From the NCBI GenBank assembly GCA_019638635.1, contig JAHBTM010000009.1, positions 1 through 57,680 of the forward strand: a DNA stretch of 57,680 nt, read 5' to 3'. Source of the DNA: Ferruginibacter sp. GTDB taxonomy: Bacteria > Bacteroidota > Bacteroidia > Chitinophagales > Chitinophagaceae. Positions 1 through 57,680 of this stretch are shown here, piece by piece; positions within the stretch are counted from its first letter, which is position 1; each line of letters opens with the position of its first letter. The notes beneath the pieces were generated by a model. The model saw nothing but the letters and a program-made list of their open reading frames with translations. It did no database searches and was not told where the DNA came from. The position numbers and the translations under genes were made by a program.

Positions 1-3000
1 CATAATTGCGGGTACAATCAACATTAATTCCACACATGCTGCACCGTCTTTATTTGAAATACAGCGTATCATCAATCAAACAGGTGGCGGCTCCATTTAT
101 ATCAACAACTCCAGAGGATTTAACTTAACACGCGATACATTAATAGCCGATATCACCCTGGTTGAATTCGGAAGTAGCAATTTTGGAACATTATACAATT
201 GCGAAATCATCGGCAACACATATATCAGTCCTGCTACCAATTCAACGAACGGATATCATACCTACGTTAGAAGTTCCGTGTTTAACGGAGAGGTGCGCCA
301 TTACCTGGCTTCAAGCAACAATTACTATGATTCTGATGCAGGTACCGGCAATGTGTATAATGGACTGGTTAGATATGAACGAACCGGTTCCGGAACATTC
401 TCCATTGGTACAGTTCAAAACACATACAACGGCGATGTAACATTGGTGGATAATAACGCCACCATTGCCCGCGCATTGTTTTCTGCTCCCTCAGGTAGTT
501 CATTGTCAATGAGTGGCAATACCATCAACTTCCTTACATTGAATACTCCACAATTGGTAGTGAATGAAGATGTGCGGATAAACAATACACTTACTTTTCA
601 ATCGGGTAAACTCACCACCGACCCACTAACGCCTAATGCCAAAATTATATTTAATGATAATGCCTCACACACCGGCGCTTCTGCTGCAAGTCATGCAGTA
701 TTGACGGTACAAAAGGAAGGTAACGATGTATTCACTTTTCCTGTAGGTTCCGGTGTGTTGTATGCTCCTGTAAGTATAACTGCACCGGCTTCGGGCAGTG
801 CATTTTCTGTTCAGTACATTCCAGAAAATCCGGATGATGCATCTCTGGATACTTCGAGCAGGGCAGGTACGTTGCAAAAAATTACAGGATTTGAATATTG
901 GGAGATTACACGTGATGCAGGCACTTCAACACCCACACTCACTTTTGCATTTAATGATCCCGCACCGGGAGTTGCTAATTATATCACGGATCCTGCGAGT
1001 GTACGTATTGCCCGCTGGACCGGCAGCTTGTGGGAGGATAAGGGCAACAGCGCATTTACGGGATCTACCTCAGGAACGGTATCCTCAGCAACCGGTAACA
1101 GTGATTTCGGATTTTTTACTTTCGGTACAACCAATAGGGATACCAATCCGTTCATGACGCAAGCATTCGTGTATTATCTGGATTCAGATGGTGACGGATT
1201 TGGAGATGTGAATAATTTCATCACCTCCGGAAACCCTACACCGCCTGCCGGTTATGTAACCAATAGCCTTGATTGTGATGATACACAATTCCTCTACACA
1301 GATAATGATAACGACGGTTACGGTACCGGATCTCCCGCACCTTGTGGTGTTGCTAATAATACAGATTGTAATGATGCAGATAACAGCATCTACCCAACCG
1401 CACCTGAATTGTGTGATGGAAAAGACAATGATTGCAACGGACAAATTGATGATGGTGTTGGAGCTACCTGGTATTTGGATGCGGATGACGACGGATTCGG
1501 CGATGCCGGTAATGCTTTGATCGCCTGCAATCAGCCTGTGGGATACGTTTCCAATAGTCTGGATTGTGATGACAACAACAACCAGATTTATCCCGGAGCC
1601 ACAGAAGTGTGTGACGGTGTAGATAACAACTGTAATGGTCAGGTAGATGAAGGTATCGGTACAGTATGGTATGAAGACAGCGATGGAGACGGATTTGGTA
1701 ATGCAGATGAAACATTAACGGCCTGTGCGCAACCGACAAACTATGTGTCTAATGCACTGGATTGTAACGACAATGACAATACCGTTTATCCCGGTGCACC
1801 GGAATTGTGCGATGGTAAAGACAACGATTGTAACGGAACGATTGATGATGGTGCCGGAACGATAACCTTCTACAGAGATGCAGACGGTGACGGTTTTGGA
1901 GATGCCAATATAACGGCTACAGCCTGCAGCGCACCTGCCGGATATGTAACCAATGATGATGATTGTGACGATTCAGACAACTCTGTGTATCCCGGCGCTA
2001 CTGAACTCTGCGATGGAAAGGACAACGATTGCAATGGTCAGGTAGATGATGGCATTGGTGCAACCTGGTACATAGACTCAGATAGTGACGGGTATGGGGA
2101 TGCCAACACCTCTGTAGTTTCTTGTACTCAACCCACAGGTTTTGTAACCAATAGCCTAGACTGTAATGATACAGACAACACGGTTTATCCGGGAGCACCG
2201 GAGTTGTGTGATGGCAAAGACAATGACTGTAACGATTTGGTAGATGACAACGCCGGTACGTACACCATTACAGCATCTGCAAATACCGGTGGAAGTATTT
2301 CACCCAGTGGAAGTGTTTCAGTGGGTTGTGGAGATGACCAAACATTTATCATGACGGCTGACCCGGGCTTTGTAATATTGGATGTGTTGATAGATGGAGT
2401 ATCTAACGGAGCCATCTCATCCTACACATTCAATGATGTAAGTACAACCCATAGTATTGAGGCATTCTTTAGTGCTATAGGTACGAATGATTATACCATT
2501 ATAGCAACAGCCGGAACAGGCGGTGGTATTTCTCCATCAGGAACATCTACGGTTCCTCAGGGAAGCAGCATCACCTACACCATCACAGCCGACCCATGTT
2601 ATGCAGTGAGTGATGTTTTAGTAGATGGTAACTCGGTGGGTGCAATAACTTCCTACACATTCAACAATGTAAACACCAACCACACCATTGAAGCCAGCTT
2701 TGCGTACATACCGGCTCCTGGGCCATTTACAGGTGTAGTGAATGTTTGTCCGTTTGAAGGAACTACACAACCACTCACCTACAGTGTGCCGGATATGCCG
2801 GGAGTGATTTCGTACAACTGGGTTGTGCCTCCAACAGTAACCTTACTCAGTGGCCAGGGAACCAACAGCATCAACCTGACCATCAACAATGGTTTTGGAG
2901 TGAGTGCAAACAAACAGTTACGTGTATACGCAGTTTGGCCATGTGGAAACAGCGATTTATCCATTTACTATTTGCAGGCACAAGCACCTACCACACCGCA

Positions 3001-4108
3001 GCCTATCACCGCTTCAACCGATAATGTATGTGAGTCTATTGGTTCAGGTAACATAGGAATTACTTATACCATTCCAAAAGTAAACGCTGCAACATCGTAT
3101 ACATGGACGGCCCCTGCCGGCGTAGTATCTGTGGTTCATCCAAATGGTGCAGGAGAAAATGATACGGTAGTGGTTGTTACATACGGGTCAGCCTTTGCAG
3201 GTGGCACTATAAGCGTTCAGGCCTCAAACAATTGTGGTATCAGCGGAGTGCGTAGTTTGCCGGTTCAACGGAATAATCCATCCACTCCGGGTTTAATCAG
3301 TGGTCCGGTGAATGTGTGCGAATATGTAGGTACTTCAGGGGCACTCGCCATGTATGCGGTGATTAGTGATCCTTCCATCACTGAATACATCTGGTCGTTA
3401 CCGTTAGGCGCAACGGATGTATCAGGACAGGGCTCCGCGCAAATTTCATTTAGGTATCCTGCAGGATACACCGGTGGAACCATTTCTGTTACTGCCGTAA
3501 ATGGTTGTGGTAGCAGTAATCCAAGGATGTTAAGGGTTAGCACATTGCGTCCTGGCGCTCCGGGTGGTGTTACCGTTACGGCTACACAAACTTGCCCGAA
3601 CAGACAATTCACCTATAGCCTGGAAGCCATGCCATCCGGTAGTACATCGGTGTTATGGACCGTTCCCTCTGGGGCAACTATCTTAAGTGGACAAGGCACA
3701 ACGAGTATTGTGGTGTCATATCCATCCTCCGCCCTGGCCGGTACCGTAACTGCCACGGGTGTAAATGGATGCAGCTCCGGAAATACGCGTATCGTTCAGG
3801 TGAAACTACCGGAGTGTGCAGCTTCCGGTGATGCACCCGCATACGTACATGCACCTACACTCAACAAAGAGCTGGAAGTGTCAATATTCCCTAATCCATC
3901 CAACGGGGCATTTAATTTCCTTACACGTACCAACAGCAATGAAAAAATGCGGCTCTCCATTACCGATATACAAGGAAGGAAAATGTCTGGAATCAATATC
4001 CTGCCTAATCAAACCCATGCATTAGGTGCGGATCTCAAACCCGGTATATATTTCGCAGAAATTATCCAGGGAAATCAACGAATCATCAGAAAAATCCTGA
4101 AACAGTAA
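1..4108 (+). CDS. Large secreted surface protein with MopE-type repeats, PKD-like domains and T9SS tail (5' truncated)
   Basis: The reading frame is open from base 2 with no convincing start, so the N-terminus lies outside the window; the GTG at 278 is only an internal codon. After a beta-rich Bacteroidota surface region (to about 1140) come five cysteine/aspartate modules between about 1160 and 2255, each with a DCDD/DCND box, a YPGA-E-CDG box and a DNDCNG box. This is the MopE-type putative metal-binding repeat, and its many Asp residues suggest calcium or other divalent ion binding. Two InlB-like repeats (about 2260-2710) and about four PKD-like domains with paired Cys (about 2715-3810) follow. 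The last ~85 residues contain FPNPSNGAFNF, ITDIQGR and LKPGIYFAEI, a type A T9SS sorting domain, so the protein should be exported and attached at the cell surface. An adhesin or matrix role is inference; no catalytic domain is visible. Confidence 0.88.
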   Translation, partial: IIAGTININSTHAAPSLFEIQRIINQTGGGSIYINNSRGFNLTRDTLIADITLVEFGSSNFGTLYNCEIIGNTYISPATNSTNGYHTYVRSSVFNGEVRHYLASSNNYYDSDAGTGNVYNGLVRYERTGSGTFSIGTVQNTYNGDVTLVDNNATIARALFSAPSGSSLSMSGNTINFLTLNTPQLVVNEDVRINNTLTFQSGKLTTDPLTPNAKIIFNDNASHTGASAASHAVLTVQKEGNDVFTFPVGSGVLYAPVSITAPASGSAFSVQYIPENPDDASLDTSSRAGTLQKITGFEYWEITRDAGTSTPTLTFAFNDPAPGVANYITDPASVRIARWTGSLWEDKGNSAFTGSTSGTVSSATGNSDFGFFTFGTTNRDTNPFMTQAFVYYLDSDGDGFGDVNNFITSGNPTPPAGYVTNSLDCDDTQFLYTDNDNDGYGTGSPAPCGVANNTDCNDADNSIYPTAPELCDGKDNDCNGQIDDGVGATWYLDADDDGFGDAGNALIACNQPVGYVSNSLDCDDNNNQIYPGATEVCDGVDNNCNGQVDEGIGTVWYEDSDGDGFGNADETLTACAQPTNYVSNALDCNDNDNTVYPGAPELCDGKDNDCNGTIDDGAGTITFYRDADGDGFGDANITATACSAPAGYVTNDDDCDDSDNSVYPGATELCDGKDNDCNGQVDDGIGATWYIDSDSDGYGDANTSVVSCTQPTGFVTNSLDCNDTDNTVYPGAPELCDGKDNDCNDLVDDNAGTYTITASANTGGSISPSGSVSVGCGDDQTFIMTADPGFVILDVLIDGVSNGAISSYTFNDVSTTHSIEAFFSAIGTNDYTIIATAGTGGGISPSGTSTVPQGSSITYTITADPCYAVSDVLVDGNSVGAITSYTFNNVNTNHTIEASFAYIPAPGPFTGVVNVCPFEGTTQPLTYSVPDMPGVISYNWVVPPTVTLLSGQGTNSINLTINNGFGVSANKQLRVYAVWPCGNSDLSIYYLQAQAPTTPQPITASTDNVCESIGSGNIGITYTIPKVNAATSYTWTAPAGVVSVVHPNGAGENDTVVVVTYGSAFAGGTISVQASNNCGISGVRSLPVQRNNPSTPGLISGPVNVCEYVGTSGALAMYAVISDPSITEYIWSLPLGATDVSGQGSAQISFRYPAGYTGGTISVTAVNGCGSSNPRMLRVSTLRPGAPGGVTVTATQTCPNRQFTYSLEAMPSGSTSVLWTVPSGATILSGQGTTSIVVSYPSSALAGTVTATGVNGCSSGNTRIVQVKLPECAASGDAPAYVHAPTLNKELEVSIFPNPSNGAFNFLTRTNSNEKMRLSITDIQGRKMSGINILPNQTHALGADLKPGIYFAEIIQGNQRIIRKILKQ

Positions 4109-4128
4109 ATAGAGCTCTATGATCACAA

Positions 4129-4161
4129 GAGGCTGTCTGTATATGGCAGCCTCTTTTTTTT
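4129..4161 (+). terminator. Rho-independent terminator of the surface protein gene
   Basis: A perfect 7-bp stem (GAGGCTG/CAGCCTC) with an 11-nt loop is followed by eight T. It begins 20 bases after the stop codon, and its T-run overlaps the last bases of the convergent acetyltransferase gene. Confidence 0.8.
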
Positions 4162-4663
4162 ACTTTCTGATGGCATAAATCAGCTCATCCAGAAACACCC
4201 CATTTTTAAAAACATTTCCAATGATGTGTGCCTCTTTGGTAAAACCTGCTTTTTCCAATACCCGTTGTGAGGCAATGTTGTTACCATACGGTCGCGCATA
4301 GATGCGGATGATATCAAAGTGACTGAAAGTATACGGCACCATTTCACGTATGGCCTCTGTAATGATGCCATGCCCCCAATAACGCTCACTCAGCCAATAC
4401 CCCAGTTCTCCGTTCTTACGCATAACATCTTGCTGTAAGTGAATACCAATGCCACCTGCAGCAACACCATCCACCTCAATCGCCAGAATGCGCGAGGGCG
4501 AGAACGATAGCGCCATATCTATGAATTGCCTCGCATGCGCCAGTGTATAGGGATGCGGAAACTGATCCGTCATGTATTGGGCAATGTGTATATTATTGGC
4601 ATGATGCGCCAGGCTCTCCGCATCTTCTGCCTGCCAACTTCTCAAACGGAATAAAGGTTTCAT
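4160..4663 (-). CDS. GNAT family N-acetyltransferase (RimJ/RimL-like)
   Basis: A 167-residue single-domain protein. Residues 87-105 (LGYWLSERYWGHGIITEAI) are the acetyl-CoA pyrophosphate-binding motif A of the GNAT fold, and N-x-x-SQRVLEKAGF near 129-141 is the conserved motif B helix of the RimJ/RimL branch. Length and layout match enzymes that acetylate the N-terminal amine of ribosomal proteins or small-molecule amines; the substrate cannot be told from sequence. It is a lone gene, convergent with the surface protein gene, and its stop lies in that gene's terminator. ATG at 4663 is the only sensible start. Confidence 0.85.
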   Translation of the reverse strand: MKPLFRLRSWQAEDAESLAHHANNIHIAQYMTDQFPHPYTLAHARQFIDMALSFSPSRILAIEVDGVAAGGIGIHLQQDVMRKNGELGYWLSERYWGHGIITEAIREMVPYTFSHFDIIRIYARPYGNNIASQRVLEKAGFTKEAHIIGNVFKNGVFLDELIYAIRK

Positions 4664-4757
4664 ACAACAGAAATTATAAATGTTCTATTGAATTTTTTAA
4701 AAGAGTTACTATGGTTCATGTATCAGTTACCGGGTGCAATGTAAAGAATGTAATGGG

Positions 4758-5642
4758 TTATTCATTTCTTTCAAACTGACGCACAAAGCGCCACACTTCC
4801 TGCGTGGCATCCAAATCGCGACTGGTTTTGCCCCACATGGTTTTTTTTTCAGCACCCGGCCATGAATGTCCGCCACCAATAATTTTTATCAATGCAACCT
4901 GATGCCCGTGTACACCTCCTGTGTACAAAATGTGTTGCGCTGTTACACCGTCTTTACCATTCACATCCTCCCACATTTCTGTAACCGGTTCCGGAGCACA
5001 ACCATTCGCCTTTGCCCAAAATTCAATAACGTCTTCAATGCCCTTAGAGGTTTTGTTTCCTTTGTACGGATTAATCGGGTCTTTCGTACCATGAATATGC
5101 AACACCGGAATAGGCGTGTCCGGCATACATTCGTTGAACATTTTAACCGACATAGATCCTGTAACCGATGCAATGGCAGCAAATCTTTTGCTCCGGCAGG
5201 CCAGCAGGTAACATAAATAAGACCCATTCGACATGCCCACCGCATAAATTCGTTTTTGATTAATCGCGTATTGAGCTGCAATCGTATCTATCATTGCTTC
5301 CAGGAATGCTACATCGTCCACATCTGATCCCATCACCTTTCCATAGTTCCAGAATCTACTGCCAGTAAGCTTTTCCCTGCTTCCATTCGGATATACTACA
5401 ATGCAATTTGCGGTATCCGCCAAAGGCCGAAAATTTCTGTGCCGCGCTGCGTAGGCACCATCTTTCCCAAACCCATGTAAGTTTATTAGCAGGTTAGCCG
5501 GTTGCAGTGGATCATACATAGATGGAACATATATCCAATAACTTCTTTCCAGGTTTCCATATGCCAGTGTTCGCTTTTCGAAAGTCTGTGCATGCATCTG
5601 CATCGTCATACATAACATTAGTCCGGTTAGGTAGGTATACAT
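4758..5642 (-). CDS. Secreted alpha/beta-hydrolase esterase, PHB depolymerase/feruloyl esterase (LpqC-like) family
   Basis: I chose the internal ATG at 5642 because it gives a hydrophobic leader ending at MHAQ, a clear signal peptide; the frame is open further upstream. The mature enzyme has an oxyanion region LHGFG (55-59), the nucleophile elbow GMSNG (136-140, Ser138), a candidate acid Asp188 in HGTKDP and the catalytic His259 in GGGHSWPG. This layout is typical of family 1 carbohydrate esterases and PHB depolymerase-like proteins that cleave ester bonds of polymers or hydroxycinnamates. At 294 residues it is a catalytic domain without binding modules. It should act in the periplasm or outside the cell. 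Substrate unknown; no related neighbours. Confidence 0.82.
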   Translation of the reverse strand: MYTYLTGLMLCMTMQMHAQTFEKRTLAYGNLERSYWIYVPSMYDPLQPANLLINLHGFGKDGAYAARHRNFRPLADTANCIVVYPNGSREKLTGSRFWNYGKVMGSDVDDVAFLEAMIDTIAAQYAINQKRIYAVGMSNGSYLCYLLACRSKRFAAIASVTGSMSVKMFNECMPDTPIPVLHIHGTKDPINPYKGNKTSKGIEDVIEFWAKANGCAPEPVTEMWEDVNGKDGVTAQHILYTGGVHGHQVALIKIIGGGHSWPGAEKKTMWGKTSRDLDATQEVWRFVRQFERNE

Positions 5643-6067
5643 GGTATGGAAATATGCTGAAAATAAATGTACAATTCTTTGCCTGAATAAATGTATACCA
5701 CCTATACAATCATTCATGGAATGTGTATACATCAGTTTAAGCACTATGGGCTATCATCAACAGGTTCCATGTTCAACATTTGTTCCGGCCATCTGTTACA
5801 AGTCCGGCACAAGCCCTCCACACCATGCCTCACCGGGCTTTTCACGCCTGTCCGGCAGCCTTGCATCCATAGTACCTTTCTCAACAGTCCTCTAAAAACG
5901 TGTATGCATTACCGTTATTTATAATCATTTTTACATACTCAACGGATGCGTTCACATGTGTAGCATCTTGATTATGGCAAGTTGATTTTATTTTTTTTCA
6001 CTGCACCCGCATTTTTTATTGCCTAACTCAATCATATTTAATATATTTAACATAAAACCTGTCAATT
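5643..6067. other. 425-bp intergenic spacer, nothing recognised
   Basis: This spacer lies between the divergent esterase gene and the next membrane protein gene. Short open frames are present on the plus strand but lack any family resemblance. The part nearest 6067 is strongly AT-rich, as expected for promoters. I see no tRNA, riboswitch or terminator. Confidence 0.5.
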
Positions 6068-6529
6068 ATGAACTTTCAAACAATGAACAAACAAAGAAAA
6101 TGGATGCTTATAGCGGCGGCTGTAGGCGTAATTTCCATGTTTATGCCTTGGATTAAAATTTCCATATTTGGAATGGGCGGAAGCCAAAACGGTATGCATG
6201 GAAATGGTATTGTAGTTTTTATTTGCTTTTTAGCAGGCGGATTGATTGCCTTTTTGGGAAATCAAGAGAAGTCGCTGGATCAGTCGAAGTGGATGTTAGC
6301 CATTGTGGCTTCAGCATTAGCAGCCTTATTGATGATCATCAATTATTTCCGAATAACAGACAACCCCTTTACAAGCGGAATGATCAGTTTCGGATTTTAT
6401 CTGGCATTGATTGCCGCCCTGGCACTGTTGGTAGTGACCATTATATTCAGAGATAAATCACACAACTTTAAGGAGGGGTTAAATGAATGGAAGGAAAAGA
6501 TTGAGGACAAAACCAAAGGAAACCCTTAA
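6068..6529 (+). CDS. Small four-helix membrane protein of unknown function
   Basis: A 153-residue protein with four predicted membrane segments at about residues 12-30, 47-63, 76-93 and 103-126. A highly charged C-terminal tail (KEGLNEWKEKIEDKTK) is probably cytoplasmic, and a Gly-rich loop (GMGGSQNGMHGNG) follows helix 1. The pattern resembles several small uncharacterised membrane families but I cannot name one. It stands alone, with an AT-rich upstream region and a strong terminator directly after the stop, so it looks like a single-gene transcription unit. A second ATG at codon 6 is an alternative start. Confidence 0.75.
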   Translation: MNFQTMNKQRKWMLIAAAVGVISMFMPWIKISIFGMGGSQNGMHGNGIVVFICFLAGGLIAFLGNQEKSLDQSKWMLAIVASALAALLMIINYFRITDNPFTSGMISFGFYLALIAALALLVVTIIFRDKSHNFKEGLNEWKEKIEDKTKGNP

Positions 6530-6541
6530 ACAAACACACGC

Positions 6542-6566
6542 AAGCGCTCCCGGAGCGCTTTTTTTT
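6542..6566 (+). terminator. Strong Rho-independent terminator
   Basis: A near-perfect palindrome AAGCGCTCC-C-GGAGCGCTT is followed by an uninterrupted T-run. It starts 12 bases after the preceding stop and separates that gene from pdxH. Confidence 0.88.
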
Positions 6567-6594
6567 ATCCGCTTAAATCCATCACCTTTGTGCT

Positions 6595-7233
6595 ATGAAA
6601 AATATTTCAGGTATTCGCACAGAATATATGCTTCAAACACTCGATGAACATGATGTACAGGCAGACCCCATTGAGCAATTCAAAATTTGGTTTCATGAAG
6701 CACACCAAAGTAAGATTGAAGAAGTGAATGCTATGACCCTTGCCACGGTAGATGCCAATCATCATCCGCATGCAAGGATTGTTCTTTTGAAGGGTGTCGA
6801 CGAACAGGGCTTCACCTTTTTTACCAATTACAATAGCCATAAGGGCCAGCAATTAAGCGACAGCCATCAGGTGGCGCTCGTGTTTTTTTGGAAAGAACTG
6901 GAACGACAAGTACGCATAGAAGGGAATGCATTTCGTTTAACAGACGCTGAAAATGATGAATACTTTTTATCACGTCCGGAAGAAAGCCGAATTGGAGCAT
7001 GGGCCTCGCCACAAAGCACAGTAATTTCAAATAGAGCCTTGCTCGATCAGCATGTAGAAGAAATTAAAAAAAGATTCGAAGGCAAACAAGTAACCAGGCC
7101 GCCGCACTGGGGCGGATACCGTGTAGAACCCACCCGTATTGAATTCTGGCAAGGGCGCCCCGGAAGATTACACGACCGTGTACAATATGAAAAAATCAGG
7201 AACGTGTGGGAAATTCATCGCCTGGCTCCGTAA
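6595..7233 (+). CDS. pdxH: Pyridoxamine 5'-phosphate oxidase
   Basis: A 212-residue flavoprotein that oxidises pyridoxine or pyridoxamine 5'-phosphate to pyridoxal 5'-phosphate with FMN and O2, the last step of PLP synthesis and salvage. Family signatures are clear: ARIVLLKGVDEQGFTFFTNY (FMN-binding strands), FFWKELERQVRIEG, SRPEESRIGAWASPQS, and the C-terminal signature WGGYRVEPTRIEFWQGR followed by RLHDR. Length is normal for the family (about 210-220 residues). It is monocistronic, bounded by the terminator upstream and the convergent bTHX gene downstream. PLP made here would serve the two DegT-type aminotransferases of the glycan locus, among many others. Confidence 0.97.
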   Translation: MKNISGIRTEYMLQTLDEHDVQADPIEQFKIWFHEAHQSKIEEVNAMTLATVDANHHPHARIVLLKGVDEQGFTFFTNYNSHKGQQLSDSHQVALVFFWKELERQVRIEGNAFRLTDAENDEYFLSRPEESRIGAWASPQSTVISNRALLDQHVEEIKKRFEGKQVTRPPHWGGYRVEPTRIEFWQGRPGRLHDRVQYEKIRNVWEIHRLAP

Positions 7234-7292
7234 AACAAAAAACCGAAATGAAAGAATCATTCCGGTTGTTGAAGGATAAAATTCTCTTCAGA

Positions 7293-7412
7293 TTATTTTT
7301 TTGCGTCTTTCTTTGGAGCTGCTTTCTTCGCAGCAGGCTTGGCTGGTCTGGCCTTGCCAAAACTACCCGCAAAAGTTTTTCCTTTTTTGGTTTTGATATC
7401 TCCGCGTCCCAT
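7293..7412 (-). CDS. 30S ribosomal protein bTHX, with Lys/Ala/Pro-rich tail
   Basis: A 39-codon gene: ATG at 7412, TAA at 7293. The first ~23 residues (MGRGDIKTKKGKTFAGSFGK, then ARP) match the bTHX signature MGKGDxKTxKGKxxxGSxGxxRP of Bacteroidota and Thermus. bTHX sits in a cavity of the 30S head and stabilises RNA. The remaining ~16 residues are an Ala/Lys/Pro tail (AKPAAKKAAPKKDAKK) reminiscent of histone-like tails. It lies downstream of the HU gene on the same strand but behind a terminator. Such genes are often missed because of their size; the start-to-stop match and the family N-terminus make me fairly sure. Confidence 0.85.
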   Translation of the reverse strand: MGRGDIKTKKGKTFAGSFGKARPAKPAAKKAAPKKDAKK

Positions 7413-7436
7413 ATATGGAAGTTTAAGTGTTGGATT

Positions 7437-7471
7437 AAAAAAAGCAAGACACGAAAAGGCGCCTTGCTTTT
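7437..7471 (-). terminator. Rho-independent terminator of the HU gene
   Basis: Read on the minus strand, AAAAGCAAG pairs with CTTGCTTTT around a GC-containing loop and is followed by more T. It lies 19 bases past the HU stop, between HU and bTHX. Confidence 0.75.
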
Positions 7472-7489
7472 AATTCGTTTGTAGGGGAA

Positions 7490-7759
7490 TTACAACTTAG
7501 CTGACAATTCCTTTCCAGCTTTGAATTTTGCAACTTTCTTAGCCTTGATTTTGATAACCGCACCAGTTTGTGGATTGCGGCCATTGCGGGCAGCTCTTTT
7601 AGTTACAGAAAATGTACCGAAACCTACCAGCGTTACTTTGTTACCGCTCTTCAAGGTTTTGGTTACAGCCTCAATAAAAGAGTCCAGTGTAGCGTTCGCT
7701 TGTGTTTTGGTGATGCCTGCATCATCAGCAATTTTTGCAATTAATTCTGCTTTGTTCAT
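7490..7759 (-). CDS. HU family DNA-binding protein
   Basis: An 89-residue histone-like protein that binds and bends DNA as a dimer. It starts [21 protein letters not shown] and contains the diagnostic [25 protein letters not shown], the loop and beta-arm entry that carry the Arg-Asn-Pro intercalating tip. Length is typical for bacterial HU (about 90). The gene is expressed alone from a well-matched promoter and followed by a terminator. Bacteroidota usually carry several HU paralogues, so I do not assign hupA or hupB. Confidence 0.96.
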
Positions 7760-7790
7760 AATAGTGAATTTGAATTTTTTTTAGGTGCAA

Positions 7791-7819
7791 CAAATATAGA
7801 TGGATTTCTAATTGCACAA
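7791..7819 (-). promoter_or_regulatory. Bacteroidota-type promoter of the HU gene
   Basis: On the minus strand a TTG (7819-7817) is separated by 18 bases from TATATTTG (7798-7791), an exact match to the Bacteroidota -33 TTG / -7 TAnnTTTG consensus. The -7 box ends 31 bases before the HU start codon, leaving room for a short leader. Confidence 0.7.
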
Positions 7820-8054
7820 AATATTTTTTTTTATTTTATTCACATCCACCGAACGGCTGAAACCTTTGCCGAATCAAGGTTTGGGAGAAATGCGGGTAAG
7901 TAAAAATACGATACCCATACAGGCTTGTCCGCTGAAACCCTTTACTGTACTGCATTTAAGCGCATTTATCTGAAAGTGCTGTATTGGCGGGGTTTTCGAA
8001 GGAATATATATTTCCGGCGAAATGACAAAACAGTCGTTTTTTTGTTTTGCACAC
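7820..8054. other. Spacer with a structured segment at 7860-8020
   Basis: Outside the HU promoter this spacer holds several inverted repeats: AAACCTT/AAGGTTT (7860-7866 with 7876-7882), AAATGCG with CGCATTT (7888-7894 with 7961-7967), GGGTA with TACCC (7894-7898 with 7911-7915), ATACAG with CTGTAT (7917-7922 with 7979-7984), and a near palindrome at 8001-8015. No coding potential is seen. It could be a non-coding RNA or an intergenic element. Confidence 0.35.
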
Positions 8055-8360
8055 TTAGTGAATAACTTTCATCAAAGATCGAAAGGCAATGAAGCGCCCA
8101 CCCCATGTATCCAGGCCCTTTTGGCGCATTGTGTCGGCATGTATATCTATATAACGCTGGTAATCGGATTCGGTGTTTGCTTTATACTGCACAGCAAAAG
8201 TTACCCCTTCTTCATCCTGCGGTTCCAGCAGTTGCAATAGGGTGGCATCGTGAAAGCAGCCCGTGGCCAGTATTTCAGGGATGTGCTCCTCTTTCAGCCA
8301 TGTCAGCCAGTCAGTTGCAATGTCAGTTTCAACTTGTATGGTTACGTTGTAAATAATCAT
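8055..8360 (-). CDS. DUF4286 family protein
   Basis: A 101-residue protein beginning MIIYNVTIQVETDIATDWLTWLKEEHIPE with a later FAVQYKA strand and a C-terminal GGRFIAFRSLMKVI, matching the DUF4286 family common in Bacteroidota. The fold looks like a ferredoxin-type dimeric alpha/beta barrel (my inference from the strand pattern). Function unknown. Its ATG overlaps the stop codon of the exonuclease III gene (8357-8360), so the two are translationally coupled and co-transcribed, exonuclease first. Confidence 0.85.
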   Translation of the reverse strand: MIIYNVTIQVETDIATDWLTWLKEEHIPEILATGCFHDATLLQLLEPQDEEGVTFAVQYKANTESDYQRYIDIHADTMRQKGLDTWGGRFIAFRSLMKVIH

Positions 8361-9133
8361 GATTTCAGGTTTATTTCAAGATAGGCCGGACAATGATCGC
8401 TGTGCTTTACCATCGGATAAATATCTACCGCAACAATCAACGACTTCAGGTTTTCTGTTACCATAATATAATCAATTCTCCAGCCTTTGTTTTCTAATCG
8501 GGTAGAGGGACGTAACTGATGCCACCACGTATAATGATGCGGCTCTTTGTTCAGTACCCTGAATGAATCAACAAAGCCGGATGCTACGAAACGGTCCATC
8601 CAGGCGCGCTCCTCCGGCAAAAACCCGGAACTTTTTTTATTCGATACCGGATTATGGATGTCTATTTCATGATGAGCAATATTGTAATCACCACACACAA
8701 TCAACTCTTTTCTGGTTTTTCGCAGATGGCTGATGTAATCCATAAACTCATCCAGCCATATATATTTATACTGCTGCCGCTCATCTCCCGTTGTTCCCGA
8801 AGGAAAATACGCGCTGATGATAGACGCCTTTCCAAAATCAGCACGCATCACACGTCCTTCCATATCGCTTTGATGTACACCATTTCCATTCACCACTTTA
8901 TCGGGAACCGTTTTACTTAAGATGCCTACACCGCTGTATCCTTTTTTATCTGCACAAAACCAATAACTGTGATATCCCGCTTTCAGGATGGCCCCCGTAT
9001 CTATATCCTGCATATGTGCTTTCACTTCCTGCAAACAAATTACATCCGCCGGATCGGTTTGAAGCCATTCCAAAAACCCCTTGCGTATGGCAGCACGAAT
9101 GCCGTTTACATTATAAGTGATAATCCGCATCAT
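8357..9133 (-). CDS. xth: Exodeoxyribonuclease III (AP endonuclease)
   Basis: A 258-residue EEP-fold nuclease that incises DNA 5' of abasic sites and degrades 3' ends in base excision repair. Motifs in order: ITYNVNGIRAA (Asn), ICLQEVKAH (catalytic metal-binding Glu), the YFPSG strand, ICGDYNIAHHEIDI (catalytic Asp/Asn pair) and HSDHCPAYLEI at the C-terminus (His/Asp). All active-site residues are present and length is normal. Two adjacent ATG codons (9133, 9130) could each start it. It leads a two-gene unit with the DUF4286 gene. Confidence 0.95.
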   Translation of the reverse strand: MMRIITYNVNGIRAAIRKGFLEWLQTDPADVICLQEVKAHMQDIDTGAILKAGYHSYWFCADKKGYSGVGILSKTVPDKVVNGNGVHQSDMEGRVMRADFGKASIISAYFPSGTTGDERQQYKYIWLDEFMDYISHLRKTRKELIVCGDYNIAHHEIDIHNPVSNKKSSGFLPEERAWMDRFVASGFVDSFRVLNKEPHHYTWWHQLRPSTRLENKGWRIDYIMVTENLKSLIVAVDIYPMVKHSDHCPAYLEINLKS

Positions 9134-9317
9134 TCTTCTTTTCGCAAACTTACACCGCTTCTTTTATTTATAAAATGAATTCATTGAACAGATTTTATTT
9201 GATAACAAATTGCGCGCATTAAAGGAATTGAATGCATTCTGATGCCACAAGTCTTTTCAACCACACTTAATGGTATGTATTATTTCGACTATGATTGCAG
9301 AAGCCAATCACACGCTT

Positions 9318-9650
9318 CTATTCAGGTTTGTGTTGAAAACAATATCCGTTGGCAATGCTTGTCATGTGCCGGCATCGGGTGCCTTTCTTCGTTATTCCCT
9401 TACATTGCTTTGTGGTGGAGGTGCCTCGTGGTTTATTGAGTGCATTCTGACTGTTCGATGGCGGTGTGCAAACTTTGCAAGGTGTGAATCCTTTTTCTGT
9501 TGCTTCAGCTATCGAAACCTGATGCGATACATTTTTTACCGTGTGGCAATTCCCGGCATGATACTTTTCTCCATAGGGTGTAATGTACACCGTTTGCCCT
9601 CTGGATGTACCCGAGGTTAGAATCAACAGTATAAGGAGCAGTGTACGCAT
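9318..9650 (-). CDS. Secreted small protein with two Cys/His putative zinc modules (DUF5763-like)
   Basis: The 110 residues start with a signal peptide (MRTLLLILLILTSGTSRGQ). Residues ~20-62 (VYITPYGEKYHAGNCHTVK...KGFTPCKVCTP) form a Y-H-x3-C ... C-x2-C module of the kind found beside HNH and micrococcal-type nucleases. Residues ~82-110 (CKGITKKGTRCRHM, then NGYCFQHKP) form a second Cys/His module matching DUF5763. Such double-module proteins usually also carry a catalytic domain; none is present here. It is probably a periplasmic or secreted metal-binding protein. Ends 47 bases before the metH-side gene on the same strand region; no obvious operon partner. Confidence 0.75.
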   Translation of the reverse strand: MRTLLLILLILTSGTSRGQTVYITPYGEKYHAGNCHTVKNVSHQVSIAEATEKGFTPCKVCTPPSNSQNALNKPRGTSTTKQCKGITKKGTRCRHMTSIANGYCFQHKPE

Positions 9651-9698
9651 GGTAGTTTCGGATAGATTGTATTACGCCATTAAGATACAACGCTTTTA

Positions 9699-12416
9699 TT
9701 ATTCCAATATCGGACGCAACCATCTTTCCGCTTCGTCGAGCGACATATTCTTTCGTTGTGCATAATCTTTCAACTGGTCACGGTCAATTTTTCCCACCCC
9801 AAAATATTTGCTGTCAGGATGCGCAAAATACCATCCACAAACAGACGATGCCGGAGACATGGCCAGAGATTCCGTTAGATGAATGCCGGTGGTTGCTTCT
9901 CCTCCCAACCATTCAAAGAGTTTGTATTTTTCGGTATGGTCCGGACAAGCAGGATATCCCGGCGCAGGACGAATACCCGAATACGCTTCGCGAATGAGTT
10001 CTTCATTGGTGAGCGTTTCTGCGGCACTGTACCCCCAGTATTCCTTACGCACCTTTTCATGCAGGCATTCTGCAAAAGCTTCAGCCAAACGGTCGCCCAA
10101 TGCCTGCAACATGATTTTGTTGTAATCATCCTGCGCATCATGGAATTTTTTCACCCAAACATCCAACTGCTGAATGGTTACAGAGAATGCACCCATATAA
10201 TCTGTTCCGTAAGTACCGGGGCGAATAAAATCAGACAAACTCAAATTGGGTTGCCCGGCAGCTTTCTTTATTTGCTGCCTTAAAAATTCTAACCGAATGA
10301 CCTGGTCGTTGTTTTTTACTTCAATACTATCGGGAGCCGTTTTAGTAACTTCCCGGAAACCAATCACCCCATGCGCCTTCACCCATTTTTCTTCAATCAC
10401 TTGTTTCAACAAATTGCGGGCATCGTTGTACAGCTTGGTTGCTTCCGCACCAATCACCAAATCACTGAGAATGGCTGGGAATTTACCATGCATTTCCCAG
10501 GCAATGAAAAACGGTTGCCAATCAATGTACGGCTCCAGCGCTTCCAGCGGAAAATCAGCAAATACCCGGTTGCCTATGAAGGTAGGTTTTACCGGTTGGT
10601 ACCCTTCCCACGGAATAGCTGCCGGATTGTTTGACGCATCCGCATAGCTCAAAAACTGTTTGGCTGTTTGCTTACTGTTAAAATCAGTTTTTAATTTTTC
10701 ATATTCACTGCGGATGTTACTGAGGAACTGATTCCGATGCTCCGGTTGCATCAAGCTACCGGTAACGGTTACACTACGGCTTGCATCCAGCACATGTACC
10801 ACTCCATGATCGTACTCCTGCGCAATCCGTACCGCGGTATGCATCCGGCTTGTAGTAGCTCCACCAATCAGCAGTGGAATGTTCATCCCGTTTCTTTTCA
10901 TTTCACGGGCAATGTGTACCATTTCATCCAATGACGGCGTAATCAATCCGCTGAGTCCGATGACATCTACTTTATGATTGCGTGCTTCCGTCAGAATTTT
11001 TTCAGAAGGAACCATTACACCCAAATCAATGATATCATAACCGTTACACCCCAACACTACACCCACAATGTTTTTCCCAATATCGTGTACATCGCCTTTC
11101 ACCGTAGCCAGTAATATCTTCGCGGCACCCTGTACTTCTCCGCTGATGCCATCGGCAGCTTCTCTTTGCCGCTTTTCTTCTTTTTCCTGTTCTATATACG
11201 GTGTGAGGATGGCCACTGCTTTTTTCATCACACGGGCACTCTTCACCACTTGTGGCAGAAACATCTTACCTGACCCGAACAAATCACCCACAATGTTCAT
11301 ACCATCCATCAAAGGCCCCTCAATTACATCGAGTGGACGCGGATATTGAAGGCGTGCTTCCTCTGTGTCTGCATCTATATAATCAGTAATGCCATTCACC
11401 AGTGCATGAGCCAGCCGCTTTTCCACCGTATCGTTGCGCCAGCTTTCATCTTTTATGGTTTCACGCCCGCGTGCCTTTACTGTATCTGCAAAGGCAATCA
11501 ATTTTTCAGTGGCTTCATTGTTTTCATTATTTCTATTCAGGATAACATCTTCACAAAGTTGTTTCAGCTTAGGTTCAATTTCATCATACACCACCAGTTG
11601 CCCTGCATTTACAATGCCCATATCCATTCCCGCCTGAATGGCATAGTACAGAAACACACTGTGTATGGCTTCCCGCACATGATCATTCCCCCTGAAAGAG
11701 AATGACACATTACTAACGCCACCGCTTACACGCGTTAAGGGCATCCGTTTTTTAATCTCACGTGTGGCTTCAATAAAATCAACCGCATAGTTGTTGTGTT
11801 CTTCCATGCCGGTAGCAATGGCAAAGATGTTCGGATCAAAAATAATATCCTGCGGATCATATCCTACCTGTTGTGTCAGTATATCGTATGCCCGGGAGCA
11901 TATTTCAATTTTACGTTCTTTGGTATCGGCTTGTCCGGTTTCATCAAACGCCATTACAATCACTGCAGCACCGAAACTTTTACAGATGTTGGCCTGTTCA
12001 ATGAAGGCATCCAATCCTTCTTTCAGCGAAATAGAATTCACAATGCATTTACCCTGCACACATTTTAAGCCCGCTTGAATAATTTCAAATTTGCTGCTGT
12101 CAATCATAATCGGAATCCGCGCAATGTCGGGTTCCGATTGCAACAGGTTGAGGAAGGTGGTCATGGCTTCCACGCCATTGAGCAATGCATCATCCATATT
12201 TACATCCAGAATTTGCGCACCGTTTTCCACTTGCTGGCGCGCTACCGATAAGGCTTCTTCAAAATGGCCTTCACGAACCAACCGTGCAAACTTTTTGCTT
12301 CCGGTAACATTGGTTCTTTCACCCACATTAATGAAATTAGTTTCAGGACGCACCACTAACGGTTCGAGTCCGCTCAGGCGGAGATAGGGTTTCACAACAA
12401 TCGGTGTGTTCGGCAT
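9699..12416 (-). CDS. metH: Methionine synthase, C-terminal part (pterin-, cobalamin- and SAM-binding domains)
   Basis: 905 residues covering the MetH modules that follow the homocysteine domain. A pterin-binding TIM barrel comes first ([13 protein letters not shown], then ILDVNMDD and [10 protein letters not shown]), then the cap and B12 Rossmann domain with the cobalt-ligating motif [10 protein letters not shown] (His444), then [12 protein letters not shown] and LLIGGATTS. The reactivation domain carries [15 protein letters not shown] near the C-terminus. It transfers the methyl group from methyl-tetrahydrofolate to homocysteine through methylcobalamin. The homocysteine/zinc domain is a separate upstream gene, 11 bases away, so the enzyme must assemble from two polypeptides. 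It depends on B12, which the btuB-like operon near 51.5 kb would import. Confidence 0.95.
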
Positions 12417-12427
12417 GATAGCAATAT

Positions 12428-13437
12428 TTAAACTTTTTCCTGTACCGGTAACGCACGGGGTGCAAAGCGGGAAACAGATTGAGCAATGTGTTTAATGTGG
12501 TCGGGCGTGGTGCCGCAGCATCCGCCCACAATATTCAGAAAACCTTCCTTTGCCCACGATTCAATGATGTGCGCTGTTTGGTGCGGTTGTTCATCATACT
12601 CTCCAAACGCATTCGGTAAACCGGCATTCGGGTAGGCAGAAGTATAACAGGAAGCAATCTGACTCAGTTCTTCAATATGCGGACGCATTTGTTCTGCACC
12701 GAGGGCGCAATTCAGGCCAACACTCAAAGGTTGGGCGTGCATCACGGAAATGTAAAACGCTTCCGGTGTTTGTCCGCTTAAAGTGCGTCCACTCGCATCC
12801 GTTATGGTTCCTGAAATCATGATGGGCAATTCCGGCAGGTTGTTTTCCTGAAAAATTCCTTCGCGGCATAAATTGCGGCTTTGGCATTGAGCATATCAAA
12901 AATGGTTTCAATCAATAGAATGTCTACACCTCCATCCACCAACCCTTTAATTTGTTCGGTGTATGCAGTCACCACTTCGTCGAAAGTTACCGCACGGTAC
13001 CCGGGGTTGTTTACATCCGGCGAAAGAGAGAGTGTTTTATTCAAAGGGCCCATAGCGCCTGCCACAAACCGTGGCTTATCAGGGTTTTGTTTGGTAAACG
13101 CATTGGCGGCGCGGCGTGCGCATTGAGCAGCAGCCGCATTCAGTTCATACGCCAGTTCCTGCATGTCGTAATCGGCCTGGGCAATCGAAGTGCTGCTGAA
13201 CGTGTTGGTTTCAATAATATCGGCACCGGCCTCCAGATATTGGCGGTGTATGCCTTCAATCATATCCGGTTGAGTAATGCTAAGCAAATCATTATTGCCT
13301 TTTACGTCGGTATGCCAGTTATTAAACCGCTCGCCCCGGTACGTTTCTTCGGTGGGTTTATGTTGTTGAATCATGGTGCCCATGGCGCCATCAATAATCA
13401 GGATGCGTTCCTGCAGGCATTCGCGTAATGATTTCAT
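12428..13437 (-). pseudogene. metH: Homocysteine S-methyltransferase (MetH N-terminal domain), interrupted by a -1 frameshift
   Basis: The first frame (13437 to 12817) encodes the start of the domain: [32 protein letters not shown] and [26 protein letters not shown]. It then runs into an unrelated tail and stops. The correct sequence continues in another frame (entering about 12860, ending 12428) with [20 protein letters not shown], the zinc-ligand Cys in [12 protein letters not shown] and the Cys pair in [11 protein letters not shown]. Adding one base in the five-A run at 12851-12855 (plus strand) would restore one ~336-residue protein. As written, the zinc site is lost from the product, which would disable methionine synthase. 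The homopolymer position makes an assembly or sequencing error the likeliest reason; slippage or a true mutation is possible. Confidence 0.88.
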
Positions 13438-13654
13438 ACTAACCTTGTAGTTTTCCGTTTTAGCGGATGAAAAATAAGTTCAGGTGAGGTATAAACGATA
13501 ATCTGTACGCGGAAGTATGCGATAAGGTCGTTTATTAGTTCATTCCTGATTGAATGCAGTGGATGAACAATAAACAAATCCGCCACTGCACATGCAAATC
13601 TATAAAAGGAAACGGTAATATCAAAATGCCGCTACCGTTGAGTTGGGTTTTATT

Positions 13655-13737
13655 GGGCGTTCCCCCAACAAAGTTGGGGGTCGGGCTTTCCGTTGCAACG
13701 CGCCTGCGGCGGGTTTCCACTGCAATCCCTAACGCAA
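13655..13737. repeat. Structured intergenic element, Bacteroidota-type (hairpin CCCCCAAC/GTTGGGGG)
   Basis: A perfect 8-bp hairpin (13662-13669 with 13673-13680) is followed by a GC-rich stem AACGCGCC/GGCGGGTT with one mismatch. TTGCA/TGCAA pairs around that stem and GCGTT/AACGC encloses the whole. I recall very similar blocks scattered between genes in many Bacteroidota genomes, where they are often mistranslated as short proteins; this cannot be verified here. Orientation and function unknown. Confidence 0.5.
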
Positions 13738-13796
13738 AATCCCGCGTGTATCGAAGTTTATGATATTATAAAACGGTTTGAACGTGTAACAAAATA

Positions 13797-13857
13797 CATC
13801 TGCGCATAACTGTGAAAATAATCCCCGCCGCAATGCGGGATACAGATGCTCTTTTTT
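13797..13857 (+). terminator. Terminator-like two-part hairpin
   Basis: CATCTG (13797-13802) pairs with CAGATG (13843-13848) around an inner stem CCCGC/GCGGG (13824-13828 with 13835-13839), followed by CT and six T. It fits plus-strand transcription, yet no plus-strand gene precedes it; the structured element at 13655-13737 is the only candidate transcript. Confidence 0.35.
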
Positions 13858-14056
13858 CCCTTGATGGATTTTGTTCCCGCGGAATACCGCTGAAAAAACT
13901 CATGCAGAATAACGCAAATTCTTTCAAAGCTGTTCATCGGTTATCAGCGAATCAAATCATCGCCCCTCGGGATAAAAAATCATAGCATTCCTTTCTCTTC
14001 CTTTTACCAGATGAAAAAAGTACATCAAATTTTTACAGGAACTATGTTTTTAAAAC

Positions 14057-14677
14057 CTAAGAACTTTGTATGTAATGTTCTACCGGTATACGGTTACTGA
14101 TGCTTTTGGCCAGCGTGAGTTCATCAGCATATTCCAACTCACCTCCAAAGGCAATACCACGAGCAATGGTTGTAATCTTAACCGGGAGGTGCGTAAGTTT
14201 TCTTCCAATGTAATAAATGGTCGTATCGCCCTGAATATTCGGGTTGAGTGCAAAAATGATTTCGGCCTGCTGTATGTTGGTAACACGCTCTACCAAACTG
14301 TCGATTTGTAGTTTATCAGGCCCTACACCATCTAAGGGTGAAATGATCCCGCCCAATACATGATACACCCCATTAAACTGTTGTGTACTTTCAATCGCAA
14401 TCACATCCCGAATATTTTCAACCACACATATTAATGCATGGTTGCGCAACGGATTGGCACAAATGGTACAGGATGGCGTATCGGAAATATTATGGCAAGA
14501 GGCACAAAAACGAATTTCACGACGGAGCGCAGCAATGGCATCACTGAACTGGTTTACTTCGCTCTCTTCACGACGGATAAGATGCAACACCAACCGCAAC
14601 GCGGTTTTCTTGCCAATGCCGGGTAATTTGGCAAACTCATTGACGGCATTTTCAAGCAGTGCAGAAGAGAAAATCAT
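14057..14677 (-). CDS. recR: Recombination mediator protein RecR
   Basis: 206 residues with the start set at ATG 14677 (MIFSSALLENAV), where the family begins; the longer frame adds an implausible extension. Domains: helix-hairpin-helix FAKLPGIGKKTALRL, four-cysteine zinc finger CASCHNISDTPSCTIC, Toprim domain with ICVVENIRDVIAIE and the GGIISPLDGVGP loop, and a C-terminal ARGIAFGGELEYADELTL. RecR works with RecO (and RecF) to load RecA on SSB-coated gaps. Divergent from the FkbM gene. A consensus promoter ends only five bases before this ATG. Confidence 0.97.
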   Translation of the reverse strand: MIFSSALLENAVNEFAKLPGIGKKTALRLVLHLIRREESEVNQFSDAIAALRREIRFCASCHNISDTPSCTICANPLRNHALICVVENIRDVIAIESTQQFNGVYHVLGGIISPLDGVGPDKLQIDSLVERVTNIQQAEIIFALNPNIQGDTTIYYIGRKLTHLPVKITTIARGIAFGGELEYADELTLAKSISNRIPVEHYIQSS

Positions 14678-14682
14678 GGTTG

Positions 14683-14710
14683 CAAAGTTAAGGGTTATGC
14701 CTTGTTTCAA
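14683..14710 (-). promoter_or_regulatory. Bacteroidota-type promoter of recR, possibly leaderless
   Basis: On the minus strand TTG (14710-14708), 17 bases, then TAACTTTG (14690-14683), an exact TAnnTTTG -7 box. Only five bases separate the box from the recR ATG, so transcription should start at or next to the start codon. Confidence 0.55.
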
Positions 14711-14769
14711 GATATTGTGTGGCTACCGGCTTTTATTTTTCAACTCTTAATATTAATATTGCCAGCACT

Positions 14770-15552
14770 ATGAGTTATTTCTTCAACCGCCTGGAGGTGT
14801 ACACCCTGTATTTTCTGGAATACGTGAAACACGGAGAGTGGAGCGCCCTGGTGAACGCCTTCCGTTTTATGTTCAGCCGCAAATCACACTGGCGTGGCGG
14901 ACGCATCCGTTCTTCCATGGGCGTGTTTGATACCCGCAAAAATTCGCTCGACTTTCAATACGTGAATTATGCCTACGAAATCCAGATTAAACGGTTCATA
15001 GAACGTGAGTCGTTCGACGTATTCCTGGATATCGGTGCCTGCCTAGGAGAGTATTGTATATGGCTGGGAAGAAAAGGAAAAAGATGTTTTGCCTTTGAAC
15101 CGGTGAAAGTGAGTTTTGATATGATAGAGCGCAATATCCGCTTGAACGAAGTAGGACAACACGTGAAAGCATTTAATTACGGGTTAGGACTTAAACATTC
15201 TCTGGAATATTTTGAAATGGATATCACCAATCCCGGATCAAACCGCAGGGTAGATGCACCGGGCGAACACACCGAACGTTTTGAAATCAACGCGCTGGAT
15301 GATACACTGCATGAATTGAACCTGAAAGAAACAGATCGGGTGCTGATTAAAATTGATGTGGAAGGTATGGAACTCGACATGTTGCATGGTGCCGCGGGCT
15401 TCCTGAAACGCTTTCCTCATATCGTATTAATCATCGAAGAAAAGTTCAGTGGTGAAAGCAACATTCGAAACGGATTGAGTACAATCGCCGATTTTGAATA
15501 TGGAAAAATTGATGAGCACAACATCTATGCCCGCAAGCGTCACTCTTTATAA
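14770..15552 (+). CDS. FkbM family methyltransferase
   Basis: 260 residues from ATG 14770; a GTG at 14719 would add an unlikely extension. The SAM-binding motif I DVFLDIGACLGEYCIWL, followed by CFAFEPVKVSFDMIERNIRLN and the later IKIDVEGMELDMLHG (motif IV region), is the classic FkbM signature. FkbM enzymes O-methylate hydroxyls on polyketides, glycans or glycolipids. The N-terminal ~70 residues are basic and aromatic and may bind a membrane lipid or glycan. The last six bases overlap the convergent lipoprotein gene. A glycan target is inference. Confidence 0.87.
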   Translation: MSYFFNRLEVYTLYFLEYVKHGEWSALVNAFRFMFSRKSHWRGGRIRSSMGVFDTRKNSLDFQYVNYAYEIQIKRFIERESFDVFLDIGACLGEYCIWLGRKGKRCFAFEPVKVSFDMIERNIRLNEVGQHVKAFNYGLGLKHSLEYFEMDITNPGSNRRVDAPGEHTERFEINALDDTLHELNLKETDRVLIKIDVEGMELDMLHGAAGFLKRFPHIVLIIEEKFSGESNIRNGLSTIADFEYGKIDEHNIYARKRHSL

Positions 15553-16929
15553 GTTGATTTCCTGATCGGTTTCCCAACCGGCCCGAACAGATAGTTTCAG
15601 CGAAAGCGTAATGGCTTTTTCAGGTTGTTGCTTCAACTCGTAATTCCCCGGATCCCACACCCCATTGGCATTATCATCATACAAAATTCTGATGTCGTAC
15701 GAACCCGGAGGAAACAAATTGTTTTTCCATTCATTGCCGGTGACGGGAGCGGAAAAACTTACCTTGTTGTTTTGTACAAATTGAATAACAAGATTTTTCT
15801 CTTTCGGAATATTATTGAACCGAAGTGTTACAATTCCATAATCGTTTTCGGTAAAGGTGGTGAATTGCAAAGTATCGGCCGGAAGTGTATTGCCCAAGGT
15901 GTCTTGTACCAGATTTTCCGGAAGAATGAGTTGATAGGCCATGCCCGGCTGTTTGTTGAAGTTGGCCAGCAAACGTGTACGCGTACTGTCGATTTCAATT
16001 TGTACTTCTACCGGTTTATCGGTGCTATCGGTTAAGAGGAGTGTTGCCGTATCATTCAGGATAACAGGTCTTGAATAATCGAGCAACAGCGTTTCCAGCA
16101 GGTTGAGCCGGTTATTGGAAAGGTTGTTTTGCAGTTTCCACACCTGATTTTTTTTCGGAGTGGTTGTGGTGATGGGTTTTTCAGCCTGCTTTTCCTGTTG
16201 ATAGGCCAATAAAGCCAGCGCTTCCGGTGCGTACGATGGAATCACCGTTTCATCGCTGAAAGCAAATGTTTCCATTACCTGATTATATGTTTTACCTCCA
16301 TCCGCATCTTTCAATGCATATACCCTGAAAGGCGTTTGTGGCAGGTTGCTGAAATGAAAGGCACCGCCACCACGTACACGGGTGATGTAATCCGGCTTTA
16401 ATTTTCTTACTGCCGAATCATGAAGATGGCTATATAAATACACCATGAGGGTTGTATCCGGGAGCCCGCTTTCGGCCAACAACACATTGCCGCTGAGTTT
16501 GAATGAGTCAATGGTGTTTCCGGTGCTGAACACATAGGAGAAATCTTTGAGAATATTTCCTTCGTTGTAATCTGTAACCGCATTGCCGAACTGGATGGAG
16601 TATGTGGTATTCGGTTTCAGGGTGTCGCGCAAACGCACCACCATCGTTCTTCGGTTAAACGTCACCGTTGGGTTTTTGCCCGGAAGGGGCGATAAGATTA
16701 CATTATTGAAGGCATCCTTTACATCCAGGTATTCATTGAAAGTAAAGCGGATGGTTCTGTCGTTGAACAGCGTACTTCCATCGGGAGGCGTAACTTCAAC
16801 CAATACGGGTGGCAGCGAATCTTTAGGGCCACCGGTAGGCATACCAATCTGCGCACATCCGGAATGAAAGGTACTGAGGGTGTATAACATCAAACCTAAA
16901 CCCAATAAAAACCAAACCGGACTTTTCAT
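15547..16929 (-). CDS. Ig-like (Big_5/SbsA-type) domain lipoprotein
   Basis: 460 residues. A hydrophobic leader ends at HSGC, a passable lipobox, followed by AQIGMPTGGPKDSLPPVLVEV, the usual opening of a family of Bacteroidota lipoproteins. Residues ~40-135 form an SbsA-like Ig domain (TPPDGSTLF, IRFTFNEYLDV, VRLRDTLKPNTTYSIQFG, GNILKDFSYVFSTG). The middle and C-terminal parts are beta-rich with no enzyme motif, and IRILYDDNANGVWDPGNY near the end may bind calcium. Probably periplasmic-facing or surface lipoprotein of structural role. Function unknown. Confidence 0.82.
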   Translation of the reverse strand: MKSPVWFLLGLGLMLYTLSTFHSGCAQIGMPTGGPKDSLPPVLVEVTPPDGSTLFNDRTIRFTFNEYLDVKDAFNNVILSPLPGKNPTVTFNRRTMVVRLRDTLKPNTTYSIQFGNAVTDYNEGNILKDFSYVFSTGNTIDSFKLSGNVLLAESGLPDTTLMVYLYSHLHDSAVRKLKPDYITRVRGGGAFHFSNLPQTPFRVYALKDADGGKTYNQVMETFAFSDETVIPSYAPEALALLAYQQEKQAEKPITTTTPKKNQVWKLQNNLSNNRLNLLETLLLDYSRPVILNDTATLLLTDSTDKPVEVQIEIDSTRTRLLANFNKQPGMAYQLILPENLVQDTLGNTLPADTLQFTTFTENDYGIVTLRFNNIPKEKNLVIQFVQNNKVSFSAPVTGNEWKNNLFPPGSYDIRILYDDNANGVWDPGNYELKQQPEKAITLSLKLSVRAGWETDQEINL

Positions 16930-16998
16930 TTGCTGAACGTATGTTTATACGAAGTTATAAAAGGGCAGCCAGATACATGTACAATTGATATGCCGTCG

Positions 16999-19900
16999 TT
17001 ATGTTTCTTCATCTTCTTCCATTAGTTGATGTAATTCAACAGCCAATTGGTTGTCTTTTACAAAATTGCACCAGTGGCAATCTTTTTTTCCGCAACCGGT
17101 ATAAAAATCGCGCTGTTGAATTTTATCCCAAACCTCTTTGATCTGATGCTTGACTGTTTCCATGTCGGCCGGAGAAATAACAATTTTTTCTTTACGGTAG
17201 TTTCCGTTTTTGTCGGGTTCAATAAAATCGAATTCGGTGCTCACTACTTTCCAATCGTGCTGATGGTAATCCACCAAAATTTTATAGAAAACCGCTTGCC
17301 TCCAATAATCGCCTCCCTCAGGATTTTTAGCATCCGGCGATTTTAGTTTAGGCAAGGCCTTTTCAATATTTCCTGTTTTATAGTCTACCACATTAACTTC
17401 TTTCCCGTTGAATTCCAGTTTATCAAGCTTTCCTTTCAGCGGCACATCATTCACTACAACATGACGAATGTTTCTTTCTACCGCCACTACTTTATTCCAG
17501 GTATGGATGTATTTATCGTAATAATTTTTCAATACATCATGTCCGTATTCCATTCTGCGGTTGAAAGCTTCTTTTGTGAAGTTTTCGCGGTGCTTGCGCA
17601 TGTACCATTCAAAATCGCCTATCATTTCGTCTGAAGAAGGAAACTGTTCTCCGGGATGGGCTTTCATTTTGGTAAAGAGTTTTTCAACTGCATAATGCAC
17701 GGCACTTCCAAATTCAGTATTTTCATTTTTTCCGGAGGGGATGCGCAACAGGTTTCGGTAATAAAATCCGAGCGGACATTTAAGATAGGCGTTCAAGGCA
17801 GTTACGTTCATCACAAATTTGCTGAGTATTTGGCTAACGAAAGCTTCTTCGGTTTTTTCAATCTCCGGTGCCAGTTCAGAAAATTGCAAGTGATTATACT
17901 CGAGTATCTCTTCATCACTCAGGGTAACGGTTTGAGTAGGTAATGCATGTTTTTCCAGAATTTCAGCGAGGAACATGGTAGGTTCGAGTAATTTACCATC
18001 GTTGCGATAATTGGCATACGACAAATGTAGCTGTACTTCTGCACGTGTGAGTGCAACGTAAAACAACCGGCGCAATTCTTCTTCACTCGTGCTTCCCGAT
18101 GCGGCGCTGAACATGGTGTCGGGGAGTTTATATCCTCGGTCCGATTTGTTTTTCTTCTCCCAGAACACAGCGTTTAGTCCGGCAAAAAACACATGTTCAA
18201 ATTCCAATCCTTTGCTGCCGTGTGCCGTGAGCAGGTTCACCGCTTTATCACTACCGGTTACCTGTACCAGCGGAATAGGCAATCCCTCACTCTTCATGAG
18301 TGCTATCATGCTCATCAGTTCATCAAGGTTCAGGAACGGATTGCGGGTGTTTTCCTCTTTTATAAAATCAAACAGGGCTGTCAGCAGTTGCATCAGTTCA
18401 ATCTTGTCATTGCTTTTCATGATGTAACTCAATACACCTGCCTGGCGCATCATTTTTTCGAATAATTGTTGCAGGGTGAGGTTGGGCACATCAGCAATCA
18501 GTGATTCGAGCATCTTACTCACGCTTCCCAATTGAGGATACAGGCCGGCATCAAACAAATCTTTTGGAGGTTCTTCCTGTTTTTCAGCGATGAGTTTGCG
18601 GATAGATGCGGCTTCACCACTGTATTTGCGGCTATTGGCCTCAACAGTTACTTTGGCAATTTCAATGGGTGGTATCTGGTAAAAATCGAAATGTAAAATT
18701 TCAAATAGCATTTCATCACCCCCATAAGGCACATCATGTTCAGCATTCAAATAACTGAGTAGGGTGATGATTTTATGGATGAAAGGATGTTCAAGAATAT
18801 TGATCGATCTTTTGGAATAAAAAGGAATTTGTTTCAACCGGAAATAGCGGGAGAGTTCTTCACCGTATTTATTCTCCTTATAAATAACAGCTATCTTCTC
18901 CGGCAAGGTGCCAGACGCTATGCGTGCGGCAATTTGTTGTGTAATCCAAATCATTTCTTCCTTAGCCGAATTGCATACAAAAATTTCCGGTGGATGTTGC
19001 AGGTGTTGGATGCGGATGTTGGAAGATTGTAAATCTTTGCTGAGTCCGCCAATTTGTGTAACAAGCCTTTCCGTGTTTTTATCAATCAGTGTTTTGCTGA
19101 TATCGAGTATGGGTTGTGTACTACGGTAGTTGTTGGTCAGGACGATTGTTTTCAGGTTATCCGCATACCGGTGTGCAAAGAGCAGCATGTTTTCAATATT
19201 GGCACCCTGAAAACGGAAGATGCTCTGATCATCATCACCCACCACAAACACATTGGGGTTATCCCAGTAATGAATCAGCAATTCCACAATCCTGTTTTGC
19301 GTGCCGCTGGTATCCTGAAACTCATCTACCAGTATATGTTGAAATTTCTCCTGGTAGTTTGCCAAAACCTGTGGATGTTGTTCAAACACACGGATAACCC
19401 AGTTAATCATGTCATCAAAATCATACCGGTTTTTTTGTCGCATCATCTCCTGAAAGCGATCAAACTCCATAACGGCAGCGCCTAAACGCTCTGCTCGTTG
19501 AATCTCTTCTTTAACCTTACCTTCTTTTAAATCACCTGCATTGAATTGTTTATATTTTTTCTGATATCTGAATTCAGGCCGGTCGGGCAAGCTGTCTATG
19601 TATTCTTTTATTTTTCCTGTGATGTATTCCGGTGTCCAACCTTCCCGCTTCATGGTTGAGAACAGAGAGCGGAGGTGTGGGATTTCATAATACACATTGC
19701 CCCTGTATCTTTTCAGCGGATGGTTTTTAGGCAACTGATCAATCAGTGTTTTAAACAACTGAATGGCTTCCAGCTCTGAGATTGCTTCGAGTGCATTTTT
19801 TTCAAACAGGTTGAGGTTATCCTGAATGACATCATTACAAAATGCGTGAAAGGTGTAAATGTTCACCTTATAGGCATCTGCCCCAATAAACTGTTGCAGT

Positions 19901-20145
19901 CTCCGGCGCATGGCCACTGCACCCGCATCGGTATACGTAAGACAAAGAATATTTTCAGGTAAGGCATCGGTTTCCAGTAATATCTTTCCAATGCGTGCGG
20001 CAAGGATTTGTGTTTTACCGGTTCCGGGTCCGGCAATTACCATCACCGGTCCTTCGATGCTGTCAACGGCTAACTGCTGATTTTTATTAAGTTGATTGTA
20101 TGTTTCTTTGAATTTTTCTTCTAACCGTTGCGGATGAGCCTTCAT
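16999..20145 (-). CDS. UvrD/Rep-type helicase with C-terminal PD-(D/E)XK Fe-S nuclease domain
   Basis: 1048 residues. Superfamily 1A helicase motifs: Q motif LNKNQQLAVDS, Walker A GPGTGKT (39-45), Walker B VDEFQD (273-278), VVGDDDQSIFRFQGA, LTNNYRSTQPIL, LLTAHGSKGLEFEHVFF and LFYVALTRA. The C-terminal third is an AddB/RecB-like nuclease: FGSAVHYAVE, GKLDKLEF and VVDYKTG supply the PD-(D/E)XK core. One Cys before it (YLKCPLGFYYR) and three at the end (Cys1018, 1023, 1026 in CGKKDCHWC) match the Fe-S staple. This joins in one chain the activities shared by AddA and AddB; a role in double-strand break processing or processing of foreign DNA is inferred. It appears monocistronic. Confidence 0.92.
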   Translation of the reverse strand: MKAHPQRLEEKFKETYNQLNKNQQLAVDSIEGPVMVIAGPGTGKTQILAARIGKILLETDALPENILCLTYTDAGAVAMRRRLQQFIGADAYKVNIYTFHAFCNDVIQDNLNLFEKNALEAISELEAIQLFKTLIDQLPKNHPLKRYRGNVYYEIPHLRSLFSTMKREGWTPEYITGKIKEYIDSLPDRPEFRYQKKYKQFNAGDLKEGKVKEEIQRAERLGAAVMEFDRFQEMMRQKNRYDFDDMINWVIRVFEQHPQVLANYQEKFQHILVDEFQDTSGTQNRIVELLIHYWDNPNVFVVGDDDQSIFRFQGANIENMLLFAHRYADNLKTIVLTNNYRSTQPILDISKTLIDKNTERLVTQIGGLSKDLQSSNIRIQHLQHPPEIFVCNSAKEEMIWITQQIAARIASGTLPEKIAVIYKENKYGEELSRYFRLKQIPFYSKRSINILEHPFIHKIITLLSYLNAEHDVPYGGDEMLFEILHFDFYQIPPIEIAKVTVEANSRKYSGEAASIRKLIAEKQEEPPKDLFDAGLYPQLGSVSKMLESLIADVPNLTLQQLFEKMMRQAGVLSYIMKSNDKIELMQLLTALFDFIKEENTRNPFLNLDELMSMIALMKSEGLPIPLVQVTGSDKAVNLLTAHGSKGLEFEHVFFAGLNAVFWEKKNKSDRGYKLPDTMFSAASGSTSEEELRRLFYVALTRAEVQLHLSYANYRNDGKLLEPTMFLAEILEKHALPTQTVTLSDEEILEYNHLQFSELAPEIEKTEEAFVSQILSKFVMNVTALNAYLKCPLGFYYRNLLRIPSGKNENTEFGSAVHYAVEKLFTKMKAHPGEQFPSSDEMIGDFEWYMRKHRENFTKEAFNRRMEYGHDVLKNYYDKYIHTWNKVVAVERNIRHVVVNDVPLKGKLDKLEFNGKEVNVVDYKTGNIEKALPKLKSPDAKNPEGGDYWRQAVFYKILVDYHQHDWKVVSTEFDFIEPDKNGNYRKEKIVISPADMETVKHQIKEVWDKIQQRDFYTGCGKKDCHWCNFVKDNQLAVELHQLMEEDEET

Positions 20146-20219
20146 AGAGTGAATGATTGATTACAGTAAGTTTTAAAATTACTGAATAATCCGTATCATT
20201 TTTCTAAAGCAACATCGCA

Positions 20220-20876
20220 TTAGCCCGGCATGCGGCCAATGTATTTTTCAATCTGCTTAATTTGATCTACAATTTGAGGAGTAGTAGGTTTGAATGATTT
20301 TGCCTTTTTAAAATAATCTTTTGCTGCGCGGAATTCTCTTTTGTTCATCATGATGGAACACAGTTGAAGATACGCCACCGCATTGTTTTCATTATCCGGT
20401 AAACCGGCACGTATGGCCTGGCGGATGTAGGCTTCTCCACCTTTGAAATCACCTTTTTGTAAACAGAGCATACCCAATTGTAATTTGTTAGGGCCTTCTG
20501 CTTGTTTGGTGAGAGAGCCGCCGCCTAAATCTAAACTTTTACGCATGTGTTTTTCAGCGGTATCCAGATCGTTATCAGCCATTGCCAGATTGCCTTTGAT
20601 GGTATAATACACCGATCGAACCGGTTTGATGAGCAAACCCGGAAACTTGATACTGTTAACAACCCGTTTGGCTTCTTCAATATTTCCTGTTTCCATTGCA
20701 TCCTGAATCAGGCGCATCGGACCCAGGAGGAAGTGCCCCAGTAACATCACCAGAGCCAGCAGGTATAGGATGAACGAGGGCCAGAAACTCGTTTGATAAT
20801 TCACAAATATGGCCAGTGCAAGCATCACAATGCCCAGGGGCAAACGGTAACGTATGAATAACGACATCCACTTCAT
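20220..20876 (-). CDS. Membrane-anchored tetratricopeptide repeat protein
   Basis: 218 residues from the ATG at 20876; a longer frame starts with TTG at 20900. Two N-terminal membrane helices (about 7-24 and 30-50) are followed by a soluble part with roughly three TPR-like repeats: EAKRVVNSI...YYTIKGNLAMADNDLDTAEKHM, LQLGMLCLQKGDFKGGEAYI, and AYLQLCSIMMNKREFRAAKDYF. This is a protein-protein interaction scaffold on the inner membrane. Partners unknown. Confidence 0.8.
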   Translation of the reverse strand: MKWMSLFIRYRLPLGIVMLALAIFVNYQTSFWPSFILYLLALVMLLGHFLLGPMRLIQDAMETGNIEEAKRVVNSIKFPGLLIKPVRSVYYTIKGNLAMADNDLDTAEKHMRKSLDLGGGSLTKQAEGPNKLQLGMLCLQKGDFKGGEAYIRQAIRAGLPDNENNAVAYLQLCSIMMNKREFRAAKDYFKKAKSFKPTTPQIVDQIKQIEKYIGRMPG

Positions 20877-21042
20877 AACTCTTTCGAAATTTGGGTGCAA
20901 AGATAGGAAGGTTGAAACAGATGGATGGAGATGAATGTTAGTGTGTTTCAGGTGCAGTATATGCCGGGGATTTAGTTCAAATCAAACAGCATCCACCTCC
21001 GGTTCCGGTTGTCTTTTAAGCAGTATGAAGAGTATCGGGATG

Positions 21043-21924
21043 TTACCAGTTTCGAATCATATTGGCCACGCCGTTTGATTTCGATTTTTCGAGATAATCA
21101 ATCAGTGCCGAATGGCTCAGGGTTTCCGTTTGATTTTTCAGTGCACTCCAAACATGTTGTACAGCCGGTTTCCCTTCGGCATCGTAGATATCGGCAGCAG
21201 CCTTATGCCAACGGCTTTGGTACCAGCCATAATTTTTAGGGTGCTGGCTTGCAATTTCTTCGTATCTGTTGTGTACATCGTCCAAACTGGTATATTTAAA
21301 ATCTTTAGAACCTCCGGCGATCACCATTTGAGGAAATACCGTGAGGGCGGGAAGTAATTGAGGGGATTGTTCGGCGATATAGGTATGCAACATCATATTG
21401 ACAAGCAGCTCGCCCATCCATTTTCTTTGTGTTTGAATACCGGCCTGAAAGTGAAAAGCGTGCCCTAACTCATGAATAGCCAGCAAATCGAAAAAAGGTT
21501 GCATGCTCAGGGTGCCGTCTTCGGTTTTATACGTGTTTTGAATTTGCGTTGCCAATGCTTCAGGCAATTCATTCAGCGGCGGAATAAAACTTTTCCAAAG
21601 GGCATTATCGTGCGCAGCTACTACCAACTCTTTACTGTTTTTATAATGCGGCATACCCACCACCGGCATTTTGGTATATTGCGGCCAGTCGGATTCAGAC
21701 AACACCAGCAGTGTAACCTCAGCGCGGCTATTGAGAAGCTGCTCAAAGTACTCCATAGCGTGTTGTACCTGTTGTGCAATGGCTTGGGCTCTTGGTTCGT
21801 ACCCATTGCTGTAAAACACTTTAAGTGAGGTTGTGTGGAGCGATAGTAAATTTTTGTAGTTCTGTGCTTTAATGTTTTCAACCATAAAAAGGCTGCATAT
21901 CAATACAATCATTATTTTTTTCAT
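21043..21924 (-). CDS. Secreted HExxH putative zinc metallopeptidase
   Basis: 293 residues with a signal peptide (MKKIMIVLICSLFMVENIKAQ). The zinc motif HELGHAFHF lies near the middle, with a downstream Glu in KWMGELLVN as candidate third ligand, a gluzincin arrangement like the MA-clan basic secretory and peptidase-MA-like families. The region before it (residues ~45-110) resembles the propeptide-like cystatin fold of such proteins, with LLVLSESDWPQY. No annotated subfamily can be named with certainty. It should act in the periplasm or outside. Stands alone between a TPR gene and an AraC-type regulator on the same strand. Confidence 0.75.
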   Translation of the reverse strand: MKKIMIVLICSLFMVENIKAQNYKNLLSLHTTSLKVFYSNGYEPRAQAIAQQVQHAMEYFEQLLNSRAEVTLLVLSESDWPQYTKMPVVGMPHYKNSKELVVAAHDNALWKSFIPPLNELPEALATQIQNTYKTEDGTLSMQPFFDLLAIHELGHAFHFQAGIQTQRKWMGELLVNMMLHTYIAEQSPQLLPALTVFPQMVIAGGSKDFKYTSLDDVHNRYEEIASQHPKNYGWYQSRWHKAAADIYDAEGKPAVQHVWSALKNQTETLSHSALIDYLEKSKSNGVANMIRNW

Positions 21925-21987
21925 GGTGATTATTTTTTATGTAAAATTCATCTTTCACCGATTGAAAAAATAGTATAAAAACGACAT

Positions 21988-22860
21988 TTATAACCGAAGC
22001 CCTATCTGCATTTTAACCGGTTGTTCTTCCAGCATTTTTTCTACCTTTTTAGGTGTGGTGCCAGCGAATGCTTTGAAATCGCGGATAAAGTGCATCTGAT
22101 CAAAATAGCCGCACCGGTGTGCAATGTCGGTCCAACTTAATTTTGTGTATTCTTCCCGCATCCGGTAGGCTTTGGAAAAACGTATGATTCGTGCGAACAA
22201 TTTAGGGGGAAGTCCGATTCGTTGCCGGCTCACCCTTTCAAACTGACGTACGCTAAGGCAGGCGAGAGATGCAATTTGTTCAATGGATGTAGATGGATTC
22301 TCTTTAAACAGTTCGAGCATAGCCATATCGAAAGGCAGTAAAGGTTTCATTCGGTCGAGCTGACTCAGCAAAAACATTTCAATGATATTTTTAATCTCAA
22401 GATTGTGATGGGCAAGGTGTAGTTTTTCGTTCACCGTTTTCATTTGTTTGCCAAATACCTCTTCGGCATCATAATGTCCGTCAATGAGTTCATGCATAGG
22501 TACACCGATGAGCCGGTACAACCCACCGGGATGAAAACCTACACGAACAGCGCGGTGATGGCGGTTGATATCAATACTCACACTGTTCAGTTGCTGGCCT
22601 ACAATTACGCTGTTCGGTTGTTCCTCAAAATTATCCGAACCCCATTTCCTGACTTTAATTTTATCACCAATGTAAAAAAAGAGAGAAGGTTGCGGTGTAG
22701 GAGGATAGGTGCACACTTCATTGGCATGATGATTATGTATTTGATAATTCACAATCATGATGCATTGAATCCATTCCTGTAACAGGGGGTGAGGCTTGAA
22801 AAATTGTATATCCACCGTTCTTCCTTTACAAATTGAAGCTACGTTTTTTTTATTAAACAT
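21988..22860 (-). CDS. AraC family transcriptional regulator (N-terminal DUF6597-like sensor)
   Basis: 290 residues from ATG 22860; an in-frame ATG at 22992 would add 44 residues without family support, so I prefer the shorter form. The N-terminal half (IQFFKPHPLLQEWIQCIMIVNY ... VGFHPGGLYRLIGVPMHEL) is the ligand-sensing domain common in Bacteroidota AraC proteins. The C-terminus has two helix-turn-helix units: SIEQIASLACLSVRQFERVS and KLSWTDIAHRCGYFDQMHFI followed by RDFKAFAGTTPKK. It would activate unknown genes, perhaps the metallopeptidase gene directly downstream (64 bases away). Confidence 0.88.
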   Translation of the reverse strand: MFNKKNVASICKGRTVDIQFFKPHPLLQEWIQCIMIVNYQIHNHHANEVCTYPPTPQPSLFFYIGDKIKVRKWGSDNFEEQPNSVIVGQQLNSVSIDINRHHRAVRVGFHPGGLYRLIGVPMHELIDGHYDAEEVFGKQMKTVNEKLHLAHHNLEIKNIIEMFLLSQLDRMKPLLPFDMAMLELFKENPSTSIEQIASLACLSVRQFERVSRQRIGLPPKLFARIIRFSKAYRMREEYTKLSWTDIAHRCGYFDQMHFIRDFKAFAGTTPKKVEKMLEEQPVKMQIGLRL

Positions 22861-23052
22861 GAAGAAGGAGGGGGGTACTGCATCATTCGTACAAACGAAC
22901 AGGTATTTGTGATGAGTGAAAGGTTCAGGTATTCTATGTTGGGTGAAATGTTTTATTGAATTTATCAAGGTTGAATCCTGGTTGAAACCCATTTAACTTC
23001 AATCCGGGGCAACGTACACGCCAACATAATCCGAACAATCACTTAGCCATGC

Positions 23053-23279
23053 CTTCGTGGTTGAATATGTCACATTTCCATTTGGATGTTATAATCATGC
23101 GGTCACTTGGAGCCGAGGGAATGAAGCGCTGCTATATGTTTTTAATTTTTGAGCCATCTTCTTCTCAAGAGATTACAGCACTTCACATACCCCGCAAACT
23201 CCCCATCCGGGGCATTGTGCGCATCAACTTTTTTCACGAACTTTAAAATGGGCTTGAGGGTGTGCCGGCCCTAGGGGAG
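23053..23279. repeat. Intergenic repeat, copy 1 (~226 bp)
   Basis: Nearly identical over its length to the block at 23367-23594: same order of segments from CTTCGTGGTTGAATATGTCA through AAATGGGCTTGAGGG to GCCGGCCCTAGGGGAG, with scattered substitutions and 1-base indels. The inner CCCCGC...CCGGGG part can fold. No open frame is shared between the copies, so it is a non-coding element. Confidence 0.85.
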
Positions 23280-23366
23280 GAAAATGTATAATTGAACATT
23301 AAAACGTCGTATAATCTTCTTCGTTAGGATATCTTGTGGTTCCATTTTTTTGTTTTTATGCCACCT

Positions 23367-23594
23367 CTTCGTGGTTGAATATGTCACATTTCCATTTGGA
23401 TGTTATAATCATGCGGTCACTTGGAGCCGAGGGAATGAAGCGCTGCTATATGTTTTTTAACTTTTGAGCCATCTTCTTTTCAAGAGATTACAGCACTTCA
23501 CATACCCCGCAAACTCCCCATCCGGGGCATTGTGTGCATCAACTTTTTTCAGAACTTTAAAATGGGCTTGAGGGTGTGCCGGCCCTAGGGGAGA
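23367..23594. repeat. Intergenic repeat, copy 2 (~226 bp)
   Basis: Direct repeat of the block at 23053-23279, offset about 314 bases, differing by a few substitutions and single-base indels. The 88-bp spacer between copies is unrelated AT-rich sequence. Confidence 0.85.
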
Positions 23595-23667
23595 TTATAT
23601 TGGTTTAGCGCAAAACGACCAGATGTAATAGACTATAATTCTATTTTCATCACCATAACATTACCCA

Positions 23668-23753
23668 TTTAACCCCCATTCGCAGCATTGACAGGAATCA
23701 AAAATTTTCAGAACTTTAAAATGGGCTTGAGGGTGTGCCGGCCCTAGGGAGGA
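23668..23753. repeat. Intergenic repeat, truncated and diverged copy 3
   Basis: The last ~48 bases (from TTCAGAACTTTAAAATGGGC to GCCGGCCCTAGGG) are almost identical to the ends of copies 1 and 2. The preceding ~38 bases align only weakly. Conservation of the 3' end in all three copies marks it as the functional or most recently copied end. Confidence 0.75.
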
Positions 23754-23956
23754 ATACTTTTTTCAAGCACTTGGTATAAATGACTATAATATTTATTACC
23801 TTATCTTCAGCGTCCCCCTATACTTCATATAATACTCTGATATTAAATTTCCGATAATACAGCACGTTGAATATTCAATCGTCAGGGTTCACAAATGCTA
23901 AAAATGTTTGCATTGCAACACATCTGCAGATTAACTTAAATATACCGAAAAATTGT

Positions 23957-24599
23957 GAAGCCGACGGGTCATCTGTCGGCGTGATGTATCCGCAGATTCA
24001 TCAATCGAAAAAGAAATTTGTGAAGCCGACAGATTCATCTGTCGGTTTGAAGTATCCCCGCGGATTCATCAATCGAAAAAGAAATTTGTAATGCCGACAG
24101 ATTCATCTGTCGGCATGAAGTATCCCCGCGGATTCATCAATCGAAAAAGAAATTTGTGAAGCCGACAGATTCATCTGTCGGTTTGAAGTATCCCCGCAGA
24201 TTCATCAATCGAAAAAGAAATTTGTGAAGCCGATAGATTCATCTGTCGGTTTGAAGTATCCCCGCGGATTCATCAATCGAAAAAGAAATTTGTGAAGCCG
24301 ACAGATTCATCTGTCGGCATGATGCATCCCCGCGGATTCATCAATCGAAAATGAAATTTGTGAAGCCGACAAATTCATCTGTCGGCATGATGTATCCCCA
24401 CGGATTCATCAATCGAAAAAGAAAATTGTGAAGCCGATAGATTCATTTGTCGGCATGAAGTATCCCCGCGGATTCATCAATCGAAAAAGAAATTTGTGAA
24501 GCCGACAGATTCATCTGTCGGTATGATGTATCCCCGCAGATTCATCAATCAAAAAAGAAATTTGTGAAGCCGACAGATTCATCTGACGGCATGAAGTAG
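23957..24599. repeat. 68-bp tandem repeat array, ten units, each with a 20-bp palindrome
   Basis: The CCGAC/CCGAT landmark occurs at 23961, 24026, 24094, 24162, 24230, 24298, 24366, 24434, 24502 and 24570: nine intervals, the first 65 and the others exactly 68 bases. Each unit carries CCGACAGAT-TC-ATCTGTCGG, a perfect 9-bp inverted repeat in five of the ten units, followed by a GATTCATC-containing AT-rich stretch. Units differ by scattered point changes. The array abuts the 3' side of the minus-strand tRNA-Arg gene. There are no unique spacers. Confidence 0.95.
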
Positions 24600-24616
24600 T
24601 CCCACAATCGGCGTAG

Positions 24617-24688
24617 TGGTCTTACCAGGACTCGAACCTGGATCTAGAGTTTAGGAAACTCCTATTCTATCCCTTGAACTATAAGACC
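24617..24688 (-). tRNA. tRNA-Arg (anticodon CCU)
   Basis: 72 nt on the minus strand. Acceptor GGTCTTA pairs with TAAGACC, the D arm contains GTTCAAGGGATAGAAT, the anticodon stem GGAGT/ACTCT encloses the loop TTCCTAA (anticodon CCT), and the T arm is CCAGG-TTCGAGT-CCTGG. The discriminator is A and CCA is not encoded. It reads AGG codons. It resembles the tRNA-Arg at the right end of the window in its arm sequences. Confidence 0.93.
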
Positions 24689-24701
24689 ACTTCGCCTGCG
24701 G

Positions 24702-24729
24702 GATATTATATCCATTGAACTACGGGACC
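24702..24729 (-). pseudogene. 5' fragment of a tRNA (probably tRNA-Arg)
   Basis: GGTCCCG, TA, then GTTCAATGGATATAAT reproduces the acceptor 5' strand and the D arm of a tRNA, aligned with the intact tRNA-Arg that starts 14 bases further on. No anticodon or T arm follows. Looks like a decayed duplicate or a relic of integration at a tRNA gene. Confidence 0.6.
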
Positions 24730-24859
24730 AATTAGACGCCTCACGATTCTCGCAAAACGGTGGGCGAAATTATAACTTTTTGTGCATTTTCCTAGGATGA
24801 ATGCTTTTAAAACCTATGTTCTAACGGTGAGGTACATCAACCCTTACGCCCGCTACGGC

Positions 24860-26743
24860 TCATCCTTCCAGCTTTTCGTGTAGTTCCAGCCAACGCATTT
24901 CTTTTTCTTCCAATAAACGTATAATCTCTCCAATTCTGTCGGAGGCAGCAGTGAGTTGGTCGAATGGGAGCGCATGCATGGAACTTTCCAACGTGGCCTT
25001 TTCATCCTGCAATGCGGGTAGCTCCTTTTCAATTTGTTCCAGTTCGTGCTTTTCTTTAAAACTGAGTTTTTTTACAGAGCTTACCGGCTTTTCCACTTTC
25101 TGAACCACCACAGGCGCAACCACTTGCTGACGCTGTTCTTTTTTCTCGTTTTCCAATGCCAACCGGTATTGGGTATAATTGCCCGGAAAGTCTCGGATAA
25201 CACCATCTCCCTCAAAAGCAAATAAATGATCAACCATTCGATCCATAAAATAACGGTCATGGCTTACTATCAGGATACAGCCCGGATAATCCAACAAAAA
25301 TTCTTCAAGCGTCCGCAACGTTTGTAAATCGAGGTCGTTGGTGGGTTCATCCAACACCAAAAAATTCGGGTTCCTGAATAATACACTCATCAAATGCAAC
25401 CTTCTCTTTTCTCCTCCGCTGAGTTTGCTCAGCATGGTAAACTGCTGTTGTGCAGAGAAACCAAATTTTTCCATAAACTGACTCGCAGAAATTTTACTCC
25501 CATCTGCCAGCGGAAAAAATTCAGCCATTTCCTTTACATACTCAATGGCACGTTTGTCTTCGGTGTATTGCAACCCATCCTGACTAAAATGTCCGAATAC
25601 CACAGTATCGCCATGATTGATTTTACCACTGTCGGGCGCTTCCAGCTGCAAGGCAATTTTCAAGAAAGTAGATTTTCCGGTTCCGTTTTTTCCTACTACA
25701 CCAATCCGTTCTCCTTTTTTAAACGTGTAATCAAAACCTTGCAGGATAACCAAGTCACCATACCGCTTATACACTTTTTTCATTTCCAGCACTTTACCGC
25801 CAAGGCGGGTCATCTTCATATTCAGCGAAACTTCGTGTACGGCCTGCTGTTTCTTCACACGGTCTTCAATGTCTGCAAAGGCATCCTGTCTGCTCTTGCT
25901 TTTGGTTGTTCTGGCCTTGGGCTGCTTTCGCATCCATTCTAGCTCTTTGCGGTAAATATTTTTATCTTTTTGTAACTCACTTTGTTGTACATCTAAACGC
26001 AAACTTTTTTGTTCCAGAAAGTAATCGTAATCTCCTTTATACACATACACCTTTTCATCATCTATCTCTACAATTTCATTGCAAACCGCATCTAAAAAAT
26101 AGCGGTCGTGCGTTACGAGCAGCAAAGTAACTTTCTGCATACTGAGGTATTCCTCCAGCCACTCAATCATCGAAACATCGAGGTGGTTGGTAGGCTCATC
26201 CAGTATCAGCAAACAACGTCCATGCGCTAGTTGCGATTCTATGAGTGCCTGCGCCAGTGCCACCCGCTTTTTTTGTCCGCCACTAAGTCTACCGGTTTTC
26301 ACGTTTAAATGATGCAGGTTGAGTTTGCCCAATATCTGTTTCAGGTCACTTTCAAAACTCCAGGCATTCAGTTCATCTATTCGGCTCATGAGCATTGCCA
26401 GGGCATCTGCATCATCGGTCTGATTTTCAAGAAACAGTTCATATGCCTTGACGGCCTGTATAACGGGATGGTTTAGCCGAAGTACGTTATCCCAAATGCT
26501 TTTTTGTGGATCAAAGTCATGATCTTGTTGTAACATAACAGTCTGTACGTCTTTATGCACCCAAACCGTGCCGCTGTCGGGTGTTTCCAACCCGGCAATA
26601 ATTTTAAGCAAGGTGCTTTTTCCGGAGCCATTTCGGGCTACCAGGGCTATTTTATCTCCTTCTTCTATATTGAGTGTGATATTGCCAAACAGCTTCCGGA
26701 TGCCGAAAGATTTGGAAATATTTTCTACCGAGGCATAATGCAT
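24860..26743 (-). CDS. uup: ABC-F family ATPase, Uup-like
   Basis: 627 residues from ATG 26743 (MHYASVENISKSFG); the frame is open nine codons further without support. Two ABC domains in one chain: Walker A ARNGSGKST and VGKNGTGKST, signature RLSGGQKKR and KLSGGEKRR, Walker B LLILDEPTNHLD and FLVLDEPTNDLD. The linker (about 245-310) is basic and helical. The C-terminal ~75 residues form the coiled-coil DNA-binding extension (FKEKHELEQIEKELPALQDE) that marks the Uup branch. There are no membrane segments. ABC-F proteins act on the ribosome; Uup also affects transposon excision in E. coli. Confidence 0.93.
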   Translation of the reverse strand: MHYASVENISKSFGIRKLFGNITLNIEEGDKIALVARNGSGKSTLLKIIAGLETPDSGTVWVHKDVQTVMLQQDHDFDPQKSIWDNVLRLNHPVIQAVKAYELFLENQTDDADALAMLMSRIDELNAWSFESDLKQILGKLNLHHLNVKTGRLSGGQKKRVALAQALIESQLAHGRCLLILDEPTNHLDVSMIEWLEEYLSMQKVTLLLVTHDRYFLDAVCNEIVEIDDEKVYVYKGDYDYFLEQKSLRLDVQQSELQKDKNIYRKELEWMRKQPKARTTKSKSRQDAFADIEDRVKKQQAVHEVSLNMKMTRLGGKVLEMKKVYKRYGDLVILQGFDYTFKKGERIGVVGKNGTGKSTFLKIALQLEAPDSGKINHGDTVVFGHFSQDGLQYTEDKRAIEYVKEMAEFFPLADGSKISASQFMEKFGFSAQQQFTMLSKLSGGEKRRLHLMSVLFRNPNFLVLDEPTNDLDLQTLRTLEEFLLDYPGCILIVSHDRYFMDRMVDHLFAFEGDGVIRDFPGNYTQYRLALENEKKEQRQQVVAPVVVQKVEKPVSSVKKLSFKEKHELEQIEKELPALQDEKATLESSMHALPFDQLTAASDRIGEIIRLLEEKEMRWLELHEKLEG

Positions 26744-26893
26744 ACAGCAAAGATACAGGCAGTTCTGCACAGGCGCATGAAGTGGAGAAGAAGTATTATC
26801 TGTATTGTTTTTTGAACTTCATTCAACAGAGTTGATATTTTTTTAATAAACTTGTTCCTTGTTATCCACTAATTTGAGGTCCTAAGCCGGTTC

Positions 26894-28072
26894 ATGAAAG
26901 AAAAAGTCCTGATTTTTATCAACTCCATGCAATTTGGAGGTGCCGAACGAGTGGTTTCTGCCATTTTGTGGAATCTGCGGCACGAATGGGACATCCATCT
27001 GGCCTTATACAGCAACGAAATAGAATTTGAAATTCCACCGGAAGTAACGGTTGTTCAATTGAATCAACCTATTGGTGACGGGTTTGCCAAAGTATTTTTG
27101 AAGATGCCGTTGATAGCGTATAAACTTCACCGTTATTGCAAGAAAAATCATATTCAAACGTCGGTGGCCTTTCTCAACCGGGCCTGCTACATCAATGCAT
27201 TGATGCGTTCTCTATATGGCTACAAAGGTTGTATCATCATGTCTGAAAGAACCCACCAGTCAACCATGCTGGCAGGAACAGGCTGGATGTACCGGACCAT
27301 TTCCAGGCGTATGGTGAAGTTTGCCTATAAACGTGCCGATCATGTGATAGCCAATGCACACGCTGTGAAAACGGATTTGATTAACCATTTTGGAGTGCGT
27401 GCTCCCATCACCGTTATCCATAATCCGGTAGATGTGGATGCAATCCTGAAGGCATCGAATGAACCCGTGGATATTGAATTTGAACAGGGTGTTTTTCACT
27501 TCATTGCAGTAGGCGGCTTTAGAAGAGAAAAGAATTACCCATTACTATTCGAAGCGTTTTCACTTTTAAAAGACCTACCGGTACAATTGGTGATCGTAGG
27601 TGGTGGCATGCTTGAACAACAGGTGAATGAATGTATCAGTCAGTTTGAGTTGACGGATCGTGTGATTTTGACCGGCATCGTTTCTAACCCGTATAAATAC
27701 ATTGTCCGTGCCGATTGTATGGTACTGAGTTCTTATGTGGAGGGCTTCCCCAATGTGTTACTCGAAGGTTTAGCCTGCGGGAAACCCGTGGTGTCAACCG
27801 ATTGCAAAAGTGGTCCGCGTGAAATTCTTGCCCCTCAAACCGATCCGCAATACCAGGTGGAGGATGAAATTGAGTGCGCGGCTAATGGAATCCTCACCAA
27901 CCCGCAACAAGCGGTGCAACTGGCAGCCGGGATGAGGAAAATGTATGAAGATGATACCTTGCGCAACCGGTATGCAGCACTGGCAGTTGACAGAGCCCGT
28001 TCATTTGATGTATCTGAAACAATTGCGGCTTATGGCGCGGTATTTAAGATCAAACGGCATTCGGCAGGCTGA
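26894..28072 (+). CDS. Glycosyltransferase family 4
   Basis: 392 residues of GT-B fold. The N-terminal domain opens with FINSMQFGGAERVVSAI, where the Gly-Gly-Ala-Glu loop contacts the acceptor. The C-terminal donor domain carries VGGFRREKNYPLLFEAF and the E-x7-E region EGFPNVLLEGLACGKPVVSTD. A retaining transferase using an NDP-sugar; donor and acceptor unknown. First gene of the surface-glycan locus; an AT-rich leader with a near-consensus TAATTTG lies just upstream (26872-26878). rfbB follows after 53 bases. Confidence 0.92.
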   Translation: MKEKVLIFINSMQFGGAERVVSAILWNLRHEWDIHLALYSNEIEFEIPPEVTVVQLNQPIGDGFAKVFLKMPLIAYKLHRYCKKNHIQTSVAFLNRACYINALMRSLYGYKGCIIMSERTHQSTMLAGTGWMYRTISRRMVKFAYKRADHVIANAHAVKTDLINHFGVRAPITVIHNPVDVDAILKASNEPVDIEFEQGVFHFIAVGGFRREKNYPLLFEAFSLLKDLPVQLVIVGGGMLEQQVNECISQFELTDRVILTGIVSNPYKYIVRADCMVLSSYVEGFPNVLLEGLACGKPVVSTDCKSGPREILAPQTDPQYQVEDEIECAANGILTNPQQAVQLAAGMRKMYEDDTLRNRYAALAVDRARSFDVSETIAAYGAVFKIKRHSAG

Positions 28073-28125
28073 CCGAAAAAGCTTTTCTTTGCAGGGTTAT
28101 CATTCACGTTTTCCAAGAAAACAAT

Positions 28126-29181
28126 ATGAAGAAAGTTATTTTAATTACCGGGGGTGCCGGTTTCATAGGTTCACACCTGGTACGGTTGTTTGTAACCAAA
28201 TATCCCAACTATACCATCGTAAACCTCGATAAACTCACCTATGCCGGAAACCTCGAAAACCTGAAAGACATTGAGGATGCGCCCAATTATGAGTTTGTAA
28301 AAGGAGATATTACCGACCTCAACATGTTACGCACGCTGTTTAAAAAGTATGGATTTACTTCCGTGATTCATTGCGCTGCTGAAAGCCATGTAGATCGCTC
28401 CATCTCCGATCCGCTGGCATTTGTACATACCAACGTCATCGGAACTGTATGCCTGTTGCAGACCGCCCGTGAATACTGGAATAATAATTTCAACGATACA
28501 TTATTTTATCATATCAGCACCGATGAGGTGTACGGCTCTTTGGGCAGCGAAGGCTTCTTTACGGAAACCACAGCATACGATCCGCGCAGCCCGTATTCCG
28601 CATCTAAGGCTTCATCCGACCATTTCGTGCGGGCCTATTATCATACCTACGGCCTTCCGGTTAAAATTTCGAACTGCTCAAACAATTACGGTCCGAACCA
28701 TTTTCCGGAGAAACTGATTCCGCTTTGTATATTGAACATCTTACATGAAAAGCCATTGCCTATTTATGGTAAAGGCGAAAATGTGCGCGACTGGCTGTTT
28801 GTAGAAGACCATGTGCGCGCAATAGATGTGATTTTTCACACAGGTAAAACCGGCGAAACGTATAACATTGGGGGTCATAATGAATGGACGAACATTGATC
28901 TGGTGAAAGAGCTTTGTCGCCAAATGGACGAAAAATTAGGCCGCCCTCCGGGCACCAATGAAAAGCTCATCACTTTTGTAAAAGACCGTGCGGGGCACGA
29001 CTTACGGTATGCCATAGACGCAACAAAACTCAGCCGCGAGCTGGGCTGGGAACCATCCCTTCAGTTTCAGGAAGGAATTTCAAAAACCATTGACTGGTAC
29101 CTGCAAAATGAAGAGTGGCTGAAAGATGTAACCAGCGGCAGTTATCAGCATTATTACGAACAACAATATCACAAGAGATAG
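28126..29181 (+). CDS. rfbB: dTDP-glucose 4,6-dehydratase
   Basis: 351-residue extended SDR enzyme converting dTDP-glucose to dTDP-4-keto-6-deoxyglucose with bound NAD. The Rossmann motif is GGAGFIGSH (9-17). The dehydratase-specific triad STDEVYG has Asp133 and Glu134, the catalytic Tyr157/Lys161 lie in YSASKASSD, and [17 protein letters not shown] is the nucleotide-sugar signature. Length is normal. The rfbA gene follows after one base. No rfbC or rfbD is present, so rhamnose is not the product here; the 4-keto sugar probably goes to the adjacent aminotransferase. Confidence 0.97.
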
Positions 29182-29182
29182 T

Positions 29183-30043
29183 ATGAAAGGGATAATCCTC
29201 GCAGGTGGTTCGGGTACACGGTTGTATCCTATTACGAAAGGCATCAGCAAACAATTGATGCCGATTTATGATAAACCCATGATTTATTATCCGCTCAGTA
29301 CCTTGATGCTGGCGGGCATCCGGGAAATACTCATCATCACTACCCCGGAAGATCAGCAATCTTTTCAACGGTTGCTTGGCGATGGTAGTCAGTGGGGATG
29401 CATTATTCAGTACGCCATACAACATACACCCAACGGACTGGCGCAAGCATTTGTAATTGGAGCTGACTTTATCGGAACCGACAGTGTGGCGCTGGTGTTG
29501 GGAGATAATATTTTCTACGGAAGTGGATTCAGTACTCTGTTACAACAATCTGCCAACCCGCAGGGAGCGGTCATTTTCGCCTATTCCGTGAGTGATCCTG
29601 AACGTTATGGCGTAGTGGAATTTGATAAAAATTTCAACGCCCTGAGCATCGAGGAAAAGCCCCTTCAACCTAAAAGCAATTACGCCGTACCGGGATTATA
29701 TTTTTATGATAACAGTGTGGTGAAAATTGCTGCAGAAATTGCTCCAAGCGCACGCGGCGAATACGAAATAACCGATGTGAACCGTCATTATCTCGAAAAT
29801 AAAAAACTGAAAGTAGGGGTTCTGAACCGCGGATTTGCCTGGCTGGATACCGGCACCTTCGATTCATTGCATGATGCTGGTGAATATGTTCGCGTAATTG
29901 AAAAAAGACAGGGTTTGAAAATTGGTTGTCCGGAAGAAATTGCATGGCGCATGGGCTTCATCACCAAAGAAGATTTAAAAACACAAGCGCAAAACCTGAT
30001 TAAAAGCGGTTACGGCGAATACCTAATGAAGTTAATCAAGTAA
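29183..30043 (+). CDS. rfbA: Glucose-1-phosphate thymidylyltransferase
   Basis: 286 residues. [20 protein letters not shown] at the N-terminus is the nucleotidyltransferase signature with the catalytic Arg and Lys. [29 protein letters not shown] and [20 protein letters not shown] are RmlA hallmarks. It makes dTDP-glucose from glucose-1-phosphate and dTTP and is normally inhibited by downstream dTDP-sugars. Tightly coupled to rfbB. Confidence 0.97.
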
Positions 30044-30062
30044 TACCGGTGTAGCGGATTTT

Positions 30063-31157
30063 ATGGCAAGAATCAATGTAACAAAAACGTATTTACCCAA
30101 TCAGGCAACCTACCTGAATTATATTCAACAGATTTGGGATAGTGTTTACCTCACAAACAACGGGCCCTTATTACAGCAACTCGAAAAAGACATCTGCAAG
30201 TTTCTGCCCACTAAAAATTTGCTGGTATGCAGCAACGGTACCATTGTACTGCAAATGGCCCTGAAGGCCTTCAACATCACCGGCGAAGTAATTACCACCC
30301 CTTTTTCTTATGTGGCCACATTGAATGCTATTGTATGGGAAAATTGTAAAGCTGTTTTTGCAGATATTGATCCTGAAACACTTTGTATTTCGCCCGAAAG
30401 CATTGAATCGGTTATTACACCTCAAACACAGGCCATCATTGCAACCCACGTGTATGGATATCCGTGCGATGTAGAACGCATTAATGCTATTGCCGCCAAA
30501 CATAATCTGAAAGTAATTTATGATGCCGCGCATGCGTTCGGTTCTGAGCTGAACGGACAATCGCTACTGAATTATGGCGACATCAGCACATGCAGTTTTC
30601 ACGCAACCAAAATATTCCATACCGTAGAAGGTGGCAGTATCATTGCCAAAGACGATGCAGTTTTTGATACGTTGTTTAAGCTGAGGCAATTCGGGCATAT
30701 TTACGACGATTACTATCTGCCGGGTATAAACGCCAAAAACTCAGAAGTACATGCCGCGATGGGTTTGAGTGTACTGCCGGATGTACCCAAAATAATTCAG
30801 GAAAGAAAACAGGTGTCGGAATTGTATGATACATTACTACCGGATGTATCGCGTCCATCCTTCCCGAAAGAAAATTTCTCTTACAATTATGGCTATTATC
30901 CTATCATCCTGGAAAGCGAAGCACGAACCCTGGAGATAAAAAACAAACTGGAGGCAGAGGATATTTTTCCAAGGAGATATTTTTATCCGTCATTAAATAT
31001 GCTACCGTATGTAAAGGAATTTGCAGGAAAGTGCCCGGTTTCTGAAGATATATCCCGAAGGGTGCTCTGTTTACCACTGTACGCCGGCCTTGCTAAGGAA
31101 GATGTATACCGGATTGCACACATTGTGCAACAAAAAACCACTCCGGCACTGTCATAA
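30063..31157 (+). CDS. vioA: DegT/DnrJ/EryC1 aminotransferase, VioA-like (dTDP-4-keto-6-deoxyglucose 4-aminotransferase)
   Basis: 364-residue PLP enzyme. SNGTIVLQMALKAF is the phosphate-binding loop, DAAHAFG carries the Asp that holds the pyridine nitrogen, and FHATKIFHTVEGG supplies the catalytic Lys183. Position between rfbBA and a VioF-like formyltransferase argues for transamination at C4 of dTDP-4-keto-6-deoxyglucose, giving dTDP-Qui4N. A C3 aminotransferase (QdtB/FdtB) would need a ketoisomerase, which is absent. The assignment is from context and family; the regiochemistry is inference. Confidence 0.82.
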   Translation: MARINVTKTYLPNQATYLNYIQQIWDSVYLTNNGPLLQQLEKDICKFLPTKNLLVCSNGTIVLQMALKAFNITGEVITTPFSYVATLNAIVWENCKAVFADIDPETLCISPESIESVITPQTQAIIATHVYGYPCDVERINAIAAKHNLKVIYDAAHAFGSELNGQSLLNYGDISTCSFHATKIFHTVEGGSIIAKDDAVFDTLFKLRQFGHIYDDYYLPGINAKNSEVHAAMGLSVLPDVPKIIQERKQVSELYDTLLPDVSRPSFPKENFSYNYGYYPIILESEARTLEIKNKLEAEDIFPRRYFYPSLNMLPYVKEFAGKCPVSEDISRRVLCLPLYAGLAKEDVYRIAHIVQQKTTPALS

Positions 31158-31245
31158 CCCGTTTTGTTTTTTTACTTTGTTGCCTTAACAGCGTATGTAT
31201 CTTGCCAATGGATAATAAAGGCGTTACCATACATGGGAATAATTG

Positions 31246-32562
31246 ATGAATATGACGGGATTTGAAAAACTGATAAAAATGGGGAAACGGCCTGTTGTTC
31301 GTTCAATAGGAATATATACGTTCACCAACTTCTTCTCCAAAGGCATCTCCTTTTTATTAATCTTCATTTATACCAATCCGAAATACATTACTCCGGCTGA
31401 AAATGGCTTGTTGAGTTTATTCAGTAACGGACTCACCTTTTTGATGCCGTTTCTGGCAATGGGCATCATCCATTCCACCAGTACCGATTTTTTTAAACTG
31501 AATAAAAAAGAATTCCGAGATTTTTTTACCACCGGATTTGTTATGCCGGTTTCGGTGATGTTCCTCTCCGCTTTGTTATTGTATATATTCCGAGATCAAT
31601 TGCTCACCAATTTTGGATTGCCTTATTTTTTCTTTTGGATTATTCCGCTAATTACTTTTTTCAATTTCTGTAACGAACAATTGCTGAACCTGGCCAGAAG
31701 CAACAATAATCCGGGCTTGTACATGCGCGTGAATATGTCGAAAGGATTGATGGAAATTTGTTTGTCGGTGATTTTGGTGGTTTGGTTTGCCTGGCGATGG
31801 GAAGGCCGTGTGGCAGGTATTCTCGTTGCATTCGGGCTCACCACCCTTTGGGCATTGTATTATTTTAAACAACAGGGATATTTATTCGGAAAAATCAGAA
31901 AGCATTATCTCCTGAATGAGTTGATGTATGCTGTACCCGTTATCACCATGCAGGCCAGTATTTATTGTGTGAATGCTTCCGATAAATTTTTTCTCTCGCA
32001 CTTTACGGATGATAACAATACAACGGTAGGGGTGTATAGCATCGCATTTATATTTGCTACAGTGTTACTGATGCTGTGCAATGGGATGCTGCAATACTTT
32101 TTTCCTAAAATATATGCAAACCTTTCTTCCGGACAAATCAATTACAAGGCCATTAAAAAGCAATTCGTGTTGTTTGCAAGTTTGATGGCGGGAGGAACAC
32201 TCTTTATTATTTTCCTGATACCGCTTTGTTACAAACTGGGCATTGATGAACAGTATCATACGGCACTTGATTATTATTATTATTTCTGTATCGGTTTCTT
32301 TTTCTGGGCAGTGAATTATTTCTTCTACTCCTTTCTTTTGTACTACAAGAAAAAGAAAAGGTTACTGGCATTATCGTTGTGCAGTATGGCCATCAGTTTA
32401 ACACTGTATTACTTTGCCATCAGAGAATACGGCGCAGAAGGCGGTGCCAAGGCCCATGCAGTAGCACACATCCTGCTCTTTATCCTCACATTATTTTTTA
32501 CAAAGGCGTATTGGACGAACATATTTTTCAAACCCAATCCATCACAACAATCGGAGGCATAA
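31246..32562 (+). CDS. wzx: Oligosaccharide flippase, Wzx-like (MATE/MOP superfamily)
   Basis: 438 residues from ATG 31246 with about twelve hydrophobic helices and few polar loops, typical of the PST/Wzx family. The N-terminus FTNFFSKGISFLLIFIYTNP and the helix pair around 80-120 are usual for the family. It would flip the lipid-linked repeat unit to the periplasmic face of the inner membrane. Wzx sequences diverge strongly, so the call rests on topology, weak family patterns and location among glycan genes. Charged residues inside membrane helices are sparse. Confidence 0.85.
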   Translation: MNMTGFEKLIKMGKRPVVRSIGIYTFTNFFSKGISFLLIFIYTNPKYITPAENGLLSLFSNGLTFLMPFLAMGIIHSTSTDFFKLNKKEFRDFFTTGFVMPVSVMFLSALLLYIFRDQLLTNFGLPYFFFWIIPLITFFNFCNEQLLNLARSNNNPGLYMRVNMSKGLMEICLSVILVVWFAWRWEGRVAGILVAFGLTTLWALYYFKQQGYLFGKIRKHYLLNELMYAVPVITMQASIYCVNASDKFFLSHFTDDNNTTVGVYSIAFIFATVLLMLCNGMLQYFFPKIYANLSSGQINYKAIKKQFVLFASLMAGGTLFIIFLIPLCYKLGIDEQYHTALDYYYYFCIGFFFWAVNYFFYSFLLYYKKKKRLLALSLCSMAISLTLYYFAIREYGAEGGAKAHAVAHILLFILTLFFTKAYWTNIFFKPNPSQQSEA

Positions 32563-32577
32563 TCCGTTGGTATAGCG

Positions 32578-33663
32578 ATGCACAAGATGAAACCCAACAT
32601 TGTTCATTTTATTTTCAATCTGGGGCGCGGAGGTGCTGAAACCCTGATTGTACGTGTGGCATCCCGTATGGATGACTATGAACACACCATTGTGACGCTT
32701 TTTGACGTGAATCATTTCAAAAAAGAAACACAAAACATACAATATGTTAGCCTGAACCTGAAGCTCTATCACCTGTTGTTTTTTCCATGGATCGCGTTTC
32801 GATTTAAAAGATTATTGCGCACACTGAAGCCAGATATCGTTCATGCTCACTTATTGTGGCCGGTGGTGATTGCCCGTATGGCGGTTCCAAAAAATATTCC
32901 ACTAGTAACTACCATGCATGGATATATTTCTCAACTGATTGATTACAGAAAATGGTATTTCCGCTGGCTTGATCGTTGGTCGTTTCGATTAAGGCCGTCT
33001 ACTGTACTGGCAGTTTCCCGTGGTGCGCTGGACGAGTATCTCCGGTTCCTCCAACACCCGCCGCAACATCAGGAAGTGCTGTACACTTTTGTAGATACGG
33101 ATGAATTTCAGCCTACAGCTGCACCCTCATCACAGAATCCGTATCGTTTAGTTTCCGTTGGTGCATTACGTTATCAAAAAAATCAATCTTATCTGATAGA
33201 AATGATGAAACATTTCCGGGATAAGCCGGTTGAACTGGATATATATGGGGCCGGTGATTTGCAAGCTGCATTACAACAGCAGATCGCCGAAGCCGGAGTG
33301 GCAGTGCATCTAAAAGGACAGGTACATCCCATCCAGTCAGTACTGCCATCGTATCACGCTATGATCATGCCTTCTTTTTATGAAGGCTTTTCTATCGGAG
33401 TGCTGGAGGCTATGGCTATGAAGATTCCACTGGTGTTGAGTGATATACCGTCGTTCAGGGAACAATGTGGCAACCATGCGCTGTATTTCCAACTGACGGA
33501 TGTTTCCTCCGCGGTGCACGCAGTGGAAGAAATGATACAGCACCCTGCTGAGGCACAACTGCGGGCAGAGGCCGCACGACAACGGGTGCACGAACGCTTT
33601 ACAGCCAATCACCACCTTGAACAACTTCGTCAGATCTATCAAAATGTTCAAAAGACAGGTTAG
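32578..33663 (+). CDS. Glycosyltransferase family 4
   Basis: 361 residues, GT-B fold. IFNLGRGGAETLIVRVASRM at the N-terminus and PSFYEGFSIGVLEAMAMKIP, then LSDIPSFREQCG in the donor domain, give the E-x7-E motif. HAHLLWPVVIARMA and TTMHGY match sugar-phosphate-lipid acceptor transferases. Starts 15 bases after wzx; ATG 32578 or 32587 may initiate. Confidence 0.92.
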   Translation: MHKMKPNIVHFIFNLGRGGAETLIVRVASRMDDYEHTIVTLFDVNHFKKETQNIQYVSLNLKLYHLLFFPWIAFRFKRLLRTLKPDIVHAHLLWPVVIARMAVPKNIPLVTTMHGYISQLIDYRKWYFRWLDRWSFRLRPSTVLAVSRGALDEYLRFLQHPPQHQEVLYTFVDTDEFQPTAAPSSQNPYRLVSVGALRYQKNQSYLIEMMKHFRDKPVELDIYGAGDLQAALQQQIAEAGVAVHLKGQVHPIQSVLPSYHAMIMPSFYEGFSIGVLEAMAMKIPLVLSDIPSFREQCGNHALYFQLTDVSSAVHAVEEMIQHPAEAQLRAEAARQRVHERFTANHHLEQLRQIYQNVQKTG

Positions 33664-33685
33664 CATATTTCCTTAATTTGCACAC

Positions 33686-34411
33686 ATGTCTATGCATTTA
33701 CTCCTCACCGATAATACACTGCTCCTCCATAGGTTTATACAATTGCTGGAAGAACTTCACATCCCTTTAAATACTTTTCATTTTGCTTTTAGTCCGGCCA
33801 ATAAAGAAATGCAGGAAAAGTATGCCGGCAGTACATGGATAAAGCCGTTGTCAGTTAAAAATTCGGTGGATAACCTCATTCAGGATTACATTCTCATTAT
33901 ATCGCTTCATAGCAAACAGATTTTTCCTGCCGCACTGGTGCAAAAGGTACGTTGTGTGAATGTACATCCCGGCCTGAACCCGCACAACCGGGGATGGTTT
34001 CCACAAGTGTTTTCAATTCTCAACCAATTGCCCTGTGGTGCTACTATTCATGAAATGGACGAACAGTTGGATCATGGTCCGATCATCGCGCAGCAACCTG
34101 TTGACATTGAATCCTGGGACACCTCCTTTACTGCCTATCATAAAATTCTGGACGCAGAAATTCAACTCTTGCGGCACAACCTCCGCAACATCCTGAACAA
34201 CGAATACAATACTTTTAAACCGGATGAAGGTAACGTGAATCTCAAAAAAGATTTTGATGCCCTGTGCGAAATTAAACTCGATGCCACCGCCACGTGGCGC
34301 GAACACCTCAACCACCTGCGTGCCCTTACACATGGGAATTATCAGAATGCCTATTTTATGGATGATGCCGGAAACAAGGTGATGGTATCTGTTACATTAA
34401 ATAAAGTTTGA
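33686..34411 (+). CDS. vioF: dTDP-4-amino-4,6-dideoxyglucose formyltransferase, VioF-like
   Basis: 241-residue member of the formyl transferase fold. VNVHPGLNPHNRGWFPQVFS carries the catalytic pair Asn92/His94, and Asp129 lies in EQLDHGPIIAQQ. The aromatic-rich HNRGW segment and short length resemble VioF and related N-formyltransferases of O-antigen clusters rather than methionyl-tRNA formyltransferase (~315 residues). It would formylate the C4 amine of dTDP-Qui4N using N10-formyltetrahydrofolate, giving dTDP-Qui4NFo. Upstream dTDP-sugar genes support this. Confidence 0.87.
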   Translation: MSMHLLLTDNTLLLHRFIQLLEELHIPLNTFHFAFSPANKEMQEKYAGSTWIKPLSVKNSVDNLIQDYILIISLHSKQIFPAALVQKVRCVNVHPGLNPHNRGWFPQVFSILNQLPCGATIHEMDEQLDHGPIIAQQPVDIESWDTSFTAYHKILDAEIQLLRHNLRNILNNEYNTFKPDEGNVNLKKDFDALCEIKLDATATWREHLNHLRALTHGNYQNAYFMDDAGNKVMVSVTLNKV

Positions 34412-35661
34412 TGGCGGCAAACCGTTCCAAACATATCCTATTTCTTTCGTATGACGGACTCACCGATCCACTCGGCCAAAGCCAGATTATACCCTATCTG
34501 AAGGGGCTATGCGGTTATGGTTATACTTTCACTATTCTCAGTTGCGATAAACCCGATTTGTACAAGGCAAACCAATCAACCGTAGAAGAACAATTAAGCG
34601 GAGTGGCCATTGAATGGGTGAGTATTCCTTACCACAAATGGCCTCCGGTACTATCATCGGCGTATGATTTCTTGCAGATGAAACGAACGGCGTACAGGCT
34701 TCACCGTAAGTATCGATTCGATATGGTGCATACACGCCCCGGAGTGCCTACCGTAGTGGCTACGGCGATGCAGAAAAAATTCGGAATTAAATTCCTGAAC
34801 GATGTGAGAGGATTCTGGGCACAGGAAAGAGTGGATGGAGGTATGTGGAACCTGCGAAACTTTGTGTACAGGCAACTCTATACATTTTTCAGAAAACATG
34901 AGTTGCAGTGTTTGCTGAAAGCTGATGCGTTGGTGTGTTTAACCGAAGCAGCGCGACATATTATTATGAGGGAAACTGCCGAACACGGAAAAACCACCAA
35001 CCCCACCGTGATACCGTGCAGTGCCGATACTGACTTCTTCGACCCATCCACCCTAAACACCGGTGCATTGGAAGCCCTGAAGCAGCAGTGCGGAATCAAG
35101 GAAAATGAGTTAGTGATCAGTTATCTCGGCTCAATAGGCGGATGGTACCTCACCGATGAAATGATGCACTTTTGCAGTGAAGTACATGCGGCCATACCAA
35201 CTGCCCGGTTTTTATTTATCTCCCCGCACCGCCATGATCAGATTCTACAAGCAGCTCAAAAACAGGGCATTCCTTCAAATCGGTTGATTACGGTACGTGC
35301 AGAACGCAGCCTGGTGCCGTTATATTTATCCCTCAGCCATTTTAATTTATTTTTTATCCGGCCGTGTTACTCAAAACTGGCTTCATCACCTACTAAACAT
35401 GGTGAAGTGATGTCTATGGGTATTCCGGTTATCACCAATAGCGGAGTAGGAGATTTAGACGATATCATCCAACGCACTCAATCGGGCTGGCTGGTAGAAA
35501 CATTCAGTAAGGATGCTTATGCAGATGTGGTGCGTCGATTGCAAAGCCCTTCACCGTTTAACGCAACAGCTATCCGGCAATCAGCTCTGGAAATATACGG
35601 ACTCCAACATGCCGTACAACGGTACAGAGAGGTGTATCGTACCATACTGGGAGATGAGTAA
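34411..35661 (+). CDS. Glycosyltransferase family 4
   Basis: 416 residues; ATG at 34411 shares one base with the vioF stop (TGATG), so the two are translationally coupled. N-terminus ILFLSYDGLTDPLGQSQI, then TRPGVPTVVATAMQKKFGI and LNDVRGFWAQERVDGG. The donor domain has ISYLGSIGGWYLTDEM and SPTKHGEVMSMGIPVI, where a KxxE-like arrangement replaces the usual E-x7-E. A transferase of the surface glycan; sugar unknown. Confidence 0.88.
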   Translation: MAANRSKHILFLSYDGLTDPLGQSQIIPYLKGLCGYGYTFTILSCDKPDLYKANQSTVEEQLSGVAIEWVSIPYHKWPPVLSSAYDFLQMKRTAYRLHRKYRFDMVHTRPGVPTVVATAMQKKFGIKFLNDVRGFWAQERVDGGMWNLRNFVYRQLYTFFRKHELQCLLKADALVCLTEAARHIIMRETAEHGKTTNPTVIPCSADTDFFDPSTLNTGALEALKQQCGIKENELVISYLGSIGGWYLTDEMMHFCSEVHAAIPTARFLFISPHRHDQILQAAQKQGIPSNRLITVRAERSLVPLYLSLSHFNLFFIRPCYSKLASSPTKHGEVMSMGIPVITNSGVGDLDDIIQRTQSGWLVETFSKDAYADVVRRLQSPSPFNATAIRQSALEIYGLQHAVQRYREVYRTILGDE

Positions 35662-35663
35662 GC

Positions 35664-36566
35664 TTACACTTTTCTGCCAATCGCATGATAGAAAGGAGAA
35701 CGCGGACTCACCTTCACATCTTTTAAACCACAGTTCTCCATCATTTGTATCACCTGTGCTTTGGAGAAACGTTGTTCCAGTTTGGTTCCGAATTTATCTA
35801 AGGCATCATTGCGAATTACAAAAAAGGATTTGTCGTTGTATGCCGCCAAAGGCATTTTTTTAGCCACTTTTCTTAAACCAATCAATACGAGGAAGCGAAC
35901 CCATAACACCAAGGGCATATATATCAGCACCGCCAAAATATCACACACCACGCGCTTCAGTCCCGCCGGTAAACGGCATACCACTTTTCTGATTTGGTCG
36001 CTCAACCAAAACAATGTTTTAAACCACCATCCGCGGGTTTCGAGGTTGTGGTATAGGTAACAATAAAAATGTCCGCCCTTTTTTACCTTACGTACACAAT
36101 CTTTCATGGCCTGTTGGGTATCGGGTATGTGGTGTAACACCCCCACACTCATGGCAAAATCAAATGTTTCATCCTCAAAAGGAATGGTTTCAACACTCGC
36201 CTGAGTGAGGCGTACATTATCAATGTTGCCTAACAGTTTATCTGCCGCAAAAATGGCATGGCTCGGATCGATGGCTTCCATGAAACCCACTTTTTGAGTG
36301 AGGTACTTGGTCCAGCGCCCCGTACCACAACCAATATCGAGCGCATACGTTTGTTTGTTGACGATAGAGTCATCTACTATATCAAAATATTCCTGTGCTA
36401 TGCGATGAATGGTTTCATCTGAAAAATCATGAAACTTCACCCATTCGTCACCGAAAGATTGAACGACCTCTTCGTTTATGTTTTCGCCCTTGGTTGAAAA
36501 GAGTGCAATTTCCCTGTGGGTTCCCTGTACCGTTTTCAGTGGGGGTTGATTATAATCCTTTTTCAT
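35664..36566 (-). CDS. SAM-dependent class I methyltransferase
   Basis: 300 residues from ATG 36566. Motif I ALDIGCGTGRWTKYL, then MEAIDPSHAIF and SVGVLHHIPDTQQAM, are those of a Methyltransf_11 enzyme. The N-terminal ~60 residues with SFGDEWVKFHDFSD occur in sugar-cluster methyltransferases. Residues ~180-240 contain a hydrophobic, positively flanked segment that may dip into the membrane. Convergent with the GT4 gene, two bases apart. Substrate not predictable; a lipid or sugar is likely from context. Confidence 0.86.
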   Translation of the reverse strand: MKKDYNQPPLKTVQGTHREIALFSTKGENINEEVVQSFGDEWVKFHDFSDETIHRIAQEYFDIVDDSIVNKQTYALDIGCGTGRWTKYLTQKVGFMEAIDPSHAIFAADKLLGNIDNVRLTQASVETIPFEDETFDFAMSVGVLHHIPDTQQAMKDCVRKVKKGGHFYCYLYHNLETRGWWFKTLFWLSDQIRKVVCRLPAGLKRVVCDILAVLIYMPLVLWVRFLVLIGLRKVAKKMPLAAYNDKSFFVIRNDALDKFGTKLEQRFSKAQVIQMMENCGLKDVKVSPRSPFYHAIGRKV

Positions 36567-36794
36567 TTTAGCCAGCAAAAATAAGGATTAGGAGTCACAT
36601 CATTGGCATGGGTTTATACGTAAAAAATAAAGCCCACAACGTCTGCAATATTTAAAAATTGTATTTCATTACCGGAAAATATACCCACAGCTCATGCACA
36701 CAAATACCAGATTTATCAACGTATTACAATAATCCGGTGCCGTGTTTCGTTTAATATTCGCTTCATAGACTGCCTTACCCTAAACCATTTCCCT

Positions 36795-37793
36795 ATGGAA
36801 AAAGTTATTGCAGTGGTTGTATCGTACAACCGCGAAGCACTCTTACGCGAATGCGTAGATGCTTTAAGAAACCAGACACGTAAACCGGATGCCATTCTGG
36901 TGGTAAACAACGGAAGTACGGACAACACGCTGAACTGGTTAAAACAACAACCCGATCTTCATTACATCACACAGGAAAACCTGGGAGGCGCCGGTGGATT
37001 CAATACCGGGATTGCTTGGGCATACCGTGCAGGATTTGCATGGATATGGTGTATGGATGATGACGGGTATCCCCAATCCAATGCACTGGAAGAATTACTG
37101 AAACACGAACCGCAACACCGGGCGTTGTTGAATTGTGCGGTCATCAGTAAAGAAGATCAACAAAGTTTTGTATGGAAAACCGCTCACTACAAAAAGCTGC
37201 AGGATGTAACGGAGCCCCTTATAAAAGGTATTGCACACCCTTTTAACGGTACGCTGATTCACCGTGCAATTGTTGAAAGAGTGGGTATGCCCAAAACCGA
37301 TTTATTTCTTTGGGGAGATGAAACCGAATATTACTACCGCATCGTGAAGCAAAATGAATTTCCGGTGTACACCGTGAGTACTAGTGTACACTATCATCCA
37401 CCTTCTGCATTTAGTTATAAGAACGACTGGGATTTCCAATCAGCCTGGAAAATGTACTATTATGTACGAAACAGATTCCATGTACACAGAGCCAAATGCT
37501 CCGGCAGAATCTCTGCTATAATACACTATGCGGCATTTATCGTTGCGTTCTGCGGCATTATATTGGTATATCAGAAAACCGACAAACTCCGGAAATTAAG
37601 TTTTATGGTTTGGCCGGTAAAAGATGCCCTGCAACACAATTTTTCTGCCACACCACCGTTTATACTCCGGAAACTGCACCAACAGGCATCCGTAAGTTTG
37701 ATAACTGTTTGGCAACATAACCTGAAACAACTTTGGCAGGCAGCCCTTGCTCCATTTAACCCGGCAGCAAAAGCAAAGACCGCCAATGCATAA
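36795..37793 (+). CDS. Glycosyltransferase family 2
   Basis: 332 residues, GT-A fold, inverting. VIAVVVSYNREALLRECVDAL opens the domain, then NNGSTDNTLNWL and GAGGFNTGIAWAYRAGFAWIW, with the metal-binding DxD in CMDDDGYP and FLWGDETEYYYR near residue 175. This layout resembles rhamnosyl- and galactofuranosyl-transferases (WbbL/GlfT2-like). The C-terminal ~100 residues are basic with a hydrophobic helix (FIVAFCGIILVY). A strong terminator follows. Confidence 0.92.
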   Translation: MEKVIAVVVSYNREALLRECVDALRNQTRKPDAILVVNNGSTDNTLNWLKQQPDLHYITQENLGGAGGFNTGIAWAYRAGFAWIWCMDDDGYPQSNALEELLKHEPQHRALLNCAVISKEDQQSFVWKTAHYKKLQDVTEPLIKGIAHPFNGTLIHRAIVERVGMPKTDLFLWGDETEYYYRIVKQNEFPVYTVSTSVHYHPPSAFSYKNDWDFQSAWKMYYYVRNRFHVHRAKCSGRISAIIHYAAFIVAFCGIILVYQKTDKLRKLSFMVWPVKDALQHNFSATPPFILRKLHQQASVSLITVWQHNLKQLWQAALAPFNPAAKAKTANA

Positions 37794-37819
37794 ATTTCCC
37801 GCTTACCTCTAAAACCAGC

Positions 37820-37846
37820 AATCCCGGTCTATCCGGGATTTTTTTT
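37820..37846 (+). terminator. Rho-independent terminator of the GT2 gene
   Basis: A perfect 8-bp stem AATCCCGG/CCGGGATT with a five-base loop, then eight T. It overlaps the stop of the convergent membrane protein gene, which ends inside the loop at 37829. Confidence 0.85.
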
Positions 37847-39148
37847 GATCTTTCCGTGAAAATCGAGTATCAGGTACAGAGAGATGACATAAAACGGCAT
37901 GGCCGGAATTTTGTATCGCACCAGTGAACCAAAGTTTAATGTGGTGGCACCCACAAACAAACCGAATATCAGGGCAAATAAAAAGCAATACAATACAATC
38001 GGACTTCGGAAAATGGTAACAAAGAATTTGATGAAGCCCACTTTAAACATAACATACAGCGTAAATATCATCAGCAATAAACTCTCTACCGATGAAAGGA
38101 GGGTTGAAAGTTTTTTGGATTCCCATAAAAACGGACGATAAAAAGTAGCTACGATAGCTGCAGGAGCCATCTTCAAGAGACTTTGCGGCGTTCCATCGAA
38201 TTCAACCCCCAGCGAAAAATTGGAATCCTGTGATTTAATTTGATGAGAATATATTTCCTGATAATTCTGAATAGATTTCGTTAATCCTTCTCCTGCAAAT
38301 TTACCAAGTGCATCTTCAATGTTTTCACTCATACTTAAAAAACCCACGATACTCATCGCAATAAAAAAGAGTACCAGACCTGCCCGCGCAAAACGACTGC
38401 GAATCAATTTTAAATTTTTGAGCAGGAGGAATAATATGAAGAATGGCATGTACGACAACAGGATGTACACTTTCACCAATGCCAGCAACCAGGTGAAAAA
38501 CAACAACATCAACAGGTTTCGGAAGATGTTGTTCTTCGTGTAAAAAATGCTGTGCATCGAATAGGTTACCCATCCCAGTGCGGCAATGCACAATGAATCT
38601 TTTAAAATTCCGGAACTCCAGAATACAAAGGTGGGCAGGAACACAATGGCAATGGCAAATTGTTTATGAAGATATTCATACTGTTCAAAAAAGAACCGAT
38701 ACAATCTCCAGGCACCCGTAAACGCGAACATGGCAAAGAACAGGTTAATGGCCAGAAACTTTCCCATGGTGAAAAAACTGAAGATGGCCACAAAGCGTGC
38801 CACCATGAAGTTGCTTTCATGATCAAAATATCCGGAGTTGCTAATATCAGCCAGTAAGGCCTGATCAAACTGTGCGGCGGGTTGTATGAGTATGGAAAAG
38901 TTTGAAGGGTCATCCAGAATGAGCCGGTAAATATTCACGCCTTCCGGGTAATATAAAAGGGTGGTATCTCCCGGAGATAAATACAACACAAACATGCTGT
39001 ATGCCAGGCTGGCCATCACTTTTATCCAGAAACCCCTGCGATGATATTTTTTCAACACCGGGCGCTTGTATCTTTTTCTTCTGAAAGAAAAAAACAGGTG
39101 GAAGATAAAAACCCAGATAAAAAAAATGATAAAGTCTAAAAAATCCAT
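37829..39148 (-). CDS. Polytopic membrane protein, candidate polysaccharide polymerase (Wzy-like)
   Basis: 439 residues with about ten membrane helices. Signature-like segments are FLPTFVFWSSGILKDSL (about 173-189) and YRPFLWESKKLSTLLSSVESLL, both recurrent in membrane proteins of Bacteroidota glycan loci. A large extracytoplasmic loop (about 280-325) lies between helix groups, as in O-antigen polymerases. Location between GT2 and asnB supports a role in polymerising or ligating the glycan; Wzy families share little sequence, so this is inference from topology. It is transcribed opposite to most of the cluster. Confidence 0.6.
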   Translation of the reverse strand: MDFLDFIIFFIWVFIFHLFFSFRRKRYKRPVLKKYHRRGFWIKVMASLAYSMFVLYLSPGDTTLLYYPEGVNIYRLILDDPSNFSILIQPAAQFDQALLADISNSGYFDHESNFMVARFVAIFSFFTMGKFLAINLFFAMFAFTGAWRLYRFFFEQYEYLHKQFAIAIVFLPTFVFWSSGILKDSLCIAALGWVTYSMHSIFYTKNNIFRNLLMLLFFTWLLALVKVYILLSYMPFFILFLLLKNLKLIRSRFARAGLVLFFIAMSIVGFLSMSENIEDALGKFAGEGLTKSIQNYQEIYSHQIKSQDSNFSLGVEFDGTPQSLLKMAPAAIVATFYRPFLWESKKLSTLLSSVESLLLMIFTLYVMFKVGFIKFFVTIFRSPIVLYCFLFALIFGLFVGATTLNFGSLVRYKIPAMPFYVISLYLILDFHGKIKKNPG

Positions 39149-39251
39149 CAGCAGAATTAATTAATCACCACATTGAGTGCTCAACAAAAATATCCATATT
39201 TATCGTCTAGCATTCAATAATATACAGTTATTTTGTTCAACTCTCTTGCCT

Positions 39252-41093
39252 ATGTGTGGTATCGCCGGAACTATAAATTTGCCCTTGTTGTTCGGAAAGT
39301 TGAAGTCCGTTATGATACACCGTGGCCCCGATGCTCAGGAAACATTCACGGCAGATAATGTGTCTTTCGGCCATTTTCGGTTATCCATTCTTGATATGGA
39401 AGGAGGCGCCCAACCCATGCACTTGGGCAGTGATTTAATCATCATCTTTAACGGACAAATTTACAACCACCTCAGCCTGCGTGAGCAATTTGGTTTGCAG
39501 GGCCACACCCGTTCCGACACCGAAACCCTGTTACTCTTGTATCAGAAATTAGGAGCGGCCATGTTACCGCATCTTGAGGGGATGTTTGCCTTTGCCATTT
39601 TAGATCGCGCTAAACAAACACTTTTTCTCGCACGCGACCGGGCAGGTAAGAAACCATTATATGTTTATCATTACCAAAACCAATTTGCCTTTGCCAGTGA
39701 ACTGAATGGCATTAAAGCCATCTGCCATCCCTGCATCCGCGAAGGATATTTTAACCTCTATACCCGGCTGGGTGTTTTTTACCGAACACTGACTCCCTAC
39801 GAGCATACGGAAGAAATGGAGGCCGGCTCATACTGGATGGTGCATACCAACACCCTTTCTGTTGAAAAAGTAAGATGGTTTAACATACATGATCAATACC
39901 TGAAGCACAACAACGACCCGTTCGATAAAGCATTGCATACGGTGGATACCATGCTGCACGCCGCAGTGAAAAGCAGGTTGTTATCGAGTGATCTGGAAGT
40001 GGGTTGCTTTTTAAGCGGAGGCATTGATAGCGGATTGGTTACCTCTATCGCCAGTGAATACACTTCTTCACTGAAAACATTTACCGTATCCTTTCCAGAT
40101 ACATACGACGAAGCTCCACTCGCCGCACTGGTTGCACAACGCTACGGCACACAACACACCGAACTTACTATATCCTTCGACCACCTCCGGCAGGATATTG
40201 AACACATTATTCTGAATTACGGAGAACCATTTTTCGACAGCTCCGCCATTCCATCGTATTACGTAAGCCGCGAAGCTAAAAAACACCTGACGGTTATTTT
40301 GAATGGCGATGGGGCCGATGAATTGTTTGGAGGCTACCGGCGCTATGTGCCATTCAGTAAGTTTGATTTCTTTAAACAAGGAACTGCATTCAGAGCCCTT
40401 GCACGTGGATTGTTTTCTGTGTTACCTCATCCACATGAAAAAAAATCAAAGTATAATTTCCTGTATCGCCTCGTACAACTGGCCTCCAAAAAAAATGTGG
40501 ATGTGTACTTTGCAGCGGGGCTCGATATCCTTGAAGGATATGAACAACATTTAATTCAACCACACAGTGTCGACCTGGAGATGATTCAACAGGATTTTGA
40601 AAAGATTGCACAATCTAACATGAGCGGTTTGAAAAAAATCATGAACATGGATTTTGATTGTAACCTGTTCAGTGATTTATTAGTGAAAATGGATATTGCC
40701 ACCATGAGCCACTCACTGGAAGGCAGGAGTCCGTTTTTATGTAAAGATTTACTGGAATATGCACCGGGTATGCCGGATGAATATAAAATTAAAGGAACCA
40801 CTACCAAGTATCTGCTCCGTGAACTCGCGAAAAAATATTTACCCGAAACATTGATTCATCAACCTAAACGCGGTTTTGAAATTCCGCTGAAACAGTGGGT
40901 GAACGGCGTGTTGCGGGATATGATTTATGATTATGTGTTATCTCCAAATGCATTGAACCCAACCATACTGAAAAAAGAGTTTACACTACAACTGGTAGAA
41001 GGTAAGGTGAAAATGCCCGCAGAAAAAAGAGCCAAAATTTTATGGATGTTATTTTGCATGGAGGTCTGGTATCAAAAAAAGGATAATGCATGA
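39252..41093 (+). CDS. asnB: Glutamine-dependent asparagine synthase-like amidotransferase
   Basis: 613 residues with ATG 39252 chosen so that the nucleophilic Cys follows Met (MCGIAGTINL). The glutaminase domain includes HRGPDAQE and NGQIYNH. The synthase domain has the PP-loop SGGIDSGLVTSIAS and NGDGADELFGGYRRY. In glycan clusters AsnB-like enzymes often amidate uronic acids or amino-sugar carboxylates rather than making free Asn; which applies here is unknown. The next gene starts within its stop (ATGA). Confidence 0.93.
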   Translation: MCGIAGTINLPLLFGKLKSVMIHRGPDAQETFTADNVSFGHFRLSILDMEGGAQPMHLGSDLIIIFNGQIYNHLSLREQFGLQGHTRSDTETLLLLYQKLGAAMLPHLEGMFAFAILDRAKQTLFLARDRAGKKPLYVYHYQNQFAFASELNGIKAICHPCIREGYFNLYTRLGVFYRTLTPYEHTEEMEAGSYWMVHTNTLSVEKVRWFNIHDQYLKHNNDPFDKALHTVDTMLHAAVKSRLLSSDLEVGCFLSGGIDSGLVTSIASEYTSSLKTFTVSFPDTYDEAPLAALVAQRYGTQHTELTISFDHLRQDIEHIILNYGEPFFDSSAIPSYYVSREAKKHLTVILNGDGADELFGGYRRYVPFSKFDFFKQGTAFRALARGLFSVLPHPHEKKSKYNFLYRLVQLASKKNVDVYFAAGLDILEGYEQHLIQPHSVDLEMIQQDFEKIAQSNMSGLKKIMNMDFDCNLFSDLLVKMDIATMSHSLEGRSPFLCKDLLEYAPGMPDEYKIKGTTTKYLLRELAKKYLPETLIHQPKRGFEIPLKQWVNGVLRDMIYDYVLSPNALNPTILKKEFTLQLVEGKVKMPAEKRAKILWMLFCMEVWYQKKDNA

Positions 41094-42205
41094 AACACAT
41101 TGCCCTGATTGAAAATAACATCCTCGCTACGCATACCATCCGTCAAACGCTTACGCGCAGGTTGATGGATGAAGGATACCGTGTTACCATACTCACCACC
41201 GGTGCACCCGAAAGTCTTGAACTGGCCAGAAAAAATGGTTTTACAGTGGTTGATGTACAAAGCAGCAACCAGAATCCTTTGGATATAGTCCGCTATATTT
41301 CCAACATCCGGAAAGCCTTGAAATCCATTCAGCCCGATGTGTGCTTAACCTTTACTATCCGCCCTGCCATCTGGGGGAATGTTGTAACACGCCAACTGGG
41401 TATTCCCACCATAACCAATATAACCGGTATCGGCCCATTGTTCGATCAACATAACCTGGCCTACCGCACCGCACGCACATTGTATAAATTTATCCTCAAA
41501 AAAACAGCAGTTATTTTTTTTCAGAATACCGACGACCGCCAATTGTTTATCGATAACCGGTTTGTTACTCCTGAAAAAGCACAGCTGATTCCGGGTTCGG
41601 GTATTGATTACCGTTATTATGAACCTATGCCAGAGATTCCGGTGGCACAGCCATTTCGATTTTTATTCATCAGCCGGTTGATTAAAGACAAAGGTGTACT
41701 GGAATATGTGGAAGCCGCACGAAGGTTGAAGGGAAAAATCAATGCACAGTTTCAAATAGTAGGGCCCGTGTGGTTGCAAAATCTGCGCGAAAATATTATT
41801 TCCATGGATGATGTGAAGCAATGGGAAAAGGAAGGAATCATTGAGTATGCCGGCGAACAACAGGATGTACGCCCCTTTATTGCTGCGGCATCTGCCGTGG
41901 TACTGCCTTCCTATCGCGAAGGAACAAGCAATGTACTGCTGGAAGCGTCTGCCATGGAAAAACCTTGTATTACCTGCGATACCACCGGATGCCGGGAAAT
42001 TGTAACAGATGGAGTAACCGGTTTTTTGTGTGAAGTGCGTAATGCGACAGATCTCGCTGATAAAATGGAAAAGCTTTTTCACCTCTCCCCTGAAGAACAA
42101 ACGGCCATGGGTAAACGCGCACGCGAAAAAGTGATAAAAGAATTCGACAAACAGATCGTGGTAGATGCTTATTTGGAAGCTATCCGACAACTTACGGGTG
42201 AATAA
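41090..42205 (+). CDS. Glycosyltransferase family 4, PglA-like
   Basis: 371 residues. Segments LTFTIRPAIWGNV, TITNITGIGPLF and LLFISRLIKDKGVLEYVEAAR resemble PglA, which adds GalNAc to lipid-linked bacillosamine. Donor motif SYREGTSNVLLEASAMEKPCITCD supplies the two glutamates. Four-base overlap with asnB. With the neighbouring PglD-, PglE- and PglC-like genes it would perform the second glycan step; donor sugar unknown. Confidence 0.9.
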   Translation: MKHIALIENNILATHTIRQTLTRRLMDEGYRVTILTTGAPESLELARKNGFTVVDVQSSNQNPLDIVRYISNIRKALKSIQPDVCLTFTIRPAIWGNVVTRQLGIPTITNITGIGPLFDQHNLAYRTARTLYKFILKKTAVIFFQNTDDRQLFIDNRFVTPEKAQLIPGSGIDYRYYEPMPEIPVAQPFRFLFISRLIKDKGVLEYVEAARRLKGKINAQFQIVGPVWLQNLRENIISMDDVKQWEKEGIIEYAGEQQDVRPFIAAASAVVLPSYREGTSNVLLEASAMEKPCITCDTTGCREIVTDGVTGFLCEVRNATDLADKMEKLFHLSPEEQTAMGKRAREKVIKEFDKQIVVDAYLEAIRQLTGE

Positions 42206-42626
42206 TGCATCATCCAACCGGATAATTACAATCGCTTGAATTGTACTAGCAACCCAAATATTGCATTCAGCTCCTCCATTGTGTCAAATTCAATCATTGT
42301 CTTTCATCAACCCCTTATATGCCATTGCTCCTCCTCCCGCTCAACCCATATTAACGCCTCCGGTTAAATACTTCCACATTCAGAATCCATACCTTAAATT
42401 TGCGCAGGAACATTTTTAGTTGATGCCTGTATGGTTAACCGGAATGTTGCTGCAAAAACCTCAATTCATTACCAGAACAGAACAAGCAAATCATGTTGGA
42501 TATGATGGAATCCGTACCAAACTACCCTGTCACCGATTGCGGATGGCGGATTAGCAAGGCATCCGGTAACAATTTACTGTTTCATATAATTGATAGAGGG
42601 TCTATGTCTTCAAAAAAAGTACATTC
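42206..42626. other. 420-bp spacer within the glycan locus, possible promoter
   Basis: No gene is recognised; a 43-codon open frame from 42424 has no family resemblance. An exact -7 box TAAATTTG lies at 42395-42402, but no TTG stands at the expected distance upstream, so a promoter for the PglD-like gene and those after it is only tentative. Confidence 0.4.
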
Positions 42627-43244
42627 ATGATTGTAATCGGATATTCCGGACATGCATACGTAGCCTGTGGCATACTCGGTGCTTCAGGCATTGTGGTGTC
42701 GGGATATTGTGATCATGAAGAAAAAAAATTCAACCCCCTTTCGCTGCCCTATATTGGTTCTGAAAACGATTCAACAGTGCAGGAACAATTGCGTCATGCC
42801 GGGTGTTTTATTGCAGTAGGGGATAACCACATCCGTAAAAAAGTTTACCATACGTTGCAATCAGTAGACATTCAACCGGTGAATGCGGTACACCCCTCCG
42901 CGGTGATTGCACCCCATGTACAAGTGGCCCATGGAAATGTGATGATTGGTGCGGGAGTAATCCTGAACCCATTTTCCGTGATTGAAACCGGAGCCATTTG
43001 TAACACACGGGCGGTGATTGAACATGAATGTACAGTAGGAGCCTTTGCACATATTGGTCCGGGTGCGGTACTTTGCGGCAATGTACATGTGGGCGAAGGG
43101 GCCTTTGTAGGTGCGGCTGCCGTTATCCGGCAAGGTGTTCGCATCGGAGTGAATGCCATGATTGGCATGGGCGCAGTGGTAGTGAAAGATGTAGCAGACG
43201 GAGCCGTTGTGGTAGGCAATCCGTCGAGAAAAATAAATGAATAA
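42627..43244 (+). CDS. Sugar O/N-acyltransferase, PglD/NeuD family
   Basis: 205 residues. The N-terminal Rossmann-like domain (IGYSGHAYVACGIL) is followed by left-handed beta-helix hexapeptide repeats (VHPSAVIAPHVQVAHG through IGPGAVLCGNVHVGEGAFVGAAAVIRQGVRIG) with a C-terminal cap VVGNPSRKI. The PglD/NeuD group acetylates the 4-amine of UDP-bacillosamine precursors or sialic acid hydroxyls. The aminotransferase two genes later supports an amino-sugar N-acetylation role. Confidence 0.9.
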   Translation: MIVIGYSGHAYVACGILGASGIVVSGYCDHEEKKFNPLSLPYIGSENDSTVQEQLRHAGCFIAVGDNHIRKKVYHTLQSVDIQPVNAVHPSAVIAPHVQVAHGNVMIGAGVILNPFSVIETGAICNTRAVIEHECTVGAFAHIGPGAVLCGNVHVGEGAFVGAAAVIRQGVRIGVNAMIGMGAVVVKDVADGAVVVGNPSRKINE

Positions 43245-43261
43245 AAAATAAAAAAATATTT

Positions 43262-44233
43262 ATGAAGGTATTGGTAACCGGTGGAGCAGGATATATTGGT
43301 TCAGTATTGGTACGGAAATTATTGAATGCCGGACATACGGTGCGTGTTATTGACAGTTTAAAATTCGGAGGAGAAGCGTTGTACGATGTAATGATGCATC
43401 CGCAGTTTGAATTTATAAAAGGAGATATCCGCAACGCTGAAGATGTGGCAATCGCACTCACAGGTATGGAAGCCGTAGCACATCTGGCAGCCATTGTGGG
43501 CGATCCTGCCTGTAAAAAATTCAGCGACGAAGCCCGTGATACAAACTGGAATGGCAGTGTTGCATTATTTGAAGCTGCTGATAAAGCGGGTATTAAACGC
43601 TTTGTTTTCGCCAGCACCTGCAGCAATTATGGTAAGATGGCCAACCCCGATTCCTTCGTAACCGAAACATCTGCCCTTAAACCCGTATCGCTGTACGCTG
43701 AACTGAAAGTACAGTTCGAAAATTACCTGCTGAACGAGAGGAAAGATTCCGACATGTGTTCTACCGCCCTGCGCTTTAGTACGGTGTATGGTTTTTCACC
43801 GCGCATCCGATTCGATCTTACCGTGAATGAGTTTACGCGCAATGCTGCCATTCATGGCGAACAGGAAATTTGGGGCGCCCAATTTTGGAGACCATATTGT
43901 CATGTAGATGATCTGGCGCGCTCTGTTGTGCTGGTGCTCGAAAGCGATGAATCAAAAGTGCGTGCCAATGTTTTTAATGTGGGCAGTACCGAAGAAAATT
44001 ATAACAAAGGGATGATCATTGAAGAAGTGTGCAAGGTAGTACCGGATACAAAAGTACATTATGTAGACAGCGCCGAAGATCCTCGAGACTATCGGGTGAA
44101 CTTCGATAAAATAAGAAACGAACTCGGCTACACCATCACCAAAACAGTGCCGGATGGCGTACGCGAGATGTATACTCTCCTGAAAACAGGCATTGTAACA
44201 GACCCATTTGCCGAAAAATTCAGAAACATCTAA
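43262..44233 (+). CDS. NAD-dependent epimerase/dehydratase (extended SDR)
   Basis: 323 residues with VTGGAGYIGSVLVRKLL (Gly-rich NAD loop), HLAAIVGDPAC, FASTCSNYG and YAELK as the catalytic Tyr-x3-Lys. STCS replaces the TDE triad of dehydratases, so it is not a 4,6-dehydratase. Epimerase, reductase or other nucleotide-sugar oxidoreductase is possible. A terminator-like hairpin follows before the next gene. Confidence 0.85.
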   Translation: MKVLVTGGAGYIGSVLVRKLLNAGHTVRVIDSLKFGGEALYDVMMHPQFEFIKGDIRNAEDVAIALTGMEAVAHLAAIVGDPACKKFSDEARDTNWNGSVALFEAADKAGIKRFVFASTCSNYGKMANPDSFVTETSALKPVSLYAELKVQFENYLLNERKDSDMCSTALRFSTVYGFSPRIRFDLTVNEFTRNAAIHGEQEIWGAQFWRPYCHVDDLARSVVLVLESDESKVRANVFNVGSTEENYNKGMIIEEVCKVVPDTKVHYVDSAEDPRDYRVNFDKIRNELGYTITKTVPDGVREMYTLLKTGIVTDPFAEKFRNI

Positions 44234-44244
44234 CGAAATATCGA

Positions 44245-44274
44245 AATCCCCTGCAGCAGTAGGGGATTCTTTTT
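44245..44274 (+). terminator. Terminator-like hairpin inside the operon
   Basis: A perfect 8-bp stem AATCCCCT/AGGGGATT with an 8-base loop, then CTTTTT. It sits 12 bases after the SDR stop and 39 bases before the aminotransferase start, so it may reduce or uncouple expression of the downstream genes. Confidence 0.7.
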
Positions 44275-44312
44275 ATCTTGCAACAGATACCGCAAGGATA
44301 AAAAACGTTTGT

Positions 44313-45443
44313 ATGGTTTTACTGAGTGGCCCGAATATGGGCGGCAACGAATGGAAATACGTAAAGGATTGTTTGGATACCGGCTGGGTGAGCAGTGTGG
44401 GCGCTTATGTAGACCAGTTCGAAAAAATGACCGCCACGTTTGCCGGAACCCGGTTTGCCGTAGCCACCAGCAGCGGAACCACTGCATTGCATATTGCACT
44501 GATACTGGCCGGCGTACAAACCAACGACCTCGTCATTACACAAAACATCACTTTTGTAGCTACCCTCAATTCCATCAGATATACCGGCGCCAATCCGGTG
44601 CTGATAGATACCGAAACAGCAGGCTGGCAAATGGATCTGGACTTACTGGAAAAATTCCTGCAACAGGAAACGGAAATAAAAAACAATACCTGTTACCATA
44701 AAGCCACCGGGAAACGAATCCCCGTAATCATGCCCGTGCATGTATTGGGCAACATCACCGATATGGACCGCCTGTTACAACTGGCCCATCAATTTCATCT
44801 AACGGTTATTGAAGATTCAACCGAGGCCCTTGGGAGTTATTACAAAGGCAAACACGCCGGAAGTATGGGGCTTATGGGCACGTTCAGTTACAACGGTAAC
44901 AAAATTATCACTACCGGTGGCGGAGGGATGATTGTAACGGATGATGAGGCACTCGCCAAAAAAGCCAAGCACCTCACCACGCAGGCTAAAAGCGATCCGT
45001 TCGAATATATGCATGATGAAGTGGGATATAACTACCGATTGGTAAATGTGGCCGCAGCCATGGGCGTGGCTCAAATGGAACAACTGCCCGGTTTTCTAGA
45101 AAAGAAAAAACACATCATTCAATTTTATACATCGGCGTTGCAAGGTGTGGGCGATATTACTTTTCAGGAGGTGCTTCCTACCGTACAACCAAACTGGTGG
45201 ATGCCCACCATCCGAACCCAAAAACAACGTGCAGTGCTCGATGTATTGAATAAGGATCAATTACAGAGCCGTCCGTTTTGGGTGCCGATGAACCGCCTGC
45301 CTATGTTCAAAGAAAATTTGTATTACCACGAAGGTGACCGCTCCGGCGAATTGTACAGTGAGTGCCTGAGCATTCCGTGTTCTACCAACATCACCGATGC
45401 GGATCTGGAACGTGTGGCCAACAAAATAAAATCTGTATTTTAA
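44313..45443 (+). CDS. DegT/DnrJ/EryC1 aminotransferase, PglE/LegC-like
   Basis: 376 residues from ATG 44313; a frame further upstream runs through the hairpin and is not credible. GPNMGGNEWKYVKDC, ATSSGTTALHIALILAGV, IEDSTEALGSYYKGK and FSYNGNKIITTGGGG (Lys197 would bind PLP) closely match the family that aminates C4 of UDP-4-keto-6-deoxy-GlcNAc. The required UDP-GlcNAc 4,6-dehydratase (PglF/LegB type) is not in this window. With the PglD- and PglC-like neighbours it predicts a diacetylated amino sugar. Confidence 0.88.
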   Translation: MVLLSGPNMGGNEWKYVKDCLDTGWVSSVGAYVDQFEKMTATFAGTRFAVATSSGTTALHIALILAGVQTNDLVITQNITFVATLNSIRYTGANPVLIDTETAGWQMDLDLLEKFLQQETEIKNNTCYHKATGKRIPVIMPVHVLGNITDMDRLLQLAHQFHLTVIEDSTEALGSYYKGKHAGSMGLMGTFSYNGNKIITTGGGGMIVTDDEALAKKAKHLTTQAKSDPFEYMHDEVGYNYRLVNVAAAMGVAQMEQLPGFLEKKKHIIQFYTSALQGVGDITFQEVLPTVQPNWWMPTIRTQKQRAVLDVLNKDQLQSRPFWVPMNRLPMFKENLYYHEGDRSGELYSECLSIPCSTNITDADLERVANKIKSVF

Positions 45444-45452
45444 TTTTTGCGG

Positions 45453-46115
45453 ATGTACCCTTTTATCAAGCGTTTACTCGACATCATACTATCTGCAACT
45501 GCTTTGTGTGTTTTAATGCCCCTACTCGTTCCCGTTATATTAATTTTGTTGTTTACGGGTGAACGTGAAGTGTTTTATTTACAGAAACGTATCGGCTATA
45601 AAAATCGCCCTTTTTATATCTGGAAATTCGCCACGATGCTGAAGAACAGTCCGAATATTGGAACAGGCGAAATCACCCTGCGCAACGATCCGAGGGTAAC
45701 GCCGTTCGGCAAGGTGTTGAGACTCACCAAAATCAATGAACTTCCGCAAATTGTCAACGTGTTGAAAGGAGATATGAGTATTGTGGGCCCCAGGCCTTTG
45801 ATGGAAGTGAGTTTTATGCTTTATCCTGAAGACGTGCGCCAACAGATTTATCAGGTGCCTCCCGGCATCACCGGCATCGCATCCCTGGTATTCAGAGACG
45901 AAGAAAAGTTATTGTCAGATGCAAAAGATCCCAAGGCCATGTATCAATCTATTTATCCCTACAAAGCGGCACTGGAGATGTGGTATCAACGTAACAAATC
46001 GTTATCAACCGATATCAAAATCATCTTTCTTACAGCCTGGTTGATTCTCTTTCCGCAAAGTGATATCCTGCGCACCTGCTTTAAAGATTTACCTGCAGCT
46101 CCCCGCAATTCCTGA
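45453..46115 (+). CDS. Initiating sugar-1-phosphate transferase, PglC-like
   Basis: 220 residues from ATG 45453. A hydrophobic re-entrant N-terminal helix (FIKRLLDIILSATALCVLMP) precedes the catalytic domain with VFYLQKRIGYKNRPFYIWKF, NDPRVTPFGKVLRLTKINEL, PQIVNVLKGDMSIVGPRPL and VPPGITGIAS. This is the small single-pass polyprenol-phosphate sugar transferase core. It moves a sugar phosphate from UDP-sugar to undecaprenyl phosphate and so starts the repeat unit. The UDP-amino sugar from the preceding genes is the likely donor. Confidence 0.94.
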   Translation: MYPFIKRLLDIILSATALCVLMPLLVPVILILLFTGEREVFYLQKRIGYKNRPFYIWKFATMLKNSPNIGTGEITLRNDPRVTPFGKVLRLTKINELPQIVNVLKGDMSIVGPRPLMEVSFMLYPEDVRQQIYQVPPGITGIASLVFRDEEKLLSDAKDPKAMYQSIYPYKAALEMWYQRNKSLSTDIKIIFLTAWLILFPQSDILRTCFKDLPAAPRNS

Positions 46116-46161
46116 TGTTTCGCCTTTTTTATTCAGGGTGAAGGCACTAATTTTACGCATC

Positions 46162-47601
46162 ATGATGCATGACCCCACGCAGGATATACAAACTTTATTT
46201 TCCAGTTATTCGGAGCAAACACTTACTCATATTGATAAACTTCCTCAAAGCGGAAGCAACCGTCAGTACTATCGTTTGTATATTGCCGTTAACAACGCAT
46301 CCGTCCAGAACACATGCATCGCCGCCTGGAGTAATGATACAAAGGAGAATGATGCATTCATCCAATACTCGCGGTTTTTTAAAGCACGTGGCATTCGTGT
46401 ACCGGAAATATTAGCAGTGAGTGGTGATCGGCATTTGTATCTTCAGGAAGATCTCGGGTACACATCTTTGTTAGATGTACTGTTGCAACAGGGGTTCACG
46501 GAAAAAGTGTACAGACTTTATGAACAGGCATTGAGCCAACTGGCCGTTATGCAGGTGGCAGGAAAAGAACTGATACAATCTTCCACACCGGTTTTTGATG
46601 AACAGGCCATCCTGCAGGATGTACTGTATTTTAAATTTTACTTTGCGGATGTACATTCGGTAGCGTATGATAAAGCCATGTTGTTCCAGGAAATACAAAC
46701 ACTTTCTGCTGAAACAGCAGCCATGCTGCCGAGGTATTTCATGTTTCGTGATTTTCAGGCCAGGAATATCATGGTACACAAGGATGAAGTCTATTTTATA
46801 GATTATCAGGGTGCTATGCAGGGCCATCCCACGTATGATGTAGCCTCACTCTTATTTCAGGCTAAAGCTGCGCTTCCGGATACATGGAAAGAAAATTTAT
46901 TCAAGCATTATGTAACTTCTTTTCAACAACAGGCACCCGTGCATAATACAACATTCACACAGGCATACCGTTCCATGGTTTTCATTCGGATGCTGCAAAC
47001 ATTGGGTGCGTACGGCTTTCGCGGGTTGATTGAAAAGAAACCTCATTTTATTTCGAGTATCGCTCCCGCATTGAAGCAGTTGCGCGATATATTGCCTTCT
47101 TACCGGCTCTCACAATATCCTGAACTTCAAAAGGTCTTGCAAACATTAACCGGTGAGGCAGTACGAAATAAATATGCTGTAGTGAAAGCCGAAGAAGATA
47201 CTCCATTGGTGGTGCACATCAACAGTTTTTCCTTTATCAAACGAGGTTACCCTGCCGCCGCATCAGAGAACGGAGGCGGCTATGTGTTTGATTGCAGGGG
47301 AATTCTGAACCCCGGCCGATTGGAAGCATTTAAAACACAAACAGGACGTGATAGCGGAGTGATGCATTTTTTGGAAACCCAAACCCGCATGAATGATTTT
47401 TTGAGGCATGTGTATGAAGTGGTAGACATCACCGTTGAAAATTATATTGAACGTGGATTCGATCACCTCACGGTGAATTTCGGATGCACCGGTGGGCAGC
47501 ATCGAAGCGTGTACGCAGCCGATGCTCTGAGTAAACACCTGCGTGAAAAATACAATGTACCTACCGTGGTAAACCATCTTGAACAATCTTTTAATGCCTG
47601 A
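46162..47601 (+). CDS. AmgK-like sugar kinase fused to a RapZ C-terminal domain
   Basis: 479 residues from ATG 46162; ATG 46165 is possible. Residues ~1-325 are an aminoglycoside-phosphotransferase-fold kinase: GSNRQYYRL (nucleotide loop), LYLQEDLGY, FRDFQARNIM (catalytic Asp197) and FIDYQGAMQGHPTYDVASL (metal Asp214). Residues ~350-475 are the RapZ C-terminal domain with VHINSFSFIKRGYP, FDCRGILNPG and GCTGGQHRSVYAADAL (441-456); the N-terminal P-loop of RapZ is absent. AmgK phosphorylates C1 of MurNAc/GlcNAc; the RapZ domain binds glucosamine-6-phosphate in E. coli. The MurU-like gene follows directly, so a recycled sugar-1-phosphate would pass to it. The sensing role is inference. Confidence 0.88.
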   Translation: MMHDPTQDIQTLFSSYSEQTLTHIDKLPQSGSNRQYYRLYIAVNNASVQNTCIAAWSNDTKENDAFIQYSRFFKARGIRVPEILAVSGDRHLYLQEDLGYTSLLDVLLQQGFTEKVYRLYEQALSQLAVMQVAGKELIQSSTPVFDEQAILQDVLYFKFYFADVHSVAYDKAMLFQEIQTLSAETAAMLPRYFMFRDFQARNIMVHKDEVYFIDYQGAMQGHPTYDVASLLFQAKAALPDTWKENLFKHYVTSFQQQAPVHNTTFTQAYRSMVFIRMLQTLGAYGFRGLIEKKPHFISSIAPALKQLRDILPSYRLSQYPELQKVLQTLTGEAVRNKYAVVKAEEDTPLVVHINSFSFIKRGYPAAASENGGGYVFDCRGILNPGRLEAFKTQTGRDSGVMHFLETQTRMNDFLRHVYEVVDITVENYIERGFDHLTVNFGCTGGQHRSVYAADALSKHLREKYNVPTVVNHLEQSFNA

Positions 47602-47608
47602 TACGCGT

Positions 47609-48328
47609 ATGATTCAAAAGGCGATGATATTTGCAGCCGGACTGGGCACACGTTTTAAACCCTGGACCAACCATCACCCCAAAGCCCTGGCTGTGGTGAA
47701 CGGTAAAACACTATTGCAGCGAAACATTGAGTACTTACAACAGTATGGAATAAACGAAGTTGTGGTGAATGTGCATCATTTTGCCGATCAGGTGTGTGAT
47801 GCCATTGAAAAAAACAATGGATGGGGCAGTGTGGTGCACATCAGCAACGAGCGCGATGCATTACTGGAAACGGGCGGAGGATTATGGCATGCACGGGATA
47901 TGTTACAGGATGCGCCGTTTCTAACGCTGAATGTAGATTTCTTAACCACATTGAACCTGCATCATTTTATTGCGTTTCATGAACAGCAACAAACCATAAT
48001 CTCCCTGGCGGTGGCTGAACGCCCCTCTTCGCGCTGCTTTCTCTTTAATGCACACAATCGTTTATGCGGTTGGAAAAATATGGTTTCAGGTGAAGAGCGC
48101 ATCGCGTATCCGGATGATAACCTGCGCGCTTTATCCTACAGTTGTGTAGCCGCTTTTCAACCCGAAGTGTTTCAACATATACAGCACCGGGGTAAATTTT
48201 CTATCGTAGAAACGTATCTGGATATAGCCTCCCAACATCCTATTTACGGATATAATCATACCGGTGATGATATGGTAGATGTTGGAAAGCCCGAGAGCGT
48301 AGCTTTGGCTGAGGCCTTGTTTAAATAA
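47609..48328 (+). CDS. murU: Sugar-1-phosphate nucleotidyltransferase, MurU-like
   Basis: 239 residues from ATG 47609; ATG 47594, overlapping the preceding stop, is an alternative. IFAAGLGTRFKPWTNHHPKAL is the nucleotidyltransferase signature, followed by LLQRNIEYLQQYGINEVVVN, ETGGGLWHARDML and LNVDFLTT (metal Asp). MurU makes UDP-MurNAc from MurNAc-1-phosphate in the Pseudomonas cell-wall recycling route. The coupled kinase gene just upstream fits this, though the sugar could also be GlcNAc-1-P or another amino sugar. Confidence 0.86.
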   Translation: MIQKAMIFAAGLGTRFKPWTNHHPKALAVVNGKTLLQRNIEYLQQYGINEVVVNVHHFADQVCDAIEKNNGWGSVVHISNERDALLETGGGLWHARDMLQDAPFLTLNVDFLTTLNLHHFIAFHEQQQTIISLAVAERPSSRCFLFNAHNRLCGWKNMVSGEERIAYPDDNLRALSYSCVAAFQPEVFQHIQHRGKFSIVETYLDIASQHPIYGYNHTGDDMVDVGKPESVALAEALFK

Positions 48329-48335
48329 TCAGCCT

Positions 48336-49718
48336 TTAATGTTTTTCGTATAACTTATTCTTCTCTGTTTTCTTTACCCGGCTTCCGTTTTTGAGCGTCT
48401 TGCTTACGATATCATACGGTCCGCTCACCACTTCATCTCCTTCTTTTAACCCTTCGGTAATTTCAATGTAATTGATATCCTGTATAGAAGTAGATACTTT
48501 GGTTTTCTTTACGGTTTGATCAGGCTGAACAACGAAAACAACAATTTCACTTACATCGCCACTGCGTACGGCAACACTTTCTCCTGCCTTTCCATTGTTG
48601 GCAGTAGAGTCGTCTCGGTCGCGGGTGGTTACCGCATTGATAGGTACACTCAGTACATTTTCCCGTGTTTCAGTTTCGATATCTGCAGTGGCACTCATGC
48701 CCGGCCGGAAGGGTATCGGATTTTTTGCCTGTAAATCTTTATAACTATCCGGTAAAATGCGGATATACACTTTGTACTGGGTGGCATCGGTACTGGTGGA
48801 GGCCGTGAGTGAAGCCGAAGCCGCACCGTTGTTGCTGCTGGCTACCTGCGTAACCACACCGGTGAATTTTCTGTCGTTATACGCATCAATGGTAATGGTG
48901 GCTTTATCTCCCACTTTTACTTTGGGTACATCATTTTCACCCACATCAACCCGTACTTCAAAAGTAGACATATCCGCTACGCGCATCATTTCGGTTCCTG
49001 CCATCATGTTGCTGCCCACAACGCGTTCTCCTTTTTTTACACTCATCAAACTGATGATGCCATCCATGGGTGCTATGATAGCCGTTCTGCTTAAATCCTT
49101 ATTGGCTCTTGCTAAACTGGCTTGAGAACTTTGTGCATTGGCTTTGGCACTTTGTACACCGGCTTCTATACTGCGGATTCCTTCCCGTGCTGCGTTATAA
49201 TTGGCCTGTGCGGTTTTTAGATTCGCTTCTGCAATGTTGAATTCGTTTTTGCTGATTACCTTATCATCGAACAGCTTCTTCTGCATATCGAATGTTTTTT
49301 GAGCCTGTTCCAGAGAGGCTTTCAATGCTTGTAAAGCGGCAGTTTGGTTAGCAACCTGTGCCTGACTGTTGGCAATTTGCGCCTGACTTTGAGCTAAGAT
49401 GCTGGCGGCCTGATCGCGCTGCAGGCTGTAAATGTCGGCATAAATTCTACCGAGGGTTTGTCCGGCTTTCACCGTGTCTCCTTCCTTCACATACAACTCG
49501 GTAATTTCTCCGCTGATGTCAGGACTTATCTTTACTTCAATTTCCGGATACACTTTACCGCTGGCATTCACCAGTTCAACGATGGTTCTCTTTTTAACTG
49601 CTTCGGTGGTTACTTTCACTCCTTCATCTTTTCCAAACACACCGGTTTTAGATAACACAAACATCAGTACAAATAACACGCCTGTACCAATCAGTATCCA
49701 TTTAGTTGTTTTGTTCAT
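48336..49718 (-). CDS. HlyD/MacA-type periplasmic adaptor subunit of an efflux system
   Basis: 460 residues with one N-terminal membrane helix (IGTGVLFVLMFVLSK). Biotinyl-lipoyl half-motifs LYVKEGDTVKAGQTLGRIYA and IIAPMDGIISLMSVKKGERV flank a long alpha-hairpin (about 110-210) rich in Ala and Gln. The beta-barrel and membrane-proximal domains follow (TFEVRVDVGENDVPKVKVGDKA). It connects an inner-membrane ABC or RND pump to TolC. The outer-membrane partner is the next gene upstream on the same strand, but no pump is adjacent; the downstream side ends at the convergent murU. Confidence 0.9.
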   Translation of the reverse strand: MNKTTKWILIGTGVLFVLMFVLSKTGVFGKDEGVKVTTEAVKKRTIVELVNASGKVYPEIEVKISPDISGEITELYVKEGDTVKAGQTLGRIYADIYSLQRDQAASILAQSQAQIANSQAQVANQTAALQALKASLEQAQKTFDMQKKLFDDKVISKNEFNIAEANLKTAQANYNAAREGIRSIEAGVQSAKANAQSSQASLARANKDLSRTAIIAPMDGIISLMSVKKGERVVGSNMMAGTEMMRVADMSTFEVRVDVGENDVPKVKVGDKATITIDAYNDRKFTGVVTQVASSNNGAASASLTASTSTDATQYKVYIRILPDSYKDLQAKNPIPFRPGMSATADIETETRENVLSVPINAVTTRDRDDSTANNGKAGESVAVRSGDVSEIVVFVVQPDQTVKKTKVSTSIQDINYIEITEGLKEGDEVVSGPYDIVSKTLKNGSRVKKTEKNKLYEKH

Positions 49719-49750
49719 AATCTCTTTTTACAGCTTGGCCGTTTGAATCT

Positions 49751-51181
49751 TTATAATTTTAAACCTTGTCCTTTGTAGAATTCAAGCACTTTCATTTTGA
49801 AAACATAATCATACTGGCTAATCGCATAATTCAATCGTGCACTCAGTAAATTATTCTGGATGGTAATCCATTCAAATGTATTCAACATACCTACTTCCAG
49901 TCTTTTGTTTGCAAACTCAAACGCTTGTTCGTTGGCGGCCACATTTTTACGGGAGGCTTCATACCGCTGCAATGCAACCACCGCATTATTATGTGCGGTA
50001 TAAATATCTTGTTTGAGGGTTTGATCGTCGAGTGTTTGTTGTAATTCCAGCGTTTTTACATTCAGTTTATTTCTTCTCCAAGCCGTTCTCAGGTTGCTGC
50101 CATTGAAAAGCGGAACCGACAGACTCAATCCGATCGATTGTCTGAAATTATTAGACAACTGATTGGTGAATCCGGGTTTTACATAACTGTATTGCTGGAA
50201 GGGTTGTACCGGTAAAACGGAATAATTTACTCCGCCCACTTCCACCACACCTATGGGTGCAAATACGGGTGTAGAACCTGAAATCTCCAGGATTTGATTG
50301 TTGTACGCCGAGGCCAGGTTACCAAATGCTCCGAGTGTGGGCAACATGGCACCTTTTGAGGCTGCCTCCCATTTACGCGCCGCTTTCAACCGAAAGGCAT
50401 TTGCTTTTTGCAATGGCTGATTCAACAATGCGGTTTGATAGACATATTCAGGTTCCAGCGCGGCAATAGGTTCAATGGGAATGAGTTCAACCGGTGGTGC
50501 ATCTACTTCAAAAGGCGCCGCCGCATCAATATTCATGTACGATTTTAACAACAGCACAGCCTGCACCGTATTGCCTTTGGCGGAAACAAGATTCACACTG
50601 TCGAGTGATAATTGTGCCTCCAGTTGAGTGGCATTCAATTCGGGCAATGTACCTACATCTACCATTTTGCGCGTGTTACTCAACTGGGCAGCGGTTTGTT
50701 TCACCTGAACTTCTGCAATCTTTTCCTGTTCCATAGCCAGCAATACCTGAAGAAATCCGTTGGCGGCGGTAAGCGCAATATCATATTTCAGTTTGTCTAC
50801 ATTGGCTTTCGATGCCATCCATTCCCATTCATTGGCCAGGATGGTGTTGCGCTTGCTGAAGAAATTAAAAATTTCAGTGCTGGATTGTAATTGAACATTG
50901 GCACCTACATAAGATTGTGTGATTCGGTTAAACGTAATCGGATCCTGATTGTTTCCGGAATTGTAACTGACACCGGTGCCCAGGCTCAGGTTAGGAATGA
51001 GTGCAGCGCGGCTTTGATCATAGTTCAGTTTAGTGCGCAGCGCATCCACTTCACTCTGCTTTACGCGAATGTTGTTAGCCATGGCATACTCCACTACCGA
51101 CTTTAAATTCCATTTTTCCTGGGCGTTGGCTATACATTGAAAAGCAAACAGAGAGAAAAGCAGCGCCACGATTTGTTTCAT
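49751..51181 (-). CDS. TolC family outer membrane efflux protein
   Basis: 476 residues with signal peptide (MKQIVALLFSLFAFQCIANAQ) and two OEP repeats. WNLKSVVEYAMANNIRVKQSEVDALRTKL and a second repeat with VALQRYEASRKNVAANEQAFEFANKRLEVGMLNTFEW form the typical alpha-barrel helices. It should be the exit duct for the adaptor encoded 32 bases downstream in the same operon. Substrate unknown. Confidence 0.93.
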   Translation of the reverse strand: MKQIVALLFSLFAFQCIANAQEKWNLKSVVEYAMANNIRVKQSEVDALRTKLNYDQSRAALIPNLSLGTGVSYNSGNNQDPITFNRITQSYVGANVQLQSSTEIFNFFSKRNTILANEWEWMASKANVDKLKYDIALTAANGFLQVLLAMEQEKIAEVQVKQTAAQLSNTRKMVDVGTLPELNATQLEAQLSLDSVNLVSAKGNTVQAVLLLKSYMNIDAAAPFEVDAPPVELIPIEPIAALEPEYVYQTALLNQPLQKANAFRLKAARKWEAASKGAMLPTLGAFGNLASAYNNQILEISGSTPVFAPIGVVEVGGVNYSVLPVQPFQQYSYVKPGFTNQLSNNFRQSIGLSLSVPLFNGSNLRTAWRRNKLNVKTLELQQTLDDQTLKQDIYTAHNNAVVALQRYEASRKNVAANEQAFEFANKRLEVGMLNTFEWITIQNNLLSARLNYAISQYDYVFKMKVLEFYKGQGLKL

Positions 51182-51268
51182 ATTGCAAATTTATACATTG
51201 AGCGCTATATTCATATCCGTTCGTGTATTATATGAAAATTTCTTTTCTCCCTTTCATTTGAATCTCTT

Positions 51269-51276
51269 TACATTTG
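51269..51276 (+). promoter_or_regulatory. -7 promoter box ahead of the cobalamin riboswitch
   Basis: TACATTTG, an exact TAnnTTTG box about eight bases before the start of the riboswitch. No clear TTG stands at the usual 17-20 bases upstream. Confidence 0.45.
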
Positions 51277-51283
51277 CATCGTT

Positions 51284-51450
51284 AAGGTTCCCGATGAGGG
51301 ATTAAAAGGGAAGTCCGGTTGTATTCCGGCGCTATCCCCGTAGCTGTAAAACGAATGTTCGCTATATGCGATCCATGTAAAGTGCTCCATACCACTGTTT
51401 CAAGGAACGGGAAGGTTGCTTTACTGAGTTGAGCCAGAAGACCTGCCTTT
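51284..51450 (+). ncRNA. Cobalamin (adenosyl/methylcobalamin) riboswitch
   Basis: Conserved core elements appear in order: GGTTCCCGATGAGGGATTAA (P2/P3 side), AAAAGGGAAGTCCGG, GCGCTATCCCCGTAGCTGTAA, ATACCACTG, GGAACGGGAAGG and the B12 box GAGCCAGAAGACCTGCC (about 51431-51447). The full aptamer precedes the BtuB-like gene by about 100 bases. A further hairpin CAGCTTT/AAAGCTG (51469-51493) may be the expression platform, with no terminator T-run, suggesting control of translation. When B12 is plentiful, uptake genes should be repressed. Confidence 0.93.
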
Positions 51451-51553
51451 TCAAATTTTTTACATCACAGCTTTCGGGTGAAAAGCTGGAGAAGTTTGCC
51501 GCTATTCCAAATATAACTGCACATTTTTCCTGCATGCCCGATGGTTTCAATAC

Positions 51554-53593
51554 ATGGTTTTGAAACACATCCGATTCTTTTTGTTGCTACTTAGCTGTAT
51601 GTTGATGCCTGCATGGATGTATGCACAGGCCGTGGTAGATTCACTTCCGGTTGTTGAAGTATCTGCCCTGTCACCCCATGACCATACCACCTCATCGGTA
51701 ACTGTGCAACAACTCGATAAGAAACAATTGGATGCCATGAGTGCCTTATCGGTTGCAGATGCCGTTCGCTTTTTTTCCGGTGTATTGGTGAAAGATTATG
51801 GAGGTTTAGGGGGATTAAAAACCATTTCTGTCAGAAGCCTTGGCACACACCACACGGCTGTAATGTACGATGGGATGGTTTGGAATGATGCACAAAACGG
51901 ACAAACCGATTTAGGTAAACTATCACTCCAGCAAATGGATCGCATCACACTCTATCAGCAACATCCCGATAGGGTGTTAATGCCTGCAAGGGCCCTAGCG
52001 GCGGCTTCTGTTTTGATGATGCAATCATCTGCCACTGCCCGCCCCGAACCTCAACGCAGTGCATCATTGCGGATGAAGACCGGTTCTTTTGGATTGTTCA
52101 ACCCATCCGCTGTTGTTACGCTATCGGATCAGAAACGGATACACCAACTGTCTGGAGAATGGCTGCATGCCCACGGGGCGTATCGTTTTCCTTCCATTGA
52201 GCAGGAAGGAACAAAGGATAAAAGACAAAACACAGACGTGGAAAACGCTCGGATTGAATATGATTTTACCTATTATCCGAAAGACAGCAATAAGTTGCAT
52301 TTTAAAACATATTACTACGCATCGAACAGGGCCTTGCCCGGTGCGGTTATTGTGAACAATACCTCTGCCGATGACCACCTGAAAGATAAACACTTCATGA
52401 TACAGGGTTCGTGGAAAAAGCATGTCCATTCCTCCCGGTCGTTTTGGATCAATGCACGGTATAACCATTTGTTCAGCGGATACACCGACCCTACGTTTAA
52501 TAATCCACAGGGAAAACTCCTGAACCGGTTCCATCAAAATGAATACTATGTTTCCGCTGCGGTATCTCAGGTTATCCGTACACGTTATGAGTTGGGTTGG
52601 GCATCGGATTATTTTATCAATACCCTGAACCGTACCGATGAATTTGCCTTTAATTTCCAACCTGTACAAAGAGCAACCTGGCTCAACGCATTCACTGCAC
52701 GGTACCATCACAGGTTATTTCATGTACATGCCGGTGCTGTACATACTTATCAAACCGATAAAGAAAAAAATGCATCCACCCGCCAACAACGCACGGCCCT
52801 GAAACCATTTGCCGGCCTACACATTCAACCGGCAGTACAGATTCCGCTGCACATACGTGTTTCGTACAAAGAAACCTTCCGGGCGCCATCTTTCAATGAT
52901 CTCTACTATACCCTGATAGGCAATACCGCACTCAAACCCGAAGAGGTGAAACAATTGAATGTGGGAGTAACGTATAGGCATACCCGAAAATCTGCACTCC
53001 GTGAAGCCGTGTTCAGTGTAGATGCCTATGAGAACAGGGTGGCCAATAAGATACAGGCTGTACCACGTCAGAATCTCTTTCAGTGGTCTATGATGAACAT
53101 TGGAAAAGTAACGGTTCGGGGTGTGGATGTATCGGCTGACATACAGGTGGTACCGAAAGAAAAATGGAGGTTGGTAGCGAATGCTACATACACCTTACAG
53201 CAAGCACACGATATAACGAACCCGGGTACATCCGGATATAAACAACAACTGCCTTATACCCCAATGCACTCAGGCAATGCAGGGCTTACCATACACCATA
53301 CACAATGGACAGTAGCCTATCAAATGCTTTTTTCAGGTTACCGTTACCGGCAAGGCGATCCTATTCCGGAGAACTATCTGGACGGATGGATGAACCAGGA
53401 TATAAAAATAAGTTTCGGATTCCGTCTTAAAGGCAAGATGCAATGCCGGGTATATGCTGAGGTAAACAATATCGGAGATGTACATTATGAAATTATCCGC
53501 TATTATCCTATGCCCGGAGCGCACTACCGTTTAGGGATAGACGTAAATATAGTTCAATATAAAAATCACCATAAAATTAAATCCAACAAATGA
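51554..53593 (+). CDS. btuB: TonB-dependent vitamin B12 receptor, BtuB-like
   Basis: 679 residues with signal peptide ending MYAQA, then a plug domain (VVEVSALSPHDHTTSSVTVQ, LSVADAVRFFSGVLVKDYGG, ISVRSLGTHHTAVMYDGM) and a 22-strand barrel ending in an aromatic region. SFNDLYYTLIGNTALKPEEV is the conserved TBDR barrel motif. It takes cobalamin across the outer membrane with TonB-ExbBD energy. Placement behind a cobalamin riboswitch is the strongest evidence of substrate. The next gene starts inside its stop. Confidence 0.92.
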   Translation: MVLKHIRFFLLLLSCMLMPAWMYAQAVVDSLPVVEVSALSPHDHTTSSVTVQQLDKKQLDAMSALSVADAVRFFSGVLVKDYGGLGGLKTISVRSLGTHHTAVMYDGMVWNDAQNGQTDLGKLSLQQMDRITLYQQHPDRVLMPARALAAASVLMMQSSATARPEPQRSASLRMKTGSFGLFNPSAVVTLSDQKRIHQLSGEWLHAHGAYRFPSIEQEGTKDKRQNTDVENARIEYDFTYYPKDSNKLHFKTYYYASNRALPGAVIVNNTSADDHLKDKHFMIQGSWKKHVHSSRSFWINARYNHLFSGYTDPTFNNPQGKLLNRFHQNEYYVSAAVSQVIRTRYELGWASDYFINTLNRTDEFAFNFQPVQRATWLNAFTARYHHRLFHVHAGAVHTYQTDKEKNASTRQQRTALKPFAGLHIQPAVQIPLHIRVSYKETFRAPSFNDLYYTLIGNTALKPEEVKQLNVGVTYRHTRKSALREAVFSVDAYENRVANKIQAVPRQNLFQWSMMNIGKVTVRGVDVSADIQVVPKEKWRLVANATYTLQQAHDITNPGTSGYKQQLPYTPMHSGNAGLTIHHTQWTVAYQMLFSGYRYRQGDPIPENYLDGWMNQDIKISFGFRLKGKMQCRVYAEVNNIGDVHYEIIRYYPMPGAHYRLGIDVNIVQYKNHHKIKSNK

Positions 53594-54657
53594 AACAGGT
53601 AAGAATGTTCGTATGGACAGCAAGCATCCTTGGTTTACACGCATGTAGTAAAGAAGACAGCAATCCACCCAACCCGGTTGAACCCGCCAAGGGCGTGTAT
53701 GTACTGAGTGAAGGCAGCTTTTTTGGGAACAATGCCAAACTGGGGTTCTACTCTCTTGAAACATCCGCCTATGCGGGTGATTATTTCCTGCAACAAAATC
53801 CGGGAATGACAGCCGGTTTGGGAGATGTGGGTTCTGATATGTTTGTGTATGGCAGCAAATTGTATATCGTTGTAAACAACAGCAATGTGGTACGTGTGTT
53901 AAATGCATCCAACGGCGTACATATCGCCAATATTGCGTTTACTCCGGCTGCCAAACAACCTCGTTTTGGGATAGGCGTTAGAGGAAAAGTGTTTGTCACC
54001 GCATATGATGGCACCGTAAATATCATTGATACTACTTCGCTGAATATGACCGCTTCTATTCCGGTAGGATTGAATCCCGAAGGCATCACCACCAGCGGCG
54101 ATTTTCTGTATGTAGCCAACTCGGGCGGGTTAAGTTTTCCTACTTATGATTCAACGGTTTCAGTCATTTCATTGAACTCACTCACAGAAATTCAAAAGAT
54201 TACCGTAGGTAAAAATCCCAACAGCATCACGGCCGATGCCTCCGGTAATGTGTATGTATCCTGCCTTGGCGATTATAATACCATCGCTCCCAAAATGGTA
54301 AAAATTCAAACCGCTACACAATCGGTTACTTTCAGTGCAGATACCGCCGCAGGCGTTATTCGTTACTACAACAACCGTTTGTACACCACAGGTGGATACC
54401 TTGGTTCAGCCTATGTGCGCGAATTGAGCACAACCAATTTTTCAGCCATCCGTTCCAATTTTGTAAGTGATGGTACAACCATCATAAACCCGTACGGTAT
54501 TACCATTGATGAACAAAATGGAGATGTGTACATTACCGATGCAAAAGATTTTGTTTCTACCGGTGAGTTGTTCTGCTTTAACAGCGCCGGTGCGCGTAAG
54601 TTCTCCATATCCACTTCACCGGGCATCAATCCCGTTAAGGTGGCATTTGTGCGATAA
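53590..54657 (+). CDS. Beta-propeller surface lipoprotein, BtuG-like (YncE/DUF5074 type)
   Basis: 355 residues; leader ends at LHAC, a lipobox, with a short polar SKEDSNPP linker that suits surface lipoproteins. The body is built of repeating propeller blades such as VYVLSEGSFFGNNAKLGFYS, FVYGSKLYIVVNNSNVVRVL and ITADASGNVYVSCLG. Four-base overlap with the receptor gene (ATGA) and the shared riboswitch match BtuG of Bacteroides, which binds B12 tightly on the receptor's outer face. Identity is from architecture and context; binding residues cannot be checked. Confidence 0.82.
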   Translation: MKQVRMFVWTASILGLHACSKEDSNPPNPVEPAKGVYVLSEGSFFGNNAKLGFYSLETSAYAGDYFLQQNPGMTAGLGDVGSDMFVYGSKLYIVVNNSNVVRVLNASNGVHIANIAFTPAAKQPRFGIGVRGKVFVTAYDGTVNIIDTTSLNMTASIPVGLNPEGITTSGDFLYVANSGGLSFPTYDSTVSVISLNSLTEIQKITVGKNPNSITADASGNVYVSCLGDYNTIAPKMVKIQTATQSVTFSADTAAGVIRYYNNRLYTTGGYLGSAYVRELSTTNFSAIRSNFVSDGTTIINPYGITIDEQNGDVYITDAKDFVSTGELFCFNSAGARKFSISTSPGINPVKVAFVR

Positions 54658-54732
54658 CCTGTGAATTTAATCTCCTGAAGGCTTTTACTTTTAAGATGAA
54701 AGGGTTTCCTTTGTACGTGAAATACCGTTCCA

Positions 54733-56790
54733 ATGAAGAAACCCTTTCTCTTGTGTGTATGTACCCTACTGTTGCAATGGGGCGCTGCACAAATACTGGA
54801 AAATAATAACCCGTCAACGAATATTGCAGATACCTCCCAATCACTGGAACAGGTAGTGGTTCAATCATTCGGATATAACGCACATCCTGCAAAAGTGCCA
54901 GCAGCCATCTCCTATCTTTCTACTTCCGATTTAAACAAATTCAACGGAAATGATTTTGTGGCTGCGGTAAACACGGCCCCCGGAGTAAAAATGGATGAAC
55001 GAAGCCCCGGAAGTTATCGCCTAAGCATCAGAGGTAATTTGTTGCGCAGCACGTTTGGTGTACGTAATGTAAAAGTATATTGGAATGGCATTCCATTTAC
55101 GGATGCTAACGGTAACACCTACCTGAACCAGATTGCATTTCATCATATAGGAAGTATGGAAATTCTCAAAGGTCCTTCCGGAAGCCGTTATGGTGCCGGT
55201 ACCGGAGGTGTGGTGCTGTTGCAAACAGAAAAAATACAGGATACAGGTTGGGGCATTCGCGCGCACACAGCCGGTGGCAGTTATGGAATGTTTTCTGCCG
55301 GCATCCGAATGGCTTTTAAGGGAGATGGAGCGCAGCATGTGCTGGCGTATTCGCATCAGCAATCCGACGGGTATAGAAACCACAGCCGTTTAATGCGCCG
55401 CGTGGCAGATTACTCCGGCTCCTACAAAATATCATCTAAACAACATCTGCATACCCATTTTTTTTACAGCAATTTGTATTATCAAACGCCGGGTGGTTTA
55501 ACCCAACAGGAAGTTACAGACAACCCGCGCAATGCACGGCCCGGGGCTGAAAGTCAGCAAGCCGCATTGTTCCTGAAAACGTTGTATGCCGGTCTAGCTC
55601 ATGAAGCACAACTTTCCAATCGTTGGAGTGCCACCACCAGCGTGTATGCTTCCAACACCCGCTTTAAAAATCCTACCATACGTAACTACGAACGCAAAAC
55701 GGAGCAGGGTGCAGGAGGTCGACTGGAGGTAACGTATAAAAGCAATGCATGGAAGGTAGCGGCCGGAGGGGAGTTTCAACACAGCTTCACCAATGCCGGA
55801 GTGTATGCCAATGCCGGAGGGGTGCGGGATACATTACAATCGCAGGATGAAATCAGCAGTACATTGTATAATATGTTTTTACAGGGAGATTGGTCTGTTG
55901 AGAAATGGAATTTTACCGCCGGAGTGAGTTACAATTCGGGTACATATCGTTTTCTCAGAGCCAACATTCCGGGGTTTCAGCAACAGTACAGAGAATTCAA
56001 ACCTGACCTTATACCGAGGATAGCCATTCACCGCAGCGCAGGGAAATACGCAAATCTCTATGCGTCGGTGAGCAAGGGTTTTTCACCGCCTTCAATAGAT
56101 GAAGTGTATGCGAGTGATGCCATATTCAACAGAACCCTCAATGCAGAACAAGGAACCAATGTAGAACTCGGTATGAAGTTGCTTCCTGTACGTAATACTT
56201 TTTGGGGCGATGTGGCCATCTATTATTACAGGCTGAATGAAACCATTGTAAGCCGCAGGGATTCTACCGGAGGTGATTTTTATGTAAATGCCGGTACCAC
56301 AGAACAGTGGGGTGTGGAAAGTGCATGGAATTACGTAATCCATCAAAAGTCCGGTTCATTTTTATCGTATGTGAAAGCATGGACGAGCATAACGTTAACG
56401 CATGCACGATTTGTAGAATATCAGAAGGGGCAAGGCGATTTTGATGGCAACCGTTTGACCGGTGTTCCGTATCAGGTGGTACACACCGGCGTAGATTTGA
56501 AAACACGAAATGGGTTGTCAGCTATGGTGAGTCATGCCTACACAGGCCGCATTCCCCTCAATGATGCGGGTACTTTTGTGGCTCCGCATTACAACCGGGT
56601 ATTTGCCCGGATCGATTATGCATTGCCGTTACAGGGTCAGTTGAAAAGCGCTTTGTACTTTGCCTGGGAAAAATCGTTCAACAATCCTTTTAGTTTGGGC
56701 AATGATTTAAATGCGGCAGTCAATCGTTATTTTAACCCTACGGCACCATGGCAAATTACCGGAGGAGTGGTTTTAAAATATCGTTATTAG
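54733..56790 (+). CDS. TonB-dependent receptor
   Basis: 685 residues; signal peptide to about WGAAQ. Plug: VVVQSFGYNAHPAKVPAAIS, DFVAAVNTAPGVKMDERSPG, LSIRGNLLRSTFGVRNVKVYWNGIPFTDANG, with the barrel motif SPPSIDEVYASDAIFNRTLNAEQGTNVELG. It begins 75 bases after the BtuG-like gene, so it may be read from the same promoter or its own. The plug suits FecA/siderophore-type or cobalamin receptors; the substrate is unknown. B12-operon membership is inference. Confidence 0.88.
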   Translation: MKKPFLLCVCTLLLQWGAAQILENNNPSTNIADTSQSLEQVVVQSFGYNAHPAKVPAAISYLSTSDLNKFNGNDFVAAVNTAPGVKMDERSPGSYRLSIRGNLLRSTFGVRNVKVYWNGIPFTDANGNTYLNQIAFHHIGSMEILKGPSGSRYGAGTGGVVLLQTEKIQDTGWGIRAHTAGGSYGMFSAGIRMAFKGDGAQHVLAYSHQQSDGYRNHSRLMRRVADYSGSYKISSKQHLHTHFFYSNLYYQTPGGLTQQEVTDNPRNARPGAESQQAALFLKTLYAGLAHEAQLSNRWSATTSVYASNTRFKNPTIRNYERKTEQGAGGRLEVTYKSNAWKVAAGGEFQHSFTNAGVYANAGGVRDTLQSQDEISSTLYNMFLQGDWSVEKWNFTAGVSYNSGTYRFLRANIPGFQQQYREFKPDLIPRIAIHRSAGKYANLYASVSKGFSPPSIDEVYASDAIFNRTLNAEQGTNVELGMKLLPVRNTFWGDVAIYYYRLNETIVSRRDSTGGDFYVNAGTTEQWGVESAWNYVIHQKSGSFLSYVKAWTSITLTHARFVEYQKGQGDFDGNRLTGVPYQVVHTGVDLKTRNGLSAMVSHAYTGRIPLNDAGTFVAPHYNRVFARIDYALPLQGQLKSALYFAWEKSFNNPFSLGNDLNAAVNRYFNPTAPWQITGGVVLKYRY

Positions 56791-56814
56791 CCAAACGAAG
56801 TGTAGGCTTCGGTT

Positions 56815-56822
56815 TACCTTTG
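56815..56822 (+). promoter_or_regulatory. -7 promoter box for the MarC gene
   Basis: TACCTTTG is an exact TAnnTTTG match, 14 bases before the start codon. No TTG stands at the expected distance, so support is partial. Confidence 0.4.
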
Positions 56823-56836
56823 CATAAACCATACGC

Positions 56837-57427
56837 ATGAACTTGAACGAAATATCTCTTCAGCAAATTATTACCGTAAGCTTTACGCTTTTTGCGGTGA
56901 TAGATATGTTGGGAAACACGCCGGTATTATTATCGCTGAAAGCCAAAATGGGAGGGCATATCCGTGCGTTACCTGCTACGCTGGCGTCGGGTGCGCTGAT
57001 GTTGCTGTTTCTTTTTTTTGGTAAGGAGTTTTTAGGGTTGATGGGATTGGATGTAAAATCTTTTGCTGTTGCGGGCAGTATAGTGATTTTCATTATCGGG
57101 TTGGAAATGGTGTTGGGGTTGGAGTTTTTTAAAACCGATCCGAATCCGCGCAGCGGGAGTGTGGTGCCTATTGCTTTTCCGCTCATTGCCGGTTCCGGAA
57201 CCCTTACCACCATTATGTCATTGAAAGCCAATTTTGCGAACGTGAATATTTTTGCAGGCATCCTGATCAATTGCATAGTCATATTTGTGATACTGGGTTC
57301 ATTGAAGTGGATTGAAAAGGCGTTGGGTCCGAGCGGACTCATAGTTGTCAGGAAGTTTTTTGGAGTGATATTACTGGCTATAGCGGTGAAAATTTTCGGA
57401 ACCAATATCCAGGATTTTGGAAAATAG
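56837..57427 (+). CDS. MarC family membrane protein (UPF0056)
   Basis: 196 residues with six membrane helices. FFKTDPNPRSGSVVPIAFPLIAGSGTLTTIMS is the MarC-family core, and LFAVIDMLGNTPVLLSLKA near the N-terminus is another family feature. Function is unsettled; earlier links to antibiotic resistance were not upheld. A -7-like box TACCTTTG lies at 56815-56822. Confidence 0.92.
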   Translation: MNLNEISLQQIITVSFTLFAVIDMLGNTPVLLSLKAKMGGHIRALPATLASGALMLLFLFFGKEFLGLMGLDVKSFAVAGSIVIFIIGLEMVLGLEFFKTDPNPRSGSVVPIAFPLIAGSGTLTTIMSLKANFANVNIFAGILINCIVIFVILGSLKWIEKALGPSGLIVVRKFFGVILLAIAVKIFGTNIQDFGK

Positions 57428-57552
57428 TGAAATTGTTTGCGTTTAGCCCGCTGATTTTCTGATACATATAAAGATAATGTAGGAAGTTCTTTATCTTGCG
57501 TGGTTCAAAGCCGGCTGTAGGCAAGAAACACCGGAAGATGCTGTAAATGAAT

Positions 57553-57624
57553 GGTCTCGTAGTACAATGGATAGTATAAGAGTTTCCGAAGCTCCAGATC
57601 CAGGTTCGATTCCTGGCGAGACCA
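57553..57624 (+). tRNA. tRNA-Arg (anticodon CCG)
   Basis: 72 nt. Acceptor GGTCTCG/CGAGACC, D arm with GTACAATGGATAGTAT, anticodon loop TTCCGAA (anticodon CCG), T arm CCAGG-TTCGATT-CCTGG, discriminator A, CCA not encoded. It reads CGG codons. Confidence 0.94.
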
Positions 57625-57680
57625 CATTTCAACATTTAATTTTATAATATTTCTTATTCAGGTCCCCCCACTAACGTGGA

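Follow-up and report, generated by a model that had tools for sequence, protein, structure and literature searches.

The window analysed here, a stretch of 57,680 nucleotides from Ferruginibacter sp. (contig JAHBTM010000009.1), contains a gene in which an AmgK-like sugar kinase is fused to the C-terminal domain of RapZ (RapZ-C), closely followed by a gene for a MurU-like nucleotidyltransferase. It represents AmgK-MurU salvage in a conserved variant that includes RapZ-C as an additional component, whose role is testable. The kinase/RapZ-C/MurU unit very probably carries out anabolic MurNAc salvage of the Pseudomonas type, a reading which is supported by the phyletic complementarity between kinase/RapZ-C and MurQ, and RapZ-C is a candidate for the phosphatase of this route.

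The fusion gene and its MurU-like partner

The fusion gene lies at 46162..47601 on the + strand and encodes a protein of 479 aa, delimited by its open frame, the domain matches and an AlphaFold2 model (mean pLDDT 90.8, pTM 0.81). The kinase half comprises approximately residues 1-315 (46162..47106, + strand), with D197 and N202 as catalytic residues and D214 as the metal residue. All three are invariant in 35/35 aligned sequences, which we chose from among the loci retrieved. The Pfam APH family PF01636 matches residues 62-250 (E 4.2e-16, 59.9 bits against a cut-off of 23.2) and the NCBIfam AmgK model NF045759 aligns to residues 34-308. AmgK models are the top NCBIfam kinase families for the fusion at 66 and 57 bits, which is under their equivalog cut-offs of 550 and 500 bits, while the next APH-like family, CotS, scores 24. 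In Foldseek the PDB structure closest to the fusion model is that of the putative APH 3csv (TMt 0.77), indicating an APH fold. The complete APH/AmgK-like kinase described earlier, with Asp197 and Asp214 at the positions given for them, is therefore borne out by the family match and by the conservation of both residues.

RapZ-C occupies approximately residues 349-473 (47206..47580, + strand). It was identified by PF22740 (PapZ_C/RapZ_C; residues 350-473, E 6.9e-30, 104 bits against a cut-off of 27) and by hhalign against E. coli RapZ (prob 99.6, 32% identity); the NCBIfam RapZ model gives 95 bits on this part, under its equivalog cut-off. When modelled alone (pLDDT 93.4), the domain matches the E. 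coli RapZ-CTD structure 5o5s in Foldseek with TMt 0.90. The N-terminal P-loop domain of RapZ (PF03668) has no match either in the fusion protein or in its own genome assembly, which is 2.57 Mb in size and 97.5% complete. A RapZ remnant standing next to a full RapZ is therefore rejected for this genome. The preliminary description had read the protein as carrying only the C-terminal domain of RapZ, with the motif GCTGGQHRSV, and had proposed modelling of the chain; the P-loop half is indeed missing, the motif is present at residues 441-450, and the model combines an APH fold with a RapZ-CTD-like domain.

The partner gene (47609..48328, + strand; 239 aa) starts 7 bp past the stop codon of the fusion. 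NCBIfam MurU models are its best matches at 125 and 115 bits, with the next best at 66; the MurU equivalog cut-off of 250 bits lies above the partner's score and was reached in 0/62 genomes searched. Among PDB structures the top match is 4y7t (E 8e-21), listed as 'Nucleotidyl transferase', which we take to be P. putida MurU, and 8hhd, listed as MurU, matches with E 3e-17. The gene was rightly called MurU-like. The best MurU match is found downstream on the same strand at a distance of up to 500 bp (match to match) in 22 of 28 holders examined, namely the 27 RapZ-C holders described below and genome G047; in the other six (G051, G055, G072, G166, G169 and G218) it is on another contig. Counted within the retrieved flanks, which reach at most 1.5 kb on either side, MurU is present in 31 of the 37 RapZ_C loci of our phylum and class samples. 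A domain scan of ten neighbouring genes in the window returned commonplace families such as polysaccharide, efflux and TonB ones.

A scan of genome_contigs yielded 414 relatives, and the 80 loci kept from them all hold the fusion at full length (45-51% identical). A MurU homologue lies inside the retrieved DNA in 68 of these 80 loci, some of which end at contig edges, and the flanks other than MurU vary by lineage. The loci carry Chitinophagaceae or other Bacteroidota names, except for one MAG named Streptomyces griseus, which is probably a mislabelled bin. Within the genus of the window the fusion is present in 24/24 genomes, its own included, in three of them as pieces on different contigs, and it is found in 1/15 other members of the order (single-sequence search of 39 near relatives). 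Recurrence of the fusion in all 80 kept loci and across families rules out a chance or misassembled fusion.

A search for the two-domain architecture and its neighbour across Bacteroidota, as proposed in the preliminary description, recovered RapZ-C repeatedly, always in genomes that hold the kinase and mostly with MurU nearby. In our phylum sample of 247 genomes the kinase profile matches in 81 and RapZ_C in 27, all of them within the 81. The RapZ_C matches sit in frames of 478-524 aa in 22 genomes and of 134-149 aa in the remaining five. G248 and G050 show the gene order kinase, stand-alone RapZ-C (about 135 aa) and MurU, with intergenic spacers between them; in G133 and G069 a single in-frame stop interrupts the fused reading and the RapZ-C frames measure 149 and 134 aa; and in G218 RapZ-C and kinase are on different contigs. 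The independent RapZ-C genes of G248 and G050, placed after the kinase and before MurU, show that covalent linkage is not needed. Another 54 genomes hold the kinase without RapZ-C, 53 of them from a single family (f32), where MurU adjoins the kinase in five of six examined; the other is G047, in which MurU also adjoins. In our reading RapZ-C adds a third component to an AmgK-MurU pair and is usually fused.

Distribution relative to MurQ and AnmK

MurQ, called as a match at E up to 1e-40, is present in 177 of the 247 Bacteroidota genomes of the phylum sample and was not found in 70. The kinase occurs in 69 of these 70 genomes as compared to 12 of the 177 which hold MurQ; the sole MurQ-less genome without the kinase is G094, a member of family f32. 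The pattern recurs in a class-level sample of 177 genomes, 149 of which are new with respect to the phylum sample. Here RapZ-C is present in 15 genomes and MurQ is missing in 11, all 11 of which hold RapZ-C, and all 162 genomes without RapZ-C hold MurQ. Restricted to the 149 new genomes, the counts are eight with RapZ-C and without MurQ, two with both, none with neither and 139 with MurQ only. All of these counts take in related, non-independent genomes and the Fisher tests applied to them ignore relatedness. RapZ-C without MurQ is spread over families f1, f19, f30, f31, f48, f49 and f55 of the phylum sample and, in addition, f26, f59, f98 and f105 of the class sample, and a single event is therefore unlikely.

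AnmK is present in 172 of the 247 genomes, 153 of which are without the kinase, so AnmK alone does not explain the occurrence of the fusion. In the phylum sample RapZ-C tracks MurNAc-6P production (AnmK): it is found in all 19 genomes that combine kinase and AnmK, and both AnmK and MurQ are missing from the 54 genomes with the kinase but no RapZ-C. Kinase and RapZ-C occur together in 9/9 genomes with AnmK and without MurQ as compared to 10/163 genomes with both; 10 of the 19 AnmK-holding RapZ-C genomes also keep MurQ. A recognised AnmK is absent in 8 of 27 RapZ-C holders of the phylum sample and 5 of 15 of the class sample, with G268 belonging to both sets. The genome of the window itself encodes AnmK on contig C40 (307 bits); no MurQ was found in it at 1e-40, the best match (33 bits) lying inside a 645-aa frame taken as GlmS.

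Anabolic MurNAc salvage requires a MurNAc-6P phosphatase, and a search was made with the model of MupP, the phosphatase of the Pseudomonas route. Its cut-off was reached in 0/36 genomes (28 kinase holders and 8 others) and in 0/14 controls, Caulobacter included. At 1e-10 no MupP-model match was found in 6/9 holders with AnmK and without MurQ, including the genome of the window, by a model that misses its cut-off in the controls too; the other three score 50, 64 and 101 bits, and such a match is also missing in 3/8 kinase non-holders. The test is a weak one, because the cut-off is unmet even in Caulobacter, which is credited with a MupP homologue (PMC13046382), and these genomes may contain a divergent HAD phosphatase. 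The discoverers of MupP pointed out that such a phosphatase could come from any family (PMC5371407).

The RapZ-C pocket and its possible role

Residues C442-T-G-G-Q-H-R448-S449 (47485..47508, + strand) form a C-x5-R-S loop, as read from the sequence and from the secondary structure of the model. In the AlphaFold2 model of the fusion a strand ends at C442, residues 443-447 form the loop and a helix starts at R448; the same strand-loop-helix arrangement is seen in the model of the C-domain alone. The motif reads GCTGG[QR]HRS in 27/27 RapZ_C loci of the phylum sample and GCTGG[QK]HRS in 10/10 further loci, and C-x5-R-S is thus conserved in 37/37. In crystals of E. coli RapZ, malonate or sulfate is bound in this pocket by the T248 and G249 backbone together with the H190, H252 and R253 side chains (PMC5737377). 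Four of these five residues (T248, G249, H252 and R253, E. coli numbering) as well as C247 are kept in the window protein, and H190 is lost. A pocket of the amino-sugar-phosphate type, as implied by the preliminary description, is supported, and the absence of RapZ-like ligand residues, which it had regarded as fatal to its reading, is confined to this one position. Alignment to E. coli RapZ places a glycine there within N383-P384-G385-R386 (47308..47319, + strand), followed by a basic residue; the glycine recurs in 27/27 RapZ_C loci of the phylum sample, with R/K directly after it in 26 and Q in the remaining one. The replacement of H190 means that binding of GlcN6P cannot be assumed and argues for another ligand. 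Our guess is that the glycine, with the Arg/Lys next to it, may give both space and a binding contact to the lactyl carboxylate of MurNAc.

The likeness of this pocket to a C-x5-R phosphatase loop is not a new idea: Khan and Goerke compared the pocket of E. coli RapZ with the loop of cysteine-dependent phosphatases and suggested hydrolysis of GlcN6P (PMC7199280). GlcN6P binds the E. coli RapZ-CTD with a KD of 10 nM as determined by SPR, and full-length RapZ gave no response to GlcN or Glc6P (PMC7073468). In the presence of GlcN6P a CTD crystal gave density for a likely 'chemically transformed product', and activity was abolished by C247S and C247A and lost in H190A (PMC9841335). In the same study sRNA binding was lost as well in the pocket and C247 mutants, and their inactivity is therefore no proof of catalysis. 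A report of RapZ phosphatase activity was not found in the portions of the literature examined.

The two genes probably represent a Bacteroidota version of the Pseudomonas anabolic muramic-acid salvage route. AnmK, encoded elsewhere on contig C40, would convert anhydro-MurNAc to MurNAc-6-phosphate; RapZ-C would remove the 6-phosphate by means of its cysteine-centred C-x5-R loop (C442 and R448), a task performed in Pseudomonas by MupP, an unrelated HAD enzyme; within the same polypeptide, the AmgK-like half would then phosphorylate the anomeric position to give MurNAc-1-phosphate, from which the MurU-like partner would form UDP-MurNAc. The fusion would keep phosphatase and kinase together, with the sugar passing between them. 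The evidence argues strongly for MurNAc-pathway substrates of the kinase and MurU, and only faintly suggests phosphatase-to-kinase channelling. For RapZ-C as the putative MurNAc-6P phosphatase of the route we would put the case at nearly even. It is suggested by the invariance of C-x5-R-S, by a MurNAc-6P step to which no enzyme is otherwise assigned and by the tracking of AnmK. Against it, RapZ-C holders without AnmK would have no obvious MurNAc-6P substrate, 10 of the 19 AnmK holders keep MurQ, the fold is not phosphatase-like and no general acid was identified, D377, R379 and H472 being invariant in 35/35 aligned sequences. Among the best 50 of 249 Foldseek matches of RapZ-C no phosphatase fold was found: RapZ comes nearest, followed by weak and distant matches to PFK and others, and the only cysteine phosphatase is DUSP18 (E 2.7, TMq 0.26). 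RapZ-C as a phosphatase fold overall is accordingly rejected in favour of a RapZ-like, distantly PFK-like one.

It is also possible, with somewhat less conviction on our part, that RapZ-C is an allosteric sensor of GlcN6P or another amino-sugar phosphate that tunes the kinase so that salvage follows need, acting as a regulatory subunit where it is split. This is close to the proposal of the preliminary description, a recycling kinase directly tied to an amino-sugar sensor, of which the AmgK-like kinase, its union with RapZ-C in one polypeptide and the type of the pocket stand, whereas the direct tie is not needed in view of the separate RapZ-C genes. Such a sensor is consistent with the nanomolar binding of GlcN6P by the E. 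coli CTD (PMC7073468), with the conserved part of the pocket and with RapZ-C staying beside the kinase in G248 and G050; a regulatory subunit would also explain why fused and split forms exist. RapZ-C occurs, moreover, in genomes where AnmK is not found and where there would be less work for a MurNAc-6P phosphatase. However, the residue whose mutation to alanine inactivates E. coli RapZ (PMC9841335) is glycine in 27/27 loci, and RapZ-C and kinase are on different contigs in G218. A sensor of need does not predict that the 54 kinase genomes without RapZ-C should all be without AnmK, and it leaves the MurNAc-6P step with no assigned enzyme. The C-x5-R-S loop and this step agree with an enzyme no less than with a sensor.

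The remaining alternatives seem improbable. The kinase and the nucleotidyltransferase could serve another sugar, for example that of the polysaccharide genes upstream of the fusion in the window, with the MurQ pattern reflecting shared ancestry. Scores below the NCBIfam equivalog cut-offs in both proteins (66 of 550 and 125 of 250) would agree with this, but the neighbourhood of those polysaccharide genes is not conserved across the 80 loci, and the one-way complementarity with MurQ is seen again and again in many families, as well as in the second sample; we consider another sugar rather unlikely. Even less likely, the salvage would be the same and RapZ-C only a dimerisation or scaffold part holding kinase and MurU, its pocket being a relic. 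The E. coli CTD homodimerises on its own (PMC7073468) and MurU is adjacent in most holders, yet a relic would not be expected to keep C-x5-R-S invariant in 37/37 loci while the domain around it varies (40-72% identity to that of the window in 33 relatives). An RNA-binding regulator like E. coli RapZ is unlikely as well, since the basic tail at the E. coli end (RHRTLEKRKP) was not seen in the window protein by inspection.

If RapZ-C is indeed the MurNAc-6P phosphatase, this would account for the reuse of muramic acid in MurQ-less Bacteroidota, the missing enzyme being supplied by a second, unrelated protein family. A wider hypothesis, which we hold only slightly less likely than the phosphatase role itself, is that RapZ-C is a family of cysteine-centred amino-sugar-6-phosphate phosphatases, acting on MurNAc-6P in Bacteroidota, and that E. 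coli RapZ is an RNA regulator derived from an ancient sugar phosphatase. The unit offers a natural test of the published question of whether the RapZ cysteine pocket, which is at the heart of amino-sugar control in E. coli, is a working phosphatase (PMC7199280), and the stand-alone RapZ-C proteins of about 135 aa provide small test proteins for it.

Comparison with known systems

No paper treating RapZ together with AmgK was found in the open PMC subset and, as far as our searches show, the union of the RapZ-C loop with the AmgK-MurU pair and a MurQ-less pathway is new. The closest known system is that of Pseudomonas, where MurQ is absent and the MurNAc-6P produced by AnmK is taken on to UDP-MurNAc by MupP, AmgK and MurU (PMC5371407). 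The presence of AnmK, the absence of MurQ and the position of amgK beside murU are common to both; in contrast, the genome of the window is without a MupP-model match at 1e-10 and its kinase carries RapZ-C. The reaction proposed for RapZ-C is the same as that of MupP, but MupP is of the HAD type (PMC5371407) whereas RapZ-C belongs to PF22740. Caulobacter likewise has a kinase and a uridylyltransferase with neighbouring locus tags and no MurQ, and differs in having a MupP homologue listed (PMC13046382). Within Bacteroidota, an AmgK-MurU route has been proposed for Tannerella forsythia beside MurK/MurQ; the phylum has thus been credited with such a route before, and that paper makes no mention of RapZ (PMC7670621).

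With the C-x5-R cysteine phosphatases RapZ-C shares a C-x5-R-[ST] loop set between a strand and a helix (37/37 loci), and its fold differs from theirs. With the E. coli RapZ CTD (5o5s) it shares both the fold, at the TMt of 0.90 given above, and the C-x5-R-S pocket loop. Compared to E. coli RapZ as a whole, the window protein is without the P-loop N-domain and, by inspection, without the basic C-terminal tail, carries Gly and Arg in place of H190 and W191, and is fused to a kinase.

Gene neighbourhood of the fusion in the window

The region directly upstream of the fusion of an AmgK-like kinase with the RapZ C-terminal domain (RapZ-C) is the end of a long run of polysaccharide genes (window 26894-46115), in which the genes at 39177-46115 were assigned by family matches and the remainder were named by eye. 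Comparison of the flanks at 80 loci with full-length fusions showed that the window's polysaccharide genes are not among the conserved neighbours of the fusion. Elsewhere in the window, a metH-like gene named by eye (9699-13437, minus strand) is split into an N-terminal frame of 206 aa and a second frame of 905 aa, and the intervening DNA is readable, but in another frame. The split is a frameshift, either in the organism or in the assembly.

Placement of MurU among the loci

The MurU-like nucleotidyltransferase gene (MurU) is located immediately upstream of the fusion, not downstream, at six loci (L006, L012, L025, L031, L049 and L072), and close to it on the opposite strand at L016, L052 and L068. 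A MurU-like domain is also present in open frames of ~820-890 aa in eight Bacteroidota genomes (G043, G052, G061, G065, G077, G125, G166 and G218), which apparently encode a multidomain nucleotidyltransferase. The record of locus L005 is titled as a Streptomyces griseus MAG, but the genes at this locus fall into clusters with genes from Chitinophagaceae loci; the record is probably a mislabelled bin.

AmgK-like kinases without RapZ-C

MurU adjoins an AmgK-like kinase without RapZ-C in genome G047 (locus L135, 1498-3209). Two further kinases of this kind, L138 and L139 of family f32, both carry the motif HRDFHSRN. At this position most RapZ-C-linked kinases have [FYI]RDFQ[ASP]RN, while one of them, L103, has HRDCQSRN instead.
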